A stretch of 64,000 nucleotides of DNA from Amycolatopsis pithecellobii (GTDB lineage Bacteria > Actinomycetota > Actinomycetes > Mycobacteriales > Pseudonocardiaceae): assembly GCF_009707865.1 (NCBI RefSeq), contig NZ_WMBA01000025.1:1-64000 (forward strand). Reading direction: 5' to 3'. The position numbers and the translations under genes were made by a program. Below, one piece after another: positions 1-64,000 of the stretch; within the stretch, counting starts at the first letter, position 1, and each line of letters starts with the position of its first letter. The notes beneath the pieces were generated by a model, which worked only from the letters and a program-made list of their open reading frames with translations, made no database searches and was not told the origin of the DNA.

Positions 1-64
1 CCCCCGGTTGCCCCCGCCGCCGACACGTTGGGTACGCTGTGTCCCGGCTGGTTGACCCAGCCAC

Positions 65-146
65 GGCGGGTTGCCCGAGCGGCCAAAGGGATCTGACTGT
101 AAATCAGACGGCACTGCCTTCAGAGGTTCGAATCCTCTACCCGCCA
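65..146 (+). tRNA. tRNA-Tyr (GUA)
   Basis: The acceptor stem pairs 65-71 (GGCGGGT) with 139-145 (ACCCGCC). The anticodon stem is 92-96/104-108 and the loop carries GTA at 99-101. The long variable arm is that of a class II tRNA, as expected for bacterial tRNA-Tyr. The T-arm motif GGTTCGAATCC is intact. CCA is not encoded. Everything from position 96 onward is inside the integrated element's attachment repeat, so the 3' half of this working tRNA is supplied by the element. Confidence 0.97.
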
Positions 147-148
147 CA
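96..148 (+). repeat. att repeat, tRNA side (53 bp)
   Basis: This is identical to 30982-31034; the flanking base differs on each side (G versus A to the left, G versus C to the right). It spans the anticodon loop to just beyond the tRNA 3' end, the usual core for tRNA-targeting tyrosine recombinases. Confidence 0.93.
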
Positions 149-153
149 GATGC

Positions 154-180
154 AAAACCCCTGGTCATCCGGGGGTTTTC
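154..180 (+). terminator. Terminator after tRNA-Tyr, supplied by the element
   Basis: AAAACCCC (154-161) pairs with GGGGTTTT (172-179), extended inward by a wobble pair and GG/CC around a TCAT loop. It lies inside the element, so the integrated form gives the tRNA a new terminator; the probable original one is displaced to 31043-31085. Confidence 0.75.
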
Positions 181-230
181 TTCGTTTCCAGGTCTAGACA
201 AGTCGTGTCCAATCCATGTCCGTGGGGCCG

Positions 231-250
231 TTCGGTGCCTTTTCGGTGCC
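231..250 (+). repeat. Paired TTCGGTGCC motif, copy 1
   Basis: TTCGGTGCC occurs at 231-239 and again at 242-250 (11-bp period), between the att repeat and the integrase stop. Similar pairs occur at 10692-10711, 18282-18301 (opposite strand) and 30843-30863. The one-helical-turn period suggests a protein-binding site, possibly a recombinase arm site; this role is inferred. Confidence 0.5.
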
Positions 251-258
251 ATCTCCGC

Positions 259-1794
259 TCACACCGCCCGTCCGGCGCCCTTGCGTGGAGTCGCTGCCCG
301 GACGGTCGTCGTTATCGCCCGAGTCATCTCATCGGCGGTCGCGCCATACTCCTCGGTGACCTTCTGGTTGGCGTGGCCAGCACCCGCGCTGACTGCCTTC
401 AGCGGCTGACCCGACGCGAGCGCAGTCGTCACCCAGTAGCGCCGCAACCCGTGGACCGTAACGGGTGGCAGGTCGGCCTTCCTCACCATCCGCACATGCG
501 CGTCGTACAACCTGTCCGGGTTCAGGTGGCTGCCGTCCATCCGGCAGAACACCCTGCCCGAGTCGACCCATGCCGTCCCGATCGCCAGCCGGTTCCGGGC
601 CTGCTGTGTCCGCAACCGCCGCAAGTCGGCTACCGCCCCAGAGTCGAGCGCGACGCGACGGTTCCCAGCGTCGGACTTGACCGGTCCTTCCTCCACCTTG
701 CCTTCGATCACGACGAGCTGGACCTGAACGTCTACGTAGCCCTCGTCCAGGTTCACGTCCTCGTCCCAGCGCATCCCGCACAGCTCGCCCCGTCGCAGCC
801 CGGTGAAGGACGCGAAGTTGAGGGCTTCGTACACGGCTTCCTCTTCGCGTTCGGTCTCGACCTCGCCCGCGACGAAGTCCAGATACTGGCCGGTCTGCTC
901 GGGAGTCCACACCATTTTCGAGTGCGGCACCTCACCAGTCCGACGCCACTTCGCCACAAGGTCAGCGCTCCACAACGTCGGCTTCGGCGCTGCTCCCGAT
1001 TCCAGCTCAACGAGAGAGAAGGGGTTGGGTCCGCTCACGGTGCCAGCCCGGAGACCGTCGTTGTATGCCTTCCTGCCGGTCGCCCGGATCCGCTGAAGCG
1101 TGGCAGGTCCGGCGACGCGCCGCAGCTCGCGCTTCACGCCGGCCGCCTTCTCGGCCTTGGTGAGGTTCTGGTGCCGCTTGCCTCGCGGGTTGATCGCCAA
1201 CGACTGCCGGATGCGCTCGTTCTGCTCCTCGATCGCCCGGAACATCTCGGCCACGTCATCCACCGACAACTCGCGCCACTTGATCTTCCCGAGGTGCGGA
1301 ACCAAGTAGTTGTCGACGTGCCCGGTGTACGACACGAGCGTGTTCCTGCGGACCTTCCTGGTCTTCAGCCATGCGGTCAAGGCGTCGCTGGTGGTCTGCG
1401 AGGTGATCCCCATGCGTCGGGTCTTCGCGCTGGCACCCTTCGCCTCGATCTTGGCGCGCTCGTTCTTCGCCTCGGTCTTGCTCCTGAAGCCACCCTTGCG
1501 GATCCGCTGCCGATCCTTGCCCGAACCGCGGGGCGCGGCCACGTCGATCTGGTACGCCCACAAGCCGTGCTTGCCGTCCCATTCCCACAGGGCGCGGCCC
1601 TCGTCGTCCACCTTCAACTGGCCGGCCGCGTCGAACTGGAGCTTGACCAGCTTCGGGCAACGCATCCCCAACTCACGACGGCGACCGTCCGCGCCGACCT
1701 TGGTGCAGCCACAGCGTTTGTAGAGCCCTGAGTCTTTCGGGGCGAGCTTCAGCGTTCGTCTGTCGACTTCGACGCCTTGGTCATTCTTGCTCAT
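259..1794 (-). CDS. int: Tyrosine-recombinase integrase
   Basis: This 511-aa protein should integrate and excise the element at tRNA-Tyr. An N-terminal arm-binding/SAM-like region precedes a C-terminal catalytic domain. Visible catalytic motifs are TGLRRGEL (first Arg near residue 334), HGLRR (near 448), AGAGH (near 470) and the nucleophile Tyr in EEYGA (near 483). The ATG at 1794 was chosen because GGAAGG lies about 8 nt upstream; 27 further in-frame residues upstream look non-coding. It faces the tRNA and its start overlaps the end of the XRE gene by 14 nt, so the two are probably co-transcribed. A long open frame on the opposite strand is a GC-bias artefact. Confidence 0.96.
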   Translation of the reverse strand: MSKNDQGVEVDRRTLKLAPKDSGLYKRCGCTKVGADGRRRELGMRCPKLVKLQFDAAGQLKVDDEGRALWEWDGKHGLWAYQIDVAAPRGSGKDRQRIRKGGFRSKTEAKNERAKIEAKGASAKTRRMGITSQTTSDALTAWLKTRKVRRNTLVSYTGHVDNYLVPHLGKIKWRELSVDDVAEMFRAIEEQNERIRQSLAINPRGKRHQNLTKAEKAAGVKRELRRVAGPATLQRIRATGRKAYNDGLRAGTVSGPNPFSLVELESGAAPKPTLWSADLVAKWRRTGEVPHSKMVWTPEQTGQYLDFVAGEVETEREEEAVYEALNFASFTGLRRGELCGMRWDEDVNLDEGYVDVQVQLVVIEGKVEEGPVKSDAGNRRVALDSGAVADLRRLRTQQARNRLAIGTAWVDSGRVFCRMDGSHLNPDRLYDAHVRMVRKADLPPVTVHGLRRYWVTTALASGQPLKAVSAGAGHANQKVTEEYGATADEMTRAITTTVRAATPRKGAGRAV

Positions 1795-2476
1795 GACGAT
1801 CACCTTCCAAGTAGGCAAGCTGTGGCCACAGCATCGGCGGAACCAAGTCATTGGCACGCATCTCTTCCCGTACACGGCGCAGCGAACGTTCGTTGTCCAC
1901 TACCAGGTCCTGAGTCAGGGTCACGGCCAGCTCATGGCCTGCTTGCGCGTTCGGATCTGCGGTCGCGCCTGACTTTTCGAAACCAGCCCTTTCCTGTTGG
2001 GCTGACCAGAGCTGTGCGCGTGCGTCGACCAGACGATTGGACCAACGTTCATGGTCACGGAATAGAGCGACGGTTCGAGTGCCGTCCCGATCTGGTGCTA
2101 CACCGTGCCACTCCTCTGGCCCTTCAGGAATCGTGGGGGGCTCTTCCTCGCCGGCGAACCACTTCAGGGCTAGCCACGGATCCATGCGGATCCCGGGCAG
2201 AACCTCGAATTTATCCGTGCGTCCCAACGGACTCAGCAATAGGACCGGAGGCACCTCCAGGGCGCGGGCGATCACCAGCAACTCAGCGAGGCTGATCGTG
2301 GGTCGTCGTCCGTTCTCAAAGTTCGACAGCACAGTACGGGGGATCGGCGAGCCTAGTTCCGCCGTGGCATCGGAAAGGCGTTGGGCGCTCATCTTCCGCA
2401 GCTTGCGATGCCGCTTCACCTCGCCGGCCACAACCCTCGCGAACCGTTTGGGCCATTCCTCATCATTTTGGGTCAC
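1781..2476 (-). CDS. XRE-family regulator upstream of int
   Basis: This protein of about 231 aa has an N-terminal helix-turn-helix near residues 15-75 (KMSAQRLSDATAEL ... RTVLSNFENGRRPTISLAELLVIARAL) and a C-terminal region without recognised motifs, possibly for oligomerisation. The GTG at 2476 fits a leaderless transcript, because a TATTGT -10-like hexamer ends 6 nt before it; a longer in-frame extension exists but crosses the promoter region. It is coupled to int and divergent from the excisionase-like gene, the position of an immunity or induction repressor. The function is inferred from domain and position. Confidence 0.8.
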   Translation of the reverse strand: MTQNDEEWPKRFARVVAGEVKRHRKLRKMSAQRLSDATAELGSPIPRTVLSNFENGRRPTISLAELLVIARALEVPPVLLLSPLGRTDKFEVLPGIRMDPWLALKWFAGEEEPPTIPEGPEEWHGVAPDRDGTRTVALFRDHERWSNRLVDARAQLWSAQQERAGFEKSGATADPNAQAGHELAVTLTQDLVVDNERSLRRVREEMRANDLVPPMLWPQLAYLEGDRHEQE

Positions 2477-2561
2477 AGCGGAACAATACACGGACTGTTT
2501 GACACGCAACAACCCGAACTGTACTGTTTCGACATGACCCCAAACGACAGGAGTCTGAGTC
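2477..2561. promoter_or_regulatory. Divergent promoter between XRE and xis-like genes
   Basis: On the plus strand, TTGACA (2499-2504), a 17-bp spacer and TACTGT (2522-2527) form a near-consensus promoter for the rightward operon, and AGGAG at about 2549 serves the GTG at 2562. On the minus strand, TATTGT lies at 2488-2483. The direct repeats ACTGTTTGACA and ACTGTTTCGACA overlap both and are candidate operators for the XRE protein. Confidence 0.65.
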
Positions 2562-2801
2562 GTGAAGACCCAAAGTGGGATGAGTAGGGCGGAGATCATG
2601 GCGCTGCCAGCCATGACCGACCTCGTTACTGCTGGTCGTGCGTGTCGCCTCGGTCGCACGAAAAGCTACGAATTGGCACGGGCGGGAGAGTTTCCCGTCC
2701 CGGTGCTCCGACTGGGTTCCTCGTACCGAGTCGCAACCGCCGATATCCTGCGATTTCTTGGCCTGGTGGACGATGCGGAGCCCGAAAAGCCAGCGGCATG
2801 A
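2562..2801 (+). CDS. Excisionase-like HTH_17 protein
   Basis: This 79-aa protein is essentially a single winged-helix excisionase domain: LVTAGRACRLGRTKSYELAR, then GEFPVPVLRLGSSYRVATADILRFLGL. This is the pattern of AICE and phage Xis proteins, which bend DNA next to att and direct Int toward excision. The GTG start has AGGAG 9 nt upstream. It is the first gene of the rightward operon. It is one of four HTH_17 proteins on this element, so which is the true Xis is uncertain. Confidence 0.8.
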   Translation: MKTQSGMSRAEIMALPAMTDLVTAGRACRLGRTKSYELARAGEFPVPVLRLGSSYRVATADILRFLGLVDDAEPEKPAA

Positions 2802-2974
2802 CGCGGGGCTTCCCAAATATGACGACGGGCCGCCCGGTGGCTCGGACGACCCCTTGTAGCAGCCAAAGGGGGCTGCATGAGCGGAACGAACAGACCCAGA
2901 AGACAGACAACCCGCCCCGGCACGCTTGGCGGCTGGACCGGAACGGGTCGTCGGATAACCAAGGAGGACCCTCA

Positions 2975-3328
2975 GTGTCCAGCTCGATTGTCCCACCCCG
3001 CCCCGACAGGGCGCAAACCCTCGTCGGTGAGGCGTGGACCTTCGACCATGGCTCCGTTGGCGATGTGATCGGCACGCTGATGCGGATCGCCGCACGTGAC
3101 AACGGAATCGCCCGCATCTTCTTCAATGACGAGGCGGATTCCCCGATCCACCCGTTGCCACCCGACATCGCGGCGGAAGTCATTGGCGGCTGCGTGTACA
3201 TCGCGCCCAGCGCCACTGTTCGGGATGTTGCGTTCGCTTTGCAGGTCGCGGATCCCGCTAGCCACGACGGCGAAGCACCGAACCGGATGCTGGTTGCTCC
3301 CACTGCGCCCGAAGTGGAGGGCATGTGA
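2975..3328 (+). CDS. Hypothetical protein (117 aa)
   Basis: I do not recognise this family. The protein is a mixed alpha/beta sequence (RIFFNDEADSPIHPLPPDIA, GGCVYIAPSATVRDVAFALQ) without signal or membrane segment. The GTG start is chosen for the excellent AAGGAGG at 2961-2967. It runs directly into the next gene (TGATG overlap), so it belongs to the rightward early operon. Confidence 0.7.
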   Translation: MSSSIVPPRPDRAQTLVGEAWTFDHGSVGDVIGTLMRIAARDNGIARIFFNDEADSPIHPLPPDIAAEVIGGCVYIAPSATVRDVAFALQVADPASHDGEAPNRMLVAPTAPEVEGM

Positions 3329-3627
3329 TGAGCACGACAACACTTCTCGACGCGGCAGACCGCGGGGAAAACCTGACGGACCTGGTGGATTTGGCTGTGA
3401 GCCAGGGACACCACCCTCTCGACGTGCTTGTGTCCATGGTCGGCCGTGCCCGCCCTGAAGAACTGGACAGGTTGGCGAAGCAGCACGGCTTCACCATCAA
3501 GGATCTTGTCCGGCCGTGGCTAGACGCGGTCGCCGAACGGACCCCTTTGCGGGTTATCCGTACCGCCCGGCCCCACACGAGCAAGCGCCGCGCGACCCTC
3601 AGCCTCGTTCAAGGAAAAGCGCGGTGA
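3328..3627 (+). CDS. Hypothetical protein (99 aa)
   Basis: This is a small, mostly helical, soluble protein that I do not recognise. It contains LTDLVDLAVSQGHHPLDVLV and a basic C-terminus (TSKRRATLSLVQGKAR). Its ATG overlaps the stop of the preceding gene by one base; a GTG one codon earlier is also possible. Confidence 0.65.
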   Translation: MSTTTLLDAADRGENLTDLVDLAVSQGHHPLDVLVSMVGRARPEELDRLAKQHGFTIKDLVRPWLDAVAERTPLRVIRTARPHTSKRRATLSLVQGKAR

Positions 3628-3670
3628 CGGCATAACCCCCGACTGATTGAGAACAATGTGCACTCCGTGT

Positions 3671-3701
3671 GATCTCCCCTCTCTTATCGCATTCGGAGAT
3701 C
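3671..3701. promoter_or_regulatory. Inverted repeat upstream of winged-helix gene
   Basis: GATCTCC (3671-3677) and GGAGATC (3695-3701) are perfect 7-bp arms 17 bp apart, just before the ATG at 3706. They could be an operator or leader hairpin; the right arm also supplies a GGAG ribosome-binding site. Confidence 0.4.
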
Positions 3702-3705
3702 AGAA

Positions 3706-4224
3706 ATGACAGATAACGAAATTCCTGCCCCATTCGGAAGTCTTCACATGGTCCGGTATTGGCTGAGTGAAGCCAAAGCGGCGCGTGTCCCCGCCGGTAT
3801 GGCTATCGACGCTGCCCTTGCCGAGTTGGACCGATATCAAGAGTTGACGAAGCGGGTCGCGGACGCCCACGACGAGGCGGTGTCCGGGAACCGGGAAGGA
3901 ATGGTTTCCCGGAATCCGGCAGACACTTCCGCAAAGGCCGCGAGCCGAGTTGAGCCTCGCACGGGTTCGCAACGGGCACGCGTGCTTGCGTTGATCTGCG
4001 AGTGCGGCGGCGCCACCGATTTCGAGCTGAGCATGCGTCTGCGCCTGTTGGCTAGCAGCGTGAGGCCCCGCCGCGTCGAGTTGATCAAGTTCGGGTATGT
4101 CGTCGACTCTGGCGAGACCCGCAAACACCGTGGAAGCCATTGGAAGATCTGGCGCGCGACCCCGGAAGGCCTGGCCTGGTACCGCCGACAGGGCTTCGCC
4201 GAACCCGAGGCGGGTGCTGCATGA
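3706..4224 (+). CDS. Winged-helix DNA-binding protein
   Basis: This is a 172-aa protein. The C-terminal half (about residues 85-165) looks like a winged helix: GSQRARVLALICECGGATDFELSM, a recognition helix around RRVELIKFGYVV and a wing leading to WRATPEGL. The N-terminal part is helical. It sits directly upstream of a small gene and the ATPase, with ATGA coupling. It may be part of the replication module, for example an initiator or loader accessory; this is inferred from position only. Confidence 0.7.
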   Translation: MTDNEIPAPFGSLHMVRYWLSEAKAARVPAGMAIDAALAELDRYQELTKRVADAHDEAVSGNREGMVSRNPADTSAKAASRVEPRTGSQRARVLALICECGGATDFELSMRLRLLASSVRPRRVELIKFGYVVDSGETRKHRGSHWKIWRATPEGLAWYRRQGFAEPEAGAA

Positions 4225-4520
4225 CCGAGGAGATCAATGTTCCTGTTGGAGAGCTACGGCTCCTACGTGTCGACGCGCACGCATTCCGGCTCCTTCGGCA
4301 GATCGACCGCTTCGGGGACGTGCTTCACGAACTACTCGACACCAACGAACTCGTCCGACTTACCGAGGCAAACACGGCACTCGAAGAGGTGGTTCGGTAT
4401 CGCGCCAACCAGGTGACCAACCTGCGCAACCGGTTTGACAAGCCTGCGCTTTCGCCGCTCCAGATCCGAGAGCAAGTCGAAAACAGCTGGCGCAAGTACG
4501 GTATGAAAGGCGCGGCGTGA
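4221..4520 (+). CDS. Hypothetical protein in replication module (99 aa)
   Basis: This small, predominantly helical protein is likely coiled (FRLLRQIDRFGDVLHELLDT, LVRLTEANTALEEVV) and I recognise no family. It overlaps its upstream neighbour (ATGA) and the downstream ATPase (GTGA), which implies translational coupling and joint function. Confidence 0.7.
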   Translation: MTEEINVPVGELRLLRVDAHAFRLLRQIDRFGDVLHELLDTNELVRLTEANTALEEVVRYRANQVTNLRNRFDKPALSPLQIREQVENSWRKYGMKGAA

Positions 4521-5854
4521 CCGACGATAACGAGGCCCCGCGCCTGCCGAACTACAGCAGGGACCTTTTCAGGATGAACCCGGTCCTTGGCACGGTGCGG
4601 GAACACGCCCACAGCCGCATCGCGTCCGCTGACGCGGTGCTGCTGGCCACCCTCGTCATCGTGTCAGCGTCCATCCCCGGCGGTATCACGATCGACTCCG
4701 GCATGGCAGCCAACGTCACGCCCGGTCTGTTCGCCGCGATCTGCGGCCCATCAGGATCCGGCAAAACAAGCTCTGAGCGGGTCGCTCGCGACCTAATCCG
4801 CGGACCGGCACCACTCACCCTCGCCACCGGAGAAGGGATGTTGGAGAGCTTCTACGGCGAGGTCGAGACCAGTGAGGTCGACGCCCGCGGGAACGAGGTC
4901 AGCCGCCGCATCCGGACACGCACCAAAACGAACGCGTTGTTCATCGTCGGCGAGGGCGCGAACTTCTACGCCGACCTGAATCGCGAGAACAGCAAACTCG
5001 GCGGCATCATCCGCGACTTCTGGTCGGGCACAGACATTGGCACCACGAACGCATCGGCGGAGCGGAATCGCAATCTGGAGGCCGGCACCTATAACGGCGG
5101 CTTGATCATCGGGTTGCAGACCGGGATCGTCGGGGACCTCATCACTGACACCACCACAGGCACCGCGCAACGGTTCCTCTGGGCATCCGCGACCGATCCC
5201 ACGATCGACCCGAACGCCCACCTCTACAGGGGTGCCTTGTTTGACCCGCCCACCATCGACTTGACGGTCGAGGGCAAACCGATCATCGACGACCTGCGGA
5301 TCACGGTTGTGGACGACATCTACCGCGAGCTGCTGGACAACAAGCTGCGCATAAACCGCGGCGACGTGCAGATCAATGAGCACGACTCACAGCGGCCCGT
5401 CATGTTGCTGAAGATCGGCGCGACCCTGGCGTGGATGAATGGCAGGCTGCGGATCAACAGCGAGGACTGGGAACACGCGAAGTACCTGCTCGGCGAATCC
5501 AACAAGGTGCGTGATGCCTTGATCGAGGCTGCCGAGGAGACCGCGATGGAAGCGGTGGCGAAGGAAGGTAGTCGTATCGCCGCTGTGCGTGCCGCTGCCG
5601 ACAGTCGCCCCGAACGGCTACGTCGCGTGCGGACCCGCATCCTCGAAATGCTGAATGCCAGTACGGAGCCGATGTCACACGGCACCCTCCGGGCGGGCAT
5701 CAGCCGTCGCGGAAATCTGCGCGAGCTGTTCCCCGAAGCCATCGAATGGCTGCTGAACACGCAACCGCCCGCGATCGTGCGTCACGAAACCCCGAACGGA
5801 AACAAGTACGCACTGTCACTAGCGGGGAGGAGGGCGTTGGAGAATGCGGCCTGA
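4517..5854 (+). CDS. P-loop ATPase, DUF3987-like replication protein
   Basis: This 445-aa protein has a Walker A motif GPSGSGKTSS near residues 77-86 and a Walker B-like hydrophobic strand ALFIVGEGANF. Conserved-looking blocks follow (FWSGTDIGTTNAS, GGLIIGLQTGIVGDLI), and a winged-helix-like C-terminus begins near residue 370 (RVRTRILEMLNASTEPMSHGTLRAGI). The arrangement resembles DUF3987/phage-helicase-like proteins of integrated elements. The iteron/AT-rich region follows immediately, so a role as replication initiator or helicase is likely but inferred. No primase-polymerase motif was seen in it. Confidence 0.75.
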   Translation: MTDDNEAPRLPNYSRDLFRMNPVLGTVREHAHSRIASADAVLLATLVIVSASIPGGITIDSGMAANVTPGLFAAICGPSGSGKTSSERVARDLIRGPAPLTLATGEGMLESFYGEVETSEVDARGNEVSRRIRTRTKTNALFIVGEGANFYADLNRENSKLGGIIRDFWSGTDIGTTNASAERNRNLEAGTYNGGLIIGLQTGIVGDLITDTTTGTAQRFLWASATDPTIDPNAHLYRGALFDPPTIDLTVEGKPIIDDLRITVVDDIYRELLDNKLRINRGDVQINEHDSQRPVMLLKIGATLAWMNGRLRINSEDWEHAKYLLGESNKVRDALIEAAEETAMEAVAKEGSRIAAVRAAADSRPERLRRVRTRILEMLNASTEPMSHGTLRAGISRRGNLRELFPEAIEWLLNTQPPAIVRHETPNGNKYALSLAGRRALENAA

Positions 5855-6160
5855 AACGACCAAACCTTGGTCGGGGACCAACCCATTTGACCTGCGCTTG
5901 GTCGCCTTGGTCGGGTTGGTCGCCCCCCCTGTGTCGGACCCGGGATCGCGACTACACACAGTCACTCTCTATATAAGAAAGAGTATTTACTTACTACAAC
6001 TAAATAAATTTTGTTCTGTGTGTATAGGGAAAAGCGCTTCGGAGGGGATCCGAGACACCCCCCGACCAACCCGACCAACCCGACCAACCCAGCTCTGACC
6101 TGCGAAAACAGACGACCAAGGGTGACCAACCTTGGTCGCCCACGACCAACCCACGAGGGG
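5855..6160. other. Candidate replication origin: inverted iterons flanking an AT-rich core
   Basis: The left arm (5858-5923) holds four TTGGTCG units plus GACCAA copies. The right arm (6062-6150) holds three exact tandem CCGACCAAC units (6062-6088) followed by further GACCAA/TTGGTCG units. Between them, 5951-6030 is about 30 percent GC (24 G or C of 80) and contains TACACACAG (5953-5961) and its complement CTGTGTGTA (6016-6024). An AT-rich unwinding stretch between inverted initiator repeats directly after an ATPase gene is the layout of an iteron origin. No coding sequence fits the region. Confidence 0.7.
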
Positions 6161-6165
6161 GAACG

Positions 6166-6429
6166 ATGTCCACTATTAAGGCGATGACAACCGCTCAACC
6201 CGGTTGGATCGTGACGTTCACCTGGGAAGGGAAAGACCGCAAGACCTACACCGACACCGCGACCGTCGTCGCTTGGTGCATGGCCGAAGAAGACGGTGAG
6301 TGGGGGACATTCGACAAGCCCGAATGCCTCGTCATCTGGCATGGCCATCAGGTCCTCCTCAAAGCGCTTGTAAGCAAGCACTTCCCAAGCGCGACCGTCC
6401 GCATCCTCCGCGATACCCCGGAGTCCTGA
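6166..6429 (+). CDS. Hypothetical protein (87 aa)
   Basis: This small protein looks beta-rich with an OB- or SH3-like appearance ([25 protein letters not shown]) and no recognised family. It is preceded by GAGGGGG and lies between the origin-like region and ssb, so a role in replication or copy control is possible but unproven. Confidence 0.65.
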
Positions 6430-6544
6430 ACGTGACGCTGGACTCGTCATCCGGCACCACCACAGCCACATCCAACTCGCGGGAAAACCCGCCCCCTACC
6501 TCGGCAGCACCCGCAGCCGACTACCCAACAAGGAGAACGACAAC

Positions 6545-7000
6545 ATGGCCGGAGACACCGTCATCACCGTGGTCGGCAACCTGACCGCCGATCCTGAACT
6601 CCGCTTCACCCCAAGCGGGGTGGCGGTCGCAAACTTCACGGTCGCTTCGACTCCTCGCGCTTTCGACAAGGCGACAGGGGAGTGGAAAGACGGGGAACCG
6701 CTCTTCCTCCGATGCAACGTTTGGAAGTCTGCCGCTGAGAACGTCGCCGAAAGCCTCACAAAGGGGACCCGCGTCATCGTCACCGGCCGCCTCCAGCAAC
6801 GCAGCTACGAGAAAGACGGCGAGAAGCTGACCAGCTACGAACTGACCGTGGACGAGATCGGTCCGTCGCTGCGTTACGCCACCGCCAAGGTCAACAAGGT
6901 CAGCCGCAGCAGTGGAGGCAACACCACGGCCACAGACGACCCGTGGGGCGGCAAGCCAGCCAGCAGCGGCGGCGGATTCGCCGACGAGCCGCCCTTCTAG
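6545..7000 (+). CDS. ssb: Single-stranded DNA-binding protein
   Basis: This 151-aa protein has a typical OB fold (residues 1-110: [58 protein letters not shown]). A Gly/Ser-rich linker follows, then the acidic tip DEPPF that recruits host replication proteins. It coats single-stranded DNA during element replication. AAGGAG precedes the ATG. An element-borne SSB beside an origin supports autonomous replication of the excised form. Confidence 0.97.
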
Positions 7001-7083
7001 CAACAACACACTGACTCGCCGAGCACGCCCCGGAACCGAACACGAACACTCGCGACCCCCTCGCGAGAGAAAGGCGCAAGACC

Positions 7084-7335
7084 ATGTCGGAACACCAGAC
7101 CGCGCAGTCTCGTCACGGGATCGTCCTCCTAGCCGAAGACCTTGCCGACATCCTCGAATCCGTTCGGCTCACGCCAGCCTGCACCGAATGCGGAGGAGAA
7201 CCCGCTGCGGTTATGGATGACGAATACAGCGTCGGCACGTGTGTCCTCCACAAGCCCGACTGCACGCAGATAGGGCGCTACGCCACCGCCCCAAGGCTTC
7301 GGCTCGCCGCAGTCGACGGAGCGAGTGTCCGATGA
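7084..7335 (+). CDS. Small Cys-rich hypothetical protein
   Basis: This 83-aa protein has a CTECGG motif and a later Cys/His pair (CVLHKPDC), a possible zinc-binding fold. It is of unrecognised family. Its stop overlaps the start of the next gene (ATGA). Confidence 0.65.
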   Translation: MSEHQTAQSRHGIVLLAEDLADILESVRLTPACTECGGEPAAVMDDEYSVGTCVLHKPDCTQIGRYATAPRLRLAAVDGASVR

Positions 7336-7733
7336 CCAACCTCCCCCATGGCTACTGGGCCATCCCGATCCACGACGAGTATTCGGGCTACGACGTAGAG
7401 GACCCCAGGTTTTGCGAACTCGTCGGCCACTACCTGGTGCGCGTCACGAAGCGCGGCAAACTCACCCCCGCCGCCAAGCCGATGGATGGCATCGACTGGC
7501 CCCGCTTCGATGCTGTCCTCGCCAACGAGCGCGAGTACCTCCCGTTTCAGTACTACTTGGAGTACTTGACCGACGACGAACTTGGGCCGTGGTATCGGGA
7601 GAACTACGGCAAGCTCACCGGCCATTGCGGGTGGTGCGGCAAGGCCCTGACCGATCCGGACTCGAAACTGCGCGGCATCGGCCCCGAGTGCGCTCGTGGT
7701 ATCCGCGAGGCCCGGTTGAAGGGGGCTCGATGA
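7332..7733 (+). CDS. DUF6011-like zinc-motif protein
   Basis: In this 133-aa protein the C-terminal segment reads CGWCGKALTDPDSKLRGIGPEC, the CxxCG..LTDP.S...G.GPxC pattern of DUF6011-type domains common in actinophages and mobile elements. The N-terminal 90 residues are aromatic-rich and unrecognised. It is coupled to both neighbours through ATGA overlaps. Confidence 0.75.
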   Translation: MTNLPHGYWAIPIHDEYSGYDVEDPRFCELVGHYLVRVTKRGKLTPAAKPMDGIDWPRFDAVLANEREYLPFQYYLEYLTDDELGPWYRENYGKLTGHCGWCGKALTDPDSKLRGIGPECARGIREARLKGAR

Positions 7734-7951
7734 GCGCCCGTCCGAAGCCGCCGCTTACCGACGCCAAGGTCCACGAACTTGTGCTCGCCGCGGCGGATCA
7801 TCGTTGCCAACTTCGCTACGCCGGCTGCAACCGGACCGCGAAGCGAGTCGTGCGCGTCATGATCGATTGGGGCGACGGCTCAGCGACCCCCACTCGACAG
7901 GCGGCCTGCGACCGCTGCGCGACCGCGCAACCGGTCAGCGCGGCATCGTGA
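7730..7951 (+). CDS. Small Cys-containing protein, HNH-like remnant?
   Basis: This is a 73-aa protein with CQLRYAGC and CDRC pairs. Such paired cysteines resemble the zinc scaffold of HNH proteins, but no catalytic His-Asn-His set is visible, so no nuclease activity is claimed. It is coupled upstream and downstream. Confidence 0.6.
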   Translation: MSARPKPPLTDAKVHELVLAAADHRCQLRYAGCNRTAKRVVRVMIDWGDGSATPTRQAACDRCATAQPVSAAS

Positions 7952-7991
7952 CCGCGCCACTACGAGTGACACAACGCGCACCCGAAGCGAC

Positions 7992-8497
7992 TTGCACGTC
8001 GTGCGTCAGCCGTCGTATCACTTGCCGCCCGCGCCAAAGCCACGAAGACCGCGATGGCCCTGGGTCATCCCCCTGGCAGGCGCGCTAATCCTCGCAGCCT
8101 TCATCGGGACCTTGCTCGCCATCCGCGGAAGCGGGGAACAGCCCGCTCCCAGCGCACCCGTGGTGTTCACGTTGAAGGGGACCATCACGCTCAACGCGGA
8201 TGGACGCGGCATCGAACAGCCCGGCTACGGCGGGACCTGCTACGGCATCGGAGGCTACAGCGACCTCGCCCCAGGCACGGCCGTGACGGTCGCGGATCCG
8301 CAGGGCCATATTGTCGCAACCGGCAGCCTGAAAATCGGAACCCCCGATCCAACTTCCAATGCGACATTCCTTTCACGGTCGGCCAGGTTCCCGAGGGCCT
8401 TGCCTCGTACTCGGTGACCGTGTCACATCGAGGCACGCAGGTGATCCTTCCCGATGAGGCGATGCAGGGCGTTCAGTTGACGATCGGGAACAACTGA
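7992..8497 (+). pseudogene. Frameshifted small membrane protein
   Basis: The first frame encodes a Pro-rich N-terminus, one membrane segment (WVIPLAGALILAAFIGTLLAI) and an extracytoplasmic domain up to about 8350 (GTCYGIGGYSDLAPGTAVTVAD). The natural continuation, CDIPFTVGQVPEGLASYSVTVS and onward to 8497, is in another frame. The junction is near 8350-8365. The real start is uncertain; a GTG at 7948 is coupled to the upstream gene but in yet another frame. This is either a true pseudogene or a sequence error. Confidence 0.65.
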
Positions 8498-8549
8498 TCG
8501 GCGCTTGACACCTTCTCGAACCTTCGGCGGGGATGTGGGCTGCCTGATG

Positions 8550-8576
8550 TTGTCCATCACCAAAAAATGCTATGAT
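8550..8576 (+). promoter_or_regulatory. Extended -10 promoter
   Basis: TGC-TATGAT (8568-8576) is an extended -10 element, with TTGTCC 15 bp upstream at 8550-8555. A terminator follows within 50 nt, so it could drive a short RNA or be attenuated before the HTH gene at 8716. Confidence 0.5.
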
Positions 8577-8620
8577 TCATGAAAAGCGGTATCTGGAATT
8601 GGTGCCGTCACCAGAATCAG

Positions 8621-8648
8621 GGCCCGGAATCTTTCCGGGCCTTTCTCG
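8621..8648 (+). terminator. Rho-independent terminator
   Basis: GGCCCGGA (8621-8628) pairs perfectly with TCCGGGCC (8634-8641) around a 5-nt loop, followed by TTTCTC. It separates the early module from the XRE gene at 8716. Confidence 0.7.
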
Positions 8649-8715
8649 TTCCGGTCCAAGACGGACGCGGAACACCACCAAATCCCCTCATCGCGCAGAC
8701 CGTCGAAGGAGACTC

Positions 8716-8946
8716 ATGTACAGAGACCGCGAATTTTCGGGTCCATCGCTCCGCGCCCTGCGACTGGCGGCCGGTCTCCAGCAAGAGGAGCTGGCCCTCC
8801 TCATCGGGCGCGGAGCCCCGATGATCGTTTCACTCGAAACTGGCCACGCCAATCCCTCGCTCAAAACGCTGACCCGCCTCGTCGATGCCCTCGGCTGCGA
8901 GATCGACGACCTCCTCGAACCCACCGTCGACCCAGTCGGGGTCTGA
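8716..8946 (+). CDS. Small XRE-family regulator (76 aa)
   Basis: This is a single HTH_3 domain: LRALRLAAGLQQEELALLIG, then MIVSLETGHANPSLKTLTRLVDALGCEIDDLL. AAGGAG precedes the ATG. It lies just after a terminator at the head of a new gene block (8964-10597) and may control that block. Confidence 0.85.
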   Translation: MYRDREFSGPSLRALRLAAGLQQEELALLIGRGAPMIVSLETGHANPSLKTLTRLVDALGCEIDDLLEPTVDPVGV

Positions 8947-8963
8947 CCGAAAAGGAATACGCC

Positions 8964-9470
8964 ATGAACCCCAGCCACATCGAAGACATGTACTCCGAGA
9001 TGCAAAAAGCCGCGAACGCCGGACACCTATCCCGCGCCGACCGGATCCGCCGCGAGATCACCGCCGCCGAACGCGAATGGCAGCAACAACAGTCCGTGCG
9101 TCACGCCGACCCGCAAACCGCGCCCACTGCGGCCGAGTTGCGCAACGACGCCGCCGAACTTGAGACCCGCTTCATCAACGCCGCGAAACGCGGCGACCAC
9201 GCCGACTACAGCGCTGCACACTCCGAGTACCTCGCAACGAAGCGGGAACTCGCCGCCGCCGAACGCCGCGAGATGAACGAAGCCGACGCGGCCCATCGGC
9301 TCAGGAAAGCCCGCGCCGACGCCGGCATGGACGCAGACGGCACCCGGAAAACCCAGGGCTACGACTCGGCGGGCGACTTAATTGCCGACATGATGCGCCG
9401 CGGCCCGGTGCGGTTCCAGATCGAGCAGTACTTACGGGAATCCGGTACCAAACCGCCTAAGCGCTCCTGA
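8964..9470 (+). CDS. Ala/Arg-rich coiled-coil protein
   Basis: This 168-aa, highly charged helical protein has many E/R/A heptad-like stretches (residues 20-125). It ends with an amphipathic segment DLIADMMRRGPVRFQIEQYL. There is no enzyme motif. Phage scaffolding proteins can look like this, but similarity cannot be judged by eye. It is followed by the terminase-like gene block. Confidence 0.65.
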   Translation: MNPSHIEDMYSEMQKAANAGHLSRADRIRREITAAEREWQQQQSVRHADPQTAPTAAELRNDAAELETRFINAAKRGDHADYSAAHSEYLATKRELAAAERREMNEADAAHRLRKARADAGMDADGTRKTQGYDSAGDLIADMMRRGPVRFQIEQYLRESGTKPPKRS

Positions 9471-9514
9471 ACCAAGTCCGACACCAAACCACCGCACTCT
9501 CAGCGAGGAAGCAC

Positions 9515-9709
9515 ATGAGCACACGCGCAACTGTCACGGCCGACGACAAGTACTGGACCGTTCTACTGCCGACCGGGGACATCGCTCTCTGGGACGGGAT
9601 GAGCATGCCGCTGATCAAACTCGGCAAGAGTCTGATCCGGAGCAACGACGGCTGGCTGATCAACCCTGATCAGGTTGTCGCTCTCATCCCACCGAGCAAC
9701 CCGGCATGA
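9515..9709 (+). CDS. Hypothetical protein (64 aa)
   Basis: This short, mixed alpha/beta sequence (KYWTVLLPTGDIALWDG) is of unknown function. GAGGAAG lies upstream of the ATG. Confidence 0.6.
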   Translation: MSTRATVTADDKYWTVLLPTGDIALWDGMSMPLIKLGKSLIRSNDGWLINPDQVVALIPPSNPA

Positions 9710-9809
9710 CGGACATCAATGCGCCGGACAACTACACCTAGCGCCAGTTCTTGGGTCATCGACCCATCAAGGTCGGATCCCCGAGGTGACCTGTGAAGGA
9801 GGTGGCCGC

Positions 9810-10349
9810 ATGCAGTGCACCGCGACCGTGAGAAGCACCGGCCAGCAGTGCCGTAAGAGCGCGATTGCCGGGGCGCAGGTGTGCCGCTCGCACGGTGGCG
9901 CGGCCCGTCAAGTGAAGGCTGCCGCAGCGCGCAATATGCTGGAGCAGCAGGCCCGACAGTTGTGGGCGAAGACCGTGCACGCTCCCGTGAATGATCCGCT
10001 GTCGGAGCTGGCGAAACTGGCCGGCGAAGTGCTGGCCTGGAAACAGCTACTTAAGGACAAGATCGGTGAGTTGACCACTGTTGGCTACCGGGGCATGACC
10101 AGCGAGCAGATCAAGAGCGAGGTGGTCTTGTACAACACGGCGGTCAGTCAGCTCACGACTGTGCTGACGGGTATCGCGAAGCTCAACATTGATAGCCGCT
10201 TGGCCGCGATCAGTGAGAAGCAGGCGGCGGTTGTGATCGCCGCCCTCGAAGCTGGTCTGGATGCTGCGGGCATTGACCACAGTGGCCGGTTCCGGGCGAG
10301 GCAGGCCGCTGCTCGTCATCTTGAGCTTGTGCGTTCGGAGGCGTCATGA
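9810..10349 (+). CDS. HGG-motif protein, small-terminase-like
   Basis: This 179-aa protein has an N-terminal Cys-rich head (MQCTATVRSTGQQCRKSAI, then VCRSHGGAARQVK) followed by helices. From general knowledge of actinophage genomes, proteins with this Cys/HGG head often lie next to terminase genes and are taken as small terminase or DNA-recognition subunits; the assignment is tentative. AAGGAGG precedes the ATG. The next gene overlaps (ATGA). No large terminase is present nearby. Confidence 0.55.
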   Translation: MQCTATVRSTGQQCRKSAIAGAQVCRSHGGAARQVKAAAARNMLEQQARQLWAKTVHAPVNDPLSELAKLAGEVLAWKQLLKDKIGELTTVGYRGMTSEQIKSEVVLYNTAVSQLTTVLTGIAKLNIDSRLAAISEKQAAVVIAALEAGLDAAGIDHSGRFRARQAAARHLELVRSEAS

Positions 10350-10597
10350 ACTGGCTGGATCACGTCATCGACCGTCTCAGCCCCGAGCTGGTTCCTGTTT
10401 CGCCGGAAGTGACTGCGGGTCTGCTGCCCCTGATGAACTTGATTCGGAGGGCTCGGGGTGAGCGTCAGTTGACGCTGGCGGAGGAGTTGGCTCGTCCCCG
10501 TGGTCGTGTGGACCCGGAAGAGTTGGCTCGCCTTATCGATGAGGCTCGGGCTCGTGTGGCTCGGGATGAGGCCGAGCTCATCCGTGGCAGCGTGTGA
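10346..10597 (+). CDS. Hypothetical protein (83 aa)
   Basis: This small helical protein (LLPLMNLIRRARGERQLTLAEELA, ELARLIDEARARVARDEAEL) is translationally coupled to the HGG protein. No family is recognised. It is the last gene before two tandem terminators. Confidence 0.65.
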   Translation: MNWLDHVIDRLSPELVPVSPEVTAGLLPLMNLIRRARGERQLTLAEELARPRGRVDPEELARLIDEARARVARDEAELIRGSV

Positions 10598-10691
10598 GAG
10601 GACAACATATCGCCGCAGCGGAAGATGACTTCCCCGTCCACCGTCTGATTTGGTATCCGACGGAAGGGTTGTTTCCGCTGCTCGCGGCATG

Positions 10692-10711
10692 TTCGGTGCC
10701 GTATCGGTGCC
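10692..10711 (+). repeat. Paired CGGTGCC motif, copy 2
   Basis: TTCGGTGCC at 10692-10700 is followed by ATCGGTGCC at 10703-10711, again with an 11-bp period. It lies in the 440-bp non-coding gap before the tape-measure gene. Confidence 0.5.
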
Positions 10712-10739
10712 ATCCTGGTTGCCATAACTGAAGACCTGT

Positions 10740-10772
10740 AGCCGCGACCGTGCCAACCGGTCGCGGCTTTCT
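10740..10772 (+). terminator. Terminator 1 before tape-measure gene
   Basis: The 11-bp perfect stem AGCCGCGACCG (10740-10750)/CGGTCGCGGCT (10758-10768) is followed by TTCTC. Confidence 0.75.
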
Positions 10773-10783
10773 CATGCCCCGTA

Positions 10784-10813
10784 AGACCCCACCGAAAACG
10801 GTGGGGTCTTTTT
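10784..10813 (+). terminator. Terminator 2 before tape-measure gene
   Basis: The 11-bp perfect stem AGACCCCACCG/CGGTGGGGTCT has an AAAA loop and a TTTTT tail. Together with terminator 1 it insulates the tape-measure gene from everything upstream. Confidence 0.88.
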
Positions 10814-10917
10814 CAAGCTACGTCCCGGCGGACTGAACCACGACCAATCACCACGTGTCGGGCGTGACCTCATGGAGGCCGAAAGTGCTTCGAGGCCTCC
10901 TGGAGAACCGCCCGGAA

Positions 10918-10999
10918 GCATGTGATGCCTCATCAAATGCCCCTATTTCTAATGGTCCTGACCAGCAGGTTTTCGAGCCCGTATCACGTGATGTCACAG
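10918..10999 (+). ncRNA. Structured non-coding block A, related to 19446-19526
   Basis: This roughly 80-nt block shares ordered landmarks with 19446-19526: TGATGCCTCATCAAATG, CCTGACCAGCAGG and ATCACGTGAT. Short hairpins TGAT/ATCA and CCTG/CAGG are preserved with compensatory or wobble changes in the other copy. It lies between the tandem terminators and the tape-measure start. It could be a structured RNA, a leader or a DNA site; the type is inferred. Confidence 0.4.
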
Positions 11000-11039
11000 G
11001 ATCTTCGGCCGCGTGGACCATCTACTGAAAGGAGCCGAT

Positions 11040-14000
11040 ATGCCCGAGGGTGTGGAGATCGGCAAGGCCTATGTGGTCGTCAACCTGGACGACCAGACCG
11101 CCGCTGACTATGACCGGATCAAGTCGAACCTTGAGCGTCGTGGTGATGTCACGATCAGGGCGAAGGTCGAGACCAGCGGCAAGGATCCGGTCGCACCGGT
11201 TCGGGAGAAGGTAAAGAAGTCCGCTCCGGTCGACATTTCGACCCGTGCGGACAATCCGATCGATGCAGCGTGGCGCAAGCAGGTTCAGGCGTCGATCCGG
11301 TCTATCTCGACGGATGCGTTGAAGATCCCTGTCACTCCGGAGACGGCGCAGTACCGGGCGCAGCTTGTGGCTGAGGTTACGAAGCTTCAGTCGCAGGTGA
11401 AGCAGCAGATCCCCGCGGATGTTGCGGAAGCGGCGAAGTTCCGGGCCTCGGTTGAGGCGTTGGCGAAGTCGACGCAGGAGCAGGCCAAGCTTCACATCCC
11501 AGTCGATGTGGACTCCGCTCCCGCGAAGCAGGCGTTCAAGGATGTCGCCGACTCTGCGGAGAAGGAATCGAACCGCGCTAAGTCGGCGGCGAACAGCGCC
11601 GCTCGCGGTTCTGCGACCGTGTTCGCGGCCATGTTCGCTGGCATGCCTGCCGCCGCAGCTACGGCGGGCGTTGCGACTACCGCCGCGTTGGCGGCTGTGC
11701 CTACCGCGTTCGTTGCTGCCGGTGCGGTGGCGTTGAAGGAGAACCGGCAGGTCGCGGATTCGTGGCGTGGTCTCGGGGCGAGTGTCAAGGAGGAGGCTGC
11801 GTCGTGGGCGCAGCCTCTCGCAGGACCGTTTGTGGAGTCGGCTGGTCAGATCCGGGGCACGCTGACGCAGTTGTCACCGCAGATCAGTAGTGCGTTCGCG
11901 AACTCCGCGCCCGCAGTCGGGATCTTGACGGGCGCGGTGGATGACTTCGCTGTACGGGCGATGCCAGGGCTCGTGCAGGCATCCGCGACCTCGACTCCAG
12001 CATTGCTGGGGATCCGTTCGGCGGCGGGCTCGGCCGGTGCTGGTGTCACTGACTTCTTCACCACAGTGTCGACAGGTGCGCAGGGGTCTCAGCAGATCCT
12101 CACCACCAGCGGGCACATCATCCAGGATTTCGAGGGTTTCGCTGGTTCCCTGTTCGCGAACCTCGCGAACAACGGAAACCCGACATTGCAAGCGTTCCGC
12201 ACCGTGTTGCAGGAGGGTGAACAAACCCTTCTCACGCTGACCCAGAACGGGTCGTCGGTCTACAACTTTTTCCAGGGTGTGGGCAGCGGCGCGTCAGGTG
12301 CGTTGTCAGTGCTTCGTGGTGTGGCGTCGGTCGCTGCTGCGTTGCCGGCCCCGGTCACACAGTTCGGTGGTTCCCTCACCGCGACCGCGTTGTTGGCGCA
12401 ACGGTTCGGGGTGAATGTCGGGGCGTCGTTCGACGGTATCGGCGGCAAGATCAAGAGCGCGTATCGGGAGGGGGACACCTTCGGGTCGAAGATCAAAGGT
12501 GTCGCTGGGGAAATTGGCCCGGCCCTGTTCAACCCCACGACGTTGGCTGTTTCTGGGGTTAGTGCGGCGTTGATGGTTCTGGGGCAGCAGGAGCAGCAAG
12601 AGGCGCAGGCCAAGGCCGCGAATACTCAGGTCACCAACGATTACGTGTCTGCGTTGCGTGCGTCTCAGGGGGCGATTGACGCGAATGTGCGGGCCTCGGT
12701 GGCGCGGGATTTGGCGCAGAAGGCGTCGGGTGGCTCGGGTAAGTCTGTGCTCGACTATGCCCAGCAGTTCGGGATCGCGTTGCCGCGGGTGACCGATGCC
12801 GTGTTGGGCAATAAGCAGGCCATGGATGAGATCAACGCCGTGCTGGAGAAGTACATCCAGCAGGGCGGTGAGGTTGGTTTGCAGGCTGCCGCGGAGAAAG
12901 CGGCAATTGTGAATAAGACTGGTCTTTTCCGTGATTCGACGCAGGCGCAGCAGGCGGAGGCTACGGCTGCGTCTGGGGTTGCGGCTGCGACAGCCAGCGC
13001 GACTGCGGCGTTCGTGTCGAATGCGGATGCGTTGGGGAAGCAGTTGGCGGTGGCGAATGCGCAGGCGTCGATCAGTGATCGGTTGTCGCAGGCGAATCAG
13101 CAGGCGGCGCAGGCTATGCAGTCGGTGGCGTCGGCGCAGCATTCGGCGGCCCAATCCGCGCAGGGGGTGGTGAACGCCCAGCATTCGGTGGAGCAGGCCC
13201 AGCGGGGTGTTACGTCGGCGAATGAGGCGGTGGCGAACGCGCAGCATTCGGTGACGCAGGCGCAGCGGTCGTATCGGGACGCGTTGGCGGGTGTCACGTC
13301 GGCGGAGCGGTCGTACACACAAGCCCAGGACGAGGCCCGCACGGCCCAACTCGATTTGAACCGGGCCCGGGAACAGGCGATCCAGGACTTGAAGGACCTG
13401 CACCTGCAAATGGCCGACCAGGTGGTGTCGGTGGGACAGGCGCAGCTGGGCTTGTTTGATGCGCAGCAGAACGCCGCAGGTAAGGGCATCACCCTGGCGA
13501 ATGCTGAGGCGGTTTCGCAGGAGCAGGTGACGGCGGCGAACGAAGAGCGGATCAAGGTCGCCCTGGATCTGCTGGCCGCGCAGAACCAGCTCAACGACGC
13601 CCAGAACCAGAACACGAAGCTTCAGAAGCAGGTCGCGGACGCGGACGCTGCTGGGGTGGAAGGTTCGTCGTCGGTCATCGGCGCGAAGAAGGCGTTAGCG
13701 GAGGCGAATGACCAGGTCACCTCGGCCGCCGACGCGGTGACGGCGGCGCAGCAGCAGGTCACTGAGGCGAACTGGGGTTTGCAGCAAGCCGACATCGCGT
13801 TGCGGAACGCCCACCAGGGCGTCAAGGACGCGGCCTGGTCGTTGCAGCAGGCCCAATTGGGGGTGCGGGATGCGCAGTGGTCCCAAACTCAGGCGTCGTG
13901 GCAGTTGCGGGGCGCGCAGGATCAGTTGACGACCGCCTACAACGCGTCGTCTACCTCGATGGATGTGAATACTGCTGCGGGGCGCCAAAACCTGGGTGCC

Positions 14001-15161
14001 TTGGTGGCGTTGTGGGGCGCGATCAAGGATCAGGGAGGCCCTGTCCAGGAGCAGTACAAGAAGCTCATCGACGATACGGCTGCCGCGTTTGGTTGGTCGA
14101 CGCAGCAGGCCCAGGCGTTCCTGGAGAAGGAAAACCTGATCCCGAAGGACTTCAGGTACTCGGTCACCGCGGTTGCCCAGGCCAACTTTGACGACCTGAA
14201 CCGGGTTTACAACGACAAGTTCGGTGGACGGATCGGGCCTGTCTCCCAGAACGTGGCTCACGCGTTCGCGACCGGCGGTCTCTTCCGAGGTGTCGGTGGC
14301 CCCCGGGAAGATGCGAACCTCGCGTGGCTATCGGACCAGGAGTTCGTGCAACCCGCTGACGCGGTGGACCACTACGGGGTCGGTTTCATGGAGGCGGTGC
14401 GCACGAAGCGGTTCCCGAAGGGTGGGGATGGGGCTTCGCTGCCGGGGTTCGCACGCGGCGGGTTGTACGAGTCGGAGAACGTGAACTACTTCCTGTCGGG
14501 TGCTGGCACCGCTTACCAGTCGGCGGTGAACACTCTGGACGCCATGGCGTTTCCGCATCCGCCCGGTCTGCCGGCGTATGTCGCACCCGCCGCAGCCGCC
14601 GCGTTCGGCAACGTCTCCGTGTCCGCGGCTCGGGGCTCGAACCGGGACATCGTGCTCAATACCTGGCGCCAGTTCGGATGGACCTCACCGGAACAGGTCA
14701 ACGCCACCGACTACCTGTTGATGCGGGAGTCCAGCTACAACAACGTGGCCCAGAACCCGACGAGCACAGCCTATGGAATGTTCCAGTTTCTGAACTCGAC
14801 GTGGGGCGGCTACGGGGTTCCCAAGACCTCGGATCCGGCGTTGCAGGCCCTAGCGGGTGGCCGGTACATCCAGTCCCGTTACGGGGATCCGATCGGTGCC
14901 GCCGCGCACGAGCGGGCGTTCAACTGGTACGACCAGGGCGGCTACATGCTGCACAACCCCGGCCTGAACACCACTGGGAGACCGGAGATGGTGTTGCCGC
15001 CGGGGTTGACCGAGACGTTGACGGCGTTGAATGAGGCGTTCCAGTCGGGTCGCGTTGGCGGGTCAGGTGGCGTGTCGGTGGTGAACAACGTCCACGCCAG
15101 GAGCGATGCGGACGAGATCGCGGAAAAGATCACTCGCGAAATCACGTGGGCGTTGCGGTGA
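11040..15161 (+). CDS. Phage tail tape-measure protein with lytic transglycosylase domain
   Basis: This 1373-aa protein has the siphophage tape-measure architecture. A charged N-terminus is followed by Ala-rich hydrophobic segments near residues 190-240 (FAAMFAGMPAAAATAG) and 500-520. A long Ala/Gln coiled coil spans about residues 650-970 (repeated AQ.S...AQ units), and an SLT/lysozyme-like domain about 1195-1290, with catalytic Glu1230 in MRESSYNNVAQNPTSTAYG and then MFQFLNSTWGG. In phages it sets tail length and helps DNA cross the cell wall. AAAGGAG precedes the ATG. No tail tube, chaperone or minor tail genes flank it, which is very unusual. A conjugation-related muralytic role is an alternative. 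Confidence 0.9.
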   Translation: MPEGVEIGKAYVVVNLDDQTAADYDRIKSNLERRGDVTIRAKVETSGKDPVAPVREKVKKSAPVDISTRADNPIDAAWRKQVQASIRSISTDALKIPVTPETAQYRAQLVAEVTKLQSQVKQQIPADVAEAAKFRASVEALAKSTQEQAKLHIPVDVDSAPAKQAFKDVADSAEKESNRAKSAANSAARGSATVFAAMFAGMPAAAATAGVATTAALAAVPTAFVAAGAVALKENRQVADSWRGLGASVKEEAASWAQPLAGPFVESAGQIRGTLTQLSPQISSAFANSAPAVGILTGAVDDFAVRAMPGLVQASATSTPALLGIRSAAGSAGAGVTDFFTTVSTGAQGSQQILTTSGHIIQDFEGFAGSLFANLANNGNPTLQAFRTVLQEGEQTLLTLTQNGSSVYNFFQGVGSGASGALSVLRGVASVAAALPAPVTQFGGSLTATALLAQRFGVNVGASFDGIGGKIKSAYREGDTFGSKIKGVAGEIGPALFNPTTLAVSGVSAALMVLGQQEQQEAQAKAANTQVTNDYVSALRASQGAIDANVRASVARDLAQKASGGSGKSVLDYAQQFGIALPRVTDAVLGNKQAMDEINAVLEKYIQQGGEVGLQAAAEKAAIVNKTGLFRDSTQAQQAEATAASGVAAATASATAAFVSNADALGKQLAVANAQASISDRLSQANQQAAQAMQSVASAQHSAAQSAQGVVNAQHSVEQAQRGVTSANEAVANAQHSVTQAQRSYRDALAGVTSAERSYTQAQDEARTAQLDLNRAREQAIQDLKDLHLQMADQVVSVGQAQLGLFDAQQNAAGKGITLANAEAVSQEQVTAANEERIKVALDLLAAQNQLNDAQNQNTKLQKQVADADAAGVEGSSSVIGAKKALAEANDQVTSAADAVTAAQQQVTEANWGLQQADIALRNAHQGVKDAAWSLQQAQLGVRDAQWSQTQASWQLRGAQDQLTTAYNASSTSMDVNTAAGRQNLGALVALWGAIKDQGGPVQEQYKKLIDDTAAAFGWSTQQAQAFLEKENLIPKDFRYSVTAVAQANFDDLNRVYNDKFGGRIGPVSQNVAHAFATGGLFRGVGGPREDANLAWLSDQEFVQPADAVDHYGVGFMEAVRTKRFPKGGDGASLPGFARGGLYESENVNYFLSGAGTAYQSAVNTLDAMAFPHPPGLPAYVAPAAAAAFGNVSVSAARGSNRDIVLNTWRQFGWTSPEQVNATDYLLMRESSYNNVAQNPTSTAYGMFQFLNSTWGGYGVPKTSDPALQALAGGRYIQSRYGDPIGAAAHERAFNWYDQGGYMLHNPGLNTTGRPEMVLPPGLTETLTALNEAFQSGRVGGSGGVSVVNNVHARSDADEIAEKITREITWALR

Positions 15162-15231
15162 TGTCGAGCGACTGTTGAGGGATGCGCGGCTCAGCGACAA
15201 TATCGGCACCCACAACAAGTTGCAGCGTCGA

Positions 15232-15276
15232 GCCCCCGGCTCTTTCCACTTTCGGAGAGAGCCGGGGGCCCCTTTT
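15232..15276 (+). terminator. Terminator after tape-measure gene
   Basis: GCCCCCGGCTCT (15232-15243) pairs with AGAGCCGGGGGC (15258-15269), followed by CCCTTTTT. Transcription therefore stops right after the tape-measure gene, which makes it a single-gene unit. Confidence 0.88.
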
Positions 15277-15364
15277 TCGTGCTCCAGCATGTGATCGAGC
15301 GATCTGACGCAGCCACCCGCGCACAGCAGGGGAAAGGTCCACGCCATCGTCGATCAACTATCTT

Positions 15365-15622
15365 TTATGCCCGGTAGTAGTCGGGATACAGCTCGGCCGG
15401 TCGGTCTTCGTCGTCGGGTACTGAGGTCAAGAAGACGTGGACGCCCATTGTCATGGCTGCATTCTTCTCCATGCCGAACCACACGTCGGCGACTCGGTAA
15501 CGCTGCCCGTTGCTCCAGATGAGGCCCGTGCCGGCTGTTGGGTAGTAGCCGCCGGGATGGGTCTCGGTCCACTTCTCCTGATTGTCGATGTAGTAGGTGA
15601 TGGGCATCTGGTCTTCGCTCAT
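15365..15622 (-). CDS. Hypothetical protein (85 aa)
   Basis: This is an aromatic-rich beta-like sequence (PITYYIDNQEKWTETHPGGYY, LIWSNGQRYRVADVWFGMEKN). I prefer the ATG at 15622 with GGGGGA upstream over a TTG 27 codons earlier. It is convergent with the tape-measure gene and of unknown function. Confidence 0.6.
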   Translation of the reverse strand: MSEDQMPITYYIDNQEKWTETHPGGYYPTAGTGLIWSNGQRYRVADVWFGMEKNAAMTMGVHVFLTSVPDDEDRPAELYPDYYRA

Positions 15623-15709
15623 GTACGACCCATCCCCCAAGCGGCCTCGCGTGTTACGGCCGAGCACATCGGGTGACTGAAATAGTATCCAGCTTGAAGC
15701 CAACGCTGA

Positions 15710-16156
15710 TCAAGCACCTTCGAGCCAGCGGATGATCTCGCTTCGGGAGACCACAATGTACTTGCCAGCCTTACGAGCCGTGATCTCCCCCTCCGTGATC
15801 ATGCGGCGAACGGTCCACTCCTGGACACCCAGGAGACGCGCCGCCTCGGGGATGCGGTAGGCAAGCCGGTCATCAGCCGCAGAGGCCTGGGCAGTCTTTT
15901 GCGCGTAGCCTTCCTGCTGCGGCTTCGATGCTCCACTGCTTTCGTGGGCTCGCGTGGCTTCTGTATCCGTGGCCGATTTGCCCTCCGCAGCGCCGATGGA
16001 AGCGGGCACAACCTCTTGAACGAGGCGAAACAAGGCGATCGCGAACTGCTCGCCGGCAACCCTGACAGCGATAGGAACATCGACGAGGTGCGACTGTTGG
16101 CGCCTCTGCTTTCCGGTCACCGGTGTCCTAAGCGCGTCGATTCGGACTGTTGTCAC
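15710..16156 (-). CDS. Excisionase-like HTH_17 protein (second copy)
   Basis: This protein of about 148 aa has a C-terminal HTH_17 domain (LAYRIPEAARLLGVQEWTVRRMITEGEITARKAGKYIVVSRSEIIRWLEG). The N-terminal part is unrecognised. The start is taken as the GTG at 16156, inside the end of the upstream HTH gene (about 29 nt overlap), so the two are co-translated. It is likely a DNA-bending excisionase or regulator. Confidence 0.75.
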   Translation of the reverse strand: MTTVRIDALRTPVTGKQRRQQSHLVDVPIAVRVAGEQFAIALFRLVQEVVPASIGAAEGKSATDTEATRAHESSGASKPQQEGYAQKTAQASAADDRLAYRIPEAARLLGVQEWTVRRMITEGEITARKAGKYIVVSRSEIIRWLEGA

Positions 16157-16544
16157 TGCGGTGTCGTCGGTCAGTGATGTCTCGGCAGCCGCAGGCTTTC
16201 GCGCCGTCGCTGTGCTCGATCCACGCATCCACGGCATTCCGCTTGACCTGCCACCGGCCACCACGCCGGTTTTGGTGTCCGTGCAATTCTCCCGACCCCA
16301 GTGCTTTCAGAACGGTGATGTGGTTGCGCCGCGCATGTTTCGCCGCCTCAAGCGCCGTCAGCCATTTGTTGCTGGCGTCGGCCGGGAACGCAGCGGCCGG
16401 AGAAGCTGCCGTCACATCGGCCGATGTTGGCGGGTTTGTCGGTTTTTCCAGGTAGTCGACCAAGCTGGTGATGAAGTCACCAAAGGCTGCGACGAGCCGG
16501 TCGCCAGCCTCTGAGAGTTCCGGGGTAGTTGTTACTCGCCGCAC
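16128..16544 (-). CDS. Excisionase-like HTH_17 protein (third copy)
   Basis: This is a protein of about 138 aa. Near residues 75-120 it reads WLTALEAAKHARRNHITVLKAL, then GHQNRRGGRWQVKRNAVDAWIEH, a HTH_17 fold with basic wing. The start is uncertain: GTG at 16544, or GTG at 16664, only about 15 nt from the SOS box. A short Cys/His tail follows (GCRDITDRRH). It forms a two-gene leftward operon with the gene at 15710. Confidence 0.7.
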   Translation of the reverse strand: MRRVTTTPELSEAGDRLVAAFGDFITSLVDYLEKPTNPPTSADVTAASPAAAFPADASNKWLTALEAAKHARRNHITVLKALGSGELHGHQNRRGGRWQVKRNAVDAWIEHSDGAKACGCRDITDRRHRSDNSPNRRA

Positions 16545-16676
16545 GGGTGCTGTCTTACTGGAACACCAGCGGTCGCTCTCGTTGAAGCGAAGGGCAACAC
16601 TCGTCAGTGGTCGTGTCCCACCCTTCTGAGGGCACTCACGAGGGTGACGAACAGACTCAACCACCTAGCCCACCCA

Positions 16677-16692
16677 TCGAACGTATGTTCTA
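16677..16692. promoter_or_regulatory. LexA-type SOS box
   Basis: TCGAACGTATGTTCTA contains GAAC-N4-GTTC at 16679-16690, matching the actinobacterial LexA consensus TCGAAC-N4-GTTCGA except for the last half-site bases. It lies between the leftward excisionase-like pair and the rightward small gene at 16754, so DNA damage could induce one or both. Confidence 0.6.
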
Positions 16693-16753
16693 CTGATGGG
16701 GTCGGGTGAAGGGGGAAGCCCCGCCCGACTCGTTCGTCAAAGGAGTGCTGATC

Positions 16754-16900
16754 ATGACCACGCCACCACGGCCCCGCAACGTTGTTGAATGGCTCGAGGA
16801 AGGCCGGGACGTGCTGGAACACATGCGGGAAGAGGTCCAGCTCCGAACCAGCGCGGGCACCCCTCGCGAAGCAGCTGGTGAAGCTGGACCAGGCGCGTAG
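16754..16900 (+). CDS. Small hypothetical protein (48 aa)
   Basis: This short peptide (PRPRNVVEWLEEGRDVLEHMREEVQ) has a very good AAAGGAG upstream of the ATG. A GC-rich hairpin (about 16701-16729) lies in its leader and a terminator follows, so it looks like a monocistronic transcript downstream of the SOS box. Confidence 0.55.
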   Translation: MTTPPRPRNVVEWLEEGRDVLEHMREEVQLRTSAGTPREAAGEAGPGA

Positions 16901-16924
16901 GTAGCCGCTCCGGTCGCAGCGACG

Positions 16925-16976
16925 CCCGCTCGACTCGCCGGTATAGGCGGGACTCGGGCGGGGGCTTTTTTGCCCT
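16925..16976 (+). terminator. Terminator after 48-aa gene
   Basis: GCCCGCTCG...CGCC and its complement GGCG...CGGGCGGGGGC form an imperfect long hairpin followed by TTTTTT. Confidence 0.7.
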
Positions 16977-17018
16977 GGGGGTAAGGCGCGGGCTGTCCTG
17001 AGTTTCCCTTGCTGTATA

Positions 17019-17036
17019 TGTTGGAATTGTCCAACA
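17019..17036. promoter_or_regulatory. Operator of the HicA/HicB-like pair
   Basis: TGTTGGA-ATTG-TCCAACA has perfect 7-bp arms. It sits on a -10-like TATATG (17015-17020), 20 nt before the first gene, the usual place for autorepression by a toxin-antitoxin complex. Confidence 0.6.
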
Positions 17037-17056
17037 CTGCTGGTAGGGTACATGAC

Positions 17057-17272
17057 ATGACAGGGAAGCCCCTCCACAAAGAGATCCGCAAGGCCATCGA
17101 CGAGGCCACGGACCTGGGCTTCAAGGTCGAACCCAAGAGCGGACACACCTACGCGTGGATCATCTGTAGCAGCTGCGGGCAGCACGTTCAGGTGTTCTCC
17201 ACGGGAAGAAACCCCGAGAACGGCGCCAAGGTCATCAGGCGTTTCGTCGCCAAGCACCGCGACCACAACTGA
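17057..17272 (+). CDS. HicA-like toxin
   Basis: This is a 71-aa protein. The pattern GFKVEPKSGHTYAWIICSSCGQ, followed by FSTGRNPENGAKVIRRFVAKH, matches the small dsRBD-like HicA fold, with the active-site His in SGH. The added CSSC pair resembles actinobacterial variants. HicA proteins are mRNA interferases. It is followed after 29 nt by a HicB-like HTH protein. Confidence 0.65.
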   Translation: MTGKPLHKEIRKAIDEATDLGFKVEPKSGHTYAWIICSSCGQHVQVFSTGRNPENGAKVIRRFVAKHRDHN

Positions 17273-17301
17273 ACCCGAGACACGACCACAAGGAGGTCAC
17301 C

Positions 17302-17817
17302 ATGCAGTATGAATTCGCGCTGGTCGTTGACCGGGACGCCAGCGAAGACCCGCACGCCGAGACCCTGTTCGAGCTCGGTGAAGGCGATTACGTACCCGAG
17401 GGTGGCCCGCTGGGCAATGTCGTGCATGTTGCGCAGGACGCCGCGACCCTCGCCGCCGCGATCATCGCCGCGATCCACCTCGTCGAAAAGGCCGGTGTCA
17501 AGGTCGCTGGGGTCCAATCGGACGACCTGGCGACGTTGCAGGACATCGCCAACCGGACAGGTCGAAGCCACGAGTCCGTGCGGCTGCTGGCGGCCGGGAA
17601 ACGTGGCCCCGGCAGCTTCCCCGGCCCGTCGCTGCCAGGGAAGCCGGCGTTCTACTCGTGGGTTGAGGTCACCGAGTGGTTCGCTGACAACTACGGCACC
17701 GAGACCGGGGACACCTACGACCGGGAGCTAGCTGCGGCCGACCACCTCGTGCGTGCTCGAAAGCTGTTGGCCGGCGACAAGCACCGGGCTGAGATGGCGC
17801 AGCTCGTAGACGCGTAG
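17302..17817 (+). CDS. HicB-like antitoxin/regulator with HTH
   Basis: This is a 171-aa protein. The N-terminal region (residues 1-75) has the degenerate HicB shape (EFALVVDRDASEDPHAETLFE, ATLAAAIIAAIHLVEKAGVKV). An HTH follows (TLQDIANRTGRSHESVRLLAAGKRG) and a trp-rich basic tail. AAGGAGG precedes the ATG. It should neutralise the upstream toxin and repress at the 17019-17036 operator. This is inferred from order and fold. Confidence 0.7.
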   Translation: MQYEFALVVDRDASEDPHAETLFELGEGDYVPEGGPLGNVVHVAQDAATLAAAIIAAIHLVEKAGVKVAGVQSDDLATLQDIANRTGRSHESVRLLAAGKRGPGSFPGPSLPGKPAFYSWVEVTEWFADNYGTETGDTYDRELAAADHLVRARKLLAGDKHRAEMAQLVDA

Positions 17818-17893
17818 AAGGGCCCTGTGATGACCGAAGTCGTCCGGAAGATGCCCTGCCCACCCGGGCGGGGACGAGTTCCGGGAGACCAAG

Positions 17894-18178
17894 ATGCACT
17901 ACGAAATCCTTGCCACGGCGACGGGCGGGGACGGTGAGTGGCGGGGCGTGCTCGTCGTGCGACGCGAGCCCTGGTGGACACACGCCGTCTTCATGGCCGC
18001 CGATCGTCTGTGCGCGCTCACCTTTCACCGCATCGGCTGCAACCGCCTGGTGACACCGGTGTCCGAGTGGGCGGACAAGTTCACCGAGGAATGGAAGGTT
18101 CCCGTTTCTCTCGAAACGTCCGCTGGCTTGCGTCGTTGGCAAGGCCGAGAGGTGTGGTGGGAGGACACCGACGAGTAG
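17894..18178 (+). CDS. Hypothetical protein (94 aa)
   Basis: This is a Trp-rich soluble protein of unknown family (WRGVLVVRREPWWTHAVFMA, RRWQGREVWWEDTDE). It is preceded by GGGAGA and terminated downstream by a 13-bp stem, so it may close the HicAB transcript. Confidence 0.6.
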   Translation: MHYEILATATGGDGEWRGVLVVRREPWWTHAVFMAADRLCALTFHRIGCNRLVTPVSEWADKFTEEWKVPVSLETSAGLRRWQGREVWWEDTDE

Positions 18179-18191
18179 CGGACGAACGTTG

Positions 18192-18240
18192 GCGACCCGC
18201 CGGTACCCCGCTTGGGCGGGGCTCACCGGCGGGTCGCGCT
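18192..18240 (+). terminator. Terminator after 94-aa gene
   Basis: The 13-bp perfect stem GCGACCCGCCGGT/ACCGGCGGGTCGC also contains an inner CCCCGC/GCGGGG hairpin. There is no U-tract, so it may act as a strong hairpin or bidirectional terminator. Confidence 0.6.
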
Positions 18241-18281
18241 CGTCGTGGTCGAGACATCGCGGTCGTTGCGCTGCGCGTTCG

Positions 18282-18301
18282 GGCACCGCCTCGGCACCGA
18301 A
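18282..18301 (-). repeat. Paired CGGTGCC motif, copy 3 (inverted)
   Basis: On the minus strand TTCGGTGCC is followed by GGCGGTGCC with an 11-bp period. It lies in the gap between the HicAB block and the PLD-like operon. Confidence 0.45.
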
Positions 18302-18344
18302 CCTCTCCTGAACAGGCATGACGTAGCGGTCATCTGATTGTCGA

Positions 18345-18599
18345 TCAGCGGGTTAAACTGTCTGTGGTTGCGTTGGAGCACTCCGGACATCGCTGGCCGA
18401 TGCCCGGCGGCCACGTGTTGGTATCGGTAACCATCCTCATGTCTCGGCCACAGAGCGAGCGCGTTGTCCCCGCAGGCACCGCATGTGCGGGCCCGGCCGG
18501 CATGATGCCGACATCCTTGATCGTCTTACGTCGGCGGACAGGTGCGCGATCGGCGGCGTATTCGTGGCCGACTCTAAGGTCCATCTGGTACGCCTTCAA
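18345..18599 (-). CDS. Small zinc-motif protein (84 aa)
   Basis: The motif SLCGRDMRMVTDTNTW leads to CPEC; such CGR...CPxC proteins are common small actinobacterial zinc proteins. Its ATG overlaps the stop of the PLD-like gene (4 nt), so they form an operon. The specific role is unknown. Confidence 0.65.
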   Translation of the reverse strand: MKAYQMDLRVGHEYAADRAPVRRRKTIKDVGIMPAGPAHAVPAGTTRSLCGRDMRMVTDTNTWPPGIGQRCPECSNATTDSLTR

Positions 18600-19393
18600 T
18601 CTTCAGATAGCGGATGTTGAGGTGTGACTAGCTCTGCTTCGCCCCAAAGCTGCTCGTAGCGTTTGCGATAGATGTTCATCACCTTCTCCTCGGGGGCGAT
18701 CACGGTCGTCAGATGTTTGCCAACGCCGTTGATAGACGAGCCAAGCAGCTGAACTTGACCATCGGGTGATATGACGCACCGGTCATGCATTTCTGGGTTC
18801 GCGGTGTGCCGGATCTCGAGCTCGTTAGCGTTTGGAATCGTCGCGAGAGCTATCGACATGGCAGCCAAGTCGCCCTTGGCCGTCCGATGTCGAGACGAAA
18901 CGAGGACTCGACGCATCGTTGTCGCGCTCAGGAGCCATTGGATCGACTCGACCTTGAAGTAACCGTCAACGAGCAGGCCGGCCCCAGCCCGCGCTACGAC
19001 CCCAGTGAGGTTGACCCACGCAAGTGGATCGGTTGGCTCCAACACCACGTCGGCAACCGTTGGTTCAGGAAGATCTTCGGGACGTTCAGCCTCAACAGCC
19101 CGCAGGAGCTTCCTGCCGAGTGGCGTGATCCGTATCCGGAAATCATCCGACTGCTCCACCCAGAGCATCTTTTCGAGGTAGCCGACAACGAGGTCGGCGT
19201 CCAAAACCGGCGTGTGTCGGATCAGTGCGGCTACACCAGGCACGCTAAACCCCTGATATCCGTACACGGCGGGCCGCGGCGGGCTTGTTGTCGCGAACTG
19301 GTCAACCTCAGTTCGCCTCGGTTCGTGCCCCTGGTCGTTCATCAGTCGAACGTATGAGAGGGCGCGATGTACGTGTTCCGGGATCAGCTCCAC
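18596..19393 (-). CDS. PLD-like domain protein
   Basis: This is a 265-aa protein. The N-terminal part (about residues 1-90) looks like a winged helix. The C-terminal part carries EIRHTANPEMHDRCVISPDG followed by LGSSINGVGKHL, the HDR..I..D...GSS.N..GK signature of PLD-like domains with a modified HKD motif. Only one such motif is present, so dimerisation would be needed for a complete active site. The start may be the GTG at 19393 or the ATG at 19342. Similar proteins occur in defence and regulatory loci, but no function can be assigned. Confidence 0.7.
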   Translation of the reverse strand: MELIPEHVHRALSYVRLMNDQGHEPRRTEVDQFATTSPPRPAVYGYQGFSVPGVAALIRHTPVLDADLVVGYLEKMLWVEQSDDFRIRITPLGRKLLRAVEAERPEDLPEPTVADVVLEPTDPLAWVNLTGVVARAGAGLLVDGYFKVESIQWLLSATTMRRVLVSSRHRTAKGDLAAMSIALATIPNANELEIRHTANPEMHDRCVISPDGQVQLLGSSINGVGKHLTTVIAPEEKVMNIYRKRYEQLWGEAELVTPQHPLSED

Positions 19394-19445
19394 AACCCCA
19401 CAGCTTGCACTACTTCGTGGTTGATCACGAAGCTTCAGCGTCCCA

Positions 19446-19526
19446 CCACTTGATGCCTGATCAAATGGCAGCCGAATTCTGGGCTCTGACCAGCGGGTAT
19501 TGGTCGCCGTCTCACGTGATCACACG
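19446..19526 (+). ncRNA. Structured non-coding block B, related to 10918-10999
   Basis: TGATGCCTGATCAAATG, TCTGACCAGCGGG and TCACGTGATCAC follow in the same order and spacing as in block A. Hairpins TTGAT/ATCAA and TCTG/CGGG (with G-U pairs) can form. It sits in the 168-bp gap between two leftward genes. Confidence 0.4.
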
Positions 19527-19561
19527 AAAGCTGTAGTGACTAATTGTGTCCGTGTGACTAC

Positions 19562-20239
19562 TCATTGAGCATTGCGTGCTTGGGCTAGTAAGGTGCCCGC
19601 CGTCTGCTGCTGGCCGCCGGGGCTTGGGACGACGTGCGCCGCGGCATCGACGAACCCGTTATCGGCGAGGAGGTCGATCCAGGCGTCCGCGGTGTAGTCC
19701 CAGCGGCGAATGACGAAAGGTTCCTGCCCGTCGCCACGCTGGATCAGCCCCGACTGGCATCCGTAGCAGCCCTCGATGGGTGGCCGGTGCGAGAACACCA
19801 GCCGGCCTCCGGGGGTGAGCCGGTCGCGTATGGCGGGAAGTAGAATCCTGGGATCGACAAACCACATGGCCCCAAAAACGGAGTAGATCGCGTCAAACTG
19901 CTGCTGCCCGCGGCGCAGAAACTCCAGCGCGTCCGCTTCCAGCAGTGTTAGGGCTGGCACCTGCCTCCACCGTTCCCGGGCCGCGTCGAGTTGAGCGGGG
20001 GAGATATCGATGCCCGTCGCGTGGACACCACAAGCTGCGAGATGGGCGATGTTGCCGCCTTTGCCGCACCCGAGTTCGAGGATGCGTGCCCCCGGTTGTG
20101 GCGCGAGGAGTTCTTCCCCTGGCCCGTAATCGGGGTGCTGGGTCCAGTTGAACCACGTGGTGTTGCCGGCGGCGTTGGTAGTCCGTCTCGATGGCTTGGT
20201 GCGGGAGTAGGTGTCCCACGCGACGGCTAGATCGGTCAT
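19562..20239 (-). CDS. Class I SAM-dependent methyltransferase
   Basis: This 225-aa protein has motif I ILELGCGKGGNIAHLAACGV, motif II GIDISPAQLDAARE, motif III FDAIYSVFGAMWFVD and a DRLTPGGRLVFSHRP strand, a full Rossmann methyltransferase. The substrate is unknown. The start at 20239 (MTDLAVAWDTYSR) is the plausible one. It lies 13 nt after a glycine-rich-domain-like gene with which it is probably co-transcribed; this pair is a recurring actinobacterial cargo. Confidence 0.88.
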   Translation of the reverse strand: MTDLAVAWDTYSRTKPSRRTTNAAGNTTWFNWTQHPDYGPGEELLAPQPGARILELGCGKGGNIAHLAACGVHATGIDISPAQLDAARERWRQVPALTLLEADALEFLRRGQQQFDAIYSVFGAMWFVDPRILLPAIRDRLTPGGRLVFSHRPPIEGCYGCQSGLIQRGDGQEPFVIRRWDYTADAWIDLLADNGFVDAAAHVVPSPGGQQQTAGTLLAQARNAQ

Positions 20240-20252
20240 GGCAGACAGGGCG

Positions 20253-20720
20253 TCACTTCTTCTTCGGGCTGTCCGAGCATCCCTGGTGGCACTGGTGGCA
20301 GTCCTGCTTGCACTCGGCATGGACGCCGGGCCACAGGTCGAGGTCCACGCTGTAGCCGGCGGCCTCGATGGCTGCCAGGGTCCGCCGCCGCGTCTCGCTG
20401 ATCTCGCCACGGTCAAGAGTGGCCGGTTCGGTTGGTTCGTGATGCAGGAACCGGCCCGCGACATCCTGGCAGAACAGGGCGTAGGCACGGGTGTGGAGCA
20501 GGAACGTGTGCCACCCGATGTCAACGAGTGGGCTGGGCGCTAGGGGTTCGCCGTGGTCCCTGGCGCATGCCGCGAGGAATGCGAGTGCCTGATCCATGAC
20601 GCGGGTAGCGAGCGGTCGAGTCATGTCTTCGTCGCGCACGATCCGGTCGACAAGGCGATCGAACAGTTCCGCGTTGATCAGTGAGTGGCTGGGCCGGGCC
20701 TGGTTTATAGCGGTGGGCAT
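20253..20720 (-). CDS. Glycine-rich-domain-like protein
   Basis: This is a 155-aa protein. The central motif VDIGWHTFLLHTRAYALFCQ, then GRFLHHEPTE, is the His-containing helical signature of glycine-rich-domain-containing proteins. A Cys-rich tail ends it (CKQDCHQCHQGC). AAGGAGAG precedes the ATG at 20720. The function is unknown; it is operonic with the methyltransferase. Confidence 0.75.
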   Translation of the reverse strand: MPTAINQARPSHSLINAELFDRLVDRIVRDEDMTRPLATRVMDQALAFLAACARDHGEPLAPSPLVDIGWHTFLLHTRAYALFCQDVAGRFLHHEPTEPATLDRGEISETRRRTLAAIEAAGYSVDLDLWPGVHAECKQDCHQCHQGCSDSPKKK

Positions 20721-20800
20721 GGCTCTCCTTCATCTTTTGTGACCGATATGAGGACCCGGTCGGCGACGATGGGTCGGGGCGGCCGTCGCCGACCGGGCGT

Positions 20801-21007
20801 TTAGGGGCGTGGGGATCGAGCGAGGCAGGCTTCGCAGGGCATGCCGCCCACGGTGTCGAGTAGTTCGAGTTGGTGCGGGCCGAATGCGGCACCGCAGTAG
20901 GCGGTGATGGTGTCTGGGGTCGTGGGCTCGGGAAACAGGTGCGCCACCCGCCGGGTTTCGCCGACTGTGCCGGGAAGGGGGCGGGCGATGAACAACCAGG
21001 CGCTCAT
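20801..21007 (-). CDS. Small zinc-motif protein (68 aa)
   Basis: ITAYCGAAFGPHQLELLD leads to GMPCEACLA, a small actinobacterial zinc-knuckle-like protein. Its ATG overlaps the stop of an even smaller upstream gene (ATGA). Confidence 0.65.
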   Translation of the reverse strand: MSAWLFIARPLPGTVGETRRVAHLFPEPTTPDTITAYCGAAFGPHQLELLDTVGGMPCEACLARSPRP

Positions 21008-21123
21008 CGTCGGTAGACCTTCGGCCAGCCGTTCGCCTGGTTCATCACGACGATTACGCGCTGTGCCGTGTGGTGGTGCTTTGCCCCTGCCTTCCACCGT
21101 TCGATCACTCGCCGTAATTGCAT
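21004..21123 (-). CDS. 39-aa basic protein
   Basis: Reading from the ATG at 21123 gives a 39-residue basic sequence (MQLRRVIERWKAG, then RVIVVMNQANGWPKVYRR) that ends in an ATGA overlap with the next gene. The coupling and balanced composition support it. No Shine-Dalgarno is visible; a -10-like element about 10 nt upstream would fit leaderless expression. Confidence 0.55.
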   Translation of the reverse strand: MQLRRVIERWKAGAKHHHTAQRVIVVMNQANGWPKVYRR

Positions 21124-21133
21124 GGGAACACGT

Positions 21134-21139
21134 TAGAAT
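21134..21139. promoter_or_regulatory. Overlapping divergent -10 elements
   Basis: TAGAAT on the plus strand (ATTCTA on the minus) lies between the leftward 39-aa gene and the rightward XRE gene and could serve both. No convincing -35 was found. Confidence 0.4.
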
Positions 21140-21196
21140 CGCGCCGGTTTCGACAGAACGGACCAGCAGTACGAGTTGCGGCGGACCTCAACGGCG

Positions 21197-22336
21197 ATGG
21201 GCGGGGCGGCACCGATGGGCAAGGCACCGCGAACACCGACTGGCAGTCAGGGTTCACGCTGCCTCGGGATCATCGCGGGGTTTGTGCTCAAGCTTGGCCG
21301 CCAATCCGCTGGGGTGACCCAGGAGCAGTTGGCTGAGGCTGCGGGAGTGGACACCACGACGGTTCAGGGTTGGGAGTCTGGGCGGCGTCCGCTTGCCGCG
21401 ATGCAGATAGGCGACTTCGTCCGTCTCCGCGCCACCCTCACCCGTCTCGGTGCACCCGCGGCTGTCGGATGGCACCTGAATGAGGCGATCGAGGCGGACC
21501 TAGTGCTCGCCGCTGCGGTTGACGCCAGCAACCGGTGGATTGCCCCGCATCAGCATCCGCTGGCCGCGAACGTGCACCGCCGGTCCCTCACCAACCTGAT
21601 CACCTGGCCTATCACGGGCGCGATGCCTGCCCAGCTGCGTTCCCTCGCGTCGACAGGTCGTCGCCGGGGCCCGGTCGCGACCCGCCCCGTGCTCTACTCC
21701 GACGAGCAAGCCAGGTTCTTCGAGCACATGCTCACCCTCACCGAGCAAAGCACGACACCCGAGTCTGCGCTTCTCCGGCGTCAAGCCGTGTACCTCCTCG
21801 GGTTCGACGGAAGCGCCGACACCCGTGAATGGCTGCGCAGTGAATGGCGACGCGCCAGCCAACGCCGTGTCGCCGACAACGACGTACCTCGGCTGCTAGA
21901 AGCCCGTTCAGCGTCGGTTGCGCTCGCCACCCTCGGCGAACGCGACGTTCTCGACGGCTTCACCGCCCGCCTGTCGGACCACCCCCGACCCGAGGCAGCG
22001 AACCTAAACTACTGGGCCTACTGGATCGGCGAACTTCGCGACGATCAGGTCGACGACCAGTTCATGCTCGACACCGATCCCGGCTCCTGGGGTGGTGTCA
22101 ACCTTGTTCAGCACCTGACCCAGCGGGTCGACCCCGCGTCGCCGCATCTGGCACTCAACCTCCACACGCTGTGCGCCTTGATAGCCTCGCGGCCGTCGCT
22201 GCTGACCGACTGGCCCCACCTCCGTGCACCGCTCGCGCAGGCCGTGGAGGCCGGACTGTCCAGTAACGGCCTCGCCCGCGTCGAGCGCGACCAGTTCGCC
22301 GGGCTGCACTACGCCTTACGTATCGCCGACCGCTAG
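21197..22336 (+). CDS. XRE-family regulator with large sensor-like C-terminus
   Basis: This protein of about 379 aa has an N-terminal HTH (LGRQSAGVTQEQLAEAAGVDTTTVQGWESGRRPL) and about 300 helical residues resembling the repeat-like C-terminus of AICE/Streptomyces XRE regulators. The start is uncertain (ATG 21197 or 21215, or TTG 21176). It lies 8 nt before the HD-domain gene. XRE, HD-domain and small regulators of this kind are typical AICE cargo. Confidence 0.82.
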   Translation: MGGAAPMGKAPRTPTGSQGSRCLGIIAGFVLKLGRQSAGVTQEQLAEAAGVDTTTVQGWESGRRPLAAMQIGDFVRLRATLTRLGAPAAVGWHLNEAIEADLVLAAAVDASNRWIAPHQHPLAANVHRRSLTNLITWPITGAMPAQLRSLASTGRRRGPVATRPVLYSDEQARFFEHMLTLTEQSTTPESALLRRQAVYLLGFDGSADTREWLRSEWRRASQRRVADNDVPRLLEARSASVALATLGERDVLDGFTARLSDHPRPEAANLNYWAYWIGELRDDQVDDQFMLDTDPGSWGGVNLVQHLTQRVDPASPHLALNLHTLCALIASRPSLLTDWPHLRAPLAQAVEAGLSSNGLARVERDQFAGLHYALRIADR

Positions 22337-22344
22337 GAGAACAG

Positions 22345-22901
22345 GTGTCCGACGCCAACGCCATCGCCGCCTTCGCGTACGAGCTGGGCATTCTGAAGCG
22401 GATCCGCCGCGCCGGGTGGTGGCAGGTCGGTGTGCGGGACCCCGATCGGTTGCGGAGCACTCGCTGCGCGCCGCGCAGTTGGCCAGCCTACTGGCCGCCG
22501 AGGAAGGCGCCGACCCAGCACGTGCCGCGTACCTGGCGATCTGGCACGACTCGCAGGAAACCCGGACCGGCGACCTGCCGCACACCGTGAAGCCCTACCT
22601 GACCAAGCCCGATCCCGAGCAGATCACCGTGGATCAGACTGCGGACCTACCGACGGCGGCCGGCGGGTCAGTTCGGTCAGCGGTCGCCGAGTATGAGGCG
22701 AAGGAAACGATCGAGGCCCGATGCGCCCGGGACGCCGACAAGCTCGAAATGCTGCTGCAAGCCGTCGAATACCGCGAAGTTGGTGTACAGCGGGTGCAGG
22801 GGTGGATCGATAGTGCGCTGAAAGGTCTCACGACTAACACAGCCAGGCGAGTGGCCGAGGCAGCAGTTCACCTCTCGCCACTCGCCTGGCGTGAGCGTTG
22901 A
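22345..22901 (+). pseudogene. HD-domain hydrolase, frameshifted
   Basis: The N-terminus (AAFAYELGILKRIRRAGWWQ) starts at the GTG at 22345 with AGGAG upstream. After GVRDP near 22444 the coding potential moves to another frame (SVAEHSLRAAQLASLLAAEE, then AIWHDSQETRTGD and RDADKLEMLLQAVEYRE) and continues to 22901. The metal ligands His (AEHS), His-Asp (WHDSQE) and Asp (RDADK) are all present in the second frame. One missing base in GACCCCGATCGG explains it. This is a recent pseudogene or a sequence error; the family is HD_3-like nucleotidase or phosphohydrolase. Confidence 0.8.
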
Positions 22902-22928
22902 CGATGACCCCGGCATCGCTGCGGGGAG

Positions 22929-23381
22929 TCAGACGGCCTTCCTTTCGCAGCTGTCCAGCAGTCGCTCGATCTCTGAGCGGGGAATGATGTAAGACCGGCC
23001 GATCTTGCGGTGTGCTAGTTCACCGTTCTTGATCAAAGCTAGGACTGCCCTGGGTGAAACTCCGAGGGTTTCGGCGGCTTGGTGGGAGTTGAACGCCAAC
23101 CGCTCAACTGTGGGCTTGTCGACCTCATCCACCGGGTGTATGGGATTCACCAGTTGCGGCAGGTCCTCCGCTGTGACCCCTTCGGGGAGTTCGAGAAACG
23201 AGGCTGCTGGCACATCCAAGACAGACGCGATCCGGTTGGCCAGCTCGATCGAGAGGCCGCCGGCTTGACATTCGACGTTGCGGAGGTGGTGCGCCTTCGC
23301 TCCGACGAGGGTTGCCAGTTCGGCCACTTTCAGACCCCGGTTCTTGCGGGTTTGGCGGAGGTGCACAGTTGCTTTCGGCAT
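22929..23381 (-). CDS. XRE plus HTH_17 fusion regulator (fourth excisionase-like)
   Basis: This is a 150-aa protein. The N-terminal HTH_3 (LRQTRKNRGLKVAELATLVG, then NVECQAGGLSIELANRIASVLDV) is joined to a C-terminal HTH_17 (FNSHQAAETLGVSPRAVLALIKNGELAHRKIGRSYIIPRSEIERLLDS). The combination suggests a repressor that also recognises att-like or operator DNA. It is the first leftward gene of the right half and is convergent with the HD gene. Confidence 0.8.
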   Translation of the reverse strand: MPKATVHLRQTRKNRGLKVAELATLVGAKAHHLRNVECQAGGLSIELANRIASVLDVPAASFLELPEGVTAEDLPQLVNPIHPVDEVDKPTVERLAFNSHQAAETLGVSPRAVLALIKNGELAHRKIGRSYIIPRSEIERLLDSCERKAV

Positions 23382-23575
23382 GGTCGAACCGTAGGCACCT
23401 GTGGCGAGAGTTCGCACGGCTTCCGAGCTATCCGAACGGCCAGTTGGCTGCCACAGCGTCCACATCCACCGAGTTACGACGCGACCGACATCCGGCACTG
23501 CGGCGCACTCGTTAGTGCCCGGCAAGATGTCGGTCGCGGACCAGACGGCCGCTGAGCCGCTGGATTGGTCAGGAC

Positions 23576-23794
23576 CTACCCCAGGTTGTCCAGATCGATC
23601 GGCTTGACCTTTTCGTCACGCAGCCTCCGCAGCCGCGACTGTAGAAGGCGTTCCTCCTCCTGCTTGCGCCTGACCTGCGCGGCAGTGGGCTTGCTCGCCC
23701 TCTCCAGCACCAGCCGACGTTCCTCCTGGTTGCGCAGCATCGCCTCACGCTTCACTGCGTTGATGCGCTGCCAGTCCTCATCGCTGATCGCCAT
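23576..23794 (-). CDS. Charged helical protein (72 aa)
   Basis: This Arg/Glu-rich coiled-coil-like protein (VRRKQEEERLLQSRLRRLRDEK) is of unknown function. Its ATG overlaps the stop of the RHH-like gene upstream, so it is co-translated with it. Confidence 0.6.
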   Translation of the reverse strand: MAISDEDWQRINAVKREAMLRNQEERRLVLERASKPTAAQVRRKQEEERLLQSRLRRLRDEKVKPIDLDNLG

Positions 23795-24192
23795 CAGATG
23801 TCCAACTCGACAAAGTGGTTATTGCCCAAGGCGTTCGCAACGGACTGCACCAACTCGTCGTTGTCGGTGCAGTCTTTTGCGAAGTCACTGAACTCGTCGT
23901 AGACAAACATCTTCGAACGCCCGTGGTCGAGCACCGCAATGCGCCCGTTCTTGGTCAGGAACACATCGGTGTCGTGGTCGAGGTCCATTGCGATCTGCGT
24001 ACCCGTGAATGCCTTCGGGATGTCGTCGTCGACGAACTCGATCCGTGACATACCCGCTTGCAGTTCGGATGCCCTGGCCTGCCGCTGCAACTCCTGCTGG
24101 AGCGCTTGCTGACACACGGGCGAGACAGAGATGTTGGCCGCCTTCACCTGCTGCTCCAGCTCGTCGGGCAGGTACACGTTGATCTTCCCCAT
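23794..24192 (-). CDS. Ribbon-helix-helix-like protein
   Basis: This 132-aa protein begins MGKINVYLPDELEQQVKAANISVSPVCQQALQQEL, a CopG/RHH-type beta strand and two helices. A C-terminal domain rich in acidic and aromatic residues follows, ending NHFVELDI, reminiscent of EXLDI-type actinobacterial proteins. A symmetric operator (24212-24237) lies just upstream, consistent with autorepression. It probably regulates the leftward transfer module. Confidence 0.7.
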   Translation of the reverse strand: MGKINVYLPDELEQQVKAANISVSPVCQQALQQELQRQARASELQAGMSRIEFVDDDIPKAFTGTQIAMDLDHDTDVFLTKNGRIAVLDHGRSKMFVYDEFSDFAKDCTDNDELVQSVANALGNNHFVELDI

Positions 24193-24211
24193 TGGATGTC
24201 CCTTCACGTCG

Positions 24212-24237
24212 GGGGTTATAACCCTAACTATAACCCC
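24212..24237. promoter_or_regulatory. Operator GGGGTTATA-N8-TATAACCCC
   Basis: Perfect 9-bp inverted arms lie at 24212-24220 and 24229-24237, with a further GTTATAAC inside, ending about 20 nt before the RHH-like gene start. It is an AT-containing palindrome in GC-rich DNA and a likely autoregulatory site. Confidence 0.65.
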
Positions 24238-24263
24238 TCGGTCTGAGGCTTGCAACCAGGCCG

Positions 24264-24464
24264 TCATTCCGACCCGGCAAACAGGCGACGCCGACGCCCT
24301 CGGCCACCGCAGCGTCGACAGTTGCGGTACGCCTTCCCGGATGGCGACCGGAACTTCCCCGTGCCCTTGCAGTTGCGGCACGCCGCGTAGGGGTAGATGC
24401 GGCAGGACACGACGTAGGCGAGGAACGCCACGATTCCACCAACGACCCACTCTGCGGTGTTCAT
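24264..24464 (-). CDS. Membrane-anchored zinc-ribbon protein (66 aa)
   Basis: One membrane segment (WVVGGIVAFLAYVVSC) is followed by CRNCKGTGKF and CRRCGGRGRRRR, a DnaJ-type CxxCxGxG zinc motif. Small membrane or zinc proteins of this kind are typical Spd-like companions of actinomycete transfer genes. It overlaps the 55-aa gene upstream. Confidence 0.7.
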   Translation of the reverse strand: MNTAEWVVGGIVAFLAYVVSCRIYPYAACRNCKGTGKFRSPSGKAYRNCRRCGGRGRRRRLFAGSE

Positions 24465-24628
24465 CGCCGGCCCTGCTTCGCGTCCCGCTTCATCGCCCGA
24501 TTACACCGCGGGCAGACACCCCAGAAGATCCACGGCTTCCCGGATCCTTTCTCGGGGAACGAGATCCCGCAGAACGTGTACACCATCCCGTTCGTGATTT
24601 CCCGTGCAGCGTGCGTGTTCTTCGACAT
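24461..24628 (-). CDS. 55-aa zinc-motif protein
   Basis: The ATG at 24628 opens a 55-residue frame (MSKNTHAAREITNGMVYTFC, later CPRCNRAMKRDAKQGRR). The paired cysteines and the ATGA overlap with the downstream gene support it. The function is unknown. Confidence 0.65.
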   Translation of the reverse strand: MSKNTHAAREITNGMVYTFCGISFPEKGSGKPWIFWGVCPRCNRAMKRDAKQGRR

Positions 24629-24633
24629 GACAT

Positions 24634-24918
24634 CTACCGCCGGATTCCGCGCTGGATCCGGTCGGCGTAGTCGTCAACGTTCTTGCACGCCCTGACGGCT
24701 TCCCGTTTCGCCTCCGCGGTGTGCGGACGGTAGCTCTTGACGTTGCCGTCGTTGTCGCATTCGGCGGTGTACTCGACGCCGCGGGCCTTCTCCTGGCGGC
24801 TCAAACCTCCACCGCTCGGAGACTTCCCGGTTGTGGTGTCACAGGACTGCGTGCCTTGCGAACCGGCCGCCAGGACCCCGGTCAACGCGACCGTCGACAC
24901 CCACTTGCCACCCAACAT
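24634..24918 (-). CDS. Secreted/lipoprotein-like small protein
   Basis: This 94-aa protein starts with a signal-like segment (MLGGKWVSTVALTGVLAAGS), has a Cys soon after (TQSC), then a hydrophilic helical domain with two further Cys. A good GGAGAAGGG precedes the ATG. It may be an exported accessory of the transfer apparatus; this is inferred. Confidence 0.65.
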   Translation of the reverse strand: MLGGKWVSTVALTGVLAAGSQGTQSCDTTTGKSPSGGGLSRQEKARGVEYTAECDNDGNVKSYRPHTAEAKREAVRACKNVDDYADRIQRGIRR

Positions 24919-24967
24919 TTTCCCTTCTCCCTTCACTTTCTGTGACGTGTTGTTGTTGGTGGAAGCC

Positions 24968-25082
24968 AAGGTGAGTGGAGCGGAGAAGGTGAAAACCCAC
25001 CAACACCACCCACCTTGGCCAGTCACCCATGTTGAGCTGCGTAAACGTGCGGAAGGTGAGCGAGGTGAATCGGGTGACCACT
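24968..25082. repeat. GGTGA-repeat region downstream of TraB gene
   Basis: Five GGTGA units (AAGGTGAGTG, AAGGTGAAAA, GAAGGTGAGC, GAGGTGAATC, GGGTGACC) lie in about 115 bp between the translocase stop and the next gene. Streptomyces TraB proteins recognise short direct repeats (clt/TRS) near their gene, so this is a candidate, though spacing is irregular. Confidence 0.35.
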
Positions 25083-25116
25083 GCTGCGTGAGGCCCCTGG
25101 GAAGCGGCTTTTCTGC

Positions 25117-27240
25117 CTAGTCGTCGTCATCGCTCACCTCCCTCTCGGCGAGCGCGTGACGGACACGTTCCGTGCGCACCATCGGATAGCCGCCCTGGCT
25201 TCCCCGTTTCACCCCGAGCGCTTCGAGCTGCGCCACCAGCGATTCACCGGTCAGTTCCCGATAGGGCGCGTAGCCGGGGGCGTGCTGCCGCAGGCGGCGC
25301 GGCACATCCGCGGCCCGAGCGTCCTTCCCGCCGAGCACCTGATCCACGTCAGTGAGCAAGTCCCGCTCGTCTGGGCTCGTGTCGGCCGTGTCGACCGCGC
25401 CACGCAACTGTTTCGCCTGGTCGGCGACCTCGACCGCGTCCTTGCCGCCGATGTAGTGGGTGCGCACCGTCTCCGACGTTTGGCCCTGCTGCGTCGGAAC
25501 ACCCATGCCGGTGACCACGACCGTGCCCTTGTGCTCCTGCTTCAACTCGTGCGGGGCGGCACCGTCGTTCACGGCGTTGTCGCCCAGCGCCATCCGCGAC
25601 TGCGACTCGCTACCCAGCTTCAGACCAGCGCGGATGTGCGCGCCCTCCCGGACCAGCTTCGGCAGGTTCTGGTCCGTGGGGTCCTGGGTTCCGTCCCACA
25701 GCAGCACGTTCACCGCACGCCCCTGGTTGTGGACCTTGCGGGCGGCGTTGAAGTAGCGACTGGTGTTGGACTTCCCGCCGTAGGGCTTCTTGTGCTCGTC
25801 CTTCTCCGGGCACATGAACGCGACCTGTTCTTCGTCCACGATCACGACGATGGGGTGGTATCCGGGCAGGCCAGGCGGCACACCGTCCGGGTGCTGCTCG
25901 GGGTCGAACCCCACCATGCGGCGTTCCATCTCATCGACCGCCGCTTCCAACATCTCGGTAGCCGAGATCACGTGCTCGTCGGTGGGGCCTTCGATGAGCA
26001 CGGTCGCCAAGCCCTGGAACATGTGCCAGTCCCCGAGGCCCTTCAAATCGGCGATTCGGAACTCCACGGTCGGGTCGAACGCCAGCCACAACGCCAGGGC
26101 GCGCAACGCGGCGGTCTTGCCCATGTTGGACAGGCCCGTGATGAGCAGGTGCTTTTGCCACAGGTTCAGACCGATCGGGTCGTCTCGCAGGTTCTTGCCC
26201 CACGGTGCCCGGTCGCGGAACATGCTGACCCGCGTCGGCGGTTCGGTGACCAGCGGAGACGGTTCGATCGGCTCATCCAGCGCACCCGAGTCCGCGATCC
26301 ACAACAGGACACTGCGGGCACGCTTCGGGATCGTGATGAACAGCTCGTGTTCGTGCCGGCCCATGTTCTCCGCGAGGCGTTTCCGCCGCTTCTGGATGTC
26401 CTCTGTGGAGATGCTGGAGGGCAGCTGTACCTGCACTTCCACGCCCGGACCAGCCAGGGTGATGGGGGACAACATGCCCGCGCCCGCGTCGTCCATCGCG
26501 TCGATCAGCTTCCGCAGCTGCGACATCCCCAGATCACGCAATGCCTTCACCACGATGGACGGGGTAACGACCTCGGTGTCCTGCTTCCGCTCGTCCGCGG
26601 TCATCAACCAGGTCGGTGGGGTGCCGCGACGTTTCCCTTCCCGGTACGCGCCCCACGAGATCAGGAACGGCAAGGCAATCAAGAACGGGGTCCACGCGAT
26701 CGCGATCGCGGAGATGATCCACCCGAACACATCCAGCACCCCGAGTACGACCGCCCCGAACTGGCCCCCGGTCAGCTGCGCAACCAGACCGGACACGAGC
26801 ACGATGACGACCAGAGCGGCGACGCTGCCGACGCCGACCAGCGCGAAGCCCAGCGCGATCTTAGGGACTTCCTTGATGCGCTGGAACCGACGCTGGACGG
26901 CGGCCTCTTTGCGGTCCAGCCAGTCGGTCAGGGCTTCCCGGTCGCCCCGGAGTTCGGCGGCTGTGATCTGCCTTCGGTAGACGCCCATGGTGGTCGCGTC
27001 CCAGATGCGCACCGCCCACGACCGGTAGCCCGCGCCGACCGTGTACAGCTGCCGACCGGTCTTGCGGACAACGAACTGGGTGCGGTCGTCCTTGGCGACC
27101 CGCACCACGGTTCCGCCCACACGACGCACCAGCGCGGCGGGTGGCCGGCGGGCGGGTAGCCCTGCGGCGTGGTTGAAACGGTCGGATTCACCGTCGTGGT
27201 CGTCGTCGACCAGTTCACCGACGATCGGATGGGTCGTCAC
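25117..27240 (-). CDS. traB: FtsK/SpoIIIE-type conjugal translocase (TraB)
   Basis: This is a 707-aa protein. Two membrane segments lie near residues 130-205 (IALGFALVGVGSVAALVVIV, then VVLGVLDVFGWIISAIAIAW). The motor domain has Walker A GLSNMGKTAA near 370, Walker B IVVIVDEEQVAF near 465, and NQGRAVNVLLWDGTQDPTDQNLP. A C-terminal winged-helix-like region (ELTGESLVAQLEALG) may bind DNA. In actinomycetes one such hexameric protein moves double-stranded DNA between hyphae. It overlaps the upstream DUF2637 gene by 4 nt. Confidence 0.93.
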   Translation of the reverse strand: MTTHPIVGELVDDDHDGESDRFNHAAGLPARRPPAALVRRVGGTVVRVAKDDRTQFVVRKTGRQLYTVGAGYRSWAVRIWDATTMGVYRRQITAAELRGDREALTDWLDRKEAAVQRRFQRIKEVPKIALGFALVGVGSVAALVVIVLVSGLVAQLTGGQFGAVVLGVLDVFGWIISAIAIAWTPFLIALPFLISWGAYREGKRRGTPPTWLMTADERKQDTEVVTPSIVVKALRDLGMSQLRKLIDAMDDAGAGMLSPITLAGPGVEVQVQLPSSISTEDIQKRRKRLAENMGRHEHELFITIPKRARSVLLWIADSGALDEPIEPSPLVTEPPTRVSMFRDRAPWGKNLRDDPIGLNLWQKHLLITGLSNMGKTAALRALALWLAFDPTVEFRIADLKGLGDWHMFQGLATVLIEGPTDEHVISATEMLEAAVDEMERRMVGFDPEQHPDGVPPGLPGYHPIVVIVDEEQVAFMCPEKDEHKKPYGGKSNTSRYFNAARKVHNQGRAVNVLLWDGTQDPTDQNLPKLVREGAHIRAGLKLGSESQSRMALGDNAVNDGAAPHELKQEHKGTVVVTGMGVPTQQGQTSETVRTHYIGGKDAVEVADQAKQLRGAVDTADTSPDERDLLTDVDQVLGGKDARAADVPRRLRQHAPGYAPYRELTGESLVAQLEALGVKRGSQGGYPMVRTERVRHALAEREVSDDDD

Positions 27241-28487
27241 TGGTCAGCCCCCGCTTCCGATGGTTGGGGCTGCAACCGGTCGAGCAGTCGGGAGGCCCGA
27301 CCGGATCCGACCGACAGGGCCTTCATCACGGCGGTCCGGGACGGCAGTTCACCCCCGACCGGTCGGGGCATTTCACGTAACTGGTCGAGGAGTTCATCGT
27401 CGGACCGGTCGGCCCGACCGGTCGACTTTTTCCGCCTCGACCGGTCGGGCCTCGGTCGGGGTTTCGCACCCCCGACCGGTCGGGGTTTCAGTGGGGCGAC
27501 CGGTCGGGCATCGGTCGCCCCGACCGGTCCGACCGACTGGGCACCGCCAAGGGCGTCGATTGAACCGACCCCGTTGGCGTCGGTCGGCCCGACCGGTCGG
27601 GCCTCCTCGACATCGACCGGTCGGGCCTCGGTCAGGGTTTCGGGCGGCCGACCGGTCGGCGTGTCCGACCGGTCACCGCCAGGGGTACGGATAGCCTCCG
27701 TACCCTTCTCGTCCTCGGGTTCCTGCCGGTCAGGAGCGGCGGGCGTGGAGTTCGTCGGGGCCTCCGCTACCTCGGCGTCACGCCCATCCGCGCTCGGTGC
27801 GCTGAACTGCGGTTTTCCCGGAGGCCCATCGTGTTTCCGCAGGTCAACACCGACGACCGGCTTTTCCGTGTCTGGATGCTTGCCTGCGGCTTGAGGAGCG
27901 GCAGGTACCGGGCTCTGCCTGGTACCTGAACCGGGCTCTGCCTGGTCCAGTCCAACCGGCTGCTCGCCGCCAGGGGTGCGGCAGATCGCCGTACCCTTCT
28001 CGTCCTGCCCCTGGTCCAGCTCAACCATTGGGCTCTGCCCAACAGTGGCCGCGTCGGGAGCGGTGACTGCCTGCCGGTCGCTGACCATCGCCGCCACCAG
28101 ATGCACGGTGGTGACCAGTACGACCGGGGGCACCATCGCCACCACGGCGACCAGCCACCACGGCGGCACCACCTGGTAGGCCCTCAGGTAATGGTCGGTC
28201 GCGTTGCCGAGCACAGACAGCACGAGTGTGCCGACCGCGATCCTGCGGGCCTCCACGACCACCTCAGAGGACACCCGCGCCAACCACACGCGGGTCGCCA
28301 CCACAGCCGCCGCATCCAACGCCACCGGGAACAACCAAGCGAGGTTGCGGTGAGTGCCGCACACGATCGCCAAGTCCGTCAGCGACGTGAACGACAACAC
28401 CGCTGCGCCAGTCGCGACGGCCAACAATCCAAGCCAAGTCAGCACGCCGACACGTGGGCGGGCCGATCGGCCACTATCTTGCTTCAT
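27237..28487 (-). CDS. DUF2637 membrane protein (Spd-like) with repeat-rich tail
   Basis: This 416-aa protein has four membrane segments in the first 150 residues (VLTWLGLLAVATGAAVLSF, NLAWLFPVALDAAAVVATRV, WWLVAVVAMVPPVVLVTTVHLVAAM), the DUF2637 arrangement found beside transfer genes. Residues 150-416 are low-complexity, with recurring ARPV/PVG units encoded by an array of GACCGGTC palindromes. A short HTH-like end (LPSRTAVMKALSVGSGRASRLLD) closes it. The ATG at 28487 fits best. It is probably a transfer or spread membrane partner of TraB. Confidence 0.85.
   Translation of the reverse strand: MKQDSGRSARPRVGVLTWLGLLAVATGAAVLSFTSLTDLAIVCGTHRNLAWLFPVALDAAAVVATRVWLARVSSEVVVEARRIAVGTLVLSVLGNATDHYLRAYQVVPPWWLVAVVAMVPPVVLVTTVHLVAAMVSDRQAVTAPDAATVGQSPMVELDQGQDEKGTAICRTPGGEQPVGLDQAEPGSGTRQSPVPAAPQAAGKHPDTEKPVVGVDLRKHDGPPGKPQFSAPSADGRDAEVAEAPTNSTPAAPDRQEPEDEKGTEAIRTPGGDRSDTPTGRPPETLTEARPVDVEEARPVGPTDANGVGSIDALGGAQSVGPVGATDARPVAPLKPRPVGGAKPRPRPDRSRRKKSTGRADRSDDELLDQLREMPRPVGGELPSRTAVMKALSVGSGRASRLLDRLQPQPSEAGADQ
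27357..27674. repeat. Array of 11 GACCGGTC palindromes
   Basis: Eleven copies of the 8-bp palindrome GACCGGTC, mostly in the longer form CGACCGGTCGGGC, occur within 320 bp of the DUF2637 gene, with one more ACCGGT at 27276. No comparable cluster occurs elsewhere in the window. Spacings vary, so the array is not a simple tandem repeat. It may be a binding array embedded in coding DNA. Confidence 0.85.
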
Positions 28488-28560
28488 CGGGTCGGAAGCC
28501 TCTTTTCCGATCAAGTCCCTGGGTGGCGAGTGGAGTCGCCACCCAGGGGCGTCCAAATCC

Positions 28561-28746
28561 TTACTTCTTCAGCAAGCCGCGGAACACGCCTGCGCGGTTG
28601 TCAGCCTTCGCAGCGGCCCGGTCGTACACAGCCGCCTGCCGGTGATCGCCGGCCTGCTTCAGCTCCTCGGCCCGTTCCCGCAGCAACATCCCCGTCTCGA
28701 CCTCGTCTTCCACCACGTCACGGGCAGCGTCGTCAAGATTCCTCAT
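28561..28746 (-). CDS. Small helical protein (61 aa)
   Basis: This charged, Ala-rich helix pair (AARDVVEDEVETGMLLRERA, QAAVYDRAAAKADNRAGVF) is of unknown function. The ATG at 28746 has AAGGAGAAGG upstream and is preferred over starts further up. Confidence 0.65.
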   Translation of the reverse strand: MRNLDDAARDVVEDEVETGMLLRERAEELKQAGDHRQAAVYDRAAAKADNRAGVFRGLLKK

Positions 28747-28864
28747 GTCCCCTTCTCCTTGGTTCTCCATCGGATCGGCTCCTGGGTCGATCACGTGCCC
28801 TGGAAGGCGTTGCGGTCGTGACCCAGCGCCACGTTCGGTCAGGCCAACAGGACGGGCGCGCTGG

Positions 28865-28996
28865 TCACTTCTGCTTGTTCTTGGCCCAGTCCTTGGCGGA
28901 CTCACCCGTGATGTTCGGGTCGGCCAGCCAGTCAGGGACGGTGCCGACACCGCCACACGTGGTGCAGCCCTGGCCGTCGCAGTCGGGACAGGTCAC
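28865..28996 (-). CDS. 43-aa DnaJ-type zinc protein
   Basis: From the GTG at 28996 (AGGAGG 7 nt upstream) the frame reads CPDCDGQGCTTCGGVGTVPDW, a CxxCxGxGCxxCxG zinc knuckle, then a charged tail. It is one of several tiny zinc proteins in this block. Confidence 0.7.
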   Translation of the reverse strand: MTCPDCDGQGCTTCGGVGTVPDWLADPNITGESAKDWAKNKQK

Positions 28997-29024
28997 AGGT
29001 TCACCTCCTCGCGTTCAGGCCGGG

Positions 29025-29210
29025 TCAACAGACCGGGCACTTCGCCTGCTCGGCCGGGTCACTCGGACAGTGCTTGCCGCGGGTCATCGGGCACGGCCCG
29101 TAGTCGTCCCAGGAATCACCGCGGGGAACGACGGTGCACACGGACCCGCACCCACCAACCGGGGCCTGGGAAGTGGTGGCTTCGGGTGGGGTTTCGATCA
29201 CCAGAAACAT
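29025..29210 (-). CDS. Cys-rich small protein (61 aa)
   Basis: Seven cysteines, including CGSVC and a terminal CPVC, suggest metal binding. GGAAGG precedes the ATG. The function is unknown. Confidence 0.65.
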   Translation of the reverse strand: MFLVIETPPEATTSQAPVGGCGSVCTVVPRGDSWDDYGPCPMTRGKHCPSDPAEQAKCPVC

Positions 29211-29238
29211 GGATCAGTTCCTTCCTTGTGGTGTTTCA

Positions 29239-29496
29239 TCAGGAGGTTTCTTCGTCCTCCGCCACGGCCTCCAGCGCCATGCGAAGTTCGTCGTGGGACG
29301 TGACGGTGAGGGCGCGGCGAAGGTGCTCGACGGGCACCACTCCGCTGTGACGGTGAGCGCTGTAGTAACCCACCAGGTAGCCGATGTTGATCCTCAGCAG
29401 TTCGGCCTGCTGGCAAGGCAACAGGCCGCTCACCAGCCCACCCCCGCCATACCGCGAACCTGAACCCAAGCGGAATGTCCCATCGAGGTTCACCAC
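29239..29496 (-). CDS. Hypothetical protein (85 aa)
   Basis: This soluble helical protein (LPCQQAELLRINIGYLVGYYSAH) is unrecognised. It overlaps the upstream gene end by 7 nt. Confidence 0.65.
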   Translation of the reverse strand: MVNLDGTFRLGSGSRYGGGGLVSGLLPCQQAELLRINIGYLVGYYSAHRHSGVVPVEHLRRALTVTSHDELRMALEAVAEDEETS

Positions 29497-29864
29497 GACA
29501 CCGCCCTGACCAGGCCGTACAACTCCTCAGCCTCGGCGGTCGTGACACCGAGCTTCCCGGTCACGGCGTGAAGGTCCCGCTGCCCGGCGATCCACGCCGA
29601 AAACCCGTCACGGGCTTCGGTCTCAGTCATGTCCAAGGCTTCACCGACTTGCGCCCACGAGGTGATCTCGCCCTGCCGCAGCAGGTACATCACGACCACC
29701 CACCGGCCGGTCGTGACCTCGCGGGCGATCTCCGTACCGGCACTGAGTTCGGCCCAGTAGTCCGCCGCCGCAGCGACACCATGGGTTTCCCGGGCCATGA
29801 ACGTGCGCACCCGGGCTTCTGCCCACCGCTCAACCAAATCCGCAACAGGGAGGTACTTGCTCAC
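29490..29864 (-). CDS. Hypothetical helical protein (124 aa)
   Basis: The protein contains two HTH-like stretches (GEITSWAQVGEALDMTETEARDGF; LGVTTAEAEELYGLV), so a DNA-binding role is possible. The GTG at 29864 overlaps the stop of the upstream gene. It resembles small AICE regulators, but no family is certain. Confidence 0.65.
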   Translation of the reverse strand: MSKYLPVADLVERWAEARVRTFMARETHGVAAAADYWAELSAGTEIAREVTTGRWVVVMYLLRQGEITSWAQVGEALDMTETEARDGFSAWIAGQRDLHAVTGKLGVTTAEAEELYGLVRAVSW

Positions 29865-30100
29865 CGGTCCACCTCCCACGCCGCGATACCCACCTGGCGG
29901 AGGTTCGCCAGCAGCTGCCCGAGGCCGTGCAGGTCGAAGAACACCGGCTGCTGGGCGCCGACCTGTATTCCGATCTCCACGCCGCGGGGGGTGTGGACGT
30001 GCAGGGCTCGTACCTCAACCCGGTTACCGGCCTGGTTGTGGCCGTAGGCCCGCCAAAACGGGTTGCTGGTGGGCCGGGGTGGTGTGGCGAGCGCGTTCAC
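29861..30100 (-). CDS. Hypothetical protein (79 aa)
   Basis: This beta-rich small protein (RVEVRALHVHTPRGVEIGIQ, QPVFFDLHGLGQLLANLRQV) is unrecognised. It is coupled to both neighbours by 4-nt overlaps. Confidence 0.65.
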   Translation of the reverse strand: MNALATPPRPTSNPFWRAYGHNQAGNRVEVRALHVHTPRGVEIGIQVGAQQPVFFDLHGLGQLLANLRQVGIAAWEVDR

Positions 30101-30453
30101 GCCACACCCCCAGCCAGTTCAGCGGCCTCGATGAGGGCATGCCCCAACTGCATCGCCTCAGCAGGGGTCAGGTCGTAACGGGAACCCGTGTCGGTGAAAT
30201 CGGGTTCCACGACGACCCGCGGCTCCGTCTCACGGTATTCCTGCTGCAAAAACACCGACAACGACGGCGGGTACGCGGTGTAACCCTCATCAGTATCGAG
30301 AACGACAGCCTGGCCAAGCGTCAACTTCACCGTGGCATCCGTGTCCGACCAGTGGGCACGGTCACTGCCGGAGTGCCTGGCCTGGTGGGTCTCCGTGCAC
30401 CACTTCGGGCAATCGGTGGTCAGCCAAAACGGCTTGTCGATAGGGTTCTGCAT
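30097..30453 (-). CDS. DUF6907-like protein, first gene of leftward operon
   Basis: This is a 118-aa protein. DCPKWCTETHQARHSGSDRAHWSD is the Cys/His/acid signature of DUF6907-type actinobacterial proteins, followed by a beta-rich body and a helical end (LTPAEAMQLGHALIEAAELA). GAAGGAG precedes the ATG. It faces the operator at 30535-30574. Confidence 0.7.
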   Translation of the reverse strand: MQNPIDKPFWLTTDCPKWCTETHQARHSGSDRAHWSDTDATVKLTLGQAVVLDTDEGYTAYPPSLSVFLQQEYRETEPRVVVEPDFTDTGSRYDLTPAEAMQLGHALIEAAELAGGVA

Positions 30454-30534
30454 GGGTCGACTCCTTCGCAGTCGATCAAGGTCCCCGGCTGGTGTTCCAG
30501 CACCACCGGGGGCCGCCTTTGTTCTACCAACAGT

Positions 30535-30574
30535 GTTGCCCAACTTGGTTGGAAATGCAACCGAGTTGGGCAAC
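30535..30574. promoter_or_regulatory. Large operator in the divergent right-end promoter region
   Basis: Arms GTTGCCCAACTTGGTTG (30535-30551) and its complement at 30558-30574 match at 16 of 17 positions around a 6-bp centre. It lies between the leftward transfer operon and the rightward HTH gene at 30602, so that gene's product is the natural candidate repressor. Confidence 0.75.
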
Positions 30575-30601
30575 TTGCTTGGGGAACTTTGTTGTGAAAC
30601 C

Positions 30602-30820
30602 ATGCTGCGCGTGACGACCAAACGAACGCCGCCCTCGCTGACTCAACTCGTCGACCACTACCGGCGTGCTCAGAACGATCTGGAAGACGCCCGCCTGGCG
30701 CTCATCGATGGGATTCGCACCGAGTACGCCGCCGGCATGCGCCAGGCGGACATCGTTCGCGGCATCGATCACGTGTGGAGCGACGAGTACGTGCGGAAGA
30801 TCGTCAAGGGCCTCGTGTGA
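30602..30820 (+). CDS. Small HTH protein at right end (72 aa)
   Basis: Helices LTQLVDHYRRAQNDLEDARLALIDGIRTEYAAG precede an HTH-like MRQADIVRGIDHVWSDEYVRKIVKGL. It is divergent from the transfer operon across a long inverted repeat, the position of a transfer-control repressor of KorSA type, although the sequence family is not recognised. No strong ribosome-binding site is visible. Confidence 0.65.
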   Translation: MLRVTTKRTPPSLTQLVDHYRRAQNDLEDARLALIDGIRTEYAAGMRQADIVRGIDHVWSDEYVRKIVKGLV

Positions 30821-30842
30821 GGGATACAGGACCGGGCCGCGA

Positions 30843-30863
30843 TTCGGTGCCATGTTCGGTGCC
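30843..30863 (+). repeat. Paired TTCGGTGCC motif, copy 4
   Basis: TTCGGTGCC occurs at 30843-30851 and 30855-30863 (12-bp period), about 120 bp inside the right att repeat. It mirrors copy 1 about 80 bp inside the left att repeat. Confidence 0.5.
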
Positions 30864-30981
30864 GCACTTGTCGACAGAGTCCAACAGGGCAAGTCATGGT
30901 CCGACACGCGAACAGCGCCTCTAGCAGGGCCAACGCCAATTTCTGACAGTTTTCGGCACGGTCCAACATGAACAGGGTGGA

Positions 30982-31034
30982 ACTGTAAATCAGACGGCAC
31001 TGCCTTCAGAGGTTCGAATCCTCTACCCGCCACA
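30982..31034 (+). repeat. att repeat, right end (53 bp)
   Basis: This is an exact copy of 96-148: the displaced 3' half of the tRNA-Tyr gene, defining the right boundary of the element. Confidence 0.93.
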
Positions 31035-31039
31035 CCAGC

Positions 31040-31351
31040 TCAAACGCCCCCATGACCTGCGAGAACAGGGCATGGGGGTGTTTTTGGTGTTGTCCGGCGG
31101 TGTCCGGCCATGTCCCGCCGTCCACGGCCGCTGGCGCCCAATGGGCGCCCACGGTTTACAACCTGCCCGATTCCCTCGTGTCCGGGAAAACCCGGAAGCC
31201 CCGGGTAACTGATCTGGTCCGCCTTGTGACCGAAGAGACGATGCAAATCGCTGCCGCAGACTGCGGCCGTCACCATCTGAACAAGCACGTGGCCGGTGCT
31301 GGACTCATCGAAGGTGACTTCGCGGATATCGAATTTGCCCCGTGCGACCAA
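31040..31351 (-). pseudogene. Truncated zinc-type alcohol dehydrogenase
   Basis: KFDIREVTFDESSTGHVLVQ leads to AAVCGSDLHRLFGHK and PGFPGHEGIGQVV, the N-terminal catalytic-zinc region (Cys, His, Glu-His) of medium-chain dehydrogenases. Sequence identity is lost after about 70 residues and no Rossmann half follows. The upstream start codon is also missing. It is a fragment only. Confidence 0.75.
31043..31085 (+). terminator. Displaced tRNA terminator
   Basis: ACGCCCCCATG pairs with CATGGGGGTGT around an inner CCTG/CAGG, followed by TTTTT. It lies directly after the right att copy, so it probably terminated the tRNA transcript before integration. Confidence 0.7.
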
Positions 31352-31447
31352 CGTTGCCGCCTGCCACCGAAGACGTGCCCTGGGCCTTACTGTACCGGGT
31401 ACCAGTTGGGTCCGGGGCGGACATTGGGGGAGGCGACCAGGCGGGGT

Positions 31448-31728
31448 TCAGCGTGGTTTGTAGGCGTCGCGTCGGTGTCGGATGTCGCGGATGGTGATTT
31501 CTCGCGTTTGTTCGTCGATCACATACAGGATGCGCCATTCGCGCATGATGCGGGCTGAGTGGACGCCGTGAAAGGGCGAGTCGAGTCCTTGCCCACGCGG
31601 TGGGGATTTTCGGTGAGTGGGCCGTTGAGGAAGTCGGACACGGCTATGACGACGTCGATCGGGAGTTGTTCGGCGAGGGCTCGGCGGGCCGTGCGGGTCA
31701 GGTTGACGTCGTAGGGCTCAGCGGTCAT
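31448..31728 (-). pseudogene. relE: RelE-type toxin, frameshifted
   Basis: The first frame encodes YDVNLTRTARRALAEQLPID...LTENPHRVGK. The natural continuation (LDSPFHGVHSARIMREWRI, then VIDEQTREITIRDIRHRRDAY) is in another frame from about 31600 and stops at 31448. A single missing base in the GGCAAGGACTC region explains it. RelE toxins cleave mRNA on the ribosome; the break would inactivate this one. Confidence 0.8.
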
Positions 31729-32005
31729 GCGGCCGTTCGCGCTTGATGCGTTCGGCGATCAGCGCGTTGAGGGCGTCACGGCCGACGACCACGGGCTCGG
31801 TGTCCTCCAGCGCCCGGCGAGCGCCGGGGTCGGACAACACCTCGATGGTCTCGCGCAAGCGGTCCAGCTCGCCGGAGGGCACGAGGTCGGCCACGTGCTC
31901 GCCGTGGGCGATCACCGAGATGGTTTCGCCGTGTTCGGCGCGGCGCACGACATCGGCCAAGGACGGGTTGTCCTCGGCGCGGATGGTGCCTGCCGGTTCG
32001 GTCAT
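31718..32005 (-). CDS. relB: Phd/RelB-type antitoxin
   Basis: This 95-aa protein has an N-terminal DNA-binding region (ADVVRRAEHGETISVIAHGEHVADLVPSG) typical of Phd/YefM antitoxins and an acidic helical C-terminus. It overlaps the toxin start by 11 nt, as normal for such operons. It is intact while its toxin is broken. Confidence 0.82.
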   Translation of the reverse strand: MTEPAGTIRAEDNPSLADVVRRAEHGETISVIAHGEHVADLVPSGELDRLRETIEVLSDPGARRALEDTEPVVVGRDALNALIAERIKRERPHDR

Positions 32006-32337
32006 GGTTCTCAGGATACGGGGCTCATGCGTTCCTAGACAGCGGGCGGGCGTGTCACAGTGCGGTACCGCCAGGGGTGAATGTGACAGGTCCGGACGGG
32101 TTGGGCGGGCTGCTGGTGGTCTCATTCCTGGTCTCATTCGTTTCGATCGAAGCCATGCCCAGCACGCTAGCGTCTCCTGTCTGTATGTTCGTGCCTCCGC
32201 GGACCTGCCTGATAGCGCCGTCGTCGTGGGTGGCGATCAACGCGGGGTCGGCATTTGGACGCCAGCGCCCAATCAACGCCCAAACGGCGGGTGTACGCCG
32301 AGAAACCGCAGTTCAAAGGTGGTTTGCTTGATCGTCC

Positions 32338-32375
32338 GTAAATCAGATGGCACTGCCTTCAGAGGTTCGAATCCT
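32338..32375 (+). repeat. Third, degenerate att copy
   Basis: This stretch matches positions 99-136 of the tRNA over 38 bp with one mismatch (C to T at 32348), then diverges. It is evidence of a previous integration event at the same site. Confidence 0.82.
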
Positions 32376-32509
32376 TGCTCTCTTAGCGTCGATCACCTCC
32401 GGTCGCGGAGACGAGCTCGAACGGCCGGGAGTTGTCCGAAGGTTGTCCGCGCCGTTGGTGGTGTGACTCCGCGGTATCAGGGCTGTGAGCGACCCAGCTG
32501 GAGCAATTG

Positions 32510-33717
32510 TCAAGGCCTGTGGATGAAGGTCATTGCGCGACGGGGGCTGGCGAGCTGATCGGGCGCCGTGTCCGGCTCGGTGAGTGTCTCGAGTGTGGGG
32601 TCGCGTTCGAGGAGTTGGCCGTTTTCGAAGCGGGCGCCGGCGCGGACGAGTGCGACGAGTTCGGGCGCGTTCACCGCGCGCCAGCGGGTCTGCGCTGACT
32701 CGATGAGCGTGAACGGCGTCCCCAGCCCGGCCCCGCGCGAGCCGGGTCCCTTGGTGACCTTGGTCCGGTGCTGCACCGTGGAGGGGGTGGACTCGACGGG
32801 GTTGGTGGTGCGCAGGTGGATCCAGTGCGCGGCCGGGTAGTCGAAGAACGCTCGTAGCACGTCGACGTCCTCGGTGATCTTGGCGGCGGCCTTGGGAAAC
32901 TTGGCCCCGTAGGCGGCGTCGAACACCTTCACCGCGTCCAGGGCGTGTCGCTTGTCCTCGGCGTTCCAGATCTCGGCCAGGGCCTTCTTCGCCCCGCGAT
33001 GCGCGGACTTGGGCAACGCGGACAGCACGTTGGCGATCTTGTGGAACCAGCGGCGCTGCTCCCGTGTTTCGGGGAACACTTCGCGCAGTGCGCCCCAAAA
33101 TCCGAGCGCACCGTCCCCGACCGCGAGCGCCGAGGCCCGCATCCCGCGGCGCTAAACATGCGCGCCGACGGGCGCAAGGAACTCGTTGCCCTGGCGGATG
33201 GCAGATACACAAAGTCCACAGTGGACAGATGGCATTCGGCGAACGCGCGCTGCGCAGCCTTCCACTGCTCGGTCAGTTTCGTGACCACCGGCTCGGCCAA
33301 ACCCTTGGCCGAGCCGAGGAACTGACCCAGCGCGGGCACAAAGTCGCCCGAGGGCAGGCCGTGCAGGTAGAGCAGCGGCAGCACCTCGGTGATCTTCGGG
33401 GTCTTGCGCGCCCAGGACGGCAGGATCGTCGAGGCGACCCCTTCCGCTCGCCGGTCTCGCGATCGACGCGCTTGTCGTTGACCCGCGGCGCGGTCACCTC
33501 CACCGCACCCGCGCTGGTCAACACCTCGCGGGGGCTGGCGGGAGCCCTTACGCACGACCAGGCGGTGGCCGTGCTCGTCGCGCTGGTCGGCATAAGCGGC
33601 GATATAGGCGTCGACCTCGGCTTGCAGAGCTTCGGCGAGCATCCGGCGCGCGCCCTCCCGGACGATCCGGTCGATCAACGACGACGAATCATTCGCGACC
33701 AGGCCGGTCATCGCCAC
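32510..33717 (-). pseudogene. IS256-family transposase, multiply frameshifted
   Basis: The N-terminal part (REGARRMLAEALQAEVDAYI, DQRDEHGHRLVVRKG), the middle (FASTILPSW-like, LYLHGLPSGDFVPALGQFLG) and the C-terminal part (REQRRWFHKIANVLSALPKS, LRTTNPVESTPSTVQHRT) of a mutator-type transposase are spread over three frames. It ends at 32510 with a complete C-terminus. Indels near 33160, 33440 and 33540 break it, so it is inactive. No terminal inverted repeats were convincingly found. Confidence 0.82.
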
Positions 33718-33916
33718 CGGATTCGGGGCCAGGGACTACGTGAGCATGGGCGTACCTTCCCGAACCAGCGCGCCAACGCTGGCCCTGATCAGAACTCCAG
33801 ACCTTTCAGATCACCCCTCCTGACTGCCGGACTCGTGCGACACCCCGGACTGACCGTGTGGATTTATGCGTGCACGCCGATGACAGGCAATCGTGAACTC
33901 TGGGTAAGTTGACAGC

Positions 33917-34195
33917 GTGCCCGACGAGTCTCCGCTTCTGCTGGACCAGCTAAAGCAAGTGCTCGGCAAACGGCTTGGGAGCGCTCGAGGTGATGCCGGG
34001 CTGTCCCTGGACGACCTGGCCGAACGAACCGGCCTCGACCGGACGACAATCCACCGGATCGAACAGGGTGATGCGACCGCGAAGCTCGATACGCTGGTCT
34101 TCCTCTTTCACGCCCTCAGAATCGACCCCGCCCCGATCATGCGGGAGCTGGTGGATCTGGTCCACACACGGCGAGACCCGGGCCGGCGGCCCTAG
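33917..34195 (+). CDS. Small XRE-family regulator (92 aa)
   Basis: An HTH_3 domain (ARGDAGLSLDDLAERTGLDRTTIHRIEQGDATAKLDTLVFLFHALRID) makes up most of the protein. It starts at a GTG directly after a possible -10. It stands alone beside the IS remnant; its targets are unknown. Confidence 0.82.
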   Translation: MPDESPLLLDQLKQVLGKRLGSARGDAGLSLDDLAERTGLDRTTIHRIEQGDATAKLDTLVFLFHALRIDPAPIMRELVDLVHTRRDPGRRP

Positions 34196-34666
34196 CTAGC
34201 CCGTTCTGGCAACAGCTGTCCTAATCAGACATTGACCGCGGCACGAGATCCTCCGGCGACGGAGCAGGACTGCTAGCTCTCGCCTGACCCGAATGCGGTT
34301 GCGTCAAAGTACGACTCGTCGCCAGACCGTCACCGGCATCTCCCGCCTTGTGCTCATAGTGTCCGATTCGTTGACGGCGTGGCCGCGTACGAATGAACGT
34401 GGGTCCGTTGACCAAAAAAGCGACGGCGTCGATTCCAGCCGTCGTGGGAAGTCCAACTATTCGATAATAGAGGGTTATGTTAGCGCGATCACAAATACAA
34501 CCCTGCGCACCCTCGGTGCGCCGTCCGGGCTGGGTGACCAACCCATACTCGTCACTCCTCGAATGCTGGAGGCGACAGGCATCGCCCACCCCGCTCATCT
34601 GGTGGTCGATCTGGAGCAGCGGGATGTCGCCGTTTCCGGTCGGAGATCTCATGCCGAGGACAGGGC
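34196..34666. other. No gene recognised (about 470 bp)
   Basis: Several short frames exist on both strands but none has a good ribosome-binding site or recognisable domain. Composition is less GC-rich around 34440-34490 (AACTATTCGATAATAGAGG), which may be promoter or decayed DNA. Confidence 0.5.
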
Positions 34667-34906
34667 TCACGCCTCCTTATCGGCCCGCTGGGTGTAGAAG
34701 CGGTAGCCCTCGGTGCCGGCCATGTGCTGGCCCCCGAAGCGGGACGCGTTCCAGCCGCCAACGCGCACGACTGAGTCGACGGTGATCTTGGCGCCGGCCA
34801 ACTCTGCGGCGCCCACTAGGTCCAGCACCCGGTCACGCGCCGCTGCGGAGACCAGCGGTCCCAGCACGTGAGCTACCCACCTCCCGTCTGCCGTGACTCG
34901 GCTCAC
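34667..34906 (-). CDS. Hypothetical protein (79 aa)
   Basis: This is a plausible small alpha/beta protein (GPLVSAAARDRVLDLVGAAELAGAKITVDSVVRVGGW) of no recognised family. It is divergent from the LLM oxidoreductase gene across a palindromic operator. Confidence 0.55.
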   Translation of the reverse strand: MSRVTADGRWVAHVLGPLVSAAARDRVLDLVGAAELAGAKITVDSVVRVGGWNASRFGGQHMAGTEGYRFYTQRADKEA

Positions 34907-34934
34907 AGCGGAAAACTAGTTGATATGAACGATC

Positions 34935-34958
34935 GTCGTTATACTCGACTATAACGAC
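34935..34958. promoter_or_regulatory. Operator GTCGTTATA-N6-TATAACGAC
   Basis: Perfect 9-bp inverted arms 26 nt before the LLM gene start form a TetR/MarR-sized operator in a short AT-rich promoter region. Confidence 0.7.
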
Positions 34959-34983
34959 TTTAGCACATCTTGAGGGACTGGTT

Positions 34984-36045
34984 ATGGCATTCGAGATCGG
35001 CATCCACACCTTCGGTGAAATCTCTCCCGACCCCTTCACCCGTAGGGTGCCTTCCGCGTTGGAGCGTATGCGTGACACCGTGGAGCAGGCCGTCGTGGCC
35101 GAGCAGGCCGGGTTGGATGTGTTCGGTGTTGGCGAGCATCATCGGGGGGATTTCATTGCGTCCTCGCCTGCGGTGATGCTGGCCGCTATCGCTGCCAGGA
35201 CCTGCAAGATCCGGCTGACCAGTGCTGTGACGGTGCTCAGCTCGCTGGACCCGGTCCGGTTGTTCCAGGACTTCGCCACGTTGGACCTGGTTTCGGGTGG
35301 CCGCGCGGAGATCATCGCGGGGCGGGGCTCGCATATCGATTCTTTCCCGCTGTTCGGTTACGATCTTGCCGACTACGACGCCCTGTTCGCGGAGAAGCTG
35401 GAACTGCTGGTGGCTATCCGTAACGAGCATCCGATCAGTTGGCAGGGGACGTTCCGGCCGGCGCTTGACGCTGCCGATGTCGCGCCTCGGCCGGTCCAGT
35501 CGAGGCTGCCGATTTTTGTTGGTGTGGGTGGTACTCCGTCCTCGGGTGCTCGCGCCGGGCGGCTCGGGCTGCCTCTCGCCTACGGTGTCCTGCTCGGCCG
35601 GGTGGACGACGCGTTGCGTGTGGACGAGGCGTACAACTCTGCTGCCGTCGGCGCCGGATACGACCCGCGTTCGCTTGACAAGACGATCGCCGGGCACGGG
35701 TTCGTGGCGCGGACCAGCCAGGAGGCTCGGGACCTGATGTACCCGTACTTCAGCAACGGCATGGTCGCGAACGCGCGGCACCGCGCGCAGGCCGGTCCCC
35801 GCATGCCGCGGCCGATGTTCGATACCCAGGCCTCGCCCGTAGGTGCGCTGATGGCGGGCAGCCCGCAAGAGGTGATCGACAAGCTGATGCTCCAGCACGA
35901 GCTGTACAACAACAATCGCGTCCTCGTCTACATGGGACTCGGTGGGGTACCTCAGCAGGACCACCTCAAGGCGATCGAGCTGCTCGGCACGGAGGTCGCG
36001 CCCGTACTGCGCAAGGAAATCACCGTTACCCAACCCGTCGCTTGA
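34984..36045 (+). CDS. LLM-class flavin-dependent oxidoreductase
   Basis: This 353-aa protein has a luciferase-like TIM barrel (AGLDVFGVGEHHRGDFIASSPAV, TSAVTVLSSLDPVRLFQDFATLD, GRAEIIAGRGSHIDSFPLFG). Such enzymes use FMN or F420; the substrate is unknown. A TTGA overlap links it to the YceI gene, forming a two-gene operon under the 34935-34958 operator. Confidence 0.93.
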   Translation: MAFEIGIHTFGEISPDPFTRRVPSALERMRDTVEQAVVAEQAGLDVFGVGEHHRGDFIASSPAVMLAAIAARTCKIRLTSAVTVLSSLDPVRLFQDFATLDLVSGGRAEIIAGRGSHIDSFPLFGYDLADYDALFAEKLELLVAIRNEHPISWQGTFRPALDAADVAPRPVQSRLPIFVGVGGTPSSGARAGRLGLPLAYGVLLGRVDDALRVDEAYNSAAVGAGYDPRSLDKTIAGHGFVARTSQEARDLMYPYFSNGMVANARHRAQAGPRMPRPMFDTQASPVGALMAGSPQEVIDKLMLQHELYNNNRVLVYMGLGGVPQQDHLKAIELLGTEVAPVLRKEITVTQPVA

Positions 36046-36560
36046 CATACCGGCAGGTCCCCGAAGCCAGTATTTACGAGCTGGACCCCGGCCGGTCCTC
36101 CATCTCGTTCGTCACGCGGCACCTGTTCGGCAGCGCCAAGGTCACCGGGTCCTTCGACCTCAACCACGGGCGGATCGAGGTCGGCTTGCCGGCCACGACG
36201 TCGAAGGTGCACGCCGAGGCCGACGCGACGAGCTTCCGCACGAAGATCAAGCTTCGGGACAAGATCGTGCGCTCCGCGATGTTGCTGGACGCCGAAAAGC
36301 ACCCCAGCCTCACCTTCCAATCCACCGAAGTGCGCCTCGAAGACGGGCAGTGGGTGCTCAAAGGCGACCTGACGGTCCGCGGCAAGACTGCGCCGGTGGA
36401 GTTTGCCGTCACCGAAGCCAAGACAACGCGTGACGGCCTCTCGCTGCACGCAGAGGGTGTCGTCGACCGTTACGCCCACGGCATCACCGCCGGAAAGGGC
36501 TTCGCCGCGCGTCGGTTGAAGCTGGATCTCGCCGTGCACGCGGTGAAAGTCGTGTCCTGA
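36042..36560 (+). CDS. YceI-family protein
   Basis: This 172-aa protein has a lipocalin-like fold: YELDPGRSSISFVTRHLFGSA at the start, then SFRTKIKLRDKIVRS, HPSLTF, LTVRGKTAPVEF and HGITAGKGF. YceI proteins bind isoprenoid-like amphiphiles. There is no signal peptide, so it is cytoplasmic. The TTG start is coupled to the upstream stop. Confidence 0.92.
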   Translation: MTYRQVPEASIYELDPGRSSISFVTRHLFGSAKVTGSFDLNHGRIEVGLPATTSKVHAEADATSFRTKIKLRDKIVRSAMLLDAEKHPSLTFQSTEVRLEDGQWVLKGDLTVRGKTAPVEFAVTEAKTTRDGLSLHAEGVVDRYAHGITAGKGFAARRLKLDLAVHAVKVVS

Positions 36561-36571
36561 TCGACGATCCG

Positions 36572-36618
36572 ACACGAGAAAGGGCCGTTCCGCAGCGTTG
36601 CGGACGGCCCCGTTCTCG
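36572..36618. terminator. Bidirectional terminator
   Basis: CACGAGAA...GGGCCGT.CCGC pairs with GCGG.CGGCCC..TTCTCGTG, a long near-perfect hairpin between convergent genes. Confidence 0.8.
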
Positions 36619-36624
36619 TGGTGT

Positions 36625-37443
36625 TCAGCGGCTGGTGAAGATGACGTGCGGCGGCGCTGTGGCCGGGCCGGCGTAGTCCGGCCCCTCGGCCTTGACGCGC
36701 TCGTCGTGGTTCTCCTTCACCGACTGGAAGACCGCCTGGGTGTCCGGGCTGTCCCACAGGTCGATGGTGAGGTCATGCGTGAGTCGGTCGGCTGCCGCAG
36801 TGCCGCCGATCGACCAGGCCTTCAGCAGTGTCCGGGTGACGGCCAGGGCCTGCGTCGCCCCCTGGGACAGGCGGGTCGCCAGTTTCGCGGCAAACTCGTC
36901 GAGCTCGTCGTCGGGCACCACGTAGGACGCGAGTTCCGGGATCTCGCGCACTGGGGTCGGCTCGCCGAGCATCGCCATCTTGGTGGCCTTCACCGGGCCG
37001 ATCTTCGTCGCGAGCCGCTGGAGGCCACCGGCGAGCGGCACGTTGTTGCCGTTGATCTCGATGTTCCAGAAGACGGCGTTTTCCGCCGCCACCAAGAAGT
37101 CGGCAGCCAGCGCCAGTTCGAAACCGCCACCCACCGCCAGCCCGCGGACCGCAGCAACCACCGGAACCCGCAGCGCTTCGATCGCCCGGTACGCGGTGTC
37201 AATCTCCGCGATGAACGTGCGGAACCAGTCCCGGCTCTTTCCCGGCCATTCATGGGCCGCGCCGCCGACGCTGAAGTTCGGTCCCTCCGCTTCGATCAGC
37301 AGAGCCCGGATGTCGGACTCACTCGCCGCGTGCACGGCTTCGCGGATCTCATGGCGGAACTCGTCATCGACCCAGTTATTAGGGCCGCCCGCCAGGATCA
37401 GATGCCCGACCGCACCATCCTGCCGGAAACGCACCACAGTCAT
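36625..37443 (-). CDS. Enoyl-CoA hydratase/isomerase family protein
   Basis: This 272-aa protein has a crotonase fold: AVRGLAVGGGFELALAADFLVAAENAVF forms the oxyanion region, with FSVGGAAHEWPGK earlier. The usual catalytic Glu pair is not clearly conserved, so the exact reaction is open. GAGGAGAAAG precedes the ATG at 37443. Confidence 0.9.
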   Translation of the reverse strand: MTVVRFRQDGAVGHLILAGGPNNWVDDEFRHEIREAVHAASESDIRALLIEAEGPNFSVGGAAHEWPGKSRDWFRTFIAEIDTAYRAIEALRVPVVAAVRGLAVGGGFELALAADFLVAAENAVFWNIEINGNNVPLAGGLQRLATKIGPVKATKMAMLGEPTPVREIPELASYVVPDDELDEFAAKLATRLSQGATQALAVTRTLLKAWSIGGTAAADRLTHDLTIDLWDSPDTQAVFQSVKENHDERVKAEGPDYAGPATAPPHVIFTSR

Positions 37444-37624
37444 GACTTTCTCCTCTATTTCCAGGAAATTACCCGAAGCGCAATCGCGCGCGCTTGACGG
37501 AAAGAATGACGATCGCAGCGGGTTTCCGAGGACCACACCGTGACGTCGAGCAGACAGAACGTCTGTAGATCATCCTACTTGACGAAACACGGGAACTGTC
37601 AAGGAAATTGTCGGACTGACCAGA
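37444..37624. promoter_or_regulatory. Promoter region with CAGAC-N5-GTCTG repeat
   Basis: A small inverted repeat (CAGAC, GTCTG) lies around 37553-37567 in an otherwise gene-free stretch upstream of the crotonase gene. It is a weak operator candidate. Confidence 0.3.
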
Positions 37625-38512
37625 ATGACGTATCATCGCGAAGTGGTTGAAACCTTTGCGCTTCGCGCAGCCGCGAGCCCGGACGTCCCGGCCGTGATCC
37701 GCTCGACCATGTGGCGCGGCCTGGAACTCGCCGCCGCCGATCCGGTCTCAAAAAACGGTGATCTCGGCCGACGGCGGCGACACCTTCCTTCCGCCGTACA
37801 TCAACGAAAGCGGCTCGTTGATTGCCCTCATCGGGGCTCCGGATCGCGCCGGCCTGGTCCGCCCGCCGGCCCGTCTTGCCCGACGATCGGCTGCGCGTCC
37901 TGACCGGCGACGCGGCGCCAGCCCGCGGCCGCGAACAGCGCGTCGAACTCCGCGAGATCGCGTCCTGCCCTTCGGTGATACAACGTCGGCACGCTCGGAG
38001 ACTCGCCGTCGGCCGCCTTCGTGCAGAACGGCCAGTGCAGCCAGGTACGACAACGAGTTGCTGTGCGACATCGCCCGCCGGGAAGGCTGTGACTGCAATT
38101 CGCCCGACGTCGACTTCTTCTCGAGCCTGCCAAACAGCGTCGCGAACGGCCGGTTGACGATCGGCAGTGCAGCCATCGTCTCGAGCGAGTTCTTCAAGTC
38201 TACAGTGGACTTGAGGTCTCCGGCGTGCAGGTGGTGCGCTTCCCCGATTCGAACCCGGCCTTCACACAAGTGGCCAACGGCACCGTCGACGCGTGGGTGA
38301 TTCCCCTGACGATCGGGCAGAAGGACCTCGATGAGAACCTCCCGGCGCCGCTCGCGGTCGGCTACACCAAGCTTGACAAGGAGCCGACGACCGCGTGGGC
38401 CGTCGTGACGTCCGACACCGGCCTGCGGAACGAACTCGATGTCGGCCCCACCGACCCGTTGCCAGCCGAGTCCGAACCCGGCTGGCGAGGCCTGCCCGCG
38501 ACGAACCACTGA
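37625..38512 (+). pseudogene. Decayed gene region with ABC substrate-binding protein fragments
   Basis: Plus-strand fragments in different frames (DNELLCDIARREG, PNSVANGRLTIGSAAIVSSE, then VQVVRFPDSNPAFTQVANGTVDAWVI and WAVVTSDTGLRNELD) match the pattern of amino-acid ABC substrate-binding proteins broken by indels. On the minus strand about 37860-38000 a methyltransferase-like C-terminus (DLAEFDALFAAAGWRRV) is also visible. The 37625-37740 start (EVVETFALRAAASPDVPAVI) is unrecognised. No intact gene is present. Confidence 0.6.
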
Positions 38513-38567
38513 GACGGTCCGCAGTCGGCCGATTGCCCCGACGCCGCAAGCTTTTCTGAAGCGACCG

Positions 38568-39095
38568 TCAGCTGGGCTCGGCTCGGGCGGCCAACTCGCA
38601 GGCACTGGTCGCCCGTTCGCCGGCGCTTTCCGCGGCCCGGCCGAGCAAGGCCGTCAACTGACGGGCTTCGTCGTCCGAAAGGTGCCGGAGAACGTGCCGC
38701 TCGGCCTCAGCCACCCGCGCGGAAAGCGACTGGAGGGTTTTCTCGCCCTTCGCGGTCAGAGTGACGCGCCGGGACCGGCGGTCCGCCGGGTCGGGCGTGC
38801 GGCGGACGAGCTTCTGCCGCTCCAGCTCGTCGAGCAGATGCGTGATGATGGTGCGGTCCATGCCCAGCCGCTCGGCGATCGCGGCCTGGTTGGGTATGGA
38901 ACCCGTCGCGGCCATCGCCGCCGCGGCCTCGATGACCTGGTAGCCGCGCGGCCCGCTCGGGAAATAGGCCACGGCGTCTTCCGCTGCCTTGAGGTACGCC
39001 CGCATCACGGTGCCGAGCAACCAGCCGAAGTCGTCACCTGTCTCCACGATCACCGATTCATGGTACAGCCGTCGCGCCGAAGAGGCGCGCGCCAC
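38568..39095 (-). CDS. MarR-family transcriptional regulator
   Basis: This 175-aa protein has a winged helix: GSIPNQAAIAERLGMDRTIITHLLDELERQKLVRRTPDPADRRSRRVTLTAKGEKTL, with the MarR wing motif DPADRRSRR. The likely target is a neighbouring operon. The start is uncertain by about 15 codons. Confidence 0.93.
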   Translation of the reverse strand: MARASSARRLYHESVIVETGDDFGWLLGTVMRAYLKAAEDAVAYFPSGPRGYQVIEAAAAMAATGSIPNQAAIAERLGMDRTIITHLLDELERQKLVRRTPDPADRRSRRVTLTAKGEKTLQSLSARVAEAERHVLRHLSDDEARQLTALLGRAAESAGERATSACELAARAEPS

Positions 39096-39704
39096 GATCG
39101 TCGGGAATCACGATCGTTGACCCCGCTGATCGGCGGAGCAGCCACACGGGTACCGCCCCCGCCGCCCTGAAACTCAGTCCTCGTAGATCTCGACCGGAGC
39201 GCGGGGGCAAGTTTGCCGGTGCCGAACCTCGCGGACTGTTTCCGCGGAGAGCCGTCCATGGCGGAGTAGCCGCAGGTGCTGGGTTCGCCGTGGGGCAGGG
39301 TGAGGCCGCTGTCGGCAGGAAGAGCAAGCCGTGCGCCACTTCCGCCTGCTTAGGATCTCGTCAATGGTGATGTCGACGTAGGGCTTGGCGGCGGGCATGG
39401 GCGGTTAACGAGGCGGTGATCGGGACGCCGAATGCTCGCGGTGACGAGCGACGGCGCCGGGGCAGGGAACGTCGTCGTGCCACCGCGAACGAGCAGGATG
39501 TGGTCCTTGACCTTGCCGGACTGGATCAGAGAGATCACTTCGGCAGGCGACGACAGATATCTCCGTCCTCCTCAGGGATTTCGTCGTATCGATGTCCGAC
39601 TGGGACAACGGTAGGCGTGCGCCCGCCACCACGGCACACCCATTCGGGTGTGCCGCCCGACGCCCGCGTGCGGTCTCCTGTCACCTCCGAGACGAGGAGG
39701 TCCC
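39096..39704. other. No intact gene (about 600 bp)
   Basis: Minus-strand pieces (VISLIQSGKVKDHILLVRGG; PYVDITIDEILSRRKWRTAC) look like real protein but are short and in different frames, so this is probably decayed coding DNA. The last 30 bp hold the GAGGAGG ribosome-binding site of the next gene. Confidence 0.5.
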
Positions 39705-41222
39705 GTGAACGGTCCAGGCGACATCCTGCGAGCCGCCGCAGCTCGATTCGGCGACAGGACCGCATTGATTACCGCGACGAAGACGCTGAGCTACGCGCAG
39801 CTTGACGATTTCGCCGACCGCGTCGCCGCCGGGCTGCTCGAACACGGTGTCCGCCCCGGGCTTCCGGTATCGCTGTACTCCCAGAACCGCTGGGAGTGGA
39901 TCGCCGCCTACCACGGGGCACTCCGGGCCGGCGCGGTCGTCAACCCGGTGAACGTCATGCTCACCATGGAAGAACTAGCCTTCGTGCTGCAGGACTGCGG
40001 AGCCGCCGCCGTGTTCACCAGCGCGGCGCAAGCACCGCGGGTCGCCGAGCTGACCCGCGGCCTTCCGGACCTGCGAGCCGTCGTCGCCTTCGGCGGCGGC
40101 GCCAACGGCGTGCTCGGATTCGACGAGCTTCTCGCGTCCGAGAGCGAAACCCCCACCTTCACCGCCGATCCGACGGCGCCGTGCACGATCGGCTACACCT
40201 CAGGAACGACCGGCCATCCGAAAGGCGCGGTCCAGAGCCACCAGGCTGTTCTGCTCAACTGCGCGTTGACCGCGACGATGCACGGCCGCGACGAACGGGA
40301 CATCGTCGTGACCGCGCTGCCTGCCCCGCACGTCTACGGCAACGTCGCCATCAACGGGACCTTCCTGGCCGGCGGCACGGTCGTGCTGATGGAACGCTTC
40401 GCAGCAACCGAGGCCCTCCGACTCATCACCGAACACCACGCGACGATGTTCGAAGGCGTCCCGGCGATGTATTCGATGCTGCTGTCCGCCCCCGAGCTGG
40501 ACGAGGCCGACCTGTCCTCGCTGACCCGCTGCACCGTCGGCGGTCAGACGATCCCGCTGTCTACTATCGAGCGCTGGCAGACGCGCGCCGGAGCTCCGCT
40601 GATCGAGCTGTGGGGCATGACCGAGATCTCCGGGCTGGGCACCACCCACGCCCTGCACGCGCCGCCGGTGCCAGGCTCCATCGGCGTGGCGCTCCCTGGG
40701 TTGGATGTCCGTATCGCCGATCTCGACGACGTCGGGCGGGACGCGCCCACGGGGCAGCCGGGCGAGCTGATGGTGCGCGGTCCGCTGGTGATGCTGGGCT
40801 ACCACGGCAACGCCGAGGCGACAGCGGAGGCGATCGAACCCGACGGCTGGTTGCACACCGGCGACATCGCCACGATGGACGGAACCGGACATGTGTTCGT
40901 CGTCGATCGGCGCAAGGACATGATCATCACCGGCGGTTACAATGTCTATCCGGCCGAGATCGAGCGGGTGCTGGCCGCGCACCCCGCCGTCGCGCTAGTG
41001 GCGGTGGGCCCGGTCGACGACGAGGTCCGAGGCGAACTCGCCTGCGCCTATGTCGTCCTCGTCGGCGGTGCCGCGGCGACGGAGGAGGAGTTGATCGCCT
41101 ATGCAGGTGAACGCCTCGCCGCCTACAAACGCCCGCGCCTAGTGCGCTTCGTCGACCGGCTTCCCGCAACGTCGACCGGAAAGATCATGCGCCGGGAGCT
41201 GATCAAGCAGTTCACGCCGTAG
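39705..41222 (+). CDS. Acyl-CoA synthetase (AMP-binding, FadD-like)
   Basis: This 505-aa protein has the P-loop YTSGTTGHPKGAVQSH, an A5-type motif LWGMTEISG, GDIATMDGTGHVFVVDRRKDMIITGGYNVYPAEIE and the catalytic Lys in STGKIMRREL. It activates a carboxylic acid as acyl-AMP and then acyl-CoA; chain length cannot be told. The GTG start follows GAGGAGG by 6 nt. The histidine kinase gene starts 27 nt downstream. Confidence 0.95.
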   Translation: MNGPGDILRAAAARFGDRTALITATKTLSYAQLDDFADRVAAGLLEHGVRPGLPVSLYSQNRWEWIAAYHGALRAGAVVNPVNVMLTMEELAFVLQDCGAAAVFTSAAQAPRVAELTRGLPDLRAVVAFGGGANGVLGFDELLASESETPTFTADPTAPCTIGYTSGTTGHPKGAVQSHQAVLLNCALTATMHGRDERDIVVTALPAPHVYGNVAINGTFLAGGTVVLMERFAATEALRLITEHHATMFEGVPAMYSMLLSAPELDEADLSSLTRCTVGGQTIPLSTIERWQTRAGAPLIELWGMTEISGLGTTHALHAPPVPGSIGVALPGLDVRIADLDDVGRDAPTGQPGELMVRGPLVMLGYHGNAEATAEAIEPDGWLHTGDIATMDGTGHVFVVDRRKDMIITGGYNVYPAEIERVLAAHPAVALVAVGPVDDEVRGELACAYVVLVGGAAATEEELIAYAGERLAAYKRPRLVRFVDRLPATSTGKIMRRELIKQFTP

Positions 41223-41249
41223 GACCGGCACGACGAACGGGGACGCATC

Positions 41250-42347
41250 GTGGCTGAGGCAACGAAACCGAGCAGCGACCACCTCGACCTCGTCACGCTC
41301 CTCGACCGCGGCGAGGCGTTTCGCGCCGCGGTCGAGGAGCTCGCCGAAGACGGGAACATCGCGTGGATCGGCGAACCCGACCACGCGGACGACCTCGTGC
41401 TCCGCACCGTTCACGGCGACCTGACCGGCCAGCTGCGCGGCTTGCACGTCCCCCTCGGGCTCGGGCTGACAGGCAAGGTCCACCGGGCCGCCGCCCCAGC
41501 CTGGGTCGACGACTACTTCGGCTCGCCGGTCATCACCCACACCTTCGACCGGCAGATCCGTTCCGAACGGGTCCGCCGCCTGCTCGCGGTGCCGATCGTG
41601 CACGGCGAGCAGGTCTTCGGTGTCCTCGCGGTCGGGGCCAGGTGTGATGGAACGTTCGGTGACCGGGCTGCGGAGCACGCCAACGAAGTCGCAGGCCAGG
41701 CGGCGCTCGCCTTGGCAGTCGCCGAACGCGCGCGTCACGCCCGTGAAGCCGCGGTCCTCGAGGAGCGCAGCCGGGTCGCCGCCGACCTGCACGACACCGT
41801 CGGAGCATTGCTGTTCGCCATCGGTTCCGGCGTCGCCGGCCTGGCGGAGACCTCCACCGGCAATCCGGACGTCGCGGCGCAGCTGCAGCGCCTGCAGACC
41901 CAGGTCGCCGAGGCGACGAACGCGTTGCGTACCTCGTTGCGCACGCTACGTGCCTCACCGTCGGCACTGGCGCTGTCGGTCGCGATGCAAGGAGACTGCT
42001 CGGCGTTCAGCGACCGCACCGGCCTGCCCGCCGAGCTGATCATCCTGGACGACCCCCCCGAGCTGGCCCCATCGCGTGCCGACGTGCTGATCAGCGCAGT
42101 CCGAGAGGCACTGCTCAACGTCGAGAAGCACGCTCGCGCCTCCGCGGTCGTGGTGACCGTCAGCCGCCGCCCGAGCGGCGAGATCATCGTCGCGGTCACC
42201 GACGACGGGGTCGGCCTGGGCACCGGCCACGCCCCAGGCCTGGGCCTGTCCAAGTCTCAGGAGGCGGTGGCGCGCGTCGGCGGTGCCTTGCGCGTGACGA
42301 GCGACCCGCACGGCGGGACCACCTTCCGCGTCGAGATCCCATGCTGA
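41250..42347 (+). CDS. GAF-domain histidine kinase (NarL type)
   Basis: This 365-aa cytoplasmic sensor has a GAF domain (about residues 15-150), a HisKA_3 dimerisation helix with phospho-acceptor His181 in AADLHDTVGALLFAIG, and an HATPase domain (NVEKHARASAVVVTVSRR, TDDGVGLGTGHAPGLGL). It has no membrane segment. It overlaps the response-regulator gene by 7 nt. Confidence 0.95.
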   Translation: MAEATKPSSDHLDLVTLLDRGEAFRAAVEELAEDGNIAWIGEPDHADDLVLRTVHGDLTGQLRGLHVPLGLGLTGKVHRAAAPAWVDDYFGSPVITHTFDRQIRSERVRRLLAVPIVHGEQVFGVLAVGARCDGTFGDRAAEHANEVAGQAALALAVAERARHAREAAVLEERSRVAADLHDTVGALLFAIGSGVAGLAETSTGNPDVAAQLQRLQTQVAEATNALRTSLRTLRASPSALALSVAMQGDCSAFSDRTGLPAELIILDDPPELAPSRADVLISAVREALLNVEKHARASAVVVTVSRRPSGEIIVAVTDDGVGLGTGHAPGLGLSKSQEAVARVGGALRVTSDPHGGTTFRVEIPC

Positions 42348-42952
42348 CCGGACCACGCGTCGGCGTGTTCGTCGCCGACGACCACCCAGTCGTGCGAGAC
42401 GGAGTAGTCACCCAGCTCGGGCCGCACCGCGACATCGAGGTCGTGGGCCACGCCGCGACCGCGGCCGAAGCGGTGATTGGCTGCCGGCGGGAGCAACCCG
42501 ACATCGTCCTGCTCGATCTGCGGCTGCCCGACGCGCTGGCTGCCGACGTCGTGCCACGTCTGCACGAGGTCAGCCCCTCGAGCAAGATCCTCTTGTTCAC
42601 CGCGTTCCCGGAGCACGCAGCGGTCGCCCCCACCCTGGCTGCCGGCGCGTGCGGTCTGCTGGTCAAGGACGCCTCAGGGCCCGCACTGCGGGAAGCGCTC
42701 CTCCAGGTCGCCCGCACCGGGAGCTACCGGGCGACGTCGACCCAGGCATCGCCGGCGCGGGCGCCGATCACGCCGCGCGAATACGACGTCCTGCGGCTCG
42801 TGTCTGCGGGTCACACCAATGCCGAGATCGGACAGCAACTCGGTCTCTCGCTCAACACCGTCAAGACCTATCTCCACAACGTAATGCACAAGCTGGGGGC
42901 CCGGAACCGGGCGCAGGTCATCACCAACGCCCGGGTCCACGGCCTGCTTTGA
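42341..42952 (+). CDS. NarL/FixJ-family response regulator
   Basis: This 203-aa protein has a receiver domain (VFVADDHPVVRDGV, phospho-acceptor Asp59 in IVLLDLRLPD, Lys in LLVKDAS) and a LuxR-type HTH (ITPREYDVLRLVSAGHTNAEIGQQLGLSLNTVKTYLHNVMHKLG). It is partner of the upstream kinase and may control the acyl-CoA synthetase locus. Confidence 0.96.
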   Translation: MLTGPRVGVFVADDHPVVRDGVVTQLGPHRDIEVVGHAATAAEAVIGCRREQPDIVLLDLRLPDALAADVVPRLHEVSPSSKILLFTAFPEHAAVAPTLAAGACGLLVKDASGPALREALLQVARTGSYRATSTQASPARAPITPREYDVLRLVSAGHTNAEIGQQLGLSLNTVKTYLHNVMHKLGARNRAQVITNARVHGLL

Positions 42953-42954
42953 CC

Positions 42955-43072
42955 TCTTCTCGGACGGGAACCGGCCTTCCTGGAACAGCTCGATCATCAG
43001 CGGGATGAACCGGTCGGGCACGGCGTCGCCTTCGATGACCCCGACCAGGGAACGCCCGAACAGCACTGTCAT
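42955..43072 (-). pseudogene. C-terminal fragment of a zinc alcohol dehydrogenase
   Basis: About 40 residues (VLFGRSLVGVIEGDAVPDRF, IPLMIELFQEGRFP) match the C-terminus of aryl-alcohol-type dehydrogenases. The ATG overlaps the AraC stop, but upstream domains are missing and the frame then runs antisense through the response-regulator gene. It is a gene relic. Confidence 0.65.
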
Positions 43073-43983
43073 TGTGTCTCCGGAATCAGGGCCCGCGGAA
43101 GGCCGGTGGACTTAGGCGTCCATTCGGAGATGTGCTTGTGGTCGGCGCGACGCTGGCGCCGGTATTGCCCCGCGGAAATGCCGTACTCGCGCTTGAACGC
43201 GTTGGCGAACGCATACGCCGAGCCGTACCCGCTGCGTTGAGCGACCGCGGCCAGCGGCGCGTCGGTCGTGCGGAGCAGGCGTGCCGCGCTGGTGAGCCGC
43301 CACCACGTCAGGTAGGTGAGGGGAGGCAGCCCGACGAGCGAGGCGAACCGGCGGGCGAAGGCCGCGCGGGACAGACCCACCCGCGCACCCAGGGATTCCA
43401 CGGTCCACGGATCGCCAGGTTGTTCATGGATCGCGCGCAGCGCCGGGGCGATGACCTTGTCCCCGAGAGCGACGCACCACCCGGTGTCCTGCCGTCCGGC
43501 GCGTTCGGTGAACCAGGCGCGGATCAGGTGCACCAGCAGGACGTCGAGCAACGCCGGTACCAGCACATCCTTGCCTGGCTCCGAGTCGGCGAGTTCGTCT
43601 CGCAAGAGGGTGATCGAAGACTCGAGACCGGCGTAGCGGTCCGCCCGGGCAGGCAGGTGTATCAGCTCGGGCAAGTCTTCGATGAGCGGATGTGGCCGGG
43701 CTTGGTCGAGCTGGTAGGCGCCGCATACGAGCTGACTTTCGCCGTCGATAGCGTTCTGCAGCGCATGCGCCGTTCCGTGCGGGAACAGGACCGCGTCGCC
43801 GGGCTCCAGCGTCACGGTGGGGCCGGCCGCTCGGACCACGTGGCAGACGCCCGCGGTGACCACGTGGAACCGGGCACCCCCGAACGCGGGAAATTCCATT
43901 GTCCACGCCGCTTCTGCCGCCGTCAGCGAGGAGTAAGGGCGCCCCGCGCGCATGGCGCCGATCGCGTCACTGAGCACATCCAT
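43069..43983 (-). CDS. AraC-family regulator with cupin domain
   Basis: This 304-aa protein has an N-terminal AraC-type cupin (FHVVTAGVCHVVRAAGPTVTLEPGDAVLFPHG) and a C-terminal double HTH (WTVESLGARVGLSRAAFARRF, PLAAVAQRSGYGSAYAFANAFKREYGISAGQYRR). It likely controls the divergent or neighbouring oxidoreductase genes. Confidence 0.94.
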   Translation of the reverse strand: MDVLSDAIGAMRAGRPYSSLTAAEAAWTMEFPAFGGARFHVVTAGVCHVVRAAGPTVTLEPGDAVLFPHGTAHALQNAIDGESQLVCGAYQLDQARPHPLIEDLPELIHLPARADRYAGLESSITLLRDELADSEPGKDVLVPALLDVLLVHLIRAWFTERAGRQDTGWCVALGDKVIAPALRAIHEQPGDPWTVESLGARVGLSRAAFARRFASLVGLPPLTYLTWWRLTSAARLLRTTDAPLAAVAQRSGYGSAYAFANAFKREYGISAGQYRRQRRADHKHISEWTPKSTGLPRALIPETQ

Positions 43984-44035
43984 ACCACGATCATCCCTTC
44001 AGACCGCGCCAGTCCGATCGCGACCGGCCCGCCAG

Positions 44036-44938
44036 TCACCGGGGTGCCCACCGCTTGATCGAATACTGCCCGTTCTCGCGCGCGACTTCGGCAGCTCCCG
44101 CTCCGCCGAAGTGCGCGGGCACCACCAGGCTGTTGGTCGTGACCGCCTGGTCCAGGACGCGGTGCCGCGCTCGGGCGGCTTCGACCCGGTCTTCACTCAG
44201 GCAGGTGTCGTGGTCGGGTTCGATCATCTGGATCGGAGTGTGGACGACGTCGCCGACGAACAGCGCCCGGTCCGTGCCGGACTCGAGCCGGAGCACCGCC
44301 GAGCCGGGGGTGTGGCCCGCTGCGAGTTCGAGGGACAGGTCCGCGTCGATGCGGTGGGCATCGCCCTCCCACAGCACTGCCTGGCCGGCTTGGTGGATCG
44401 GCAGGATGCTGTCTTCGAACGTTGCGCTGTCGTCGGCGACCGAGCCGAACGTGGCCTGGCGGGTGTGGCCGTTGGCAGGGTTCCAGTAGCCGTAGTCGGT
44501 CTTGTTCATCAGATACTGGGCGTTGGGAAACGTCGGAACCCACTCACCGTTGACCAACCGGGTGTTCCACCCGACGTGGTCGGAGTGCAGGTGGGTGTTG
44601 ATGACGAGGTCGACTTCTTCCGGCTGCACTCCCGCGTCTGCCAGCAGGGTGAGGAAGTCACCGTCGCGCCGGTTCATGAGCGGGTGCTCGCGGGGCTTGT
44701 CGTTGCCGAGGCCGGTGTCGACCAGGACGGTGCGGCCTGCGCTGCGCAGAACCCAGGTCTGCATGTACGCGTGGTAGTCCCCGGAGGTGGCGTCCCGGAA
44801 GTCGGGGTCGAGCCAGGACTCGTGCTCCTGCCAGAGCTCTGCGGGCACGGACGGGAACAGGAAGTCCACGGGGGCGAAGGGGCCGTGCCATTCGACCACC
44901 CGGGAGATCTCGACGTCACCAAGAATGAACTGCTTCAT
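44036..44938 (-). CDS. MBL-fold metallo-hydrolase
   Basis: This 300-aa protein has the zinc signature THLHSDHVGW, then GHTPGSAVLRL and LFVGDVVH, as in lactonase-like MBL enzymes. The ATG at 44938 (MKQFILGDVEISRVVEWHG) is the natural start. The substrate is unknown. Confidence 0.94.
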   Translation of the reverse strand: MKQFILGDVEISRVVEWHGPFAPVDFLFPSVPAELWQEHESWLDPDFRDATSGDYHAYMQTWVLRSAGRTVLVDTGLGNDKPREHPLMNRRDGDFLTLLADAGVQPEEVDLVINTHLHSDHVGWNTRLVNGEWVPTFPNAQYLMNKTDYGYWNPANGHTRQATFGSVADDSATFEDSILPIHQAGQAVLWEGDAHRIDADLSLELAAGHTPGSAVLRLESGTDRALFVGDVVHTPIQMIEPDHDTCLSEDRVEAARARHRVLDQAVTTNSLVVPAHFGGAGAAEVARENGQYSIKRWAPR

Positions 44939-45104
44939 GATCTGATGATGATCAGAGTAGGCGAGACGCGAAATGTTCTGGCGTCTCATTTGGTTAATCC
45001 AGCGTCTTGGAGAAGACACAGACGGTGCGACCACGGTGTCGGCGACGATCGCCCGGATCATCGGACGCATCTGGTCTTCCGTCCGGTCCTGACGACTGGT
45101 GACG

Positions 45105-45518
45105 TCAGATCAGGACAAGGGCGAGGCTGGTGAGAACACTGCTGACGAGGAAGTAGGGGGCATTGAGCAAGCCGTAGCGCAGCGGGTGCGGGAAATTCGG
45201 GTTGATCGCGATGTTGAAGGTCATCGCGACGAGGTAGCCGACACCGACGATCACGCCGAACACGAGCGCGTCCCCGACGGAGGTGATGCCCAGCGCGGCG
45301 AACAGCACCGCACTGGCGAGCACGTTGATCAGGTTGCACACGAGCGGGCCGACCCCGTCGACGGTGCGCCGCTCAGGGGCCGGGGCGCCCTCGCGGCCGA
45401 GGACGCGAGCGTACTGCTGTGGAACAGCGACCATGAAGTACGCGGCGCCAAGGCCGGACAGTACGACCGTGGAGACGACCACGGCGATCCAGTTGATCTG
45501 GGGGAAAACAGCGAACAT
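45105..45518 (-). CDS. DUF1761 family membrane protein
   Basis: This 137-aa protein has four membrane segments (INWIAVVVSTVVLSGLGAAYF, VCNLINVLASAVLFAALGI, ALVFGVIVGVGYLVAM, YFLVSSVLTSLALVLI). The N-terminal NWIAV...LG..YF pattern fits DUF1761. The function is unknown. It lies 78 nt downstream of the aldo/keto reductase. Confidence 0.85.
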   Translation of the reverse strand: MFAVFPQINWIAVVVSTVVLSGLGAAYFMVAVPQQYARVLGREGAPAPERRTVDGVGPLVCNLINVLASAVLFAALGITSVGDALVFGVIVGVGYLVAMTFNIAINPNFPHPLRYGLLNAPYFLVSSVLTSLALVLI

Positions 45519-45596
45519 GGCTTCGTCCTTCTGAAACGGTGGTGTACCGGGGAGCGCAACGATCCCCGGCTGTCGGCAGCGCGCGGGTGACGGGTG

Positions 45597-46616
45597 TCAG
45601 GCAGCGGGGCGCCGGAGCGCAGGCTGCGTGAGCGCGGGCGGAACATAGGCCACGTCGACCGGCCCGATGTCGGTTCCCGGGGCCACGATCTGGTCGATGC
45701 GGTCGAGCACCTCGTCGTCGAGGCGGATGTCGGCTCCCGCCAGAAGGTCGTCGAGCTGCGCGGGCGTGCGCGGCCCGATGATCGCCGAAGTGACTCCCGG
45801 GTGGGTGGTCACGAACGCCAAGGCGAGGTGCGGCAGCGACAACCCGGCCTCCTCGGCGACCTTGGCCAGTGCCTCGACCGCGTCGAGTTTGCGTTCGTCG
45901 GTCATGTGCTGCCGTGCCCAGTGCAGCCGGCCTGCCGACGCCTTCTCCGCGTTGCCCTTGCGGAGACGGCCGGCCAGCAGGCCCATCGCCAGCGGGCTCC
46001 ACACCAGCACACCCAGCCCGTAGCGCTCGCAGACCGGCAGGATCTCGCGCTCGATGCCGCGGTTGAGGATCGAGTAGTGCGGCTGTTCGGTCCGGAAGCG
46101 GGCCAGCCCACGCCGTTCGGCCACCCATTGGGCTTCGACGATCTCCGACGCAGGCAGGTTGGAGTGGCCGATCGCGCGGACCTTACCCGTGCGGAGCAGG
46201 TCGGTCAGCGCGCCGAGAGTTTCTTCGATGTCGGTGCCGGGTTCGGGGTGGTGGGTCTGATAGAGGTCGATGTGGTCGACCCCCAGGCGGCGCAGCGACC
46301 CTTCGACCGCGGACACGATCCACCGGCGGGAGTTGCCGCGCCGGTTGGGGTCCGCGCCCATCGGGCCATTGCCCTTGGTGGCGAGGATGACGTCGTCGCG
46401 CCGGCCGCGTAGAGCCCTGCCGACGATCTTCTCGGATGTGCCGTCGCCGCCGTAGACGTCAGCGGTGTCGATGACGTTGATGCCGCCGTCGAGGGCGCGG
46501 TGGACGATGCGGACGCACTCGTCGGGGTCGGGATTGCCGTGCGGCCCGAACATCATCGTGCCCAGGGTGAAGTGGCTGACCTGGATGCCGGTCCGGCCGA
46601 GCGGACGAATGTGCAT
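45597..46616 (-). CDS. Aldo/keto reductase
   Basis: This 339-aa protein has a TIM barrel with DTADVYGGDGTSEKIVGRAL (catalytic Asp and Tyr), ILATKGNG (Lys), YQTHHPEPGTDIEETLGALTDL (His) and a C-terminal cofactor motif (SAIIGPRTPAQLDDLLAG). It reduces carbonyls with NADPH; the substrate is unknown. Confidence 0.95.
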   Translation of the reverse strand: MHIRPLGRTGIQVSHFTLGTMMFGPHGNPDPDECVRIVHRALDGGINVIDTADVYGGDGTSEKIVGRALRGRRDDVILATKGNGPMGADPNRRGNSRRWIVSAVEGSLRRLGVDHIDLYQTHHPEPGTDIEETLGALTDLLRTGKVRAIGHSNLPASEIVEAQWVAERRGLARFRTEQPHYSILNRGIEREILPVCERYGLGVLVWSPLAMGLLAGRLRKGNAEKASAGRLHWARQHMTDERKLDAVEALAKVAEEAGLSLPHLALAFVTTHPGVTSAIIGPRTPAQLDDLLAGADIRLDDEVLDRIDQIVAPGTDIGPVDVAYVPPALTQPALRRPAA

Positions 46617-46680
46617 AGGGATTTCTCCTGAGTTGGTACGGGAGGGCTGCGGCCGGACCCGGCCGCAGCCCTGGGGAAAG

Positions 46681-47148
46681 TCAGGCCTGGGTGTACTGGG
46701 CCGCGACGTCGACGATCCAGGTGACGCCGAAGCGGTCGGTCAGCATCCCGAACGCCGGCGCCCACTGCGCCGGGCCGAACTCCTCGATGACGGTCGCGCC
46801 CTTGGCGAGGCTTTCCCAGAGGGGGGTGACCTCGTCGACGGTTTCCCCGCGGACGGACAGGAAGAACGGCTCCTTGGTGATCGTGGTGCCGTTCTCACGG
46901 TAGGTCGTGGGCGCATCCGATCGGGCCGGCGTATCCGCGCCGGGCACGTCGTAGGCCATCACGCGGAAGCCGTTGTCGGCGACGACCTGACCGAAGACGA
47001 CGTTCGTGGCGCCGGGCACCTCGGGGGGCATACCGAAGTCGGCGTAGGTTGCGATGGAAAGCTGCCCGCCGAACACCGACTGGTAGAACTCCAGGGCCTC
47101 ACGGGCCTCGCCGTGGAAGTTCAGGTGAGCAACAGCGTTGAGCGACAT
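46681..47148 (-). CDS. VOC/PhnB-like protein
   Basis: This 155-aa protein has LNFHGEAREALEFYQSVFGGQLSI at the start and LWESLAKGATVIEEFGPAQWAPAFGMLTDRFGVTWIVD at the end, the 3-demethylubiquinone-methyltransferase-like VOC family. Metal ligands are not all obvious. It is 64 nt from the aldo/keto reductase on the same strand. Confidence 0.92.
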   Translation of the reverse strand: MSLNAVAHLNFHGEAREALEFYQSVFGGQLSIATYADFGMPPEVPGATNVVFGQVVADNGFRVMAYDVPGADTPARSDAPTTYRENGTTITKEPFFLSVRGETVDEVTPLWESLAKGATVIEEFGPAQWAPAFGMLTDRFGVTWIVDVAAQYTQA

Positions 47149-47221
47149 GATGGTCCGTCCTCATAGTGGTTCCGCCGCCGGAGGCTTCCGGCGGCGAGAT
47201 CCACTGTTCCGCGAGTACCGG

Positions 47222-48140
47222 TCAGGATCTGTCCTTTACTCGAGGGAATTCTCCGGACTGTGAGCCTGGTAGCGGGTGGGAACGGGGCGAGGCCGCCTCT
47301 TGCCGCGGGGAAAAAATCGCAACGAACTTTGACGGTTCGAGGGTGGTCTTGGCTTTTGCCCGCACCTTCACTGACACATCTCGCCGGATATTGAATCTTC
47401 CCGAAATCGAGGCCAGGGCGAGCACCGCCTCATTGACCGCGAATTTGCCCCCGACACACTTGGTTACCCCCAGGCCGAACGTAATAAATCCACCCTGCGG
47501 TGCCGGTGGTCTCCCCATCCAGCGCAGTGGGTCGAATTTTTGCGGCTCCACATAACTGTCAGCTCGTCGCTGAACCGAATGAGCGTAGGGCAGGTTCAGC
47601 AGGTCGTCCCACCCCGCGACTGTCCCGCCAAGAACCTGGTCAGACTCTTCGCAAAGTCGTTTCTGCACCTCGGGGTGCTCACTGATGAGATAGAGGCACC
47701 AGGTCAAGGCGGTACTCGTGGTTTTGATCCCGGCAAGCAGAAGTACGGCGACCTGGTCCGCCAACTCATTGTCGGCAACGGCTGGCCCGAAGAAGTACGA
47801 AATTCCAGCAAAGCGCTGAGGAGATGGCCAAGTCTGTCCGAGTGGTAAGACTGACGCGATATCAGACGATCCGCATAGCCGTGCCAACGCGCGAGAGCCT
47901 TGGCATATCGCCGATTTCCCGCGGTGGGAGGTTTTGCCCAAAACGGGAACATCTGGCGGCTCAGGGTGCCATCCATCCAGGTCGAAAATATTCTTCCCAG
48001 CTCGTCTACGGAATCCGAGTCGACGGCTTCGCCGAAAAGCGCGTCGGCGCGAGTTGCACGTTCCGGTGGCGCGAGTTGCGCGTTCCGGTCGCCCGAAACG
48101 CGCAACTCGGGCGCTTGGAACGCGCAACTCGCGCGCATTC
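47222..48140 (-). pseudogene. Cytochrome P450, deleted and frameshifted
   Basis: The I-helix (LLAGIKTTSTALTWCLYLIS) and heme loop (FITFGLGVTKCVGGKFAVNE) are present. The segment between LPYAHSV and FDPLRW, which should hold the K-helix ExxR and about 60 residues, is missing. The N-terminal part (DSVDELGRIFSTWMDGTLSR) is in another frame from about 47820, and its 5' end runs into palindromic repeats. It is clearly non-functional. Confidence 0.85.
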
Positions 48141-48170
48141 AACGTGCGACTCGCGCCACCCGCCGTCTGA
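48045..48170. repeat. Palindromic GCGAGTTGCGCGTT repeats
   Basis: Two forward (GCGAGTTGCACGTT, GCGAGTTGCGCGTT) and three inverted (AACGCGCAACTC twice, AACGTGCGACTC) units are packed in 125 bp. They form alternating inverted repeats like REP/MITE sequences, and they interrupt the P450 5' end. Confidence 0.8.
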
Positions 48171-48244
48171 CGTGCCCGGGGAATGGAGCCGGGTGAGTAC
48201 CGTTCTCGACGTCGGCAAGTGACTGCAGGCAGGCGATCACCGCC

Positions 48245-48601
48245 TCAAAGTTCCACGAGCACCAGCCTGTTGCCGTCCGGGTCGCGGAAGGTGAACATCG
48301 GCGGAACACCTTGCCAGCGAAGGATTTCCGCGTCCACGTCCACCCCGGCGGACCGCAGCTTCTGGTGGTCTGCGTCTGCATCCGCGGTGGTGAAGCGGAT
48401 GCCGGTGTCGATGCCGCCCGTGCCGGTGACGAGGGCGACCGAAACCGGTGATCCCGCCGGTGCCACCTCGATCCAGCGCATGTCGCCGAGGGTGGTGTCG
48501 CGGCGTTTCTCGAAGCCGAGCGTGCCGGCGTAGAACTCGAGCGCCCGTTCCTGATCGGTGACGGGGATGGCCACCGTCGCGATTCCGTTGATGTGCGTCA
48601 T
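48245..48601 (-). CDS. VOC-family (glyoxalase-like) protein
   Basis: In this 118-aa protein, ATVAIPVTDQERALEFYAGTLGFEKRRD and TFRDPDGNRLVLVEL are the paired beta-alpha-beta modules of the VOC superfamily. The start at 48601 (MTHINGIATV) is chosen. The ligand is unknown. Confidence 0.93.
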   Translation of the reverse strand: MTHINGIATVAIPVTDQERALEFYAGTLGFEKRRDTTLGDMRWIEVAPAGSPVSVALVTGTGGIDTGIRFTTADADADHQKLRSAGVDVDAEILRWQGVPPMFTFRDPDGNRLVLVEL

Positions 48602-48732
48602 GCGGGAGAGACCCGGGCAAGCGGCGGAACTCATCGGGAACACCGGCCAACCCGGGACTTTGGCGCGGTTCTGAGCTGCGATATCTCACATCTATGGGCG
48701 GCGAATGTACCCATTCGGGTTAGCCTGCCGCC

Positions 48733-49074
48733 ATGCTAAGTCTGTTGGCGGAGTTCTCGGCGCGCAGGACGCTGGACAGCCTGCATCGCCAGCTGGGCGC
48801 AGGGTTGCTGGCCGCGGCCGCGGCACCGGGGTTGCTGGCGGTGATCGACCAGCACGCCGCCGCGGTACGCGACATCATGCTTTACGGCGTCGAGGGGTCC
48901 GCCGCGGTCGCGGCCAGTGTCGTACTCGCGGGTTACGCCAGCGGGCTCCTTGACCAGGCCAAGGAGCACGGCTGGCGCTTCACCTCACCTGCGGACTGGA
49001 ATCACGCCGACTGGTTCACCGCGCGCCTGCTGGCGATCTGCGCGCTGGCGAAACGGCACGACGCTCACTCCTGA
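48733..49074 (+). CDS. DUF6401-like protein
   Basis: This is a 113-aa protein. ARRTLDSLHRQLGAGLLAAA, IDQHAAAVRDIML, GYASGLLDQAKEHGW and DWFTARLLAICALA fit the pattern I associate with DUF6401 proteins of actinomycetes. The function is unknown. It overlaps the convergent channel-like gene by 10 nt. Confidence 0.7.
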   Translation: MLSLLAEFSARRTLDSLHRQLGAGLLAAAAAPGLLAVIDQHAAAVRDIMLYGVEGSAAVAASVVLAGYASGLLDQAKEHGWRFTSPADWNHADWFTARLLAICALAKRHDAHS

Positions 49075-49871
49075 CCGCGCGGCGGGGCCGACGTCGGATG
49101 CTGCGACGCCGGCATCTCCTCGGTCGCCGGCTCGCCCTGGCGTGCCGCGTCCTCACGTCCGCGCTGGTAGGCCTCCGTGCGCGCCCGTGCGGAAGGCAGC
49201 TCGTTTTCCGCCCTGCCAAGCCAGTTCTCCCACCGCTGCTGCATCGGCCGCACCAGGCCACCGCCCATGCCGACGATGATCACCCCGGCTACGGTGGCGA
49301 GAACGGTGACCAGCACCGGCGTGGTGACCGCGGTGGCAACACCGATCTGGTTGAGCGCGGCGATGATGCCGAGGCCCCAGATGAACACCGAGGCCAAGGT
49401 CGCGAGCACCTTGCCGTAGGACAGCCCGCCGAGCATGTTTTCGAGAAGATCCTTGACCGCATGGGCGATCGCCCCGGCGATGACCACGATGATGATCGCG
49501 ACCACGGCCTTCGGCAGCCAGGCGACGATGCCGGCCACCATGCCGCTCACCGGGTTCGGGCCGAAGGCGCCGAGTGCGATCTGCAGGAAGATCAGCAGGA
49601 TCGCGTAGTAGATGATTTTGCTGATGATGCCGGACGCGTCGTACTTGCTCCCCGACAGCATCTGCTTGATGCCACCGCGTTCCACGACGCGATCGAAGCC
49701 GACCCGTCCGAGGATCGCGTCGACGAGCTTTGCCAGCAGCTTGGCCACGATCCAGCCGATCAGCATGATCACCAGGAAGGCGACCAGCTTCGGGACGAAA
49801 TTGGCGACCGAACTCCACGCGTTGGATACGCCCTGTCCGAAGTCGACAGCGGCTAGATGACTTGTCGCCAT
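49065..49871 (-). CDS. Mechanosensitive-channel-like (conserved TM helix) protein
   Basis: This 268-aa protein has repeated units around LVAFLVIMLIGWIVAKLLAKLVDAIL, IIYYAILLIFLQIALGAFG, AVVAIIIVVIAGAIAHAVKDLLENMLGG and PVLVTVLATVAGVIIVGMGGG, the conserved TM-helix family related to MscS. It has a charged C-terminal tail. A GAAGGGAGAAG ribosome-binding site precedes the ATG at 49871. Confidence 0.85.
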   Translation of the reverse strand: MATSHLAAVDFGQGVSNAWSSVANFVPKLVAFLVIMLIGWIVAKLLAKLVDAILGRVGFDRVVERGGIKQMLSGSKYDASGIISKIIYYAILLIFLQIALGAFGPNPVSGMVAGIVAWLPKAVVAIIIVVIAGAIAHAVKDLLENMLGGLSYGKVLATLASVFIWGLGIIAALNQIGVATAVTTPVLVTVLATVAGVIIVGMGGGLVRPMQQRWENWLGRAENELPSARARTEAYQRGREDAARQGEPATEEMPASQHPTSAPPRGQE

Positions 49872-49992
49872 GGTTCTTCTCCCTTCGTGAAAATCACTAT
49901 CGAAATGGTCGAACGACCTGGGAAAGGCCGCAAAACGAGTCACCCAGTCGGGTGGGAAGCCGGCTGACGTTGAGTGGCCTAGCATCGACAGC

Positions 49993-51069
49993 GTGGATCT
50001 TCCTGTGCTACCGCCGGTCCGGCCGATGCTGGCCAAGGCTGTGCACGAGGTCCCGCGCGCGCCCGGGTTGCTGTACGAACCGAAGTGGGACGGTTTCCGG
50101 TGCATCGTGTTCCGCGACAACGACGAGGTCGAACTCGGTTCACGAAATGATCGGCCACTCACACGGTATTTCCCCGAATTGGTCGGCCTACTCCAGGATG
50201 CGCTTCCAACACGCTGTGTGGTGGACGGGGAAATTGTGCTCGTCACCGAGCATGGTCTCGATTTCGAGAGCCTGCAACTGCGGTTGCATCCGGCGGCGTC
50301 CCGGGTGCGCAAGCTCGCGCGGGAAACCCCGGCGAGTTTCGTCGTTTTCGATCTGCTCGCGCTCGACGATCGTGATCTGCGTGCAGAGCCGTTCGCCAAG
50401 CGGCGCCGGTTGCTGGAAAGCGTTGTCAGCGGCGAGTTCGCGCGCGTGCACCTGACGCCGATGACCGAGGATCCCGACATCGCGCAGGACTGGTTCAACC
50501 GGTTCGAGGGCGCCGGTTTCGACGGTGTCATGGCGAAACCCGCCGATCAGCCGTACGAGCAGGACAAGCGGGTGATGTGGAAGGTCAAGCACGAGCGCAC
50601 CGCCGACTGCGTCGTCGCCGGCTTTCGTTGGCACAAGGACGGAAAAGGTGTCGGGTCGCTCCTGTTGGGGCTGTACGACGAGGCCGGCACGCTACACCAT
50701 GTCGGTGTCGCCAGCAGTTTCACGGCGGCACGGCGCAAGGAGCTGGTCGACGAGCTCGCGCCGTTGCGGGAACGAGCGCTCGACGAGCATCCGTGGCGGC
50801 AATGGGCGGAGGCGCAGTCCGAGTGGGCCGGACGGATGCCGGGCGCGCAGAGTCGCTGGAGTGTCGGGAAAGATCTCTCGTGGGAACCGATCAGGCCGGA
50901 GCTCGTTGCGGAGGTGCGGTACGAGCACGTCCAAGGTGGACGGTTTCGCCACGGCACGCGACTGGTCCGGTTCCGGCAGGACCGGCAACCGGAGTCGTGC
51001 ACCTACGGACAGCTCGAGGAGATCGCTCCGGCCGAACTGTCCACTTTGTTCAGTGAGGTTCGGGCATGA
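49993..51069 (+). CDS. ATP-dependent DNA ligase (NHEJ type)
   Basis: This 358-aa protein has the adenylation motif EPKWDGFR with Lys31 as nucleophile, then VVDGEIVL, FVVFDLLALDD, GFDGVMAKPADQPYEQDKRVMWKVKHERTADCVV and a short OB domain. The length fits LigC-type ligases, which act in double-strand-break and gap repair. It is coupled (ATGA) to a LigD-type polymerase gene. No Ku gene lies in the window. Confidence 0.95.
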   Translation: MDLPVLPPVRPMLAKAVHEVPRAPGLLYEPKWDGFRCIVFRDNDEVELGSRNDRPLTRYFPELVGLLQDALPTRCVVDGEIVLVTEHGLDFESLQLRLHPAASRVRKLARETPASFVVFDLLALDDRDLRAEPFAKRRRLLESVVSGEFARVHLTPMTEDPDIAQDWFNRFEGAGFDGVMAKPADQPYEQDKRVMWKVKHERTADCVVAGFRWHKDGKGVGSLLLGLYDEAGTLHHVGVASSFTAARRKELVDELAPLRERALDEHPWRQWAEAQSEWAGRMPGAQSRWSVGKDLSWEPIRPELVAEVRYEHVQGGRFRHGTRLVRFRQDRQPESCTYGQLEEIAPAELSTLFSEVRA

Positions 51070-52040
51070 GGGTCGACGGCGTCGAGATTTCGCACCCGGA
51101 GAAGGTGTACTTCACCGAGCGCGGGGAGACCAAGCTCGATCTGATCCGGTACTACGAGGCGGTGGAAGATCCGTTGCTCGCGCGCCTTGGGGGCCGGCCG
51201 TTGCTGCTGGAACGTTATCCCGATGGAGCGAGCGGGAAATCGTGGTTCCAGAAGCGAGTCCCGAAGTCCACACCGGACTGGGTCACCACGACCGTTGTCT
51301 CGACGCCCAACGGCACCACGAGTGACGCGCTGGTGGCCGCGGACCTGGCGCATATTCTCTGGGCGGTCAATCTCGGGTGTATCGGTTTCCACGTCTGGCC
51401 CGTGCATGCGGAGACGCCCGACGTGACCGACGAACTGCGAGTGGACCTCGACCCGTCGCCGGGCGTGAGTTTCCCGCAGGTGCGGGAGGCCGCCGCGCTC
51501 ACCCGTGCTTTGTTGCGAGAACTCGGTATTGAGCCGCACCTCAAGACGACGGGCTCGCGTGGCCTGCACATTTACGTTGCGCTGCAACCGAATTGGGACG
51601 GTTACCAGGTGCGCGCGGCAGCGGTGGCGCTGGCGCGCGAGCTTGAGCGGCGGCACCCGGAACTCATCACGGCCCAGTGGTGGAAGGAAGAGCGGGGCGC
51701 CCGCGTCTTCGTGGACTTCAACCAGAACGCGCCGCACAAGACCGTATTCGGGGCGTGGTGTGTGCGGCCACGCGCCGGTGCTCAGGTCTCCACGCCGATC
51801 GGCTGGGATCAGCTGGAATCGGTGGACCCCGCGGAGCTGACGATCGCGACGGTACCCACGCTCGTGGCCGAGCGTGGCGATCCGTGGGCGGACATGCGGC
51901 CGCAATCTCTGGAACCGCTACTGGAAATGTCGCGCCAGGACACGGAAAACGGGCTGATGGACGCGCCGTGGCCGCCGGTCTATCCGAAGATGCCGAACGA
52001 GCCACCGCGCGTCGCGCCGAGCCGTGCCAAGAAAACCTAG
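51066..52040 (+). CDS. LigD-type primase-polymerase
   Basis: This 324-aa protein has an AEP fold: EISHPEKVYF near the N-terminus, VDLDPSPGVSF with metal-binding Asp127 and Asp129, KTTGSRGLHIYV and ARVFVDFNQNAPHKTVFG. Such NHEJ polymerases fill gaps and prefer ribonucleotides. With the upstream ligase it makes a split LigD. It overlaps the convergent MFS gene by 4 nt. Confidence 0.95.
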   Translation: MRVDGVEISHPEKVYFTERGETKLDLIRYYEAVEDPLLARLGGRPLLLERYPDGASGKSWFQKRVPKSTPDWVTTTVVSTPNGTTSDALVAADLAHILWAVNLGCIGFHVWPVHAETPDVTDELRVDLDPSPGVSFPQVREAAALTRALLRELGIEPHLKTTGSRGLHIYVALQPNWDGYQVRAAAVALARELERRHPELITAQWWKEERGARVFVDFNQNAPHKTVFGAWCVRPRAGAQVSTPIGWDQLESVDPAELTIATVPTLVAERGDPWADMRPQSLEPLLEMSRQDTENGLMDAPWPPVYPKMPNEPPRVAPSRAKKT

Positions 52041-53230
52041 GCGTTGCGGGTACGTACCACCAACGCGACGACAATGGCCAGGCAGCCTGTTGACACCGCG
52101 AAGGGCAGGCGAGCGTCGACGTCGACGGTGAGCCCGGTCAACCACACCATCACGGTGGTGACGACCGCTGACCCCACACCCAGTGACGCGTTGAGCGGAC
52201 CGTGTTGTTCGGCGGGGGTCCGGCTCAGCAGCCAACCCTGGTAAACGGGAATGAGCGGTGCCGTGCCGAAGGCGAACACCACCACACCGGCATAAGCCAT
52301 GGCGACCGATCCGGCGCAGATCAGGATGTTGCCGATGATCACGAGCGCGGCGCCCATCACCATGATGGTGGTGATGGACAGGCGTTTGACCAACAGGTCG
52401 CCGACCGCACGGGCGGGTGTGTACGCCACCCACAGCAGCGCGAGCAGGAACGACGCGTCGGGCAGGGAAAGCCCGTACCGATACTGACCGAGCGACGTCA
52501 CCCAGGAGACGACCACCGTTTCCCCGGCCATGAGCGTCGCGAACACCACGATGTTGGTGAGCCAGCCGCCTAGCATTGCCCGGCTGAGCCGGGGCTGGAC
52601 GGCCTGATCAGCTTGCTGCGTAACGGATTTGCCGGCTGATCGGTTCAGCACGGTACCCGCCGCCACCAGAACCGCCAGTGCCGCGGCGAAAATGGCATAG
52701 ACCACTCGGTAGTCGCCGTCGGCCGGCACCAGCGCGCCGACCATGGCGGGTGCGGTGAAGCTGGCCACGCCAAAAGTGGCGTAGAGCGCGGAAATCCGGT
52801 GGTAGCGCTTCGGTAGCCGGTACAAATACGACACAGCGGCGAGGGTGCCGAGCGAGAAGGTCGCGCCGTGCATGAATGCGCCGGTTAGTACCGCCGCGGG
52901 ATTTCGGGCGGTGATCAGGATTACGCAGCCCGCCAGCCCCACCGAGATCGCCAGCGTGGTCATCCGTGCGACGCCGAGCCGGCGCAACAGGACCGGCCCG
53001 GCGAACATGGCCGCGATCAGCCCGATGTCCTTGAGGTTCTGGATGTTGGCGAGTTGCCCGCCGCTGAGTCCGTAGTCCTCGCGAAAGGTCGTGATCAGCG
53101 CGGGGACCAGACCCATGCCCAGTGCCACGGTGCCATACACCACGAACAGGTAGCAGCTGATCAGGCCATAACCCGGGGACTGCCGGGAATTCTCCGCGAT
53201 GGAGACGCCGGATGGCGCGGCCGTGGTCAT
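52037..53230 (-). CDS. MFS transporter
   Basis: This 397-aa protein has twelve predicted segments, with YGLISCYLFVVYGTVALGMG, IGLIAAMFAGPVLLRRLGVAR and GALVPADGDYRVVYAIFAAA. The substrate is unknown. Its ATG overlaps the glycosyltransferase stop, so the two are co-translated. Confidence 0.92.
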   Translation of the reverse strand: MTTAAPSGVSIAENSRQSPGYGLISCYLFVVYGTVALGMGLVPALITTFREDYGLSGGQLANIQNLKDIGLIAAMFAGPVLLRRLGVARMTTLAISVGLAGCVILITARNPAAVLTGAFMHGATFSLGTLAAVSYLYRLPKRYHRISALYATFGVASFTAPAMVGALVPADGDYRVVYAIFAAALAVLVAAGTVLNRSAGKSVTQQADQAVQPRLSRAMLGGWLTNIVVFATLMAGETVVVSWVTSLGQYRYGLSLPDASFLLALLWVAYTPARAVGDLLVKRLSITTIMVMGAALVIIGNILICAGSVAMAYAGVVVFAFGTAPLIPVYQGWLLSRTPAEQHGPLNASLGVGSAVVTTVMVWLTGLTVDVDARLPFAVSTGCLAIVVALVVRTRNA

Positions 53231-54258
53231 GGAACCATTGCGGCGGCGCCGGTTTCGCGGCTCTCCACCGCCGTGGCGTACTGGGCGAAGGTTTCCGGAT
53301 CCAGCTCCTGGGCCTGGCGCAGCTGGGATCGGCCCAGTTCCGGGCTGCCATCCGCGGTGACGGTGCGCCCGATCCGGATCAGGTAGCGGCACAGCACCGA
53401 CTGGCCCAGCCGCTCGCTGGCCGCACCACGCGCGACAGCCATGGCGATGGCCTTCTCCAATCCTTCTCGCTCGTTCGCGCAACGCAAGTGGTTGAACGCG
53501 TCCACTCCACCGGACTGTTTGCGGGAGGCGCTACCGCCGGTGCGGGGCACCCGGTAGCGGGTCGGAATCCCCGGCACATGGTCGATCACGGCGCCGCTAC
53601 CGAGGTAACGGAACAACGTCGCGACGTCCTCACAGAATGGCACGATCGGGAAAGGTATTTGCAGCGCAAGGGAAGTACGGAGGTTCATCGCCGACGGGAT
53701 GGCGATGTTGTCACGCTCGACGGCCTGCTCGATCCATCGCTCGCGGCCCCGTAACTTGGGCAGCCGCTGTTGCTCGTTGAGCAAATGCAATCCGGGCAGC
53801 AGCTGGTTCGACTCCCATGGCTTGCCGTGTTCGTCGATGAACTCGATGTCGCTGTAAGCGAAGTCCAGTTCCGGCTGAGCGGCGAACATCGCGCGGACGG
53901 CGGCCACCCGCCGCGGGTGCGCCAGATCGTCGGCATCCAGATATGCCAGCAATGCATGGCCGTCCCGATGCGCGGCTTCGATGGCGACGTTCCGGGCCCG
54001 CCCGGCGCCGCCATGGTCCTGGGTGTGCAGCACGGTCACCTGGCCGACTGTCGACGCGGCAAGGCTTTTCAGAAACTCCGAGGTGTCCGCGGCGGGTGAG
54101 GCGTCGTTGACCACATAGGCGCACCAGTGCGGATCCGTTTGCTGTTCGAGACTGGCTAGGGTGAGACGTAGGCATTCGCGGCGCCACGCAAGTCCGTCGT
54201 CGAAATACGGGACTACGAACGCCACAGTTGCCGACTGGCCGGGGATGGGAGAAGGCAC
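53227..54258 (-). CDS. Family 2 glycosyltransferase
   Basis: This 343-aa protein has a GT-A domain: VAFVVPYFDDGLAWRRECLR, AYVVNDASP, GGAGRARNVAIEAA and the DxD-containing ALLAYLDADDLAHPRR. The donor and acceptor are unknown. The GTG at 54258 has AAGGAG 5 nt upstream and is preferred over earlier starts. It is likely an export pair with the MFS gene; a link to the siderophore locus is not shown. Confidence 0.9.
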   Translation of the reverse strand: MPSPIPGQSATVAFVVPYFDDGLAWRRECLRLTLASLEQQTDPHWCAYVVNDASPAADTSEFLKSLAASTVGQVTVLHTQDHGGAGRARNVAIEAAHRDGHALLAYLDADDLAHPRRVAAVRAMFAAQPELDFAYSDIEFIDEHGKPWESNQLLPGLHLLNEQQRLPKLRGRERWIEQAVERDNIAIPSAMNLRTSLALQIPFPIVPFCEDVATLFRYLGSGAVIDHVPGIPTRYRVPRTGGSASRKQSGGVDAFNHLRCANEREGLEKAIAMAVARGAASERLGQSVLCRYLIRIGRTVTADGSPELGRSQLRQAQELDPETFAQYATAVESRETGAAAMVP

Positions 54259-54316
54259 TGAGGCTCCTTGGGGTGTTTTTGTCACACTTGAGCGCTCTGT
54301 GGCCAACTGTAAACAG

Positions 54317-54356
54317 GTCATTGCGCCTTGATCCCCGGACCAAGACGCAATGACGA
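54317..54356. terminator. Hairpin between formyltransferase and glycosyltransferase genes
   Basis: GTCATTGCG...CTTG pairs with CAAG...CGCAATGAC. It separates the iron-regulated formyltransferase gene from the downstream pair. Confidence 0.65.
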
Positions 54357-54491
54357 CTAACTGCAGGCGGAAATGCCTTTTTTGACCGCCGCCTTCACGG
54401 CGCTGAATTCTTGTGGTCCGAACCACATAGGTGTTGAAGGGGCAACGAGACCAGTCGTTCGACTCATCCTGGTCTACAACGACTTCCGCGG

Positions 54492-55433
54492 TCAGGGTTG
54501 TGTGGTGAGGTAACCGCCCATCGTGCGGAAGTAGTCCGGCGCGGCTGATTCGGTTCCGTCGTCCGTACGAACTCGTTCCACCACAAGGCCGTGGTTGCGG
54601 CCGAATCGCGCGTCCGCACCGGCGACGATCACCACGCCGTCGCCTTCCTTGATGAAGATCCGGCCCGGCGTACCGCCGTAGAGTCCTTGCGACACCGAGG
54701 CTCGCACGATCCGCAGGCGCTGCCCGCGATGGAAGGTGAAGGCGTTCGGGTACGGGTCCGCCTGGGCGCGAACGAGGCGGTCGAGGTCCTCGGCGGGCCA
54801 GGTCCAGTCGATGCGACTGTCCTCAATGGACCGTTTGTGGAAGAAGCTCGCGTTGGCGCGGTTCTGTGGTGTCCAGTCCGTGCGCCCCGACGCGATCAGT
54901 TCGAGCGCCTCGGTCACCACGGGTGCGATGAGGTCGACGGTCTTGTGGAACAGGTCCGTGCTGGTGTCACGTGGCCCCACGGCGACCGAGCGCTGCAGGA
55001 CGATGTCCCCGGCGTCGAGCTCGTCGTCCATCATGTGGGCGGTCACGCCGACCTCCGGCTCGCCGTTGATCAGCGCCCAGATCAGCGGGGAAAACCCGGC
55101 GTAGGCGGGCAACAGGGAGTCGTGCACGTTGAGTGTTCCGCGCGGCGGCAACGTGAAGATCTCCGGTGGCAGCCACGTGCGCCAGTTGTTCGCCACGATG
55201 ATGTCCGGCTCCGCCTCTTTCAGGTGCGTGGCCAGGTCATCGGGCCTGTTCCGCAGCAGCACCGGAACGCCGTGCTCCTCCGCGAGGTCGGCCACCGAGT
55301 CGGACCAGATCCGCTCGTATGCGTGGTCGCTCTTGGGGTGGGTCACCACCAGGACCACGTCATGCGGCGAGTTCAGCAACGCCTGCAGCGTTCGGTGTCC
55401 CCAGGTCTGGTATCCGAACATCGCGACCCGCAT
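54492..55433 (-). CDS. Formyltransferase (hydroxyornithine-type)
   Basis: This 313-aa protein resembles methionyl-tRNA formyltransferase: ANNWRTWLPPEIF, then GTLNVHDSLLPAYAGFSPLIWALING and GVTAHMMDDELDAGDIV, with the Asn-His-Asp catalytic set. In siderophore loci these enzymes formylate N5-hydroxyornithine. It is divergent from the ornithine monooxygenase across two iron boxes, which strongly supports this role. Confidence 0.92.
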   Translation of the reverse strand: MRVAMFGYQTWGHRTLQALLNSPHDVVLVVTHPKSDHAYERIWSDSVADLAEEHGVPVLLRNRPDDLATHLKEAEPDIIVANNWRTWLPPEIFTLPPRGTLNVHDSLLPAYAGFSPLIWALINGEPEVGVTAHMMDDELDAGDIVLQRSVAVGPRDTSTDLFHKTVDLIAPVVTEALELIASGRTDWTPQNRANASFFHKRSIEDSRIDWTWPAEDLDRLVRAQADPYPNAFTFHRGQRLRIVRASVSQGLYGGTPGRIFIKEGDGVVIVAGADARFGRNHGLVVERVRTDDGTESAAPDYFRTMGGYLTTQP

Positions 55434-55475
55434 CGGCTCTCCTCCTGTAAGGGATCAACATCACGCCCGAATGTA

Positions 55476-55514
55476 GTAGTTGAGGCTCACCTAAGTTAGG
55501 TTAGGGTTGCCTGG
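55476..55514. promoter_or_regulatory. Two adjacent IdeR/DmdR iron boxes
   Basis: Positions 55476-55494 match the 19-bp consensus TTAGGTTAGGCTAACCTAA at 15 positions and 55496-55514 at 14 positions. They lie in the divergent promoter of the formyltransferase and monooxygenase genes. Confidence 0.85.
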
Positions 55515-55540
55515 GTTGTACATCGACAGATTGGACGGGC

Positions 55541-56821
55541 ATGCCACTATCGCCGGAGTTGGACGTGATCGGAGTGGGTTTCGGGCCCTCCAACCTCGCG
55601 CTGGCAATCGCCGTGGCTGAACACAACGCCGCGGCCGCCCAGCCGGTGACCGCGCGGTTCCTCGAGCGCCAGCCCCGGTTCGGCTGGCATCGCGGCATGT
55701 TGCTCGAGGACGCGACGATGCAGGTTTCGTTCCTCAAAGACCTTGTCACGATGCGGAATCCGGCGAGCACGTTCAGTTTCCTTTCGTACCTGCATGGGCA
55801 AGGCAGGCTCGTCGACTTCATCAACCACAAAAGCCTGTTCCCGCTGCGGATCGAGTTCCACGACTACTTCGAGTGGGCCGCCGCGCGCATGGCCGACCAG
55901 GTCTCGTACGGCCAGGAAGTCGTGTCCGTGCGCGGCGGTGACCCGTTGTTCGAGGTGCGCACCGCCGACGGCGAGGTCTACTGTGCGCGCAATCTCGTGC
56001 TCGGCACCGGGTTGCGCCCGAACCTGCCGGAAGGAACGGAGACCAGCGACCGCATCTGGCACAACCATCAACTGCTGCACCGCATCGGCGACATCCGGGA
56101 GCCCGGGCGCTGTGTGGTGGTCGGTGCGGGCCAGAGCGCCGCCGAGGTGACGGCGTTCCTGCACAACCGTTTTCCCGGCGCCGAGGTGTGCTCGGTGTTC
56201 GCCCGGTACGGCTACAGCCCGTCGGACGACAGCTCGTTCGCCAACCGGATCTTCGACCCCGAGGGTGTCGACAATTTCTACTCCGCACCCGAGGATGTCA
56301 AGCGGCGCTTGATGAACTACCACGCCAACACCAATTACTCGGCCGTGGACATCGACCTCATCGACGACCTGTACCGGCGTGAGTATCAAGAGAAGGTCCA
56401 GGGCAGGCAGCGGTTGCGGATCTTCAACACTTCTCGCCCGGTGGACATCACCGAGGACGAGACGGTACGCGTCACCGTGGAATCGTTGACCACGGGTGAA
56501 AAAACCGTGCTGGACGCGGATCTGGTGGTCTACGCCACTGGTTACCTGCCGGCGGATCCGGTGCCGTTGCTCGGGGAGCTCGGGGAACGGTGCCGTCGTG
56601 ACGAGCACGGCCGGTTGCGTATCGAGCGGGATTATCGGCTTTCCGTGCCGGGCGTGGGAGGCGGAATCTACTTGCAGGGCGGCACCGAGCACACGCACGG
56701 CATCACTTCGTCGTTGCTGTCCAACACCGCCGTCCGGGTGGGCGAAATCCTTTCTTCCATTGTGGAACGGCGGCCAGGAGCCGGCCGGCCGGCTGAGTAT
56801 GCCGTTAAGGAGTGGGCGTGA
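55541..56821 (+). CDS. L-ornithine N5-monooxygenase
   Basis: This 426-aa FAD/NADPH enzyme makes N5-hydroxyornithine. The FAD motif GVGFGPSNLALAIAV lies near residue 7, then WHRGMLLEDATMQVSFLKDLVT, the NADPH motif VVGAGQSAAEVTAFL near 190 and the ATGYLPADP motif. It is divergent from the formyltransferase. The salicylate synthase follows with a GTGA overlap. Confidence 0.96.
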   Translation: MPLSPELDVIGVGFGPSNLALAIAVAEHNAAAAQPVTARFLERQPRFGWHRGMLLEDATMQVSFLKDLVTMRNPASTFSFLSYLHGQGRLVDFINHKSLFPLRIEFHDYFEWAAARMADQVSYGQEVVSVRGGDPLFEVRTADGEVYCARNLVLGTGLRPNLPEGTETSDRIWHNHQLLHRIGDIREPGRCVVVGAGQSAAEVTAFLHNRFPGAEVCSVFARYGYSPSDDSSFANRIFDPEGVDNFYSAPEDVKRRLMNYHANTNYSAVDIDLIDDLYRREYQEKVQGRQRLRIFNTSRPVDITEDETVRVTVESLTTGEKTVLDADLVVYATGYLPADPVPLLGELGERCRRDEHGRLRIERDYRLSVPGVGGGIYLQGGTEHTHGITSSLLSNTAVRVGEILSSIVERRPGAGRPAEYAVKEWA

Positions 56822-58080
56822 CACTGGAGATGGTGACGGCGCTCGCACGCGCCGGGTTCGACGATTACGTTGTGTACGAACGTGATGGCGCCTGGACTTT
56901 CGCGGGTGGCGCGCTCGCGACCGTCACCCTGGACGCCACGCATGTCCGGGTGCGGGGTGTGCTGGACTCTGACATTGAATGGTCGGGCTCTCCCGGTGCT
57001 GCGTTGCGGAAGGCGCTTGACTCGTTGCCGGTGCGTGACTGGCGTGCTTACGGTCGAGTCCATTTTGGATTCGCTGGGTTGCTGCCCGGTTTGGGACTGC
57101 GAGGCGCCGCGGCGCCGGCCGGTGAGCTGGTACGGTTGCTGATTCCGCGCACAGAGGTGCGGATCGCCGATGGCGAGGTGACGCTTCGGGGCGAGGATCA
57201 GGACCGCGTGCGGGAAATCCTTGGGGAACCGGGCGTTTCGTCGGGGAAGCCGACGCTCGTTGATGTCCGGGTGGATGGGGCGAGCTACCGGGAACGGGTG
57301 GCGCAGGCAGTCAAGGAAATCCGCCAAGGGCAATATCAGAAGGTCATCCTTTCGCGATCGGTCAGAATTCCTTTTGAGACGGACATGGTCGCCACGTACG
57401 AACTGGGCCGGCGCGGCAACACCCCGGCGCGCTCTTTCCTGATGCGGCTGGGAAACTTGGAGGCGGCCGGGTTCAGTCCCGAGATCGTCGTGACGGTTTC
57501 CGCCTCGGGGGACGTGACGACACAACCGCTGGCGGGCACACGCGCGTTCGGCCGGGGTGCAGATGTCGATGCTGCCGCGCGTGCGGAGCTGGAATCGAAC
57601 CCGAAGGAAATCTTTGAGCACGCGGTTTCCGTACGCACTGCGCAAGAAGAACTGCGGCACGTCTGCGTCGCGGAATCGGTGCGGGTCGGAGACTTCATGG
57701 GGGTCAAGGAACGGGGGAGTGTGCAACACTTGGCCTCGCTGGTCAATGGCACCCTCGCGGCGGGACGCACTTCGTGGGACGCATTGGAAGCCCTGTTCCC
57801 GGCGGTGACCGCTTCCGGCATCCCGAAACCCGAGTCCCTGGACGCGATCGCCCGCCTGGACGAGCCCCGAGGCCTATACTCGGGGGCAGTGATCACTGCT
57901 GCACACGACGGTTCCCTGGATGCGGCGCTGGTCCTGCGGGCGGTATACCAAGAGGCGGGCGTCGCTTGGCTACGCGCCGGCGCGGGCATCGTCGCAGACT
58001 CGACCCCAGACCGCGAACTAGAGGAAACGTGCGAAAAACTAACCAGCGTAGCCCCATATGTAGTAGAAAAAGGGGCTTGA
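56818..58080 (+). CDS. Salicylate synthase (MbtI/Irp9 type)
   Basis: This 420-aa chorismate-utilising enzyme has YQKVILSRSVRIPF, SPEIVVTV, PLAGTRAFGRG, NPKEIFEHAVSVRTAQEEL, ERGSVQHLASLVNG, GIPKPESLDAI and RGLYSGAVIT. These match MbtI-type salicylate synthases better than EntC-type isochorismate synthases. The product, salicylate, is the substrate of the adenylating enzyme at 60328. The GTG at 56818 has AAGGAG 5 nt upstream. Confidence 0.9.
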   Translation: MTLEMVTALARAGFDDYVVYERDGAWTFAGGALATVTLDATHVRVRGVLDSDIEWSGSPGAALRKALDSLPVRDWRAYGRVHFGFAGLLPGLGLRGAAAPAGELVRLLIPRTEVRIADGEVTLRGEDQDRVREILGEPGVSSGKPTLVDVRVDGASYRERVAQAVKEIRQGQYQKVILSRSVRIPFETDMVATYELGRRGNTPARSFLMRLGNLEAAGFSPEIVVTVSASGDVTTQPLAGTRAFGRGADVDAAARAELESNPKEIFEHAVSVRTAQEELRHVCVAESVRVGDFMGVKERGSVQHLASLVNGTLAAGRTSWDALEALFPAVTASGIPKPESLDAIARLDEPRGLYSGAVITAAHDGSLDAALVLRAVYQEAGVAWLRAGAGIVADSTPDRELEETCEKLTSVAPYVVEKGA

Positions 58081-58376
58081 AAAAAGCCTCGACCACCGCG
58101 ACAAGGTGACGTCCCGTTGGGTCTGTCATCCCGGAGCCAGCCCGTCCGGCGCCCGTCCGGCGAGGACATCTTTTTTTGTCCCGCTCCGCGCGATGCCCTG
58201 GTGGCCCCTTGGGGTGCCTGGGTGACCGGGCGCTGGGCGCCTTCAGGGGACCCCCGCCCCACTTCGCCTGATCGTTGCGGAGGCTTCGTGTTGGTTTGGG
58301 GGGCCTGGCCGGCTTTTCGTTGCACGGTGGCGGTTTCGGCGGTGAGTTGGCGGGACGGGAATCACGTCCCCACTCC
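58081..58376. other. Gene-free stretch between convergent genes
   Basis: The stretch contains weak hairpins with T-runs (for example GACA...TTTTTTTGTC near 58168) that could terminate both flanking genes. No coding sequence is supported. Confidence 0.5.
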
Positions 58377-59351
58377 TCAACGACGTGTCCGGCGTAGGAG
58401 CCATCCCAGGTAAGCTCCGCCGAGCGCCGCTGTTGCGACGCCGACTGGGAGAGTCCCGTTCCCTGCCACCCGTTGTGCCACGAAGTCCGCTGCCAGCACC
58501 AACAGTGCGCCCATCCACGCGGCGGGTAACAAACCCGGGCCGGGGCCCCGGGTGAGTTTCTTCGACAATTGTGGCGCGGTCAGTGAAACGAAGGCAATCG
58601 GACCCGCGATGGCCGTTGCGGCGGCGCATGCGGCGGTGCCGACAATGATCAGGTACAGGCGGCTCGGCTCAACCCGGACACCGAGCGCGGCAGCCGAATC
58701 GTCCCCCATTTCCAGGATGGTCAGCCATCGTGAGCCTACCAAAAGTAGTGGCCCAATAATGACGATAGCAATGATAACCGGCCAGAAGTGTTCCCAGCCA
58801 AGGTTGTTCAGGCTTCCCGTGATCCACACGGTGGCGCGGGAGAGATCGGCGAGTTTCGCGTTCACGATCAGATAGAAGTTTACCGCCTGCAGGATGGCAC
58901 TGATCCCGATCCCGATCAACACCAACCGCGTCCCGCGCACGCCTCGTTGCCACGCAAGCAGATACACCGCCAGCGCGGTCACGATCCCGCCGATGAGGGC
59001 ACCAAAGGAAACCCTCAGCAAGCCTCCGCCGAAAACGAGGATCACCAGCAGGCCGCCGGTCGTCGCACCGTAATTGAACCCGATGATGTCCGGGCTCCCC
59101 AACGGGTTCCGCGAAAGGCTTTGGAAAACGGCGCCGCTCATGCCCAGCGCGGCCCCGACGCACAGCGCGATCAGCACCCGGGGCAAGCGGAGATCGAGCA
59201 CCGCGAAGTTGGTCAGCCTGCTCCCATTGCCCAGCAGCGTGCGCACGACATCCAGCGGTGCCACGGAAATCGAGCCGACGCCGAGAGCGACGACACCGAT
59301 CACCATGATCGCCGCCAGTAAACCAGCCGAAACCACAAAGGATCTGGTCAT
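58377..59351 (-). CDS. FecCD-family iron-siderophore ABC permease
   Basis: This 324-aa protein has about nine membrane segments, DLRLPRVLIALCVGAALGMSGAVFQSLSRNPLGSPDIIG and the cytoplasmic TRGPGPGLLPAAWMGALLVLAADFVAQ. It is the second permease subunit for ferric-siderophore import. Its ATG overlaps the other permease. No ATPase or binding protein gene is in the window. Confidence 0.95.
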   Translation of the reverse strand: MTRSFVVSAGLLAAIMVIGVVALGVGSISVAPLDVVRTLLGNGSRLTNFAVLDLRLPRVLIALCVGAALGMSGAVFQSLSRNPLGSPDIIGFNYGATTGGLLVILVFGGGLLRVSFGALIGGIVTALAVYLLAWQRGVRGTRLVLIGIGISAILQAVNFYLIVNAKLADLSRATVWITGSLNNLGWEHFWPVIIAIVIIGPLLLVGSRWLTILEMGDDSAAALGVRVEPSRLYLIIVGTAACAAATAIAGPIAFVSLTAPQLSKKLTRGPGPGLLPAAWMGALLVLAADFVAQRVAGNGTLPVGVATAALGGAYLGWLLRRTRR

Positions 59352-60331
59352 GCCCGCGCCGCCTTGCTCTGGCGCACCAACCAGATGAACACCGGCGCCC
59401 CGAGGAAAGCCGTCACCACACCGACATCGATCTCCTCAGGTGCCACGACCCGGCCGAGCACATCCGCCGCGAGCAGCAGCGTCGGCGCCAGCACCGCGCA
59501 GTACGGCAGCACCCAACGTTGATCCGGACCAGTGAGCGCACGCACCATGTGTGGCACCGCGAGACCGACGAACACGAGCGGACCGACCGCAGCCGTCGCC
59601 GCTCCAGCCAGCAGAGTGACCGCGACGAGCGCCAGCAGCCGCGTGCGCGTGAGATGCGCGCCGAGCGACTTCCCCGCGTCGTCGCCGAGCGCCAACGCGT
59701 TGAGCGGACGTGCCAGTAACAGCGCCAGAATCAAACCGGCCGCAAGGAAAGGTACGACCTGAACCATTGTCGCCCCAGTGGCCCGCTGCAACGAGCCCAC
59801 CGTCCAGAATCGCATCTGGTCCAGCGTTTCCTGGTCCAGCAAGGTCAATCCTTGGGTAACCCCCGTGAGGGCAGCCGAAACCGCCGTCCCCGCGAGCGCC
59901 AACCGGACGGGCGACGCCCCGCCCCGGCCCGCGATGACGTACAACACCGTCCCGGCGATCGCGGCGCCCGCGAACGCGAACCATACGAACGCCCGCAGAT
60001 CGGTCAGGCCCAGCACGCTCACCGACAACGCGGCCGCGACGGACGCCCCCGCGTTGACACCCAACAGGCCTGGGTCGGCAAGGGGGTTGCGGGTCAGCGC
60101 CTGCATGACCGCGCCCGCAACACCGAGCGCCGCACCGACGGCGATCCCGATCAGCGTGCGCGGGATACGTAAGTCCCACACCACGAACGCAGAGTCCGAA
60201 CCGTCCCGTTCGAACAGTAAATGGACCACTATGGACAGTGGAATCGAGCGGGCACCCACCGCGATGCTCAGCAGCGCGACGACAACCAGCAGCACGAGTG
60301 CGACGACGAAGCCGGCGGAGCGTGACCTCAC
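59348..60331 (-). CDS. FecCD-family iron-siderophore ABC permease
   Basis: This 327-aa protein has DLRIPRTLIGIAVGAALGVAGAVMQALTRNPLADPGLLGVNAGAS and similar membrane segments. It pairs with the downstream permease to form the heterodimeric channel and overlaps both neighbours by 4 nt. Confidence 0.95.
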   Translation of the reverse strand: MRSRSAGFVVALVLLVVVALLSIAVGARSIPLSIVVHLLFERDGSDSAFVVWDLRIPRTLIGIAVGAALGVAGAVMQALTRNPLADPGLLGVNAGASVAAALSVSVLGLTDLRAFVWFAFAGAAIAGTVLYVIAGRGGASPVRLALAGTAVSAALTGVTQGLTLLDQETLDQMRFWTVGSLQRATGATMVQVVPFLAAGLILALLLARPLNALALGDDAGKSLGAHLTRTRLLALVAVTLLAGAATAAVGPLVFVGLAVPHMVRALTGPDQRWVLPYCAVLAPTLLLAADVLGRVVAPEEIDVGVVTAFLGAPVFIWLVRQSKAARA

Positions 60332-61866
60332 CCGGCGTCACCGGCGAGACGCCGGGCGAGCTCGACCTTGCTGACCTTGCCGACGTTCGTGAGCGGGAAC
60401 TTCTCCAGCACCGCGATCCGGTCCGGCAACTTGTACGCGGCAACCCCGCGTTCCCGCAGGAAAGCCGTGACGTCGCGCAGCGTGGGCGCCGGTCCCTTGA
60501 CGACGAGGAACGCGCACGTGCGCTCACCCATCACCTCGTCCGCCATCCCGACGACCGCCGCGTCGTGCACCGCCGGGTGGGCGAGCAGGTGGTTTTCCAG
60601 CTCCTCAGCCGGAATCTTCTCCCCGCCCCGGTTGATCTGATCCTTCACCCGGCCTTCGACGACGAGATGCCCGGACGGCAGCTGCCGCACGACATCACCA
60701 CTGCGATAAAAGCCATCCTCGGTGAACGACCGCGCGTTGTGCTCGGCCGCACGATAGTAGCCCCGCAACGTGTACGGGCCGCGTGTGAGCAACTCGCCGT
60801 TCTCCAGCACGCGCACCTCGTCGTCCGGACACAATGGACGCCCCTGAGTGGTGACGACCAGCTCCTCCGGATCATCGAGCCGCGTAAAGTTCAGCAACCC
60901 TTCGGCCATTCCGAACACCTGTTGCAACGCGCAGCTCAACGTCGAACCCACACGGCTCGCCGGCTCGGCGCTGAGCTTCGCGCCGCCGACTTCGAGCAGC
61001 CGCAGACTCGAGAGGTCTTCGTCAGCGAACTCCGATTCGTCCATCCACAGTAGAGCGACTGGCGGCACCACGGCGGTCACCGTCACTCGCTCACGTTCTA
61101 TCAGCTCGAAAGCCGTGCCAGGACTGGGATCCGTCGCGAGTACCACCGTGCCGCCCGCCGCGAACGCGCCCAGCAGGCCAGGGCACGCCAATGCGAAGTT
61201 GTGCGCGGCGGGCAACGCCACGAGGTACACAGTGGACTCGTCGAACCCGGCGACCTCGGCACTGGCCCTGGCGTTGTACAGATAGTCGTTGTGGGTACGG
61301 GGAATCAGCTTCGGCGTCCCTGTGGTCCCCCCGGAGAGCAGGAACAACGCGACGTCTGCGGGGTCGGGATCAGGCAGCACCACGGGGTCCGCGGTCGGCA
61401 GCTCGTCCTCGACGACGATGACGTGCCGCAGGCCCGGCACCGCCTTTCGTACCGCCAGACCGAGTTCCCGGTGTTCGTCGGCGATGAAGTACGCGACCGC
61501 CTCACTGAGTTCGCACAGCGGCACGATCTCCGCCTCACGATGTGCGGGCAGCGCGAGCACCGGAAGCGCGCCGACCCGCAGCAACGCGAAGAAAAGCGCC
61601 ACGAATTCCGGAATATTGGGGACTTGCACCACGACTCGCTCGCGTGGCGAGATCAGTTTGGACAGACCGGCCGCGAGCCGCGTAACCCAGGCATCGAGTT
61701 CGGCGTAGGTCCATCGTGCGCCATCGGCGCCGACCAAGGCGGTGCGCCCGGCGTGCCGCGAGACCCCGTCCTGCAACAGGACGTCCAGCGGCTCCCCGGT
61801 CCAATACCCCTTCGCCCGGTAGCGCTCGGCCAGCTCTTCCGGCCAGGGCACACACCCGTCCAGCAT
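60328..61866 (-). CDS. Salicyl-AMP ligase (2,3-DHB/salicylate adenylation)
   Basis: This 512-aa stand-alone A domain has FLLSGGTTGTPKLIPRTHNDY, LPAAHNFALACPGLLGAFA (aryl-acid signature), QVFGMAEGLLNFTR, YRSGDVVRQLPSGHLVVEGR and KDQINRGGEKIPAEELENHL. It loads salicylate onto an aryl carrier protein in NRPS siderophore assembly. It is the first gene of the leftward operon, 29 nt from the iron box at 61895. Confidence 0.95.
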   Translation of the reverse strand: MLDGCVPWPEELAERYRAKGYWTGEPLDVLLQDGVSRHAGRTALVGADGARWTYAELDAWVTRLAAGLSKLISPRERVVVQVPNIPEFVALFFALLRVGALPVLALPAHREAEIVPLCELSEAVAYFIADEHRELGLAVRKAVPGLRHVIVVEDELPTADPVVLPDPDPADVALFLLSGGTTGTPKLIPRTHNDYLYNARASAEVAGFDESTVYLVALPAAHNFALACPGLLGAFAAGGTVVLATDPSPGTAFELIERERVTVTAVVPPVALLWMDESEFADEDLSSLRLLEVGGAKLSAEPASRVGSTLSCALQQVFGMAEGLLNFTRLDDPEELVVTTQGRPLCPDDEVRVLENGELLTRGPYTLRGYYRAAEHNARSFTEDGFYRSGDVVRQLPSGHLVVEGRVKDQINRGGEKIPAEELENHLLAHPAVHDAAVVGMADEVMGERTCAFLVVKGPAPTLRDVTAFLRERGVAAYKLPDRIAVLEKFPLTNVGKVSKVELARRLAGDAG

Positions 61867-61894
61867 CCTCGGCTCCTTGGGTCCGGCGACGAAC

Positions 61895-61913
61895 TTAGGT
61901 TAGGCTAGCCGAT
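61895..61913. promoter_or_regulatory. Iron box
   Basis: TTAGGTTAGGCTAGCCGAT matches the 19-bp consensus at 16 positions. It sits between the divergent salicyl-AMP ligase and MFS genes and should repress both when iron is plentiful. Confidence 0.92.
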
Positions 61914-61935
61914 GTAAACGGGAGGAAGGTAGCTT

Positions 61936-63192
61936 GTGCGACTCGGTGAACTGGTCATGGACGTCACACCGTTGCGGACCAGTCCCGCGTACCGCAAGGT
62001 ATTCGCCGCGCAGACGCTCACGGTACTGACCACGGCGCTCACCAATGTTGGTATCAACCTGCACGTCTACCAGGTCACCGGGTCGAGCGTCCAGGTTGGT
62101 CTGGTCAGCCTCGTGTTCGGTCTCGCGTTGCTCGCCGGCTTGCTCGCGGGAGGGGTGCTCGCCGACCGGCTCGACCGCAGGCGCCTCGTCCTGGGTACTC
62201 GCTCAGTGGTTGCGCTCATCCTCGCCGGGCTCGCGGTCAACGCGGCGCTGCCGCATCCCGTGCTGGCCGTCGTCTATTTCGCCGCCGTGCTGGCCGGGAG
62301 CATCAACGGTCTCGGCGGCTCGGCCTTGATGTCGGCGGTCCCGTCGCTCGTGCAGCCCGCGCAGCTCGCGGCGGCCGGCGCGCTTTTCACCGTCACCAGC
62401 CAGTTCGGCGCCATGGTCGGCCCGACGATCGCCGGGTTTATCGCGGCCGGGCCGGGCGTCGCGGTGTGTTTCGCGGTCGACGCCGCCGGTTACGTCCTCG
62501 GTGTCATGCTCATGTGGTCCATACCATCGCTGCGATCGGACCAGGAGCCCCAGCATCCGTTGCGGGCACTGGCCGAAGGGTTCCGGTTCGTGCGCGGCAA
62601 CCAGGTCGTGGCGGGATTGCTGCTGATAGACGTGTGGGCCATGGTGTTCGCGATGCCGTACTCGCTGTTCCCGCAACTCGCCGAACAGGTGTTCCACGGT
62701 GGACCCTCGACCGTCGGGCTGCTCTACACCGCGCCCGCGGTCGGCGCGTTCCTCGGTGCGCTGGCCAGCGGCTGGACCGGTCGTATCCGGCACAGTGGGC
62801 GCGCGCTGATCGCGTCGGTGTTGTTGTGGGGCTTGGCAATCACCGCGTTCGGCTTGTCCGGGCACCTGTGGCTCGGGCTGTTGTGCCTGGGGATCGCGGG
62901 AATCGGTGACACCACATCGGAAATCCTGCGCCGGGCGTTGTTGCAGCATTACACGCCGGACCATCTGCAGGGCCGGGTGTCCAGCCTGTGGCTCGCGCAG
63001 GCGACGAGTGGGACCGCGATCGGGAACGCCGAAGCGGGTCTGGCCGCGCGGCTGCTCGGTGGTTCCGGCGCTGTGATCGGCGGCGGATTGGTGTGCGTGC
63101 TGGGTGTCTGCCTGGTCGCGGTGACGATGCCCCGGCTGCGCCGGGCGAGCCTGCAAGGAGACCAATGCCCCTCGCTGCCGTCAACGGCGTGA
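61936..63192 (+). CDS. MFS transporter (EntS-like siderophore exporter)
   Basis: This 418-aa protein has twelve segments with FAAQTLTVLTTALTNVGINLHVYQVTGSSVQVGLVSLVFG, AGGVLADRLDRRRLVLGTR and HYTPDHLQGRVSSLW, as in EntS-type exporters. The GTG start has GGAGGAAGG upstream. Iron-box control and position suggest siderophore export. Confidence 0.92.
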   Translation: MRLGELVMDVTPLRTSPAYRKVFAAQTLTVLTTALTNVGINLHVYQVTGSSVQVGLVSLVFGLALLAGLLAGGVLADRLDRRRLVLGTRSVVALILAGLAVNAALPHPVLAVVYFAAVLAGSINGLGGSALMSAVPSLVQPAQLAAAGALFTVTSQFGAMVGPTIAGFIAAGPGVAVCFAVDAAGYVLGVMLMWSIPSLRSDQEPQHPLRALAEGFRFVRGNQVVAGLLLIDVWAMVFAMPYSLFPQLAEQVFHGGPSTVGLLYTAPAVGAFLGALASGWTGRIRHSGRALIASVLLWGLAITAFGLSGHLWLGLLCLGIAGIGDTTSEILRRALLQHYTPDHLQGRVSSLWLAQATSGTAIGNAEAGLAARLLGGSGAVIGGGLVCVLGVCLVAVTMPRLRRASLQGDQCPSLPSTA

Positions 63193-63968
63193 AGATTTCG
63201 TATCAGGACACAGGTTCCGGCCAGCCGGTGGTGCTCGTGATGGGGACCGCGGCGAGCGGCCGGGTCTGGCAGCTGCATCAGGTGCCCGCGCTCGTCGACG
63301 CCGGTTACCGCGTGATCACGTTCGACAACCGCGGTTTTTCCGGTGGGGAAACGGAATTCACGATCGACGATCTCGTCGTCGACACCGCGCAGCTGATCGA
63401 GCACCTTGATCTCGGGCCCTGCCGTCTTGTCGGCACGTCGATGGGCGCCCAGGTCGTCACCGAACTCGCGCTGGCCCGTCCGGAACTGGTGACGCAGGCG
63501 GTCATGATGGCGACGCGCGGCCGTCCGGATGTGCTGCGGCAGGAAATGGGGGCCGCCGAACGAGAGTTGCGTGACAGCGACGTTCGGTTGCCGGCGCGCT
63601 ATGAAGCCGTGACGCGGGCGGTGCAGAATCTGTCGCCCCGCACGCTGAACGACGACGCGGCGATGCGCGACTGGCTTGACCTTTTCACCATGTCGCCCAC
63701 GATCTGGACGCCTGGGTTGCGCGCGCAGCTGCGCCTGGACATCACCGGGAACCGGCTGCCCGCATATCACGCGATCAATGTTCCTTGCCTGGTCATCGGT
63801 TTCGCCGACGACCTGCGGCTACCCGCTTATCTGGCAAGGGAAGTCGCCGCCGCGATCCCATCGGCGCGTTATCTGGAGCTGGCGGACTGCGGGCACTACG
63901 GCTACCTGGAGCGACCGGACGCGGTCAACGCCGCGCTCATCACCTTTTTCGCGGGTAGACATACTTAG
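63165..63968 (+). CDS. Alpha/beta hydrolase
   Basis: This 267-aa protein has VVLVMGTAASGRVWQLHQVPAL (oxyanion region), FDNRGFSGG, nucleophile Ser92 in GTSMGAQ and a C-terminal His in DCGHYGYLERPD. It overlaps the exporter gene end by 28 nt and is probably coupled. It could be a siderophore esterase, thioesterase-like tailoring enzyme or unrelated hydrolase; the position favours the first two. Confidence 0.9.
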   Translation: MPLAAVNGVKISYQDTGSGQPVVLVMGTAASGRVWQLHQVPALVDAGYRVITFDNRGFSGGETEFTIDDLVVDTAQLIEHLDLGPCRLVGTSMGAQVVTELALARPELVTQAVMMATRGRPDVLRQEMGAAERELRDSDVRLPARYEAVTRAVQNLSPRTLNDDAAMRDWLDLFTMSPTIWTPGLRAQLRLDITGNRLPAYHAINVPCLVIGFADDLRLPAYLAREVAAAIPSARYLELADCGHYGYLERPDAVNAALITFFAGRHT

Positions 63969-63979
63969 TCTCACCTTAC

Positions 63980-63998
63980 TAAGGTAAGCCTCAGCTAA
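63980..63998. promoter_or_regulatory. Iron box at window end
   Basis: TAAGGTAAGCCTCAGCTAA matches the consensus at 14 of 19 positions, inside a CTTAC/GTAAG dyad. It probably controls the next rightward gene, outside the window. Confidence 0.75.
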
Positions 63999-64000
63999 CG

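Follow-up and report, generated by a model that had tools for sequence, protein, structure and literature searches.

AICEs are characterized by a tRNA attachment site, an integrase, an excisionase, a TraB-type FtsK translocase, DUF2637 and DNA-replication genes, and PICI-like phage satellites typically have a size of about 10-18 kb. Control of phage tails by satellites was reported in 2026 for the Vibrio PLEs, with hints in cf-PICIs. As the PLE work is presented in PMC12987554, PLEs carry their own tape-measure protein (TMP) together with a tail-assembly chaperone, and chimeric tails were shown; the legend to Extended Data Fig. 10 of that article points to putative tmp genes in some cf-PICIs, for which the same is suggested rather than shown. 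MulchRoom is described in PMC10690885 as an actinobacterial satellite with a lysogeny module. Our literature search found no actinobacterial case of a satellite with its own TMP or chimeric tails.

We analyzed the first 64,000 nucleotides of contig NZ_WMBA01000025.1 of Amycolatopsis pithecellobii (positions 1-64,000, assembly GCF_009707865.1), hereafter called the window. It contains an integrated element of 30.9 kb (96-31034) flanked by perfect 53-bp direct repeats (Table 1). This element is probably a phage satellite that packages itself by its own TerS and forms chimeric tails on its own TMP; the packaging, the helper and the chimeric tails are what we infer.

The element resembles the PLEs of Vibrio cholerae (helper ICP1) in being an integrated satellite with its own TMP, homologous to phage TMPs, and two related elements (G173 and G194) also carry a tail-assembly chaperone. 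It differs from them in its actinobacterial host, in its siphophage-type phage relatives, those of PLEs being contractile-tailed, and in having TerS and neither a recognised chaperone beside the TMP nor a recognised hub gene; the two are likened by gene content alone, and the chimeric tails that were shown in PLEs are predicted here. With PICIs of the SaPI type it shares a site-specific integrase, regulators, a replication gene, a TerS assigned by synteny and the lack of a capsid and tail set. Four of its siblings are also of PICI size (about 13-17 kb), but the window element is larger, contains TraB and a TMP, and has no recognised counterpart of the known interference or capsid-size proteins. 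The cf-PICIs and the Streptomyces satellites Mulch and Flayer have their own capsid, portal and terminase (TerL for cf-PICIs), whereas only TerS was recognised here. Like an AICE, the window element combines a tRNA-bounded integration site, integrase and excisionase-like genes, a TraB-type FtsK protein, DUF2637 and DNA-replication genes. As to a Rep protein, the only PHROG matches were of the primase type, and these probably belong to the replication-type protein at 4517-5854. Unlike an AICE, it carries TerS and a TMP.

Table 1. Features of the integrated element and its borders in the window.
Feature	Position	Strand	Evidence or remark
tRNA-Tyr gene	65..147	+	ARAGORN; integration at its 3' end
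att repeat, left, 53 bp	96..148	+	53/53 identity to 30982-31034; tRNA-Tyr 3' end
Tyrosine integrase, 511 aa	259..1794	-	PF00589 3.7e-16
XRE-type regulator, family c0	1781..2614	-	family in 9/10 satellites and in G756
Excisionase-like protein, family c3	2562..2801	+	excisionase families among matches listed for element proteins
Replication-type protein	4517..5854	+	weak DUF3987 match
Single-strand DNA-binding protein (SSB)	6545..7000	+	assigned to gene by eye
HGG-motif TerS-type protein, 179 aa	9810..10349	+	homologues precede TerL in phages
Small protein	10346..10597	+	directly 3' of TerS in 5/5 TerS-bearing TMP satellites
Lone tape-measure protein (TMP), 1373 aa	11040..15161	+	coiled coil (by eye), C-terminal SLT domain (Glu1230)
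Intrinsic-terminator-like hairpin, 16 bp	15232..15269	+	terminator scan; 3' of TMP gene
TraB-type FtsK/SpoIIIE translocase, 707 aa	25117..27240	-	PF01580 2.9e-7
DUF2637 membrane protein, family c5	27237..28487	-	PF10935 1.9e-9; family in 5/10 satellites
att repeat, right, 53 bp	30982..31034	+	direct repeat of 96-148

The TerS-type protein and the TMP were the only virion genes recognised in the element, in agreement with the first-pass annotation, which had reported no portal, capsid, large terminase, tube, chaperone or lysis gene. PHROG scans, a TerL model and comparison with phage-locus proteins revealed no capsid, portal or TerL, and PHROG and the phage-locus proteins no tail-assembly chaperone. 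For 29 element proteins that had no other identification, all 14 PHROG families were inspected, several of them of unknown function, and none bears a structural or packaging name; apart from TerS no such family was present among 25 of the 44 families listed for 41 element proteins. A comparison with 733 proteins of phage-bearing loci (E 1e-4), which also covered seven short called ORFs (34-85 aa) outside the PHROG scans, gave matches only for the window's TMP, TerS, SSB and one 55-aa protein. TraB, DUF2637 and SSB are all present as annotated, one of the 41 element proteins matching phrog_44 (4.9e-48) and NCBIfam (3e-70) as an SSB. The integrase is 75% identical to that of the GM8 element and 63% identical to that of the G217 element (blastp). 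The proposed iteron origin stays putative: the repeat search yielded only one tandem array, 3.3 copies of a 9-bp unit (6061-6090). Of the terminators placed around the TMP gene, the scan predicted the one after it; the two before it (about 10738-10813) are hairpins visible by eye and absent from the scan list, and the scan gave three predictions against a mean of 4.3 after shuffling, i.e. fewer than in shuffled sequence.

The HGG protein matched phrog_3678, a family of unknown function (6e-15), and weakly a TerS family (8e-4), and these PHROG matches are insufficient on their own. Since its homologues adjoin TerL on the 5' side in phages, in agreement with the earlier description of the motif as typical of terminase neighbourhoods, we assign it by synteny to the TerS type. 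Of the 80 viral TerS loci kept, 58 (L030-L087) were inspected; the 22 weaker ones were dropped, and most of these match only the Cys/His N-terminus. For the small protein that follows TerS, neither viral contigs nor phage records gave a relative, and its copy in G268 was recognised by a weak match only (3.5e-5).

The TMP is complete as first described: its frame is open throughout and the Glu of the SLT domain is residue 1230. It matches PHROG tape-measure families (top phrog_4197, 2.8e-38) and is 53% identical over its full length to the TMP of phage contig L152, which also encodes TerL and a portal. A model of the SLT domain found it in two of ten satellite TMPs (window and GM8) and in the phage TMPs of L152 and G211. 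Because the related TMP of L152 has it too, the domain came with the phage lineage. On the earlier suggestion that the satellite may reset the tail length of its helper, satellite TMPs were compared with the nearest phage TMP in the set, which need not be that of the true helper: the difference in length is at most 60 aa in six of ten satellite TMPs (window -33, GM8 +60, G268 -3, G220 -51, G173 -31 and G194 -37 aa), and the other four (G168, G160, G185 and G217) exceed it by 76 to 157 aa.

Searching for other integrated elements with an isolated TMP, as the annotation had advised, identified 29 genes of the window's TMP family across 390 genomes of the same family. Ten of these, including the window's, are isolated in elements bearing an integrase or recombinase, and the other 19 belong to prophages or phage-like loci. 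Isolation by chance was rejected on this count. To look for relatives outside the family, an N-terminal TMP model was run on 394 genomes of the class; it matched in the window's own genome only. The window's integrase family is found in eight of the ten elements, and G173 and G194 have a serine-recombinase-like gene (named by eye). Four siblings of 13.4-17.4 kb are bounded by att repeats (52/53, 43/43 and twice 22/23), the GM8 element (26.2 kb) has an att repeat of 88%, and the window element is roughly double the size of its siblings. The G168 element has a weak 17-bp repeat. Repeat searches did not find the far boundaries of the G268, G173 and G194 elements. Besides the TMP in all ten, the virion genes recognised were TerS (5/10), a tail-assembly chaperone in G173 (phrog_3860, 2.8e-20) and G194, and a head protease in G220 (1.7e-81). 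A TerL model with three seed types and comparison with phage-locus proteins recognised no TerL in the satellites. TraB was recognised in two elements, window and GM8, the same two that have the SLT domain. The TMPs of G217, missed by PHROG, and G168, weakly matched, were named by homology to other TMPs. An 82-aa protein adjoining the G268 TMP may represent a further virion gene of that element, since it matches (4e-10) an unlabelled gene that lies among the head genes of prophage L196. On the phage side, L204 and L207 have just one other labelled structural gene each, and L202 (G166), a broken contig labelled solely by its chaperone, was excluded from the tree. L199 (G292) was counted as phage-like; it may be misfiled, since its neighbours gave no match to the structural references and two more of its genes are similar to those of satellites.

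Tree and dN/dS show that satellites and phages have exchanged the TMP gene repeatedly and that selection on it is purifying. In the TMP tree, sequences from satellites are mixed with those from phages; the GM8 TMP is sister to that of L152 and the G268 TMP to that of the G270 prophage (73%), both pairs being starred branches in a tree with long-branch and composition warnings. The starred branches force at least four changes between satellite and phage labels. The tree has five label changes against a mean of 8.6 with shuffled labels, so satellite TMPs are more clustered than shuffled ones and the exchange is repeated rather than frequent. For G220, prophage L200 provides the best TMP match and the second-best protease match; for G173 and G194, prophage L203 provides the best TMP matches and the second-best chaperone matches. 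In seven TMP pairs that include a satellite, dN/dS was 0.14-0.39, near the values of two prophage pairs, with dS > 1, near saturation, in four of the nine pairs. The annotation had named related elements without the gene, together with a decaying copy, as evidence against its reading; relatives instead have the gene intact, and these values indicate that satellite TMPs are not relics.

No matching helper was found in the window's own genome, where the annotation had advised looking for one: a TMP query gave no second copy, and an SPP1-type portal, present in G217 and G268, was absent from it. This empty portal answer means little because the search also failed to pick up G197, where the prophage does have a portal match. 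An L152-type TerL was absent from searches of the ten satellite genomes, made with no positive control.

The sibling elements support well the earlier suggestion of a satellite that redirects packaging. Integrated in tRNA-Tyr, this satellite of Amycolatopsis-type actinobacteria would excise and replicate during growth of a siphophage helper in the same cell; its sequence includes integrase, Xis-like and replication-type genes for these steps. Its TerS would steer the helper TerL onto satellite DNA, and, by analogy with Vibrio PLEs, its TMP would replace that of the helper as ruler for the helper tail tube, resulting in chimeric tails. Because TraB and DUF2637 lie within the same att pair as TerS and TMP, two transfer routes are suggested, and the module could add conjugative movement. 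With TraB so placed, the element is in this respect a hybrid, as in one of the alternatives first offered, a phage-plasmid hybrid. Tentatively, the element could spread by TraB conjugation through mycelium and, between colonies, inside hijacked particles of phages, using a TerS and a TMP of its own, in a lineage of actinobacterial satellites whose TerS, TMP, chaperone and head protease would all be exchangeable parts from successive helpers.

The satellite TMP could instead be a weapon that mis-assembles helper tails in a dominant-negative manner and protects the host, satellite particles being made by other means. PMC11364771, where it treats tail-assembly interference, reports it for PICIs, P4-like satellites and prophages, and a chaperone is unrecognised in eight of ten elements; nevertheless, satellite TMPs resemble phage TMPs end to end, more than an inhibitor needs, and TerS, chaperone and head protease point to particle making, which makes this unlikely. 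A lower probability still falls to an AICE in which TerS and TMP are the incidental remains of a recombined or decayed prophage. The TraB, DUF2637, Int, Xis-like and SSB genes suit an AICE, TraB being 46% identical over 92% to an FtsK/SpoIIIE protein of a 13.5 kb Streptomyces plasmid, but ten elements have the isolated TMP and TraB was recognised in only two of them, frames are intact with dN/dS near that of the prophage pairs, and the few retained virion genes are of an assembly-redirecting sort.

That the SLT domain serves as a cell-wall hydrolase for conjugation, the wall-penetrating enzyme of the first-pass annotation, is very improbable. The domain and TraB coincide in exactly two elements, but it is equally present in the phage TMPs of L152 and G211, the model finds nothing in the TMPs of the other eight elements, and a hydrolase needs no TMP of such length. 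Least probable of all is a contractile injection system (CIS) effector of the Sle1/Tme type. TMP-like CIS effectors do exist in Actinobacteria, as PMC13277306 describes in its account of them; the known ones adjoin sheath genes and DUF4157 proteins, neither of which occurs among the families listed here (14 of 14, 25 of 44 and 25 of 55), and the window TMP is homologous over its full length to a phage TMP. The wall enzyme, the prophage relic and the CIS effector were rejected on the evidence given against each.

If the satellite reading is true, it would add to the satellites that control phage tails a lineage from a different group of hosts, with several TMP swaps, and would suggest that the tail ruler is a common satellite target. 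The natural TMP swaps would also be material for understanding how a foreign TMP functions in a helper tail, and the conjugation module in the same att-bounded element would blur the boundary between AICE and phage satellite.

The window element comprises 30,939 bp bounded by the tRNA-Tyr repeats, and its genes encode a tyrosine integrase, XRE and excisionase-like proteins, a replication-type protein and SSB. It also carries cargo genes together with a TraB-type FtsK and DUF2637. Genes were called throughout with a simple caller, and the TerS start in genome G217 was placed by hand. The tape-measure protein (TMP) and its SLT glutamate, both proposed in the first-pass annotation, were confirmed by PHROG match and by the residue at that position. 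Past the right att site lies a third, degenerate tRNA-Tyr att copy (32335-32387), adjoined by a transposase-like gene (named by eye); we take this copy as a sign of an earlier insertion at the tRNA-Tyr site.

Features of the window element and of related elements
Feature	Location	Position or size	Strand	Remarks
tRNA-Tyr gene	window	65-147		
att repeats	window element	3' end of tRNA-Tyr gene; 30982-31034		exact second copy, 53/53 identity
HGG protein, TerS type	window element	9810-10349		
small ORF	window element	10346-10597		
TMP	window element	11040-15161		PHROG tape-measure families, 2.8e-38; SLT Glu = residue 1230
G220 element		13.4 kb		att 43/43 at tRNA-Pro
G185 element		17.4 kb		att 22/23, core common to G160
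G160 element		16.5 kb		att 22/23, core common to G185
head-maturation protease	L206 (G220)	11543-12316	-	13.4 kb satellite-like element, without recognised capsid genes

The HGG protein had been described as typical of terminase neighbourhoods and its relatives do precede the large terminase gene (TerL) in phages; from this synteny it is assigned to the small terminase (TerS) type. A relative lies directly upstream of TerL in Microcystis phage Mae-JY09 and ~2.3 kb upstream in Glutamicibacter phage Montesquieu. Scanning viral contigs yielded 229 relatives, of which 80 were kept and 58 loci (L030-L087) were examined. With three seeds for recognising TerL, the gene was located downstream of the TerS relative in 31 of the 58 (within 400 nt in 20); for the other 27 the downstream gene was checked in 10 and was TerL by PHROG in all ten. 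The AlphaFold model of the HGG protein is confident (mean pLDDT 89, pTM 0.58), with an N-terminal stretch bearing a Cys/His motif followed by four helices. Four matches to this Cys/His (HGG) N-terminus were seen in genome G085 (L011, L013-L015), three sharing one short contig.

The 29 unidentified proteins of the window element matched 14 PHROG families, none with a structural or packaging name and, TerS apart, no structural or packaging family was found for 41 of its proteins among the best 25 of 44 families. Compared with 733 proteins from phage-bearing loci (E 1e-4), only TMP, TerS, SSB and one 55-aa protein had a match. No virion gene beyond TMP and TerS was recognised in the PHROG scans or in this comparison. 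As far as its genes tell, the element is an integration unit with replication and control genes and a TerS type.

A TMP 51% identical to that of the window sits in a tRNA-Tyr element of Amycolatopsis sp. GM8 (NZ_JAJKFK010000002.1), whose integrase, TerS and small ORF are 75%, 67% and 48% identical to the window's. A TerS search of 390 genomes of the host's bacterial family gave matches in 7, two of these to the N-terminus only, and led to G168, G217 and G268, which have the same gene set; the G217 element is complete (16.4 kb, att 52/53). A TMP N-terminus model matched in 27 of the 390 genomes, and the loci fetched and annotated from these matches held 29 TMP genes, 10 isolated and 19 in phage-like loci. 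Other structural genes were labelled by the reference set in 17 of the 19; the remaining two are L202, where a neighbouring gene is chaperone-like, and L199, whose neighbours carry no structural label. The ten elements with isolated TMPs, hereafter satellites (window, GM8, G168, G217, G268, G185, G160, G220, G173 and G194), all belong to a single bacterial family and are related among themselves. Eight have the window's integrase family and two a serine-recombinase-like gene (named by eye).

TraB was recognised in window and GM8 alone (31% identity) and not in the complete G217 element; for G268, G173 and G194 the distal boundary was not located. DUF2637-like proteins occur in five of the ten. 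In the joined GM8 stretch (L002 with L016), TraB has a second integrase-like gene (28090-29388, minus strand; named by eye) as its neighbour inside a single att pair, so the TraB part of such elements may derive from another element that used this tRNA. Cargo of the GM8 element at ~20534-23001, a precursor, an ATP-grasp and a PIMT-like methyltransferase, resembles a graspetide-type peptide cluster.

All ten satellites keep the TMP and five keep TerS; in each of these five the small ORF comes directly next, recognised by cluster membership in four and through a weak match in G268. A TerL model matched no satellite protein. A tail-assembly chaperone adjoins the TMP in G173 (phrog_3860, 2.8e-20) and G194 (by homology). 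The protease of G220 (1.7e-81) was possibly borrowed for capsid remodelling, and in G268 an 82-aa protein has its match in an unlabelled head-module gene of prophage L196. The G220 TMP is matched best by prophage L200, which ranks second for the G220 protease; for G173 and G194, L203 ranks first for the TMPs and second, after L201, for the chaperones. These matches agree with a single helper lineage as the possible source of the parts.

Across a tree of 30 TMPs, 10 from satellites and 20 from phages, the satellite and phage labels require 5 changes, and well-supported branches force at least 4 of these. The sister of GM8 is not the window but phage L152, an 80.7 kb viral contig with TerL, portal and, judged from position, capsid and tail genes (24 kb examined), whose TMP is 66% identical to that of GM8 and 53% to that of the window over residues 1-1373; the sister of G268 is a G270 prophage TMP (73%). 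The labels cluster more than in shuffles (5 changes versus a mean of 8.6; 6 of 500 as low). Random decay would have raised dN/dS, and no elevation was observed: values were 0.14-0.34 between satellites (four pairs), 0.22-0.39 between satellites and phages (three) and 0.13-0.25 between prophages (two), with dS >1 in 4 of the 9 pairs. Judged from these sequences, the TMP is under selection and common to satellites and phages. In length, satellite TMPs differ by no more than 60 aa from the closest phage TMP of the set in 6 of 10 cases and exceed it by 76-157 aa in 4. The SLT domain (model built from window and GM8) was found only in window, GM8 and phages L152 and G211.

One element outside the family, G756 (L138), combines an integrase, XRE, Xis-like protein and TerS with an isolated TMP from a different lineage (phrog_1272, 5.4e-53); neither of its ends was located. 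When TerS was searched for across the class, 394 genomes yielded 26 places, counting that of the window; 16 of these loci were fetched, and three (L142, L145 and L146) had a recognised TerL. L136 (G764), L147 (G536), L148 (G707) and L150 (G505) combine an HGG TerS with an integrase- or serine-recombinase-like gene and often a primase-like protein (the latter two named by eye), TerL not being recognised in the 15-20 kb examined of each. Satellites that carry TerS may be widespread among Actinobacteria.

Phage satellites carrying their own TMP have been known since 2026. In Vibrio cholerae PLEs, described as the first satellite family known to build its own TMP into tails, the satellite TMP is in virions, the helper TMP is excluded and transduction is lower without the satellite TMP gene; putative tmp genes are also shown in some cf-PICIs (PMC12987554). 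For PLEs this use of their own TMP in tails is demonstrated, whereas for the window element we infer it from genes. The actinobacterial satellites Mulch and Flayer differ in having capsids and packaging genes of their own, and the main text describing them does not use the word 'tape' (PMC10690885). The best literature matches, drawn mostly from open-access journal papers, held no report of TMP-bearing satellites of Actinobacteria. New, as far as we have seen, are the host group, the exchangeable parts and TraB within the same att-bounded element as the TMP.

We found no helper for the window element. A siphophage helper would supply TerL, capsid and the remaining tail parts, packaging would be diverted by the satellite TerS, and the satellite TMP would be incorporated into tails. 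The benefit may be to evade tail-directed defences or to exclude the helper's tails, and the TraB module may add conjugation.
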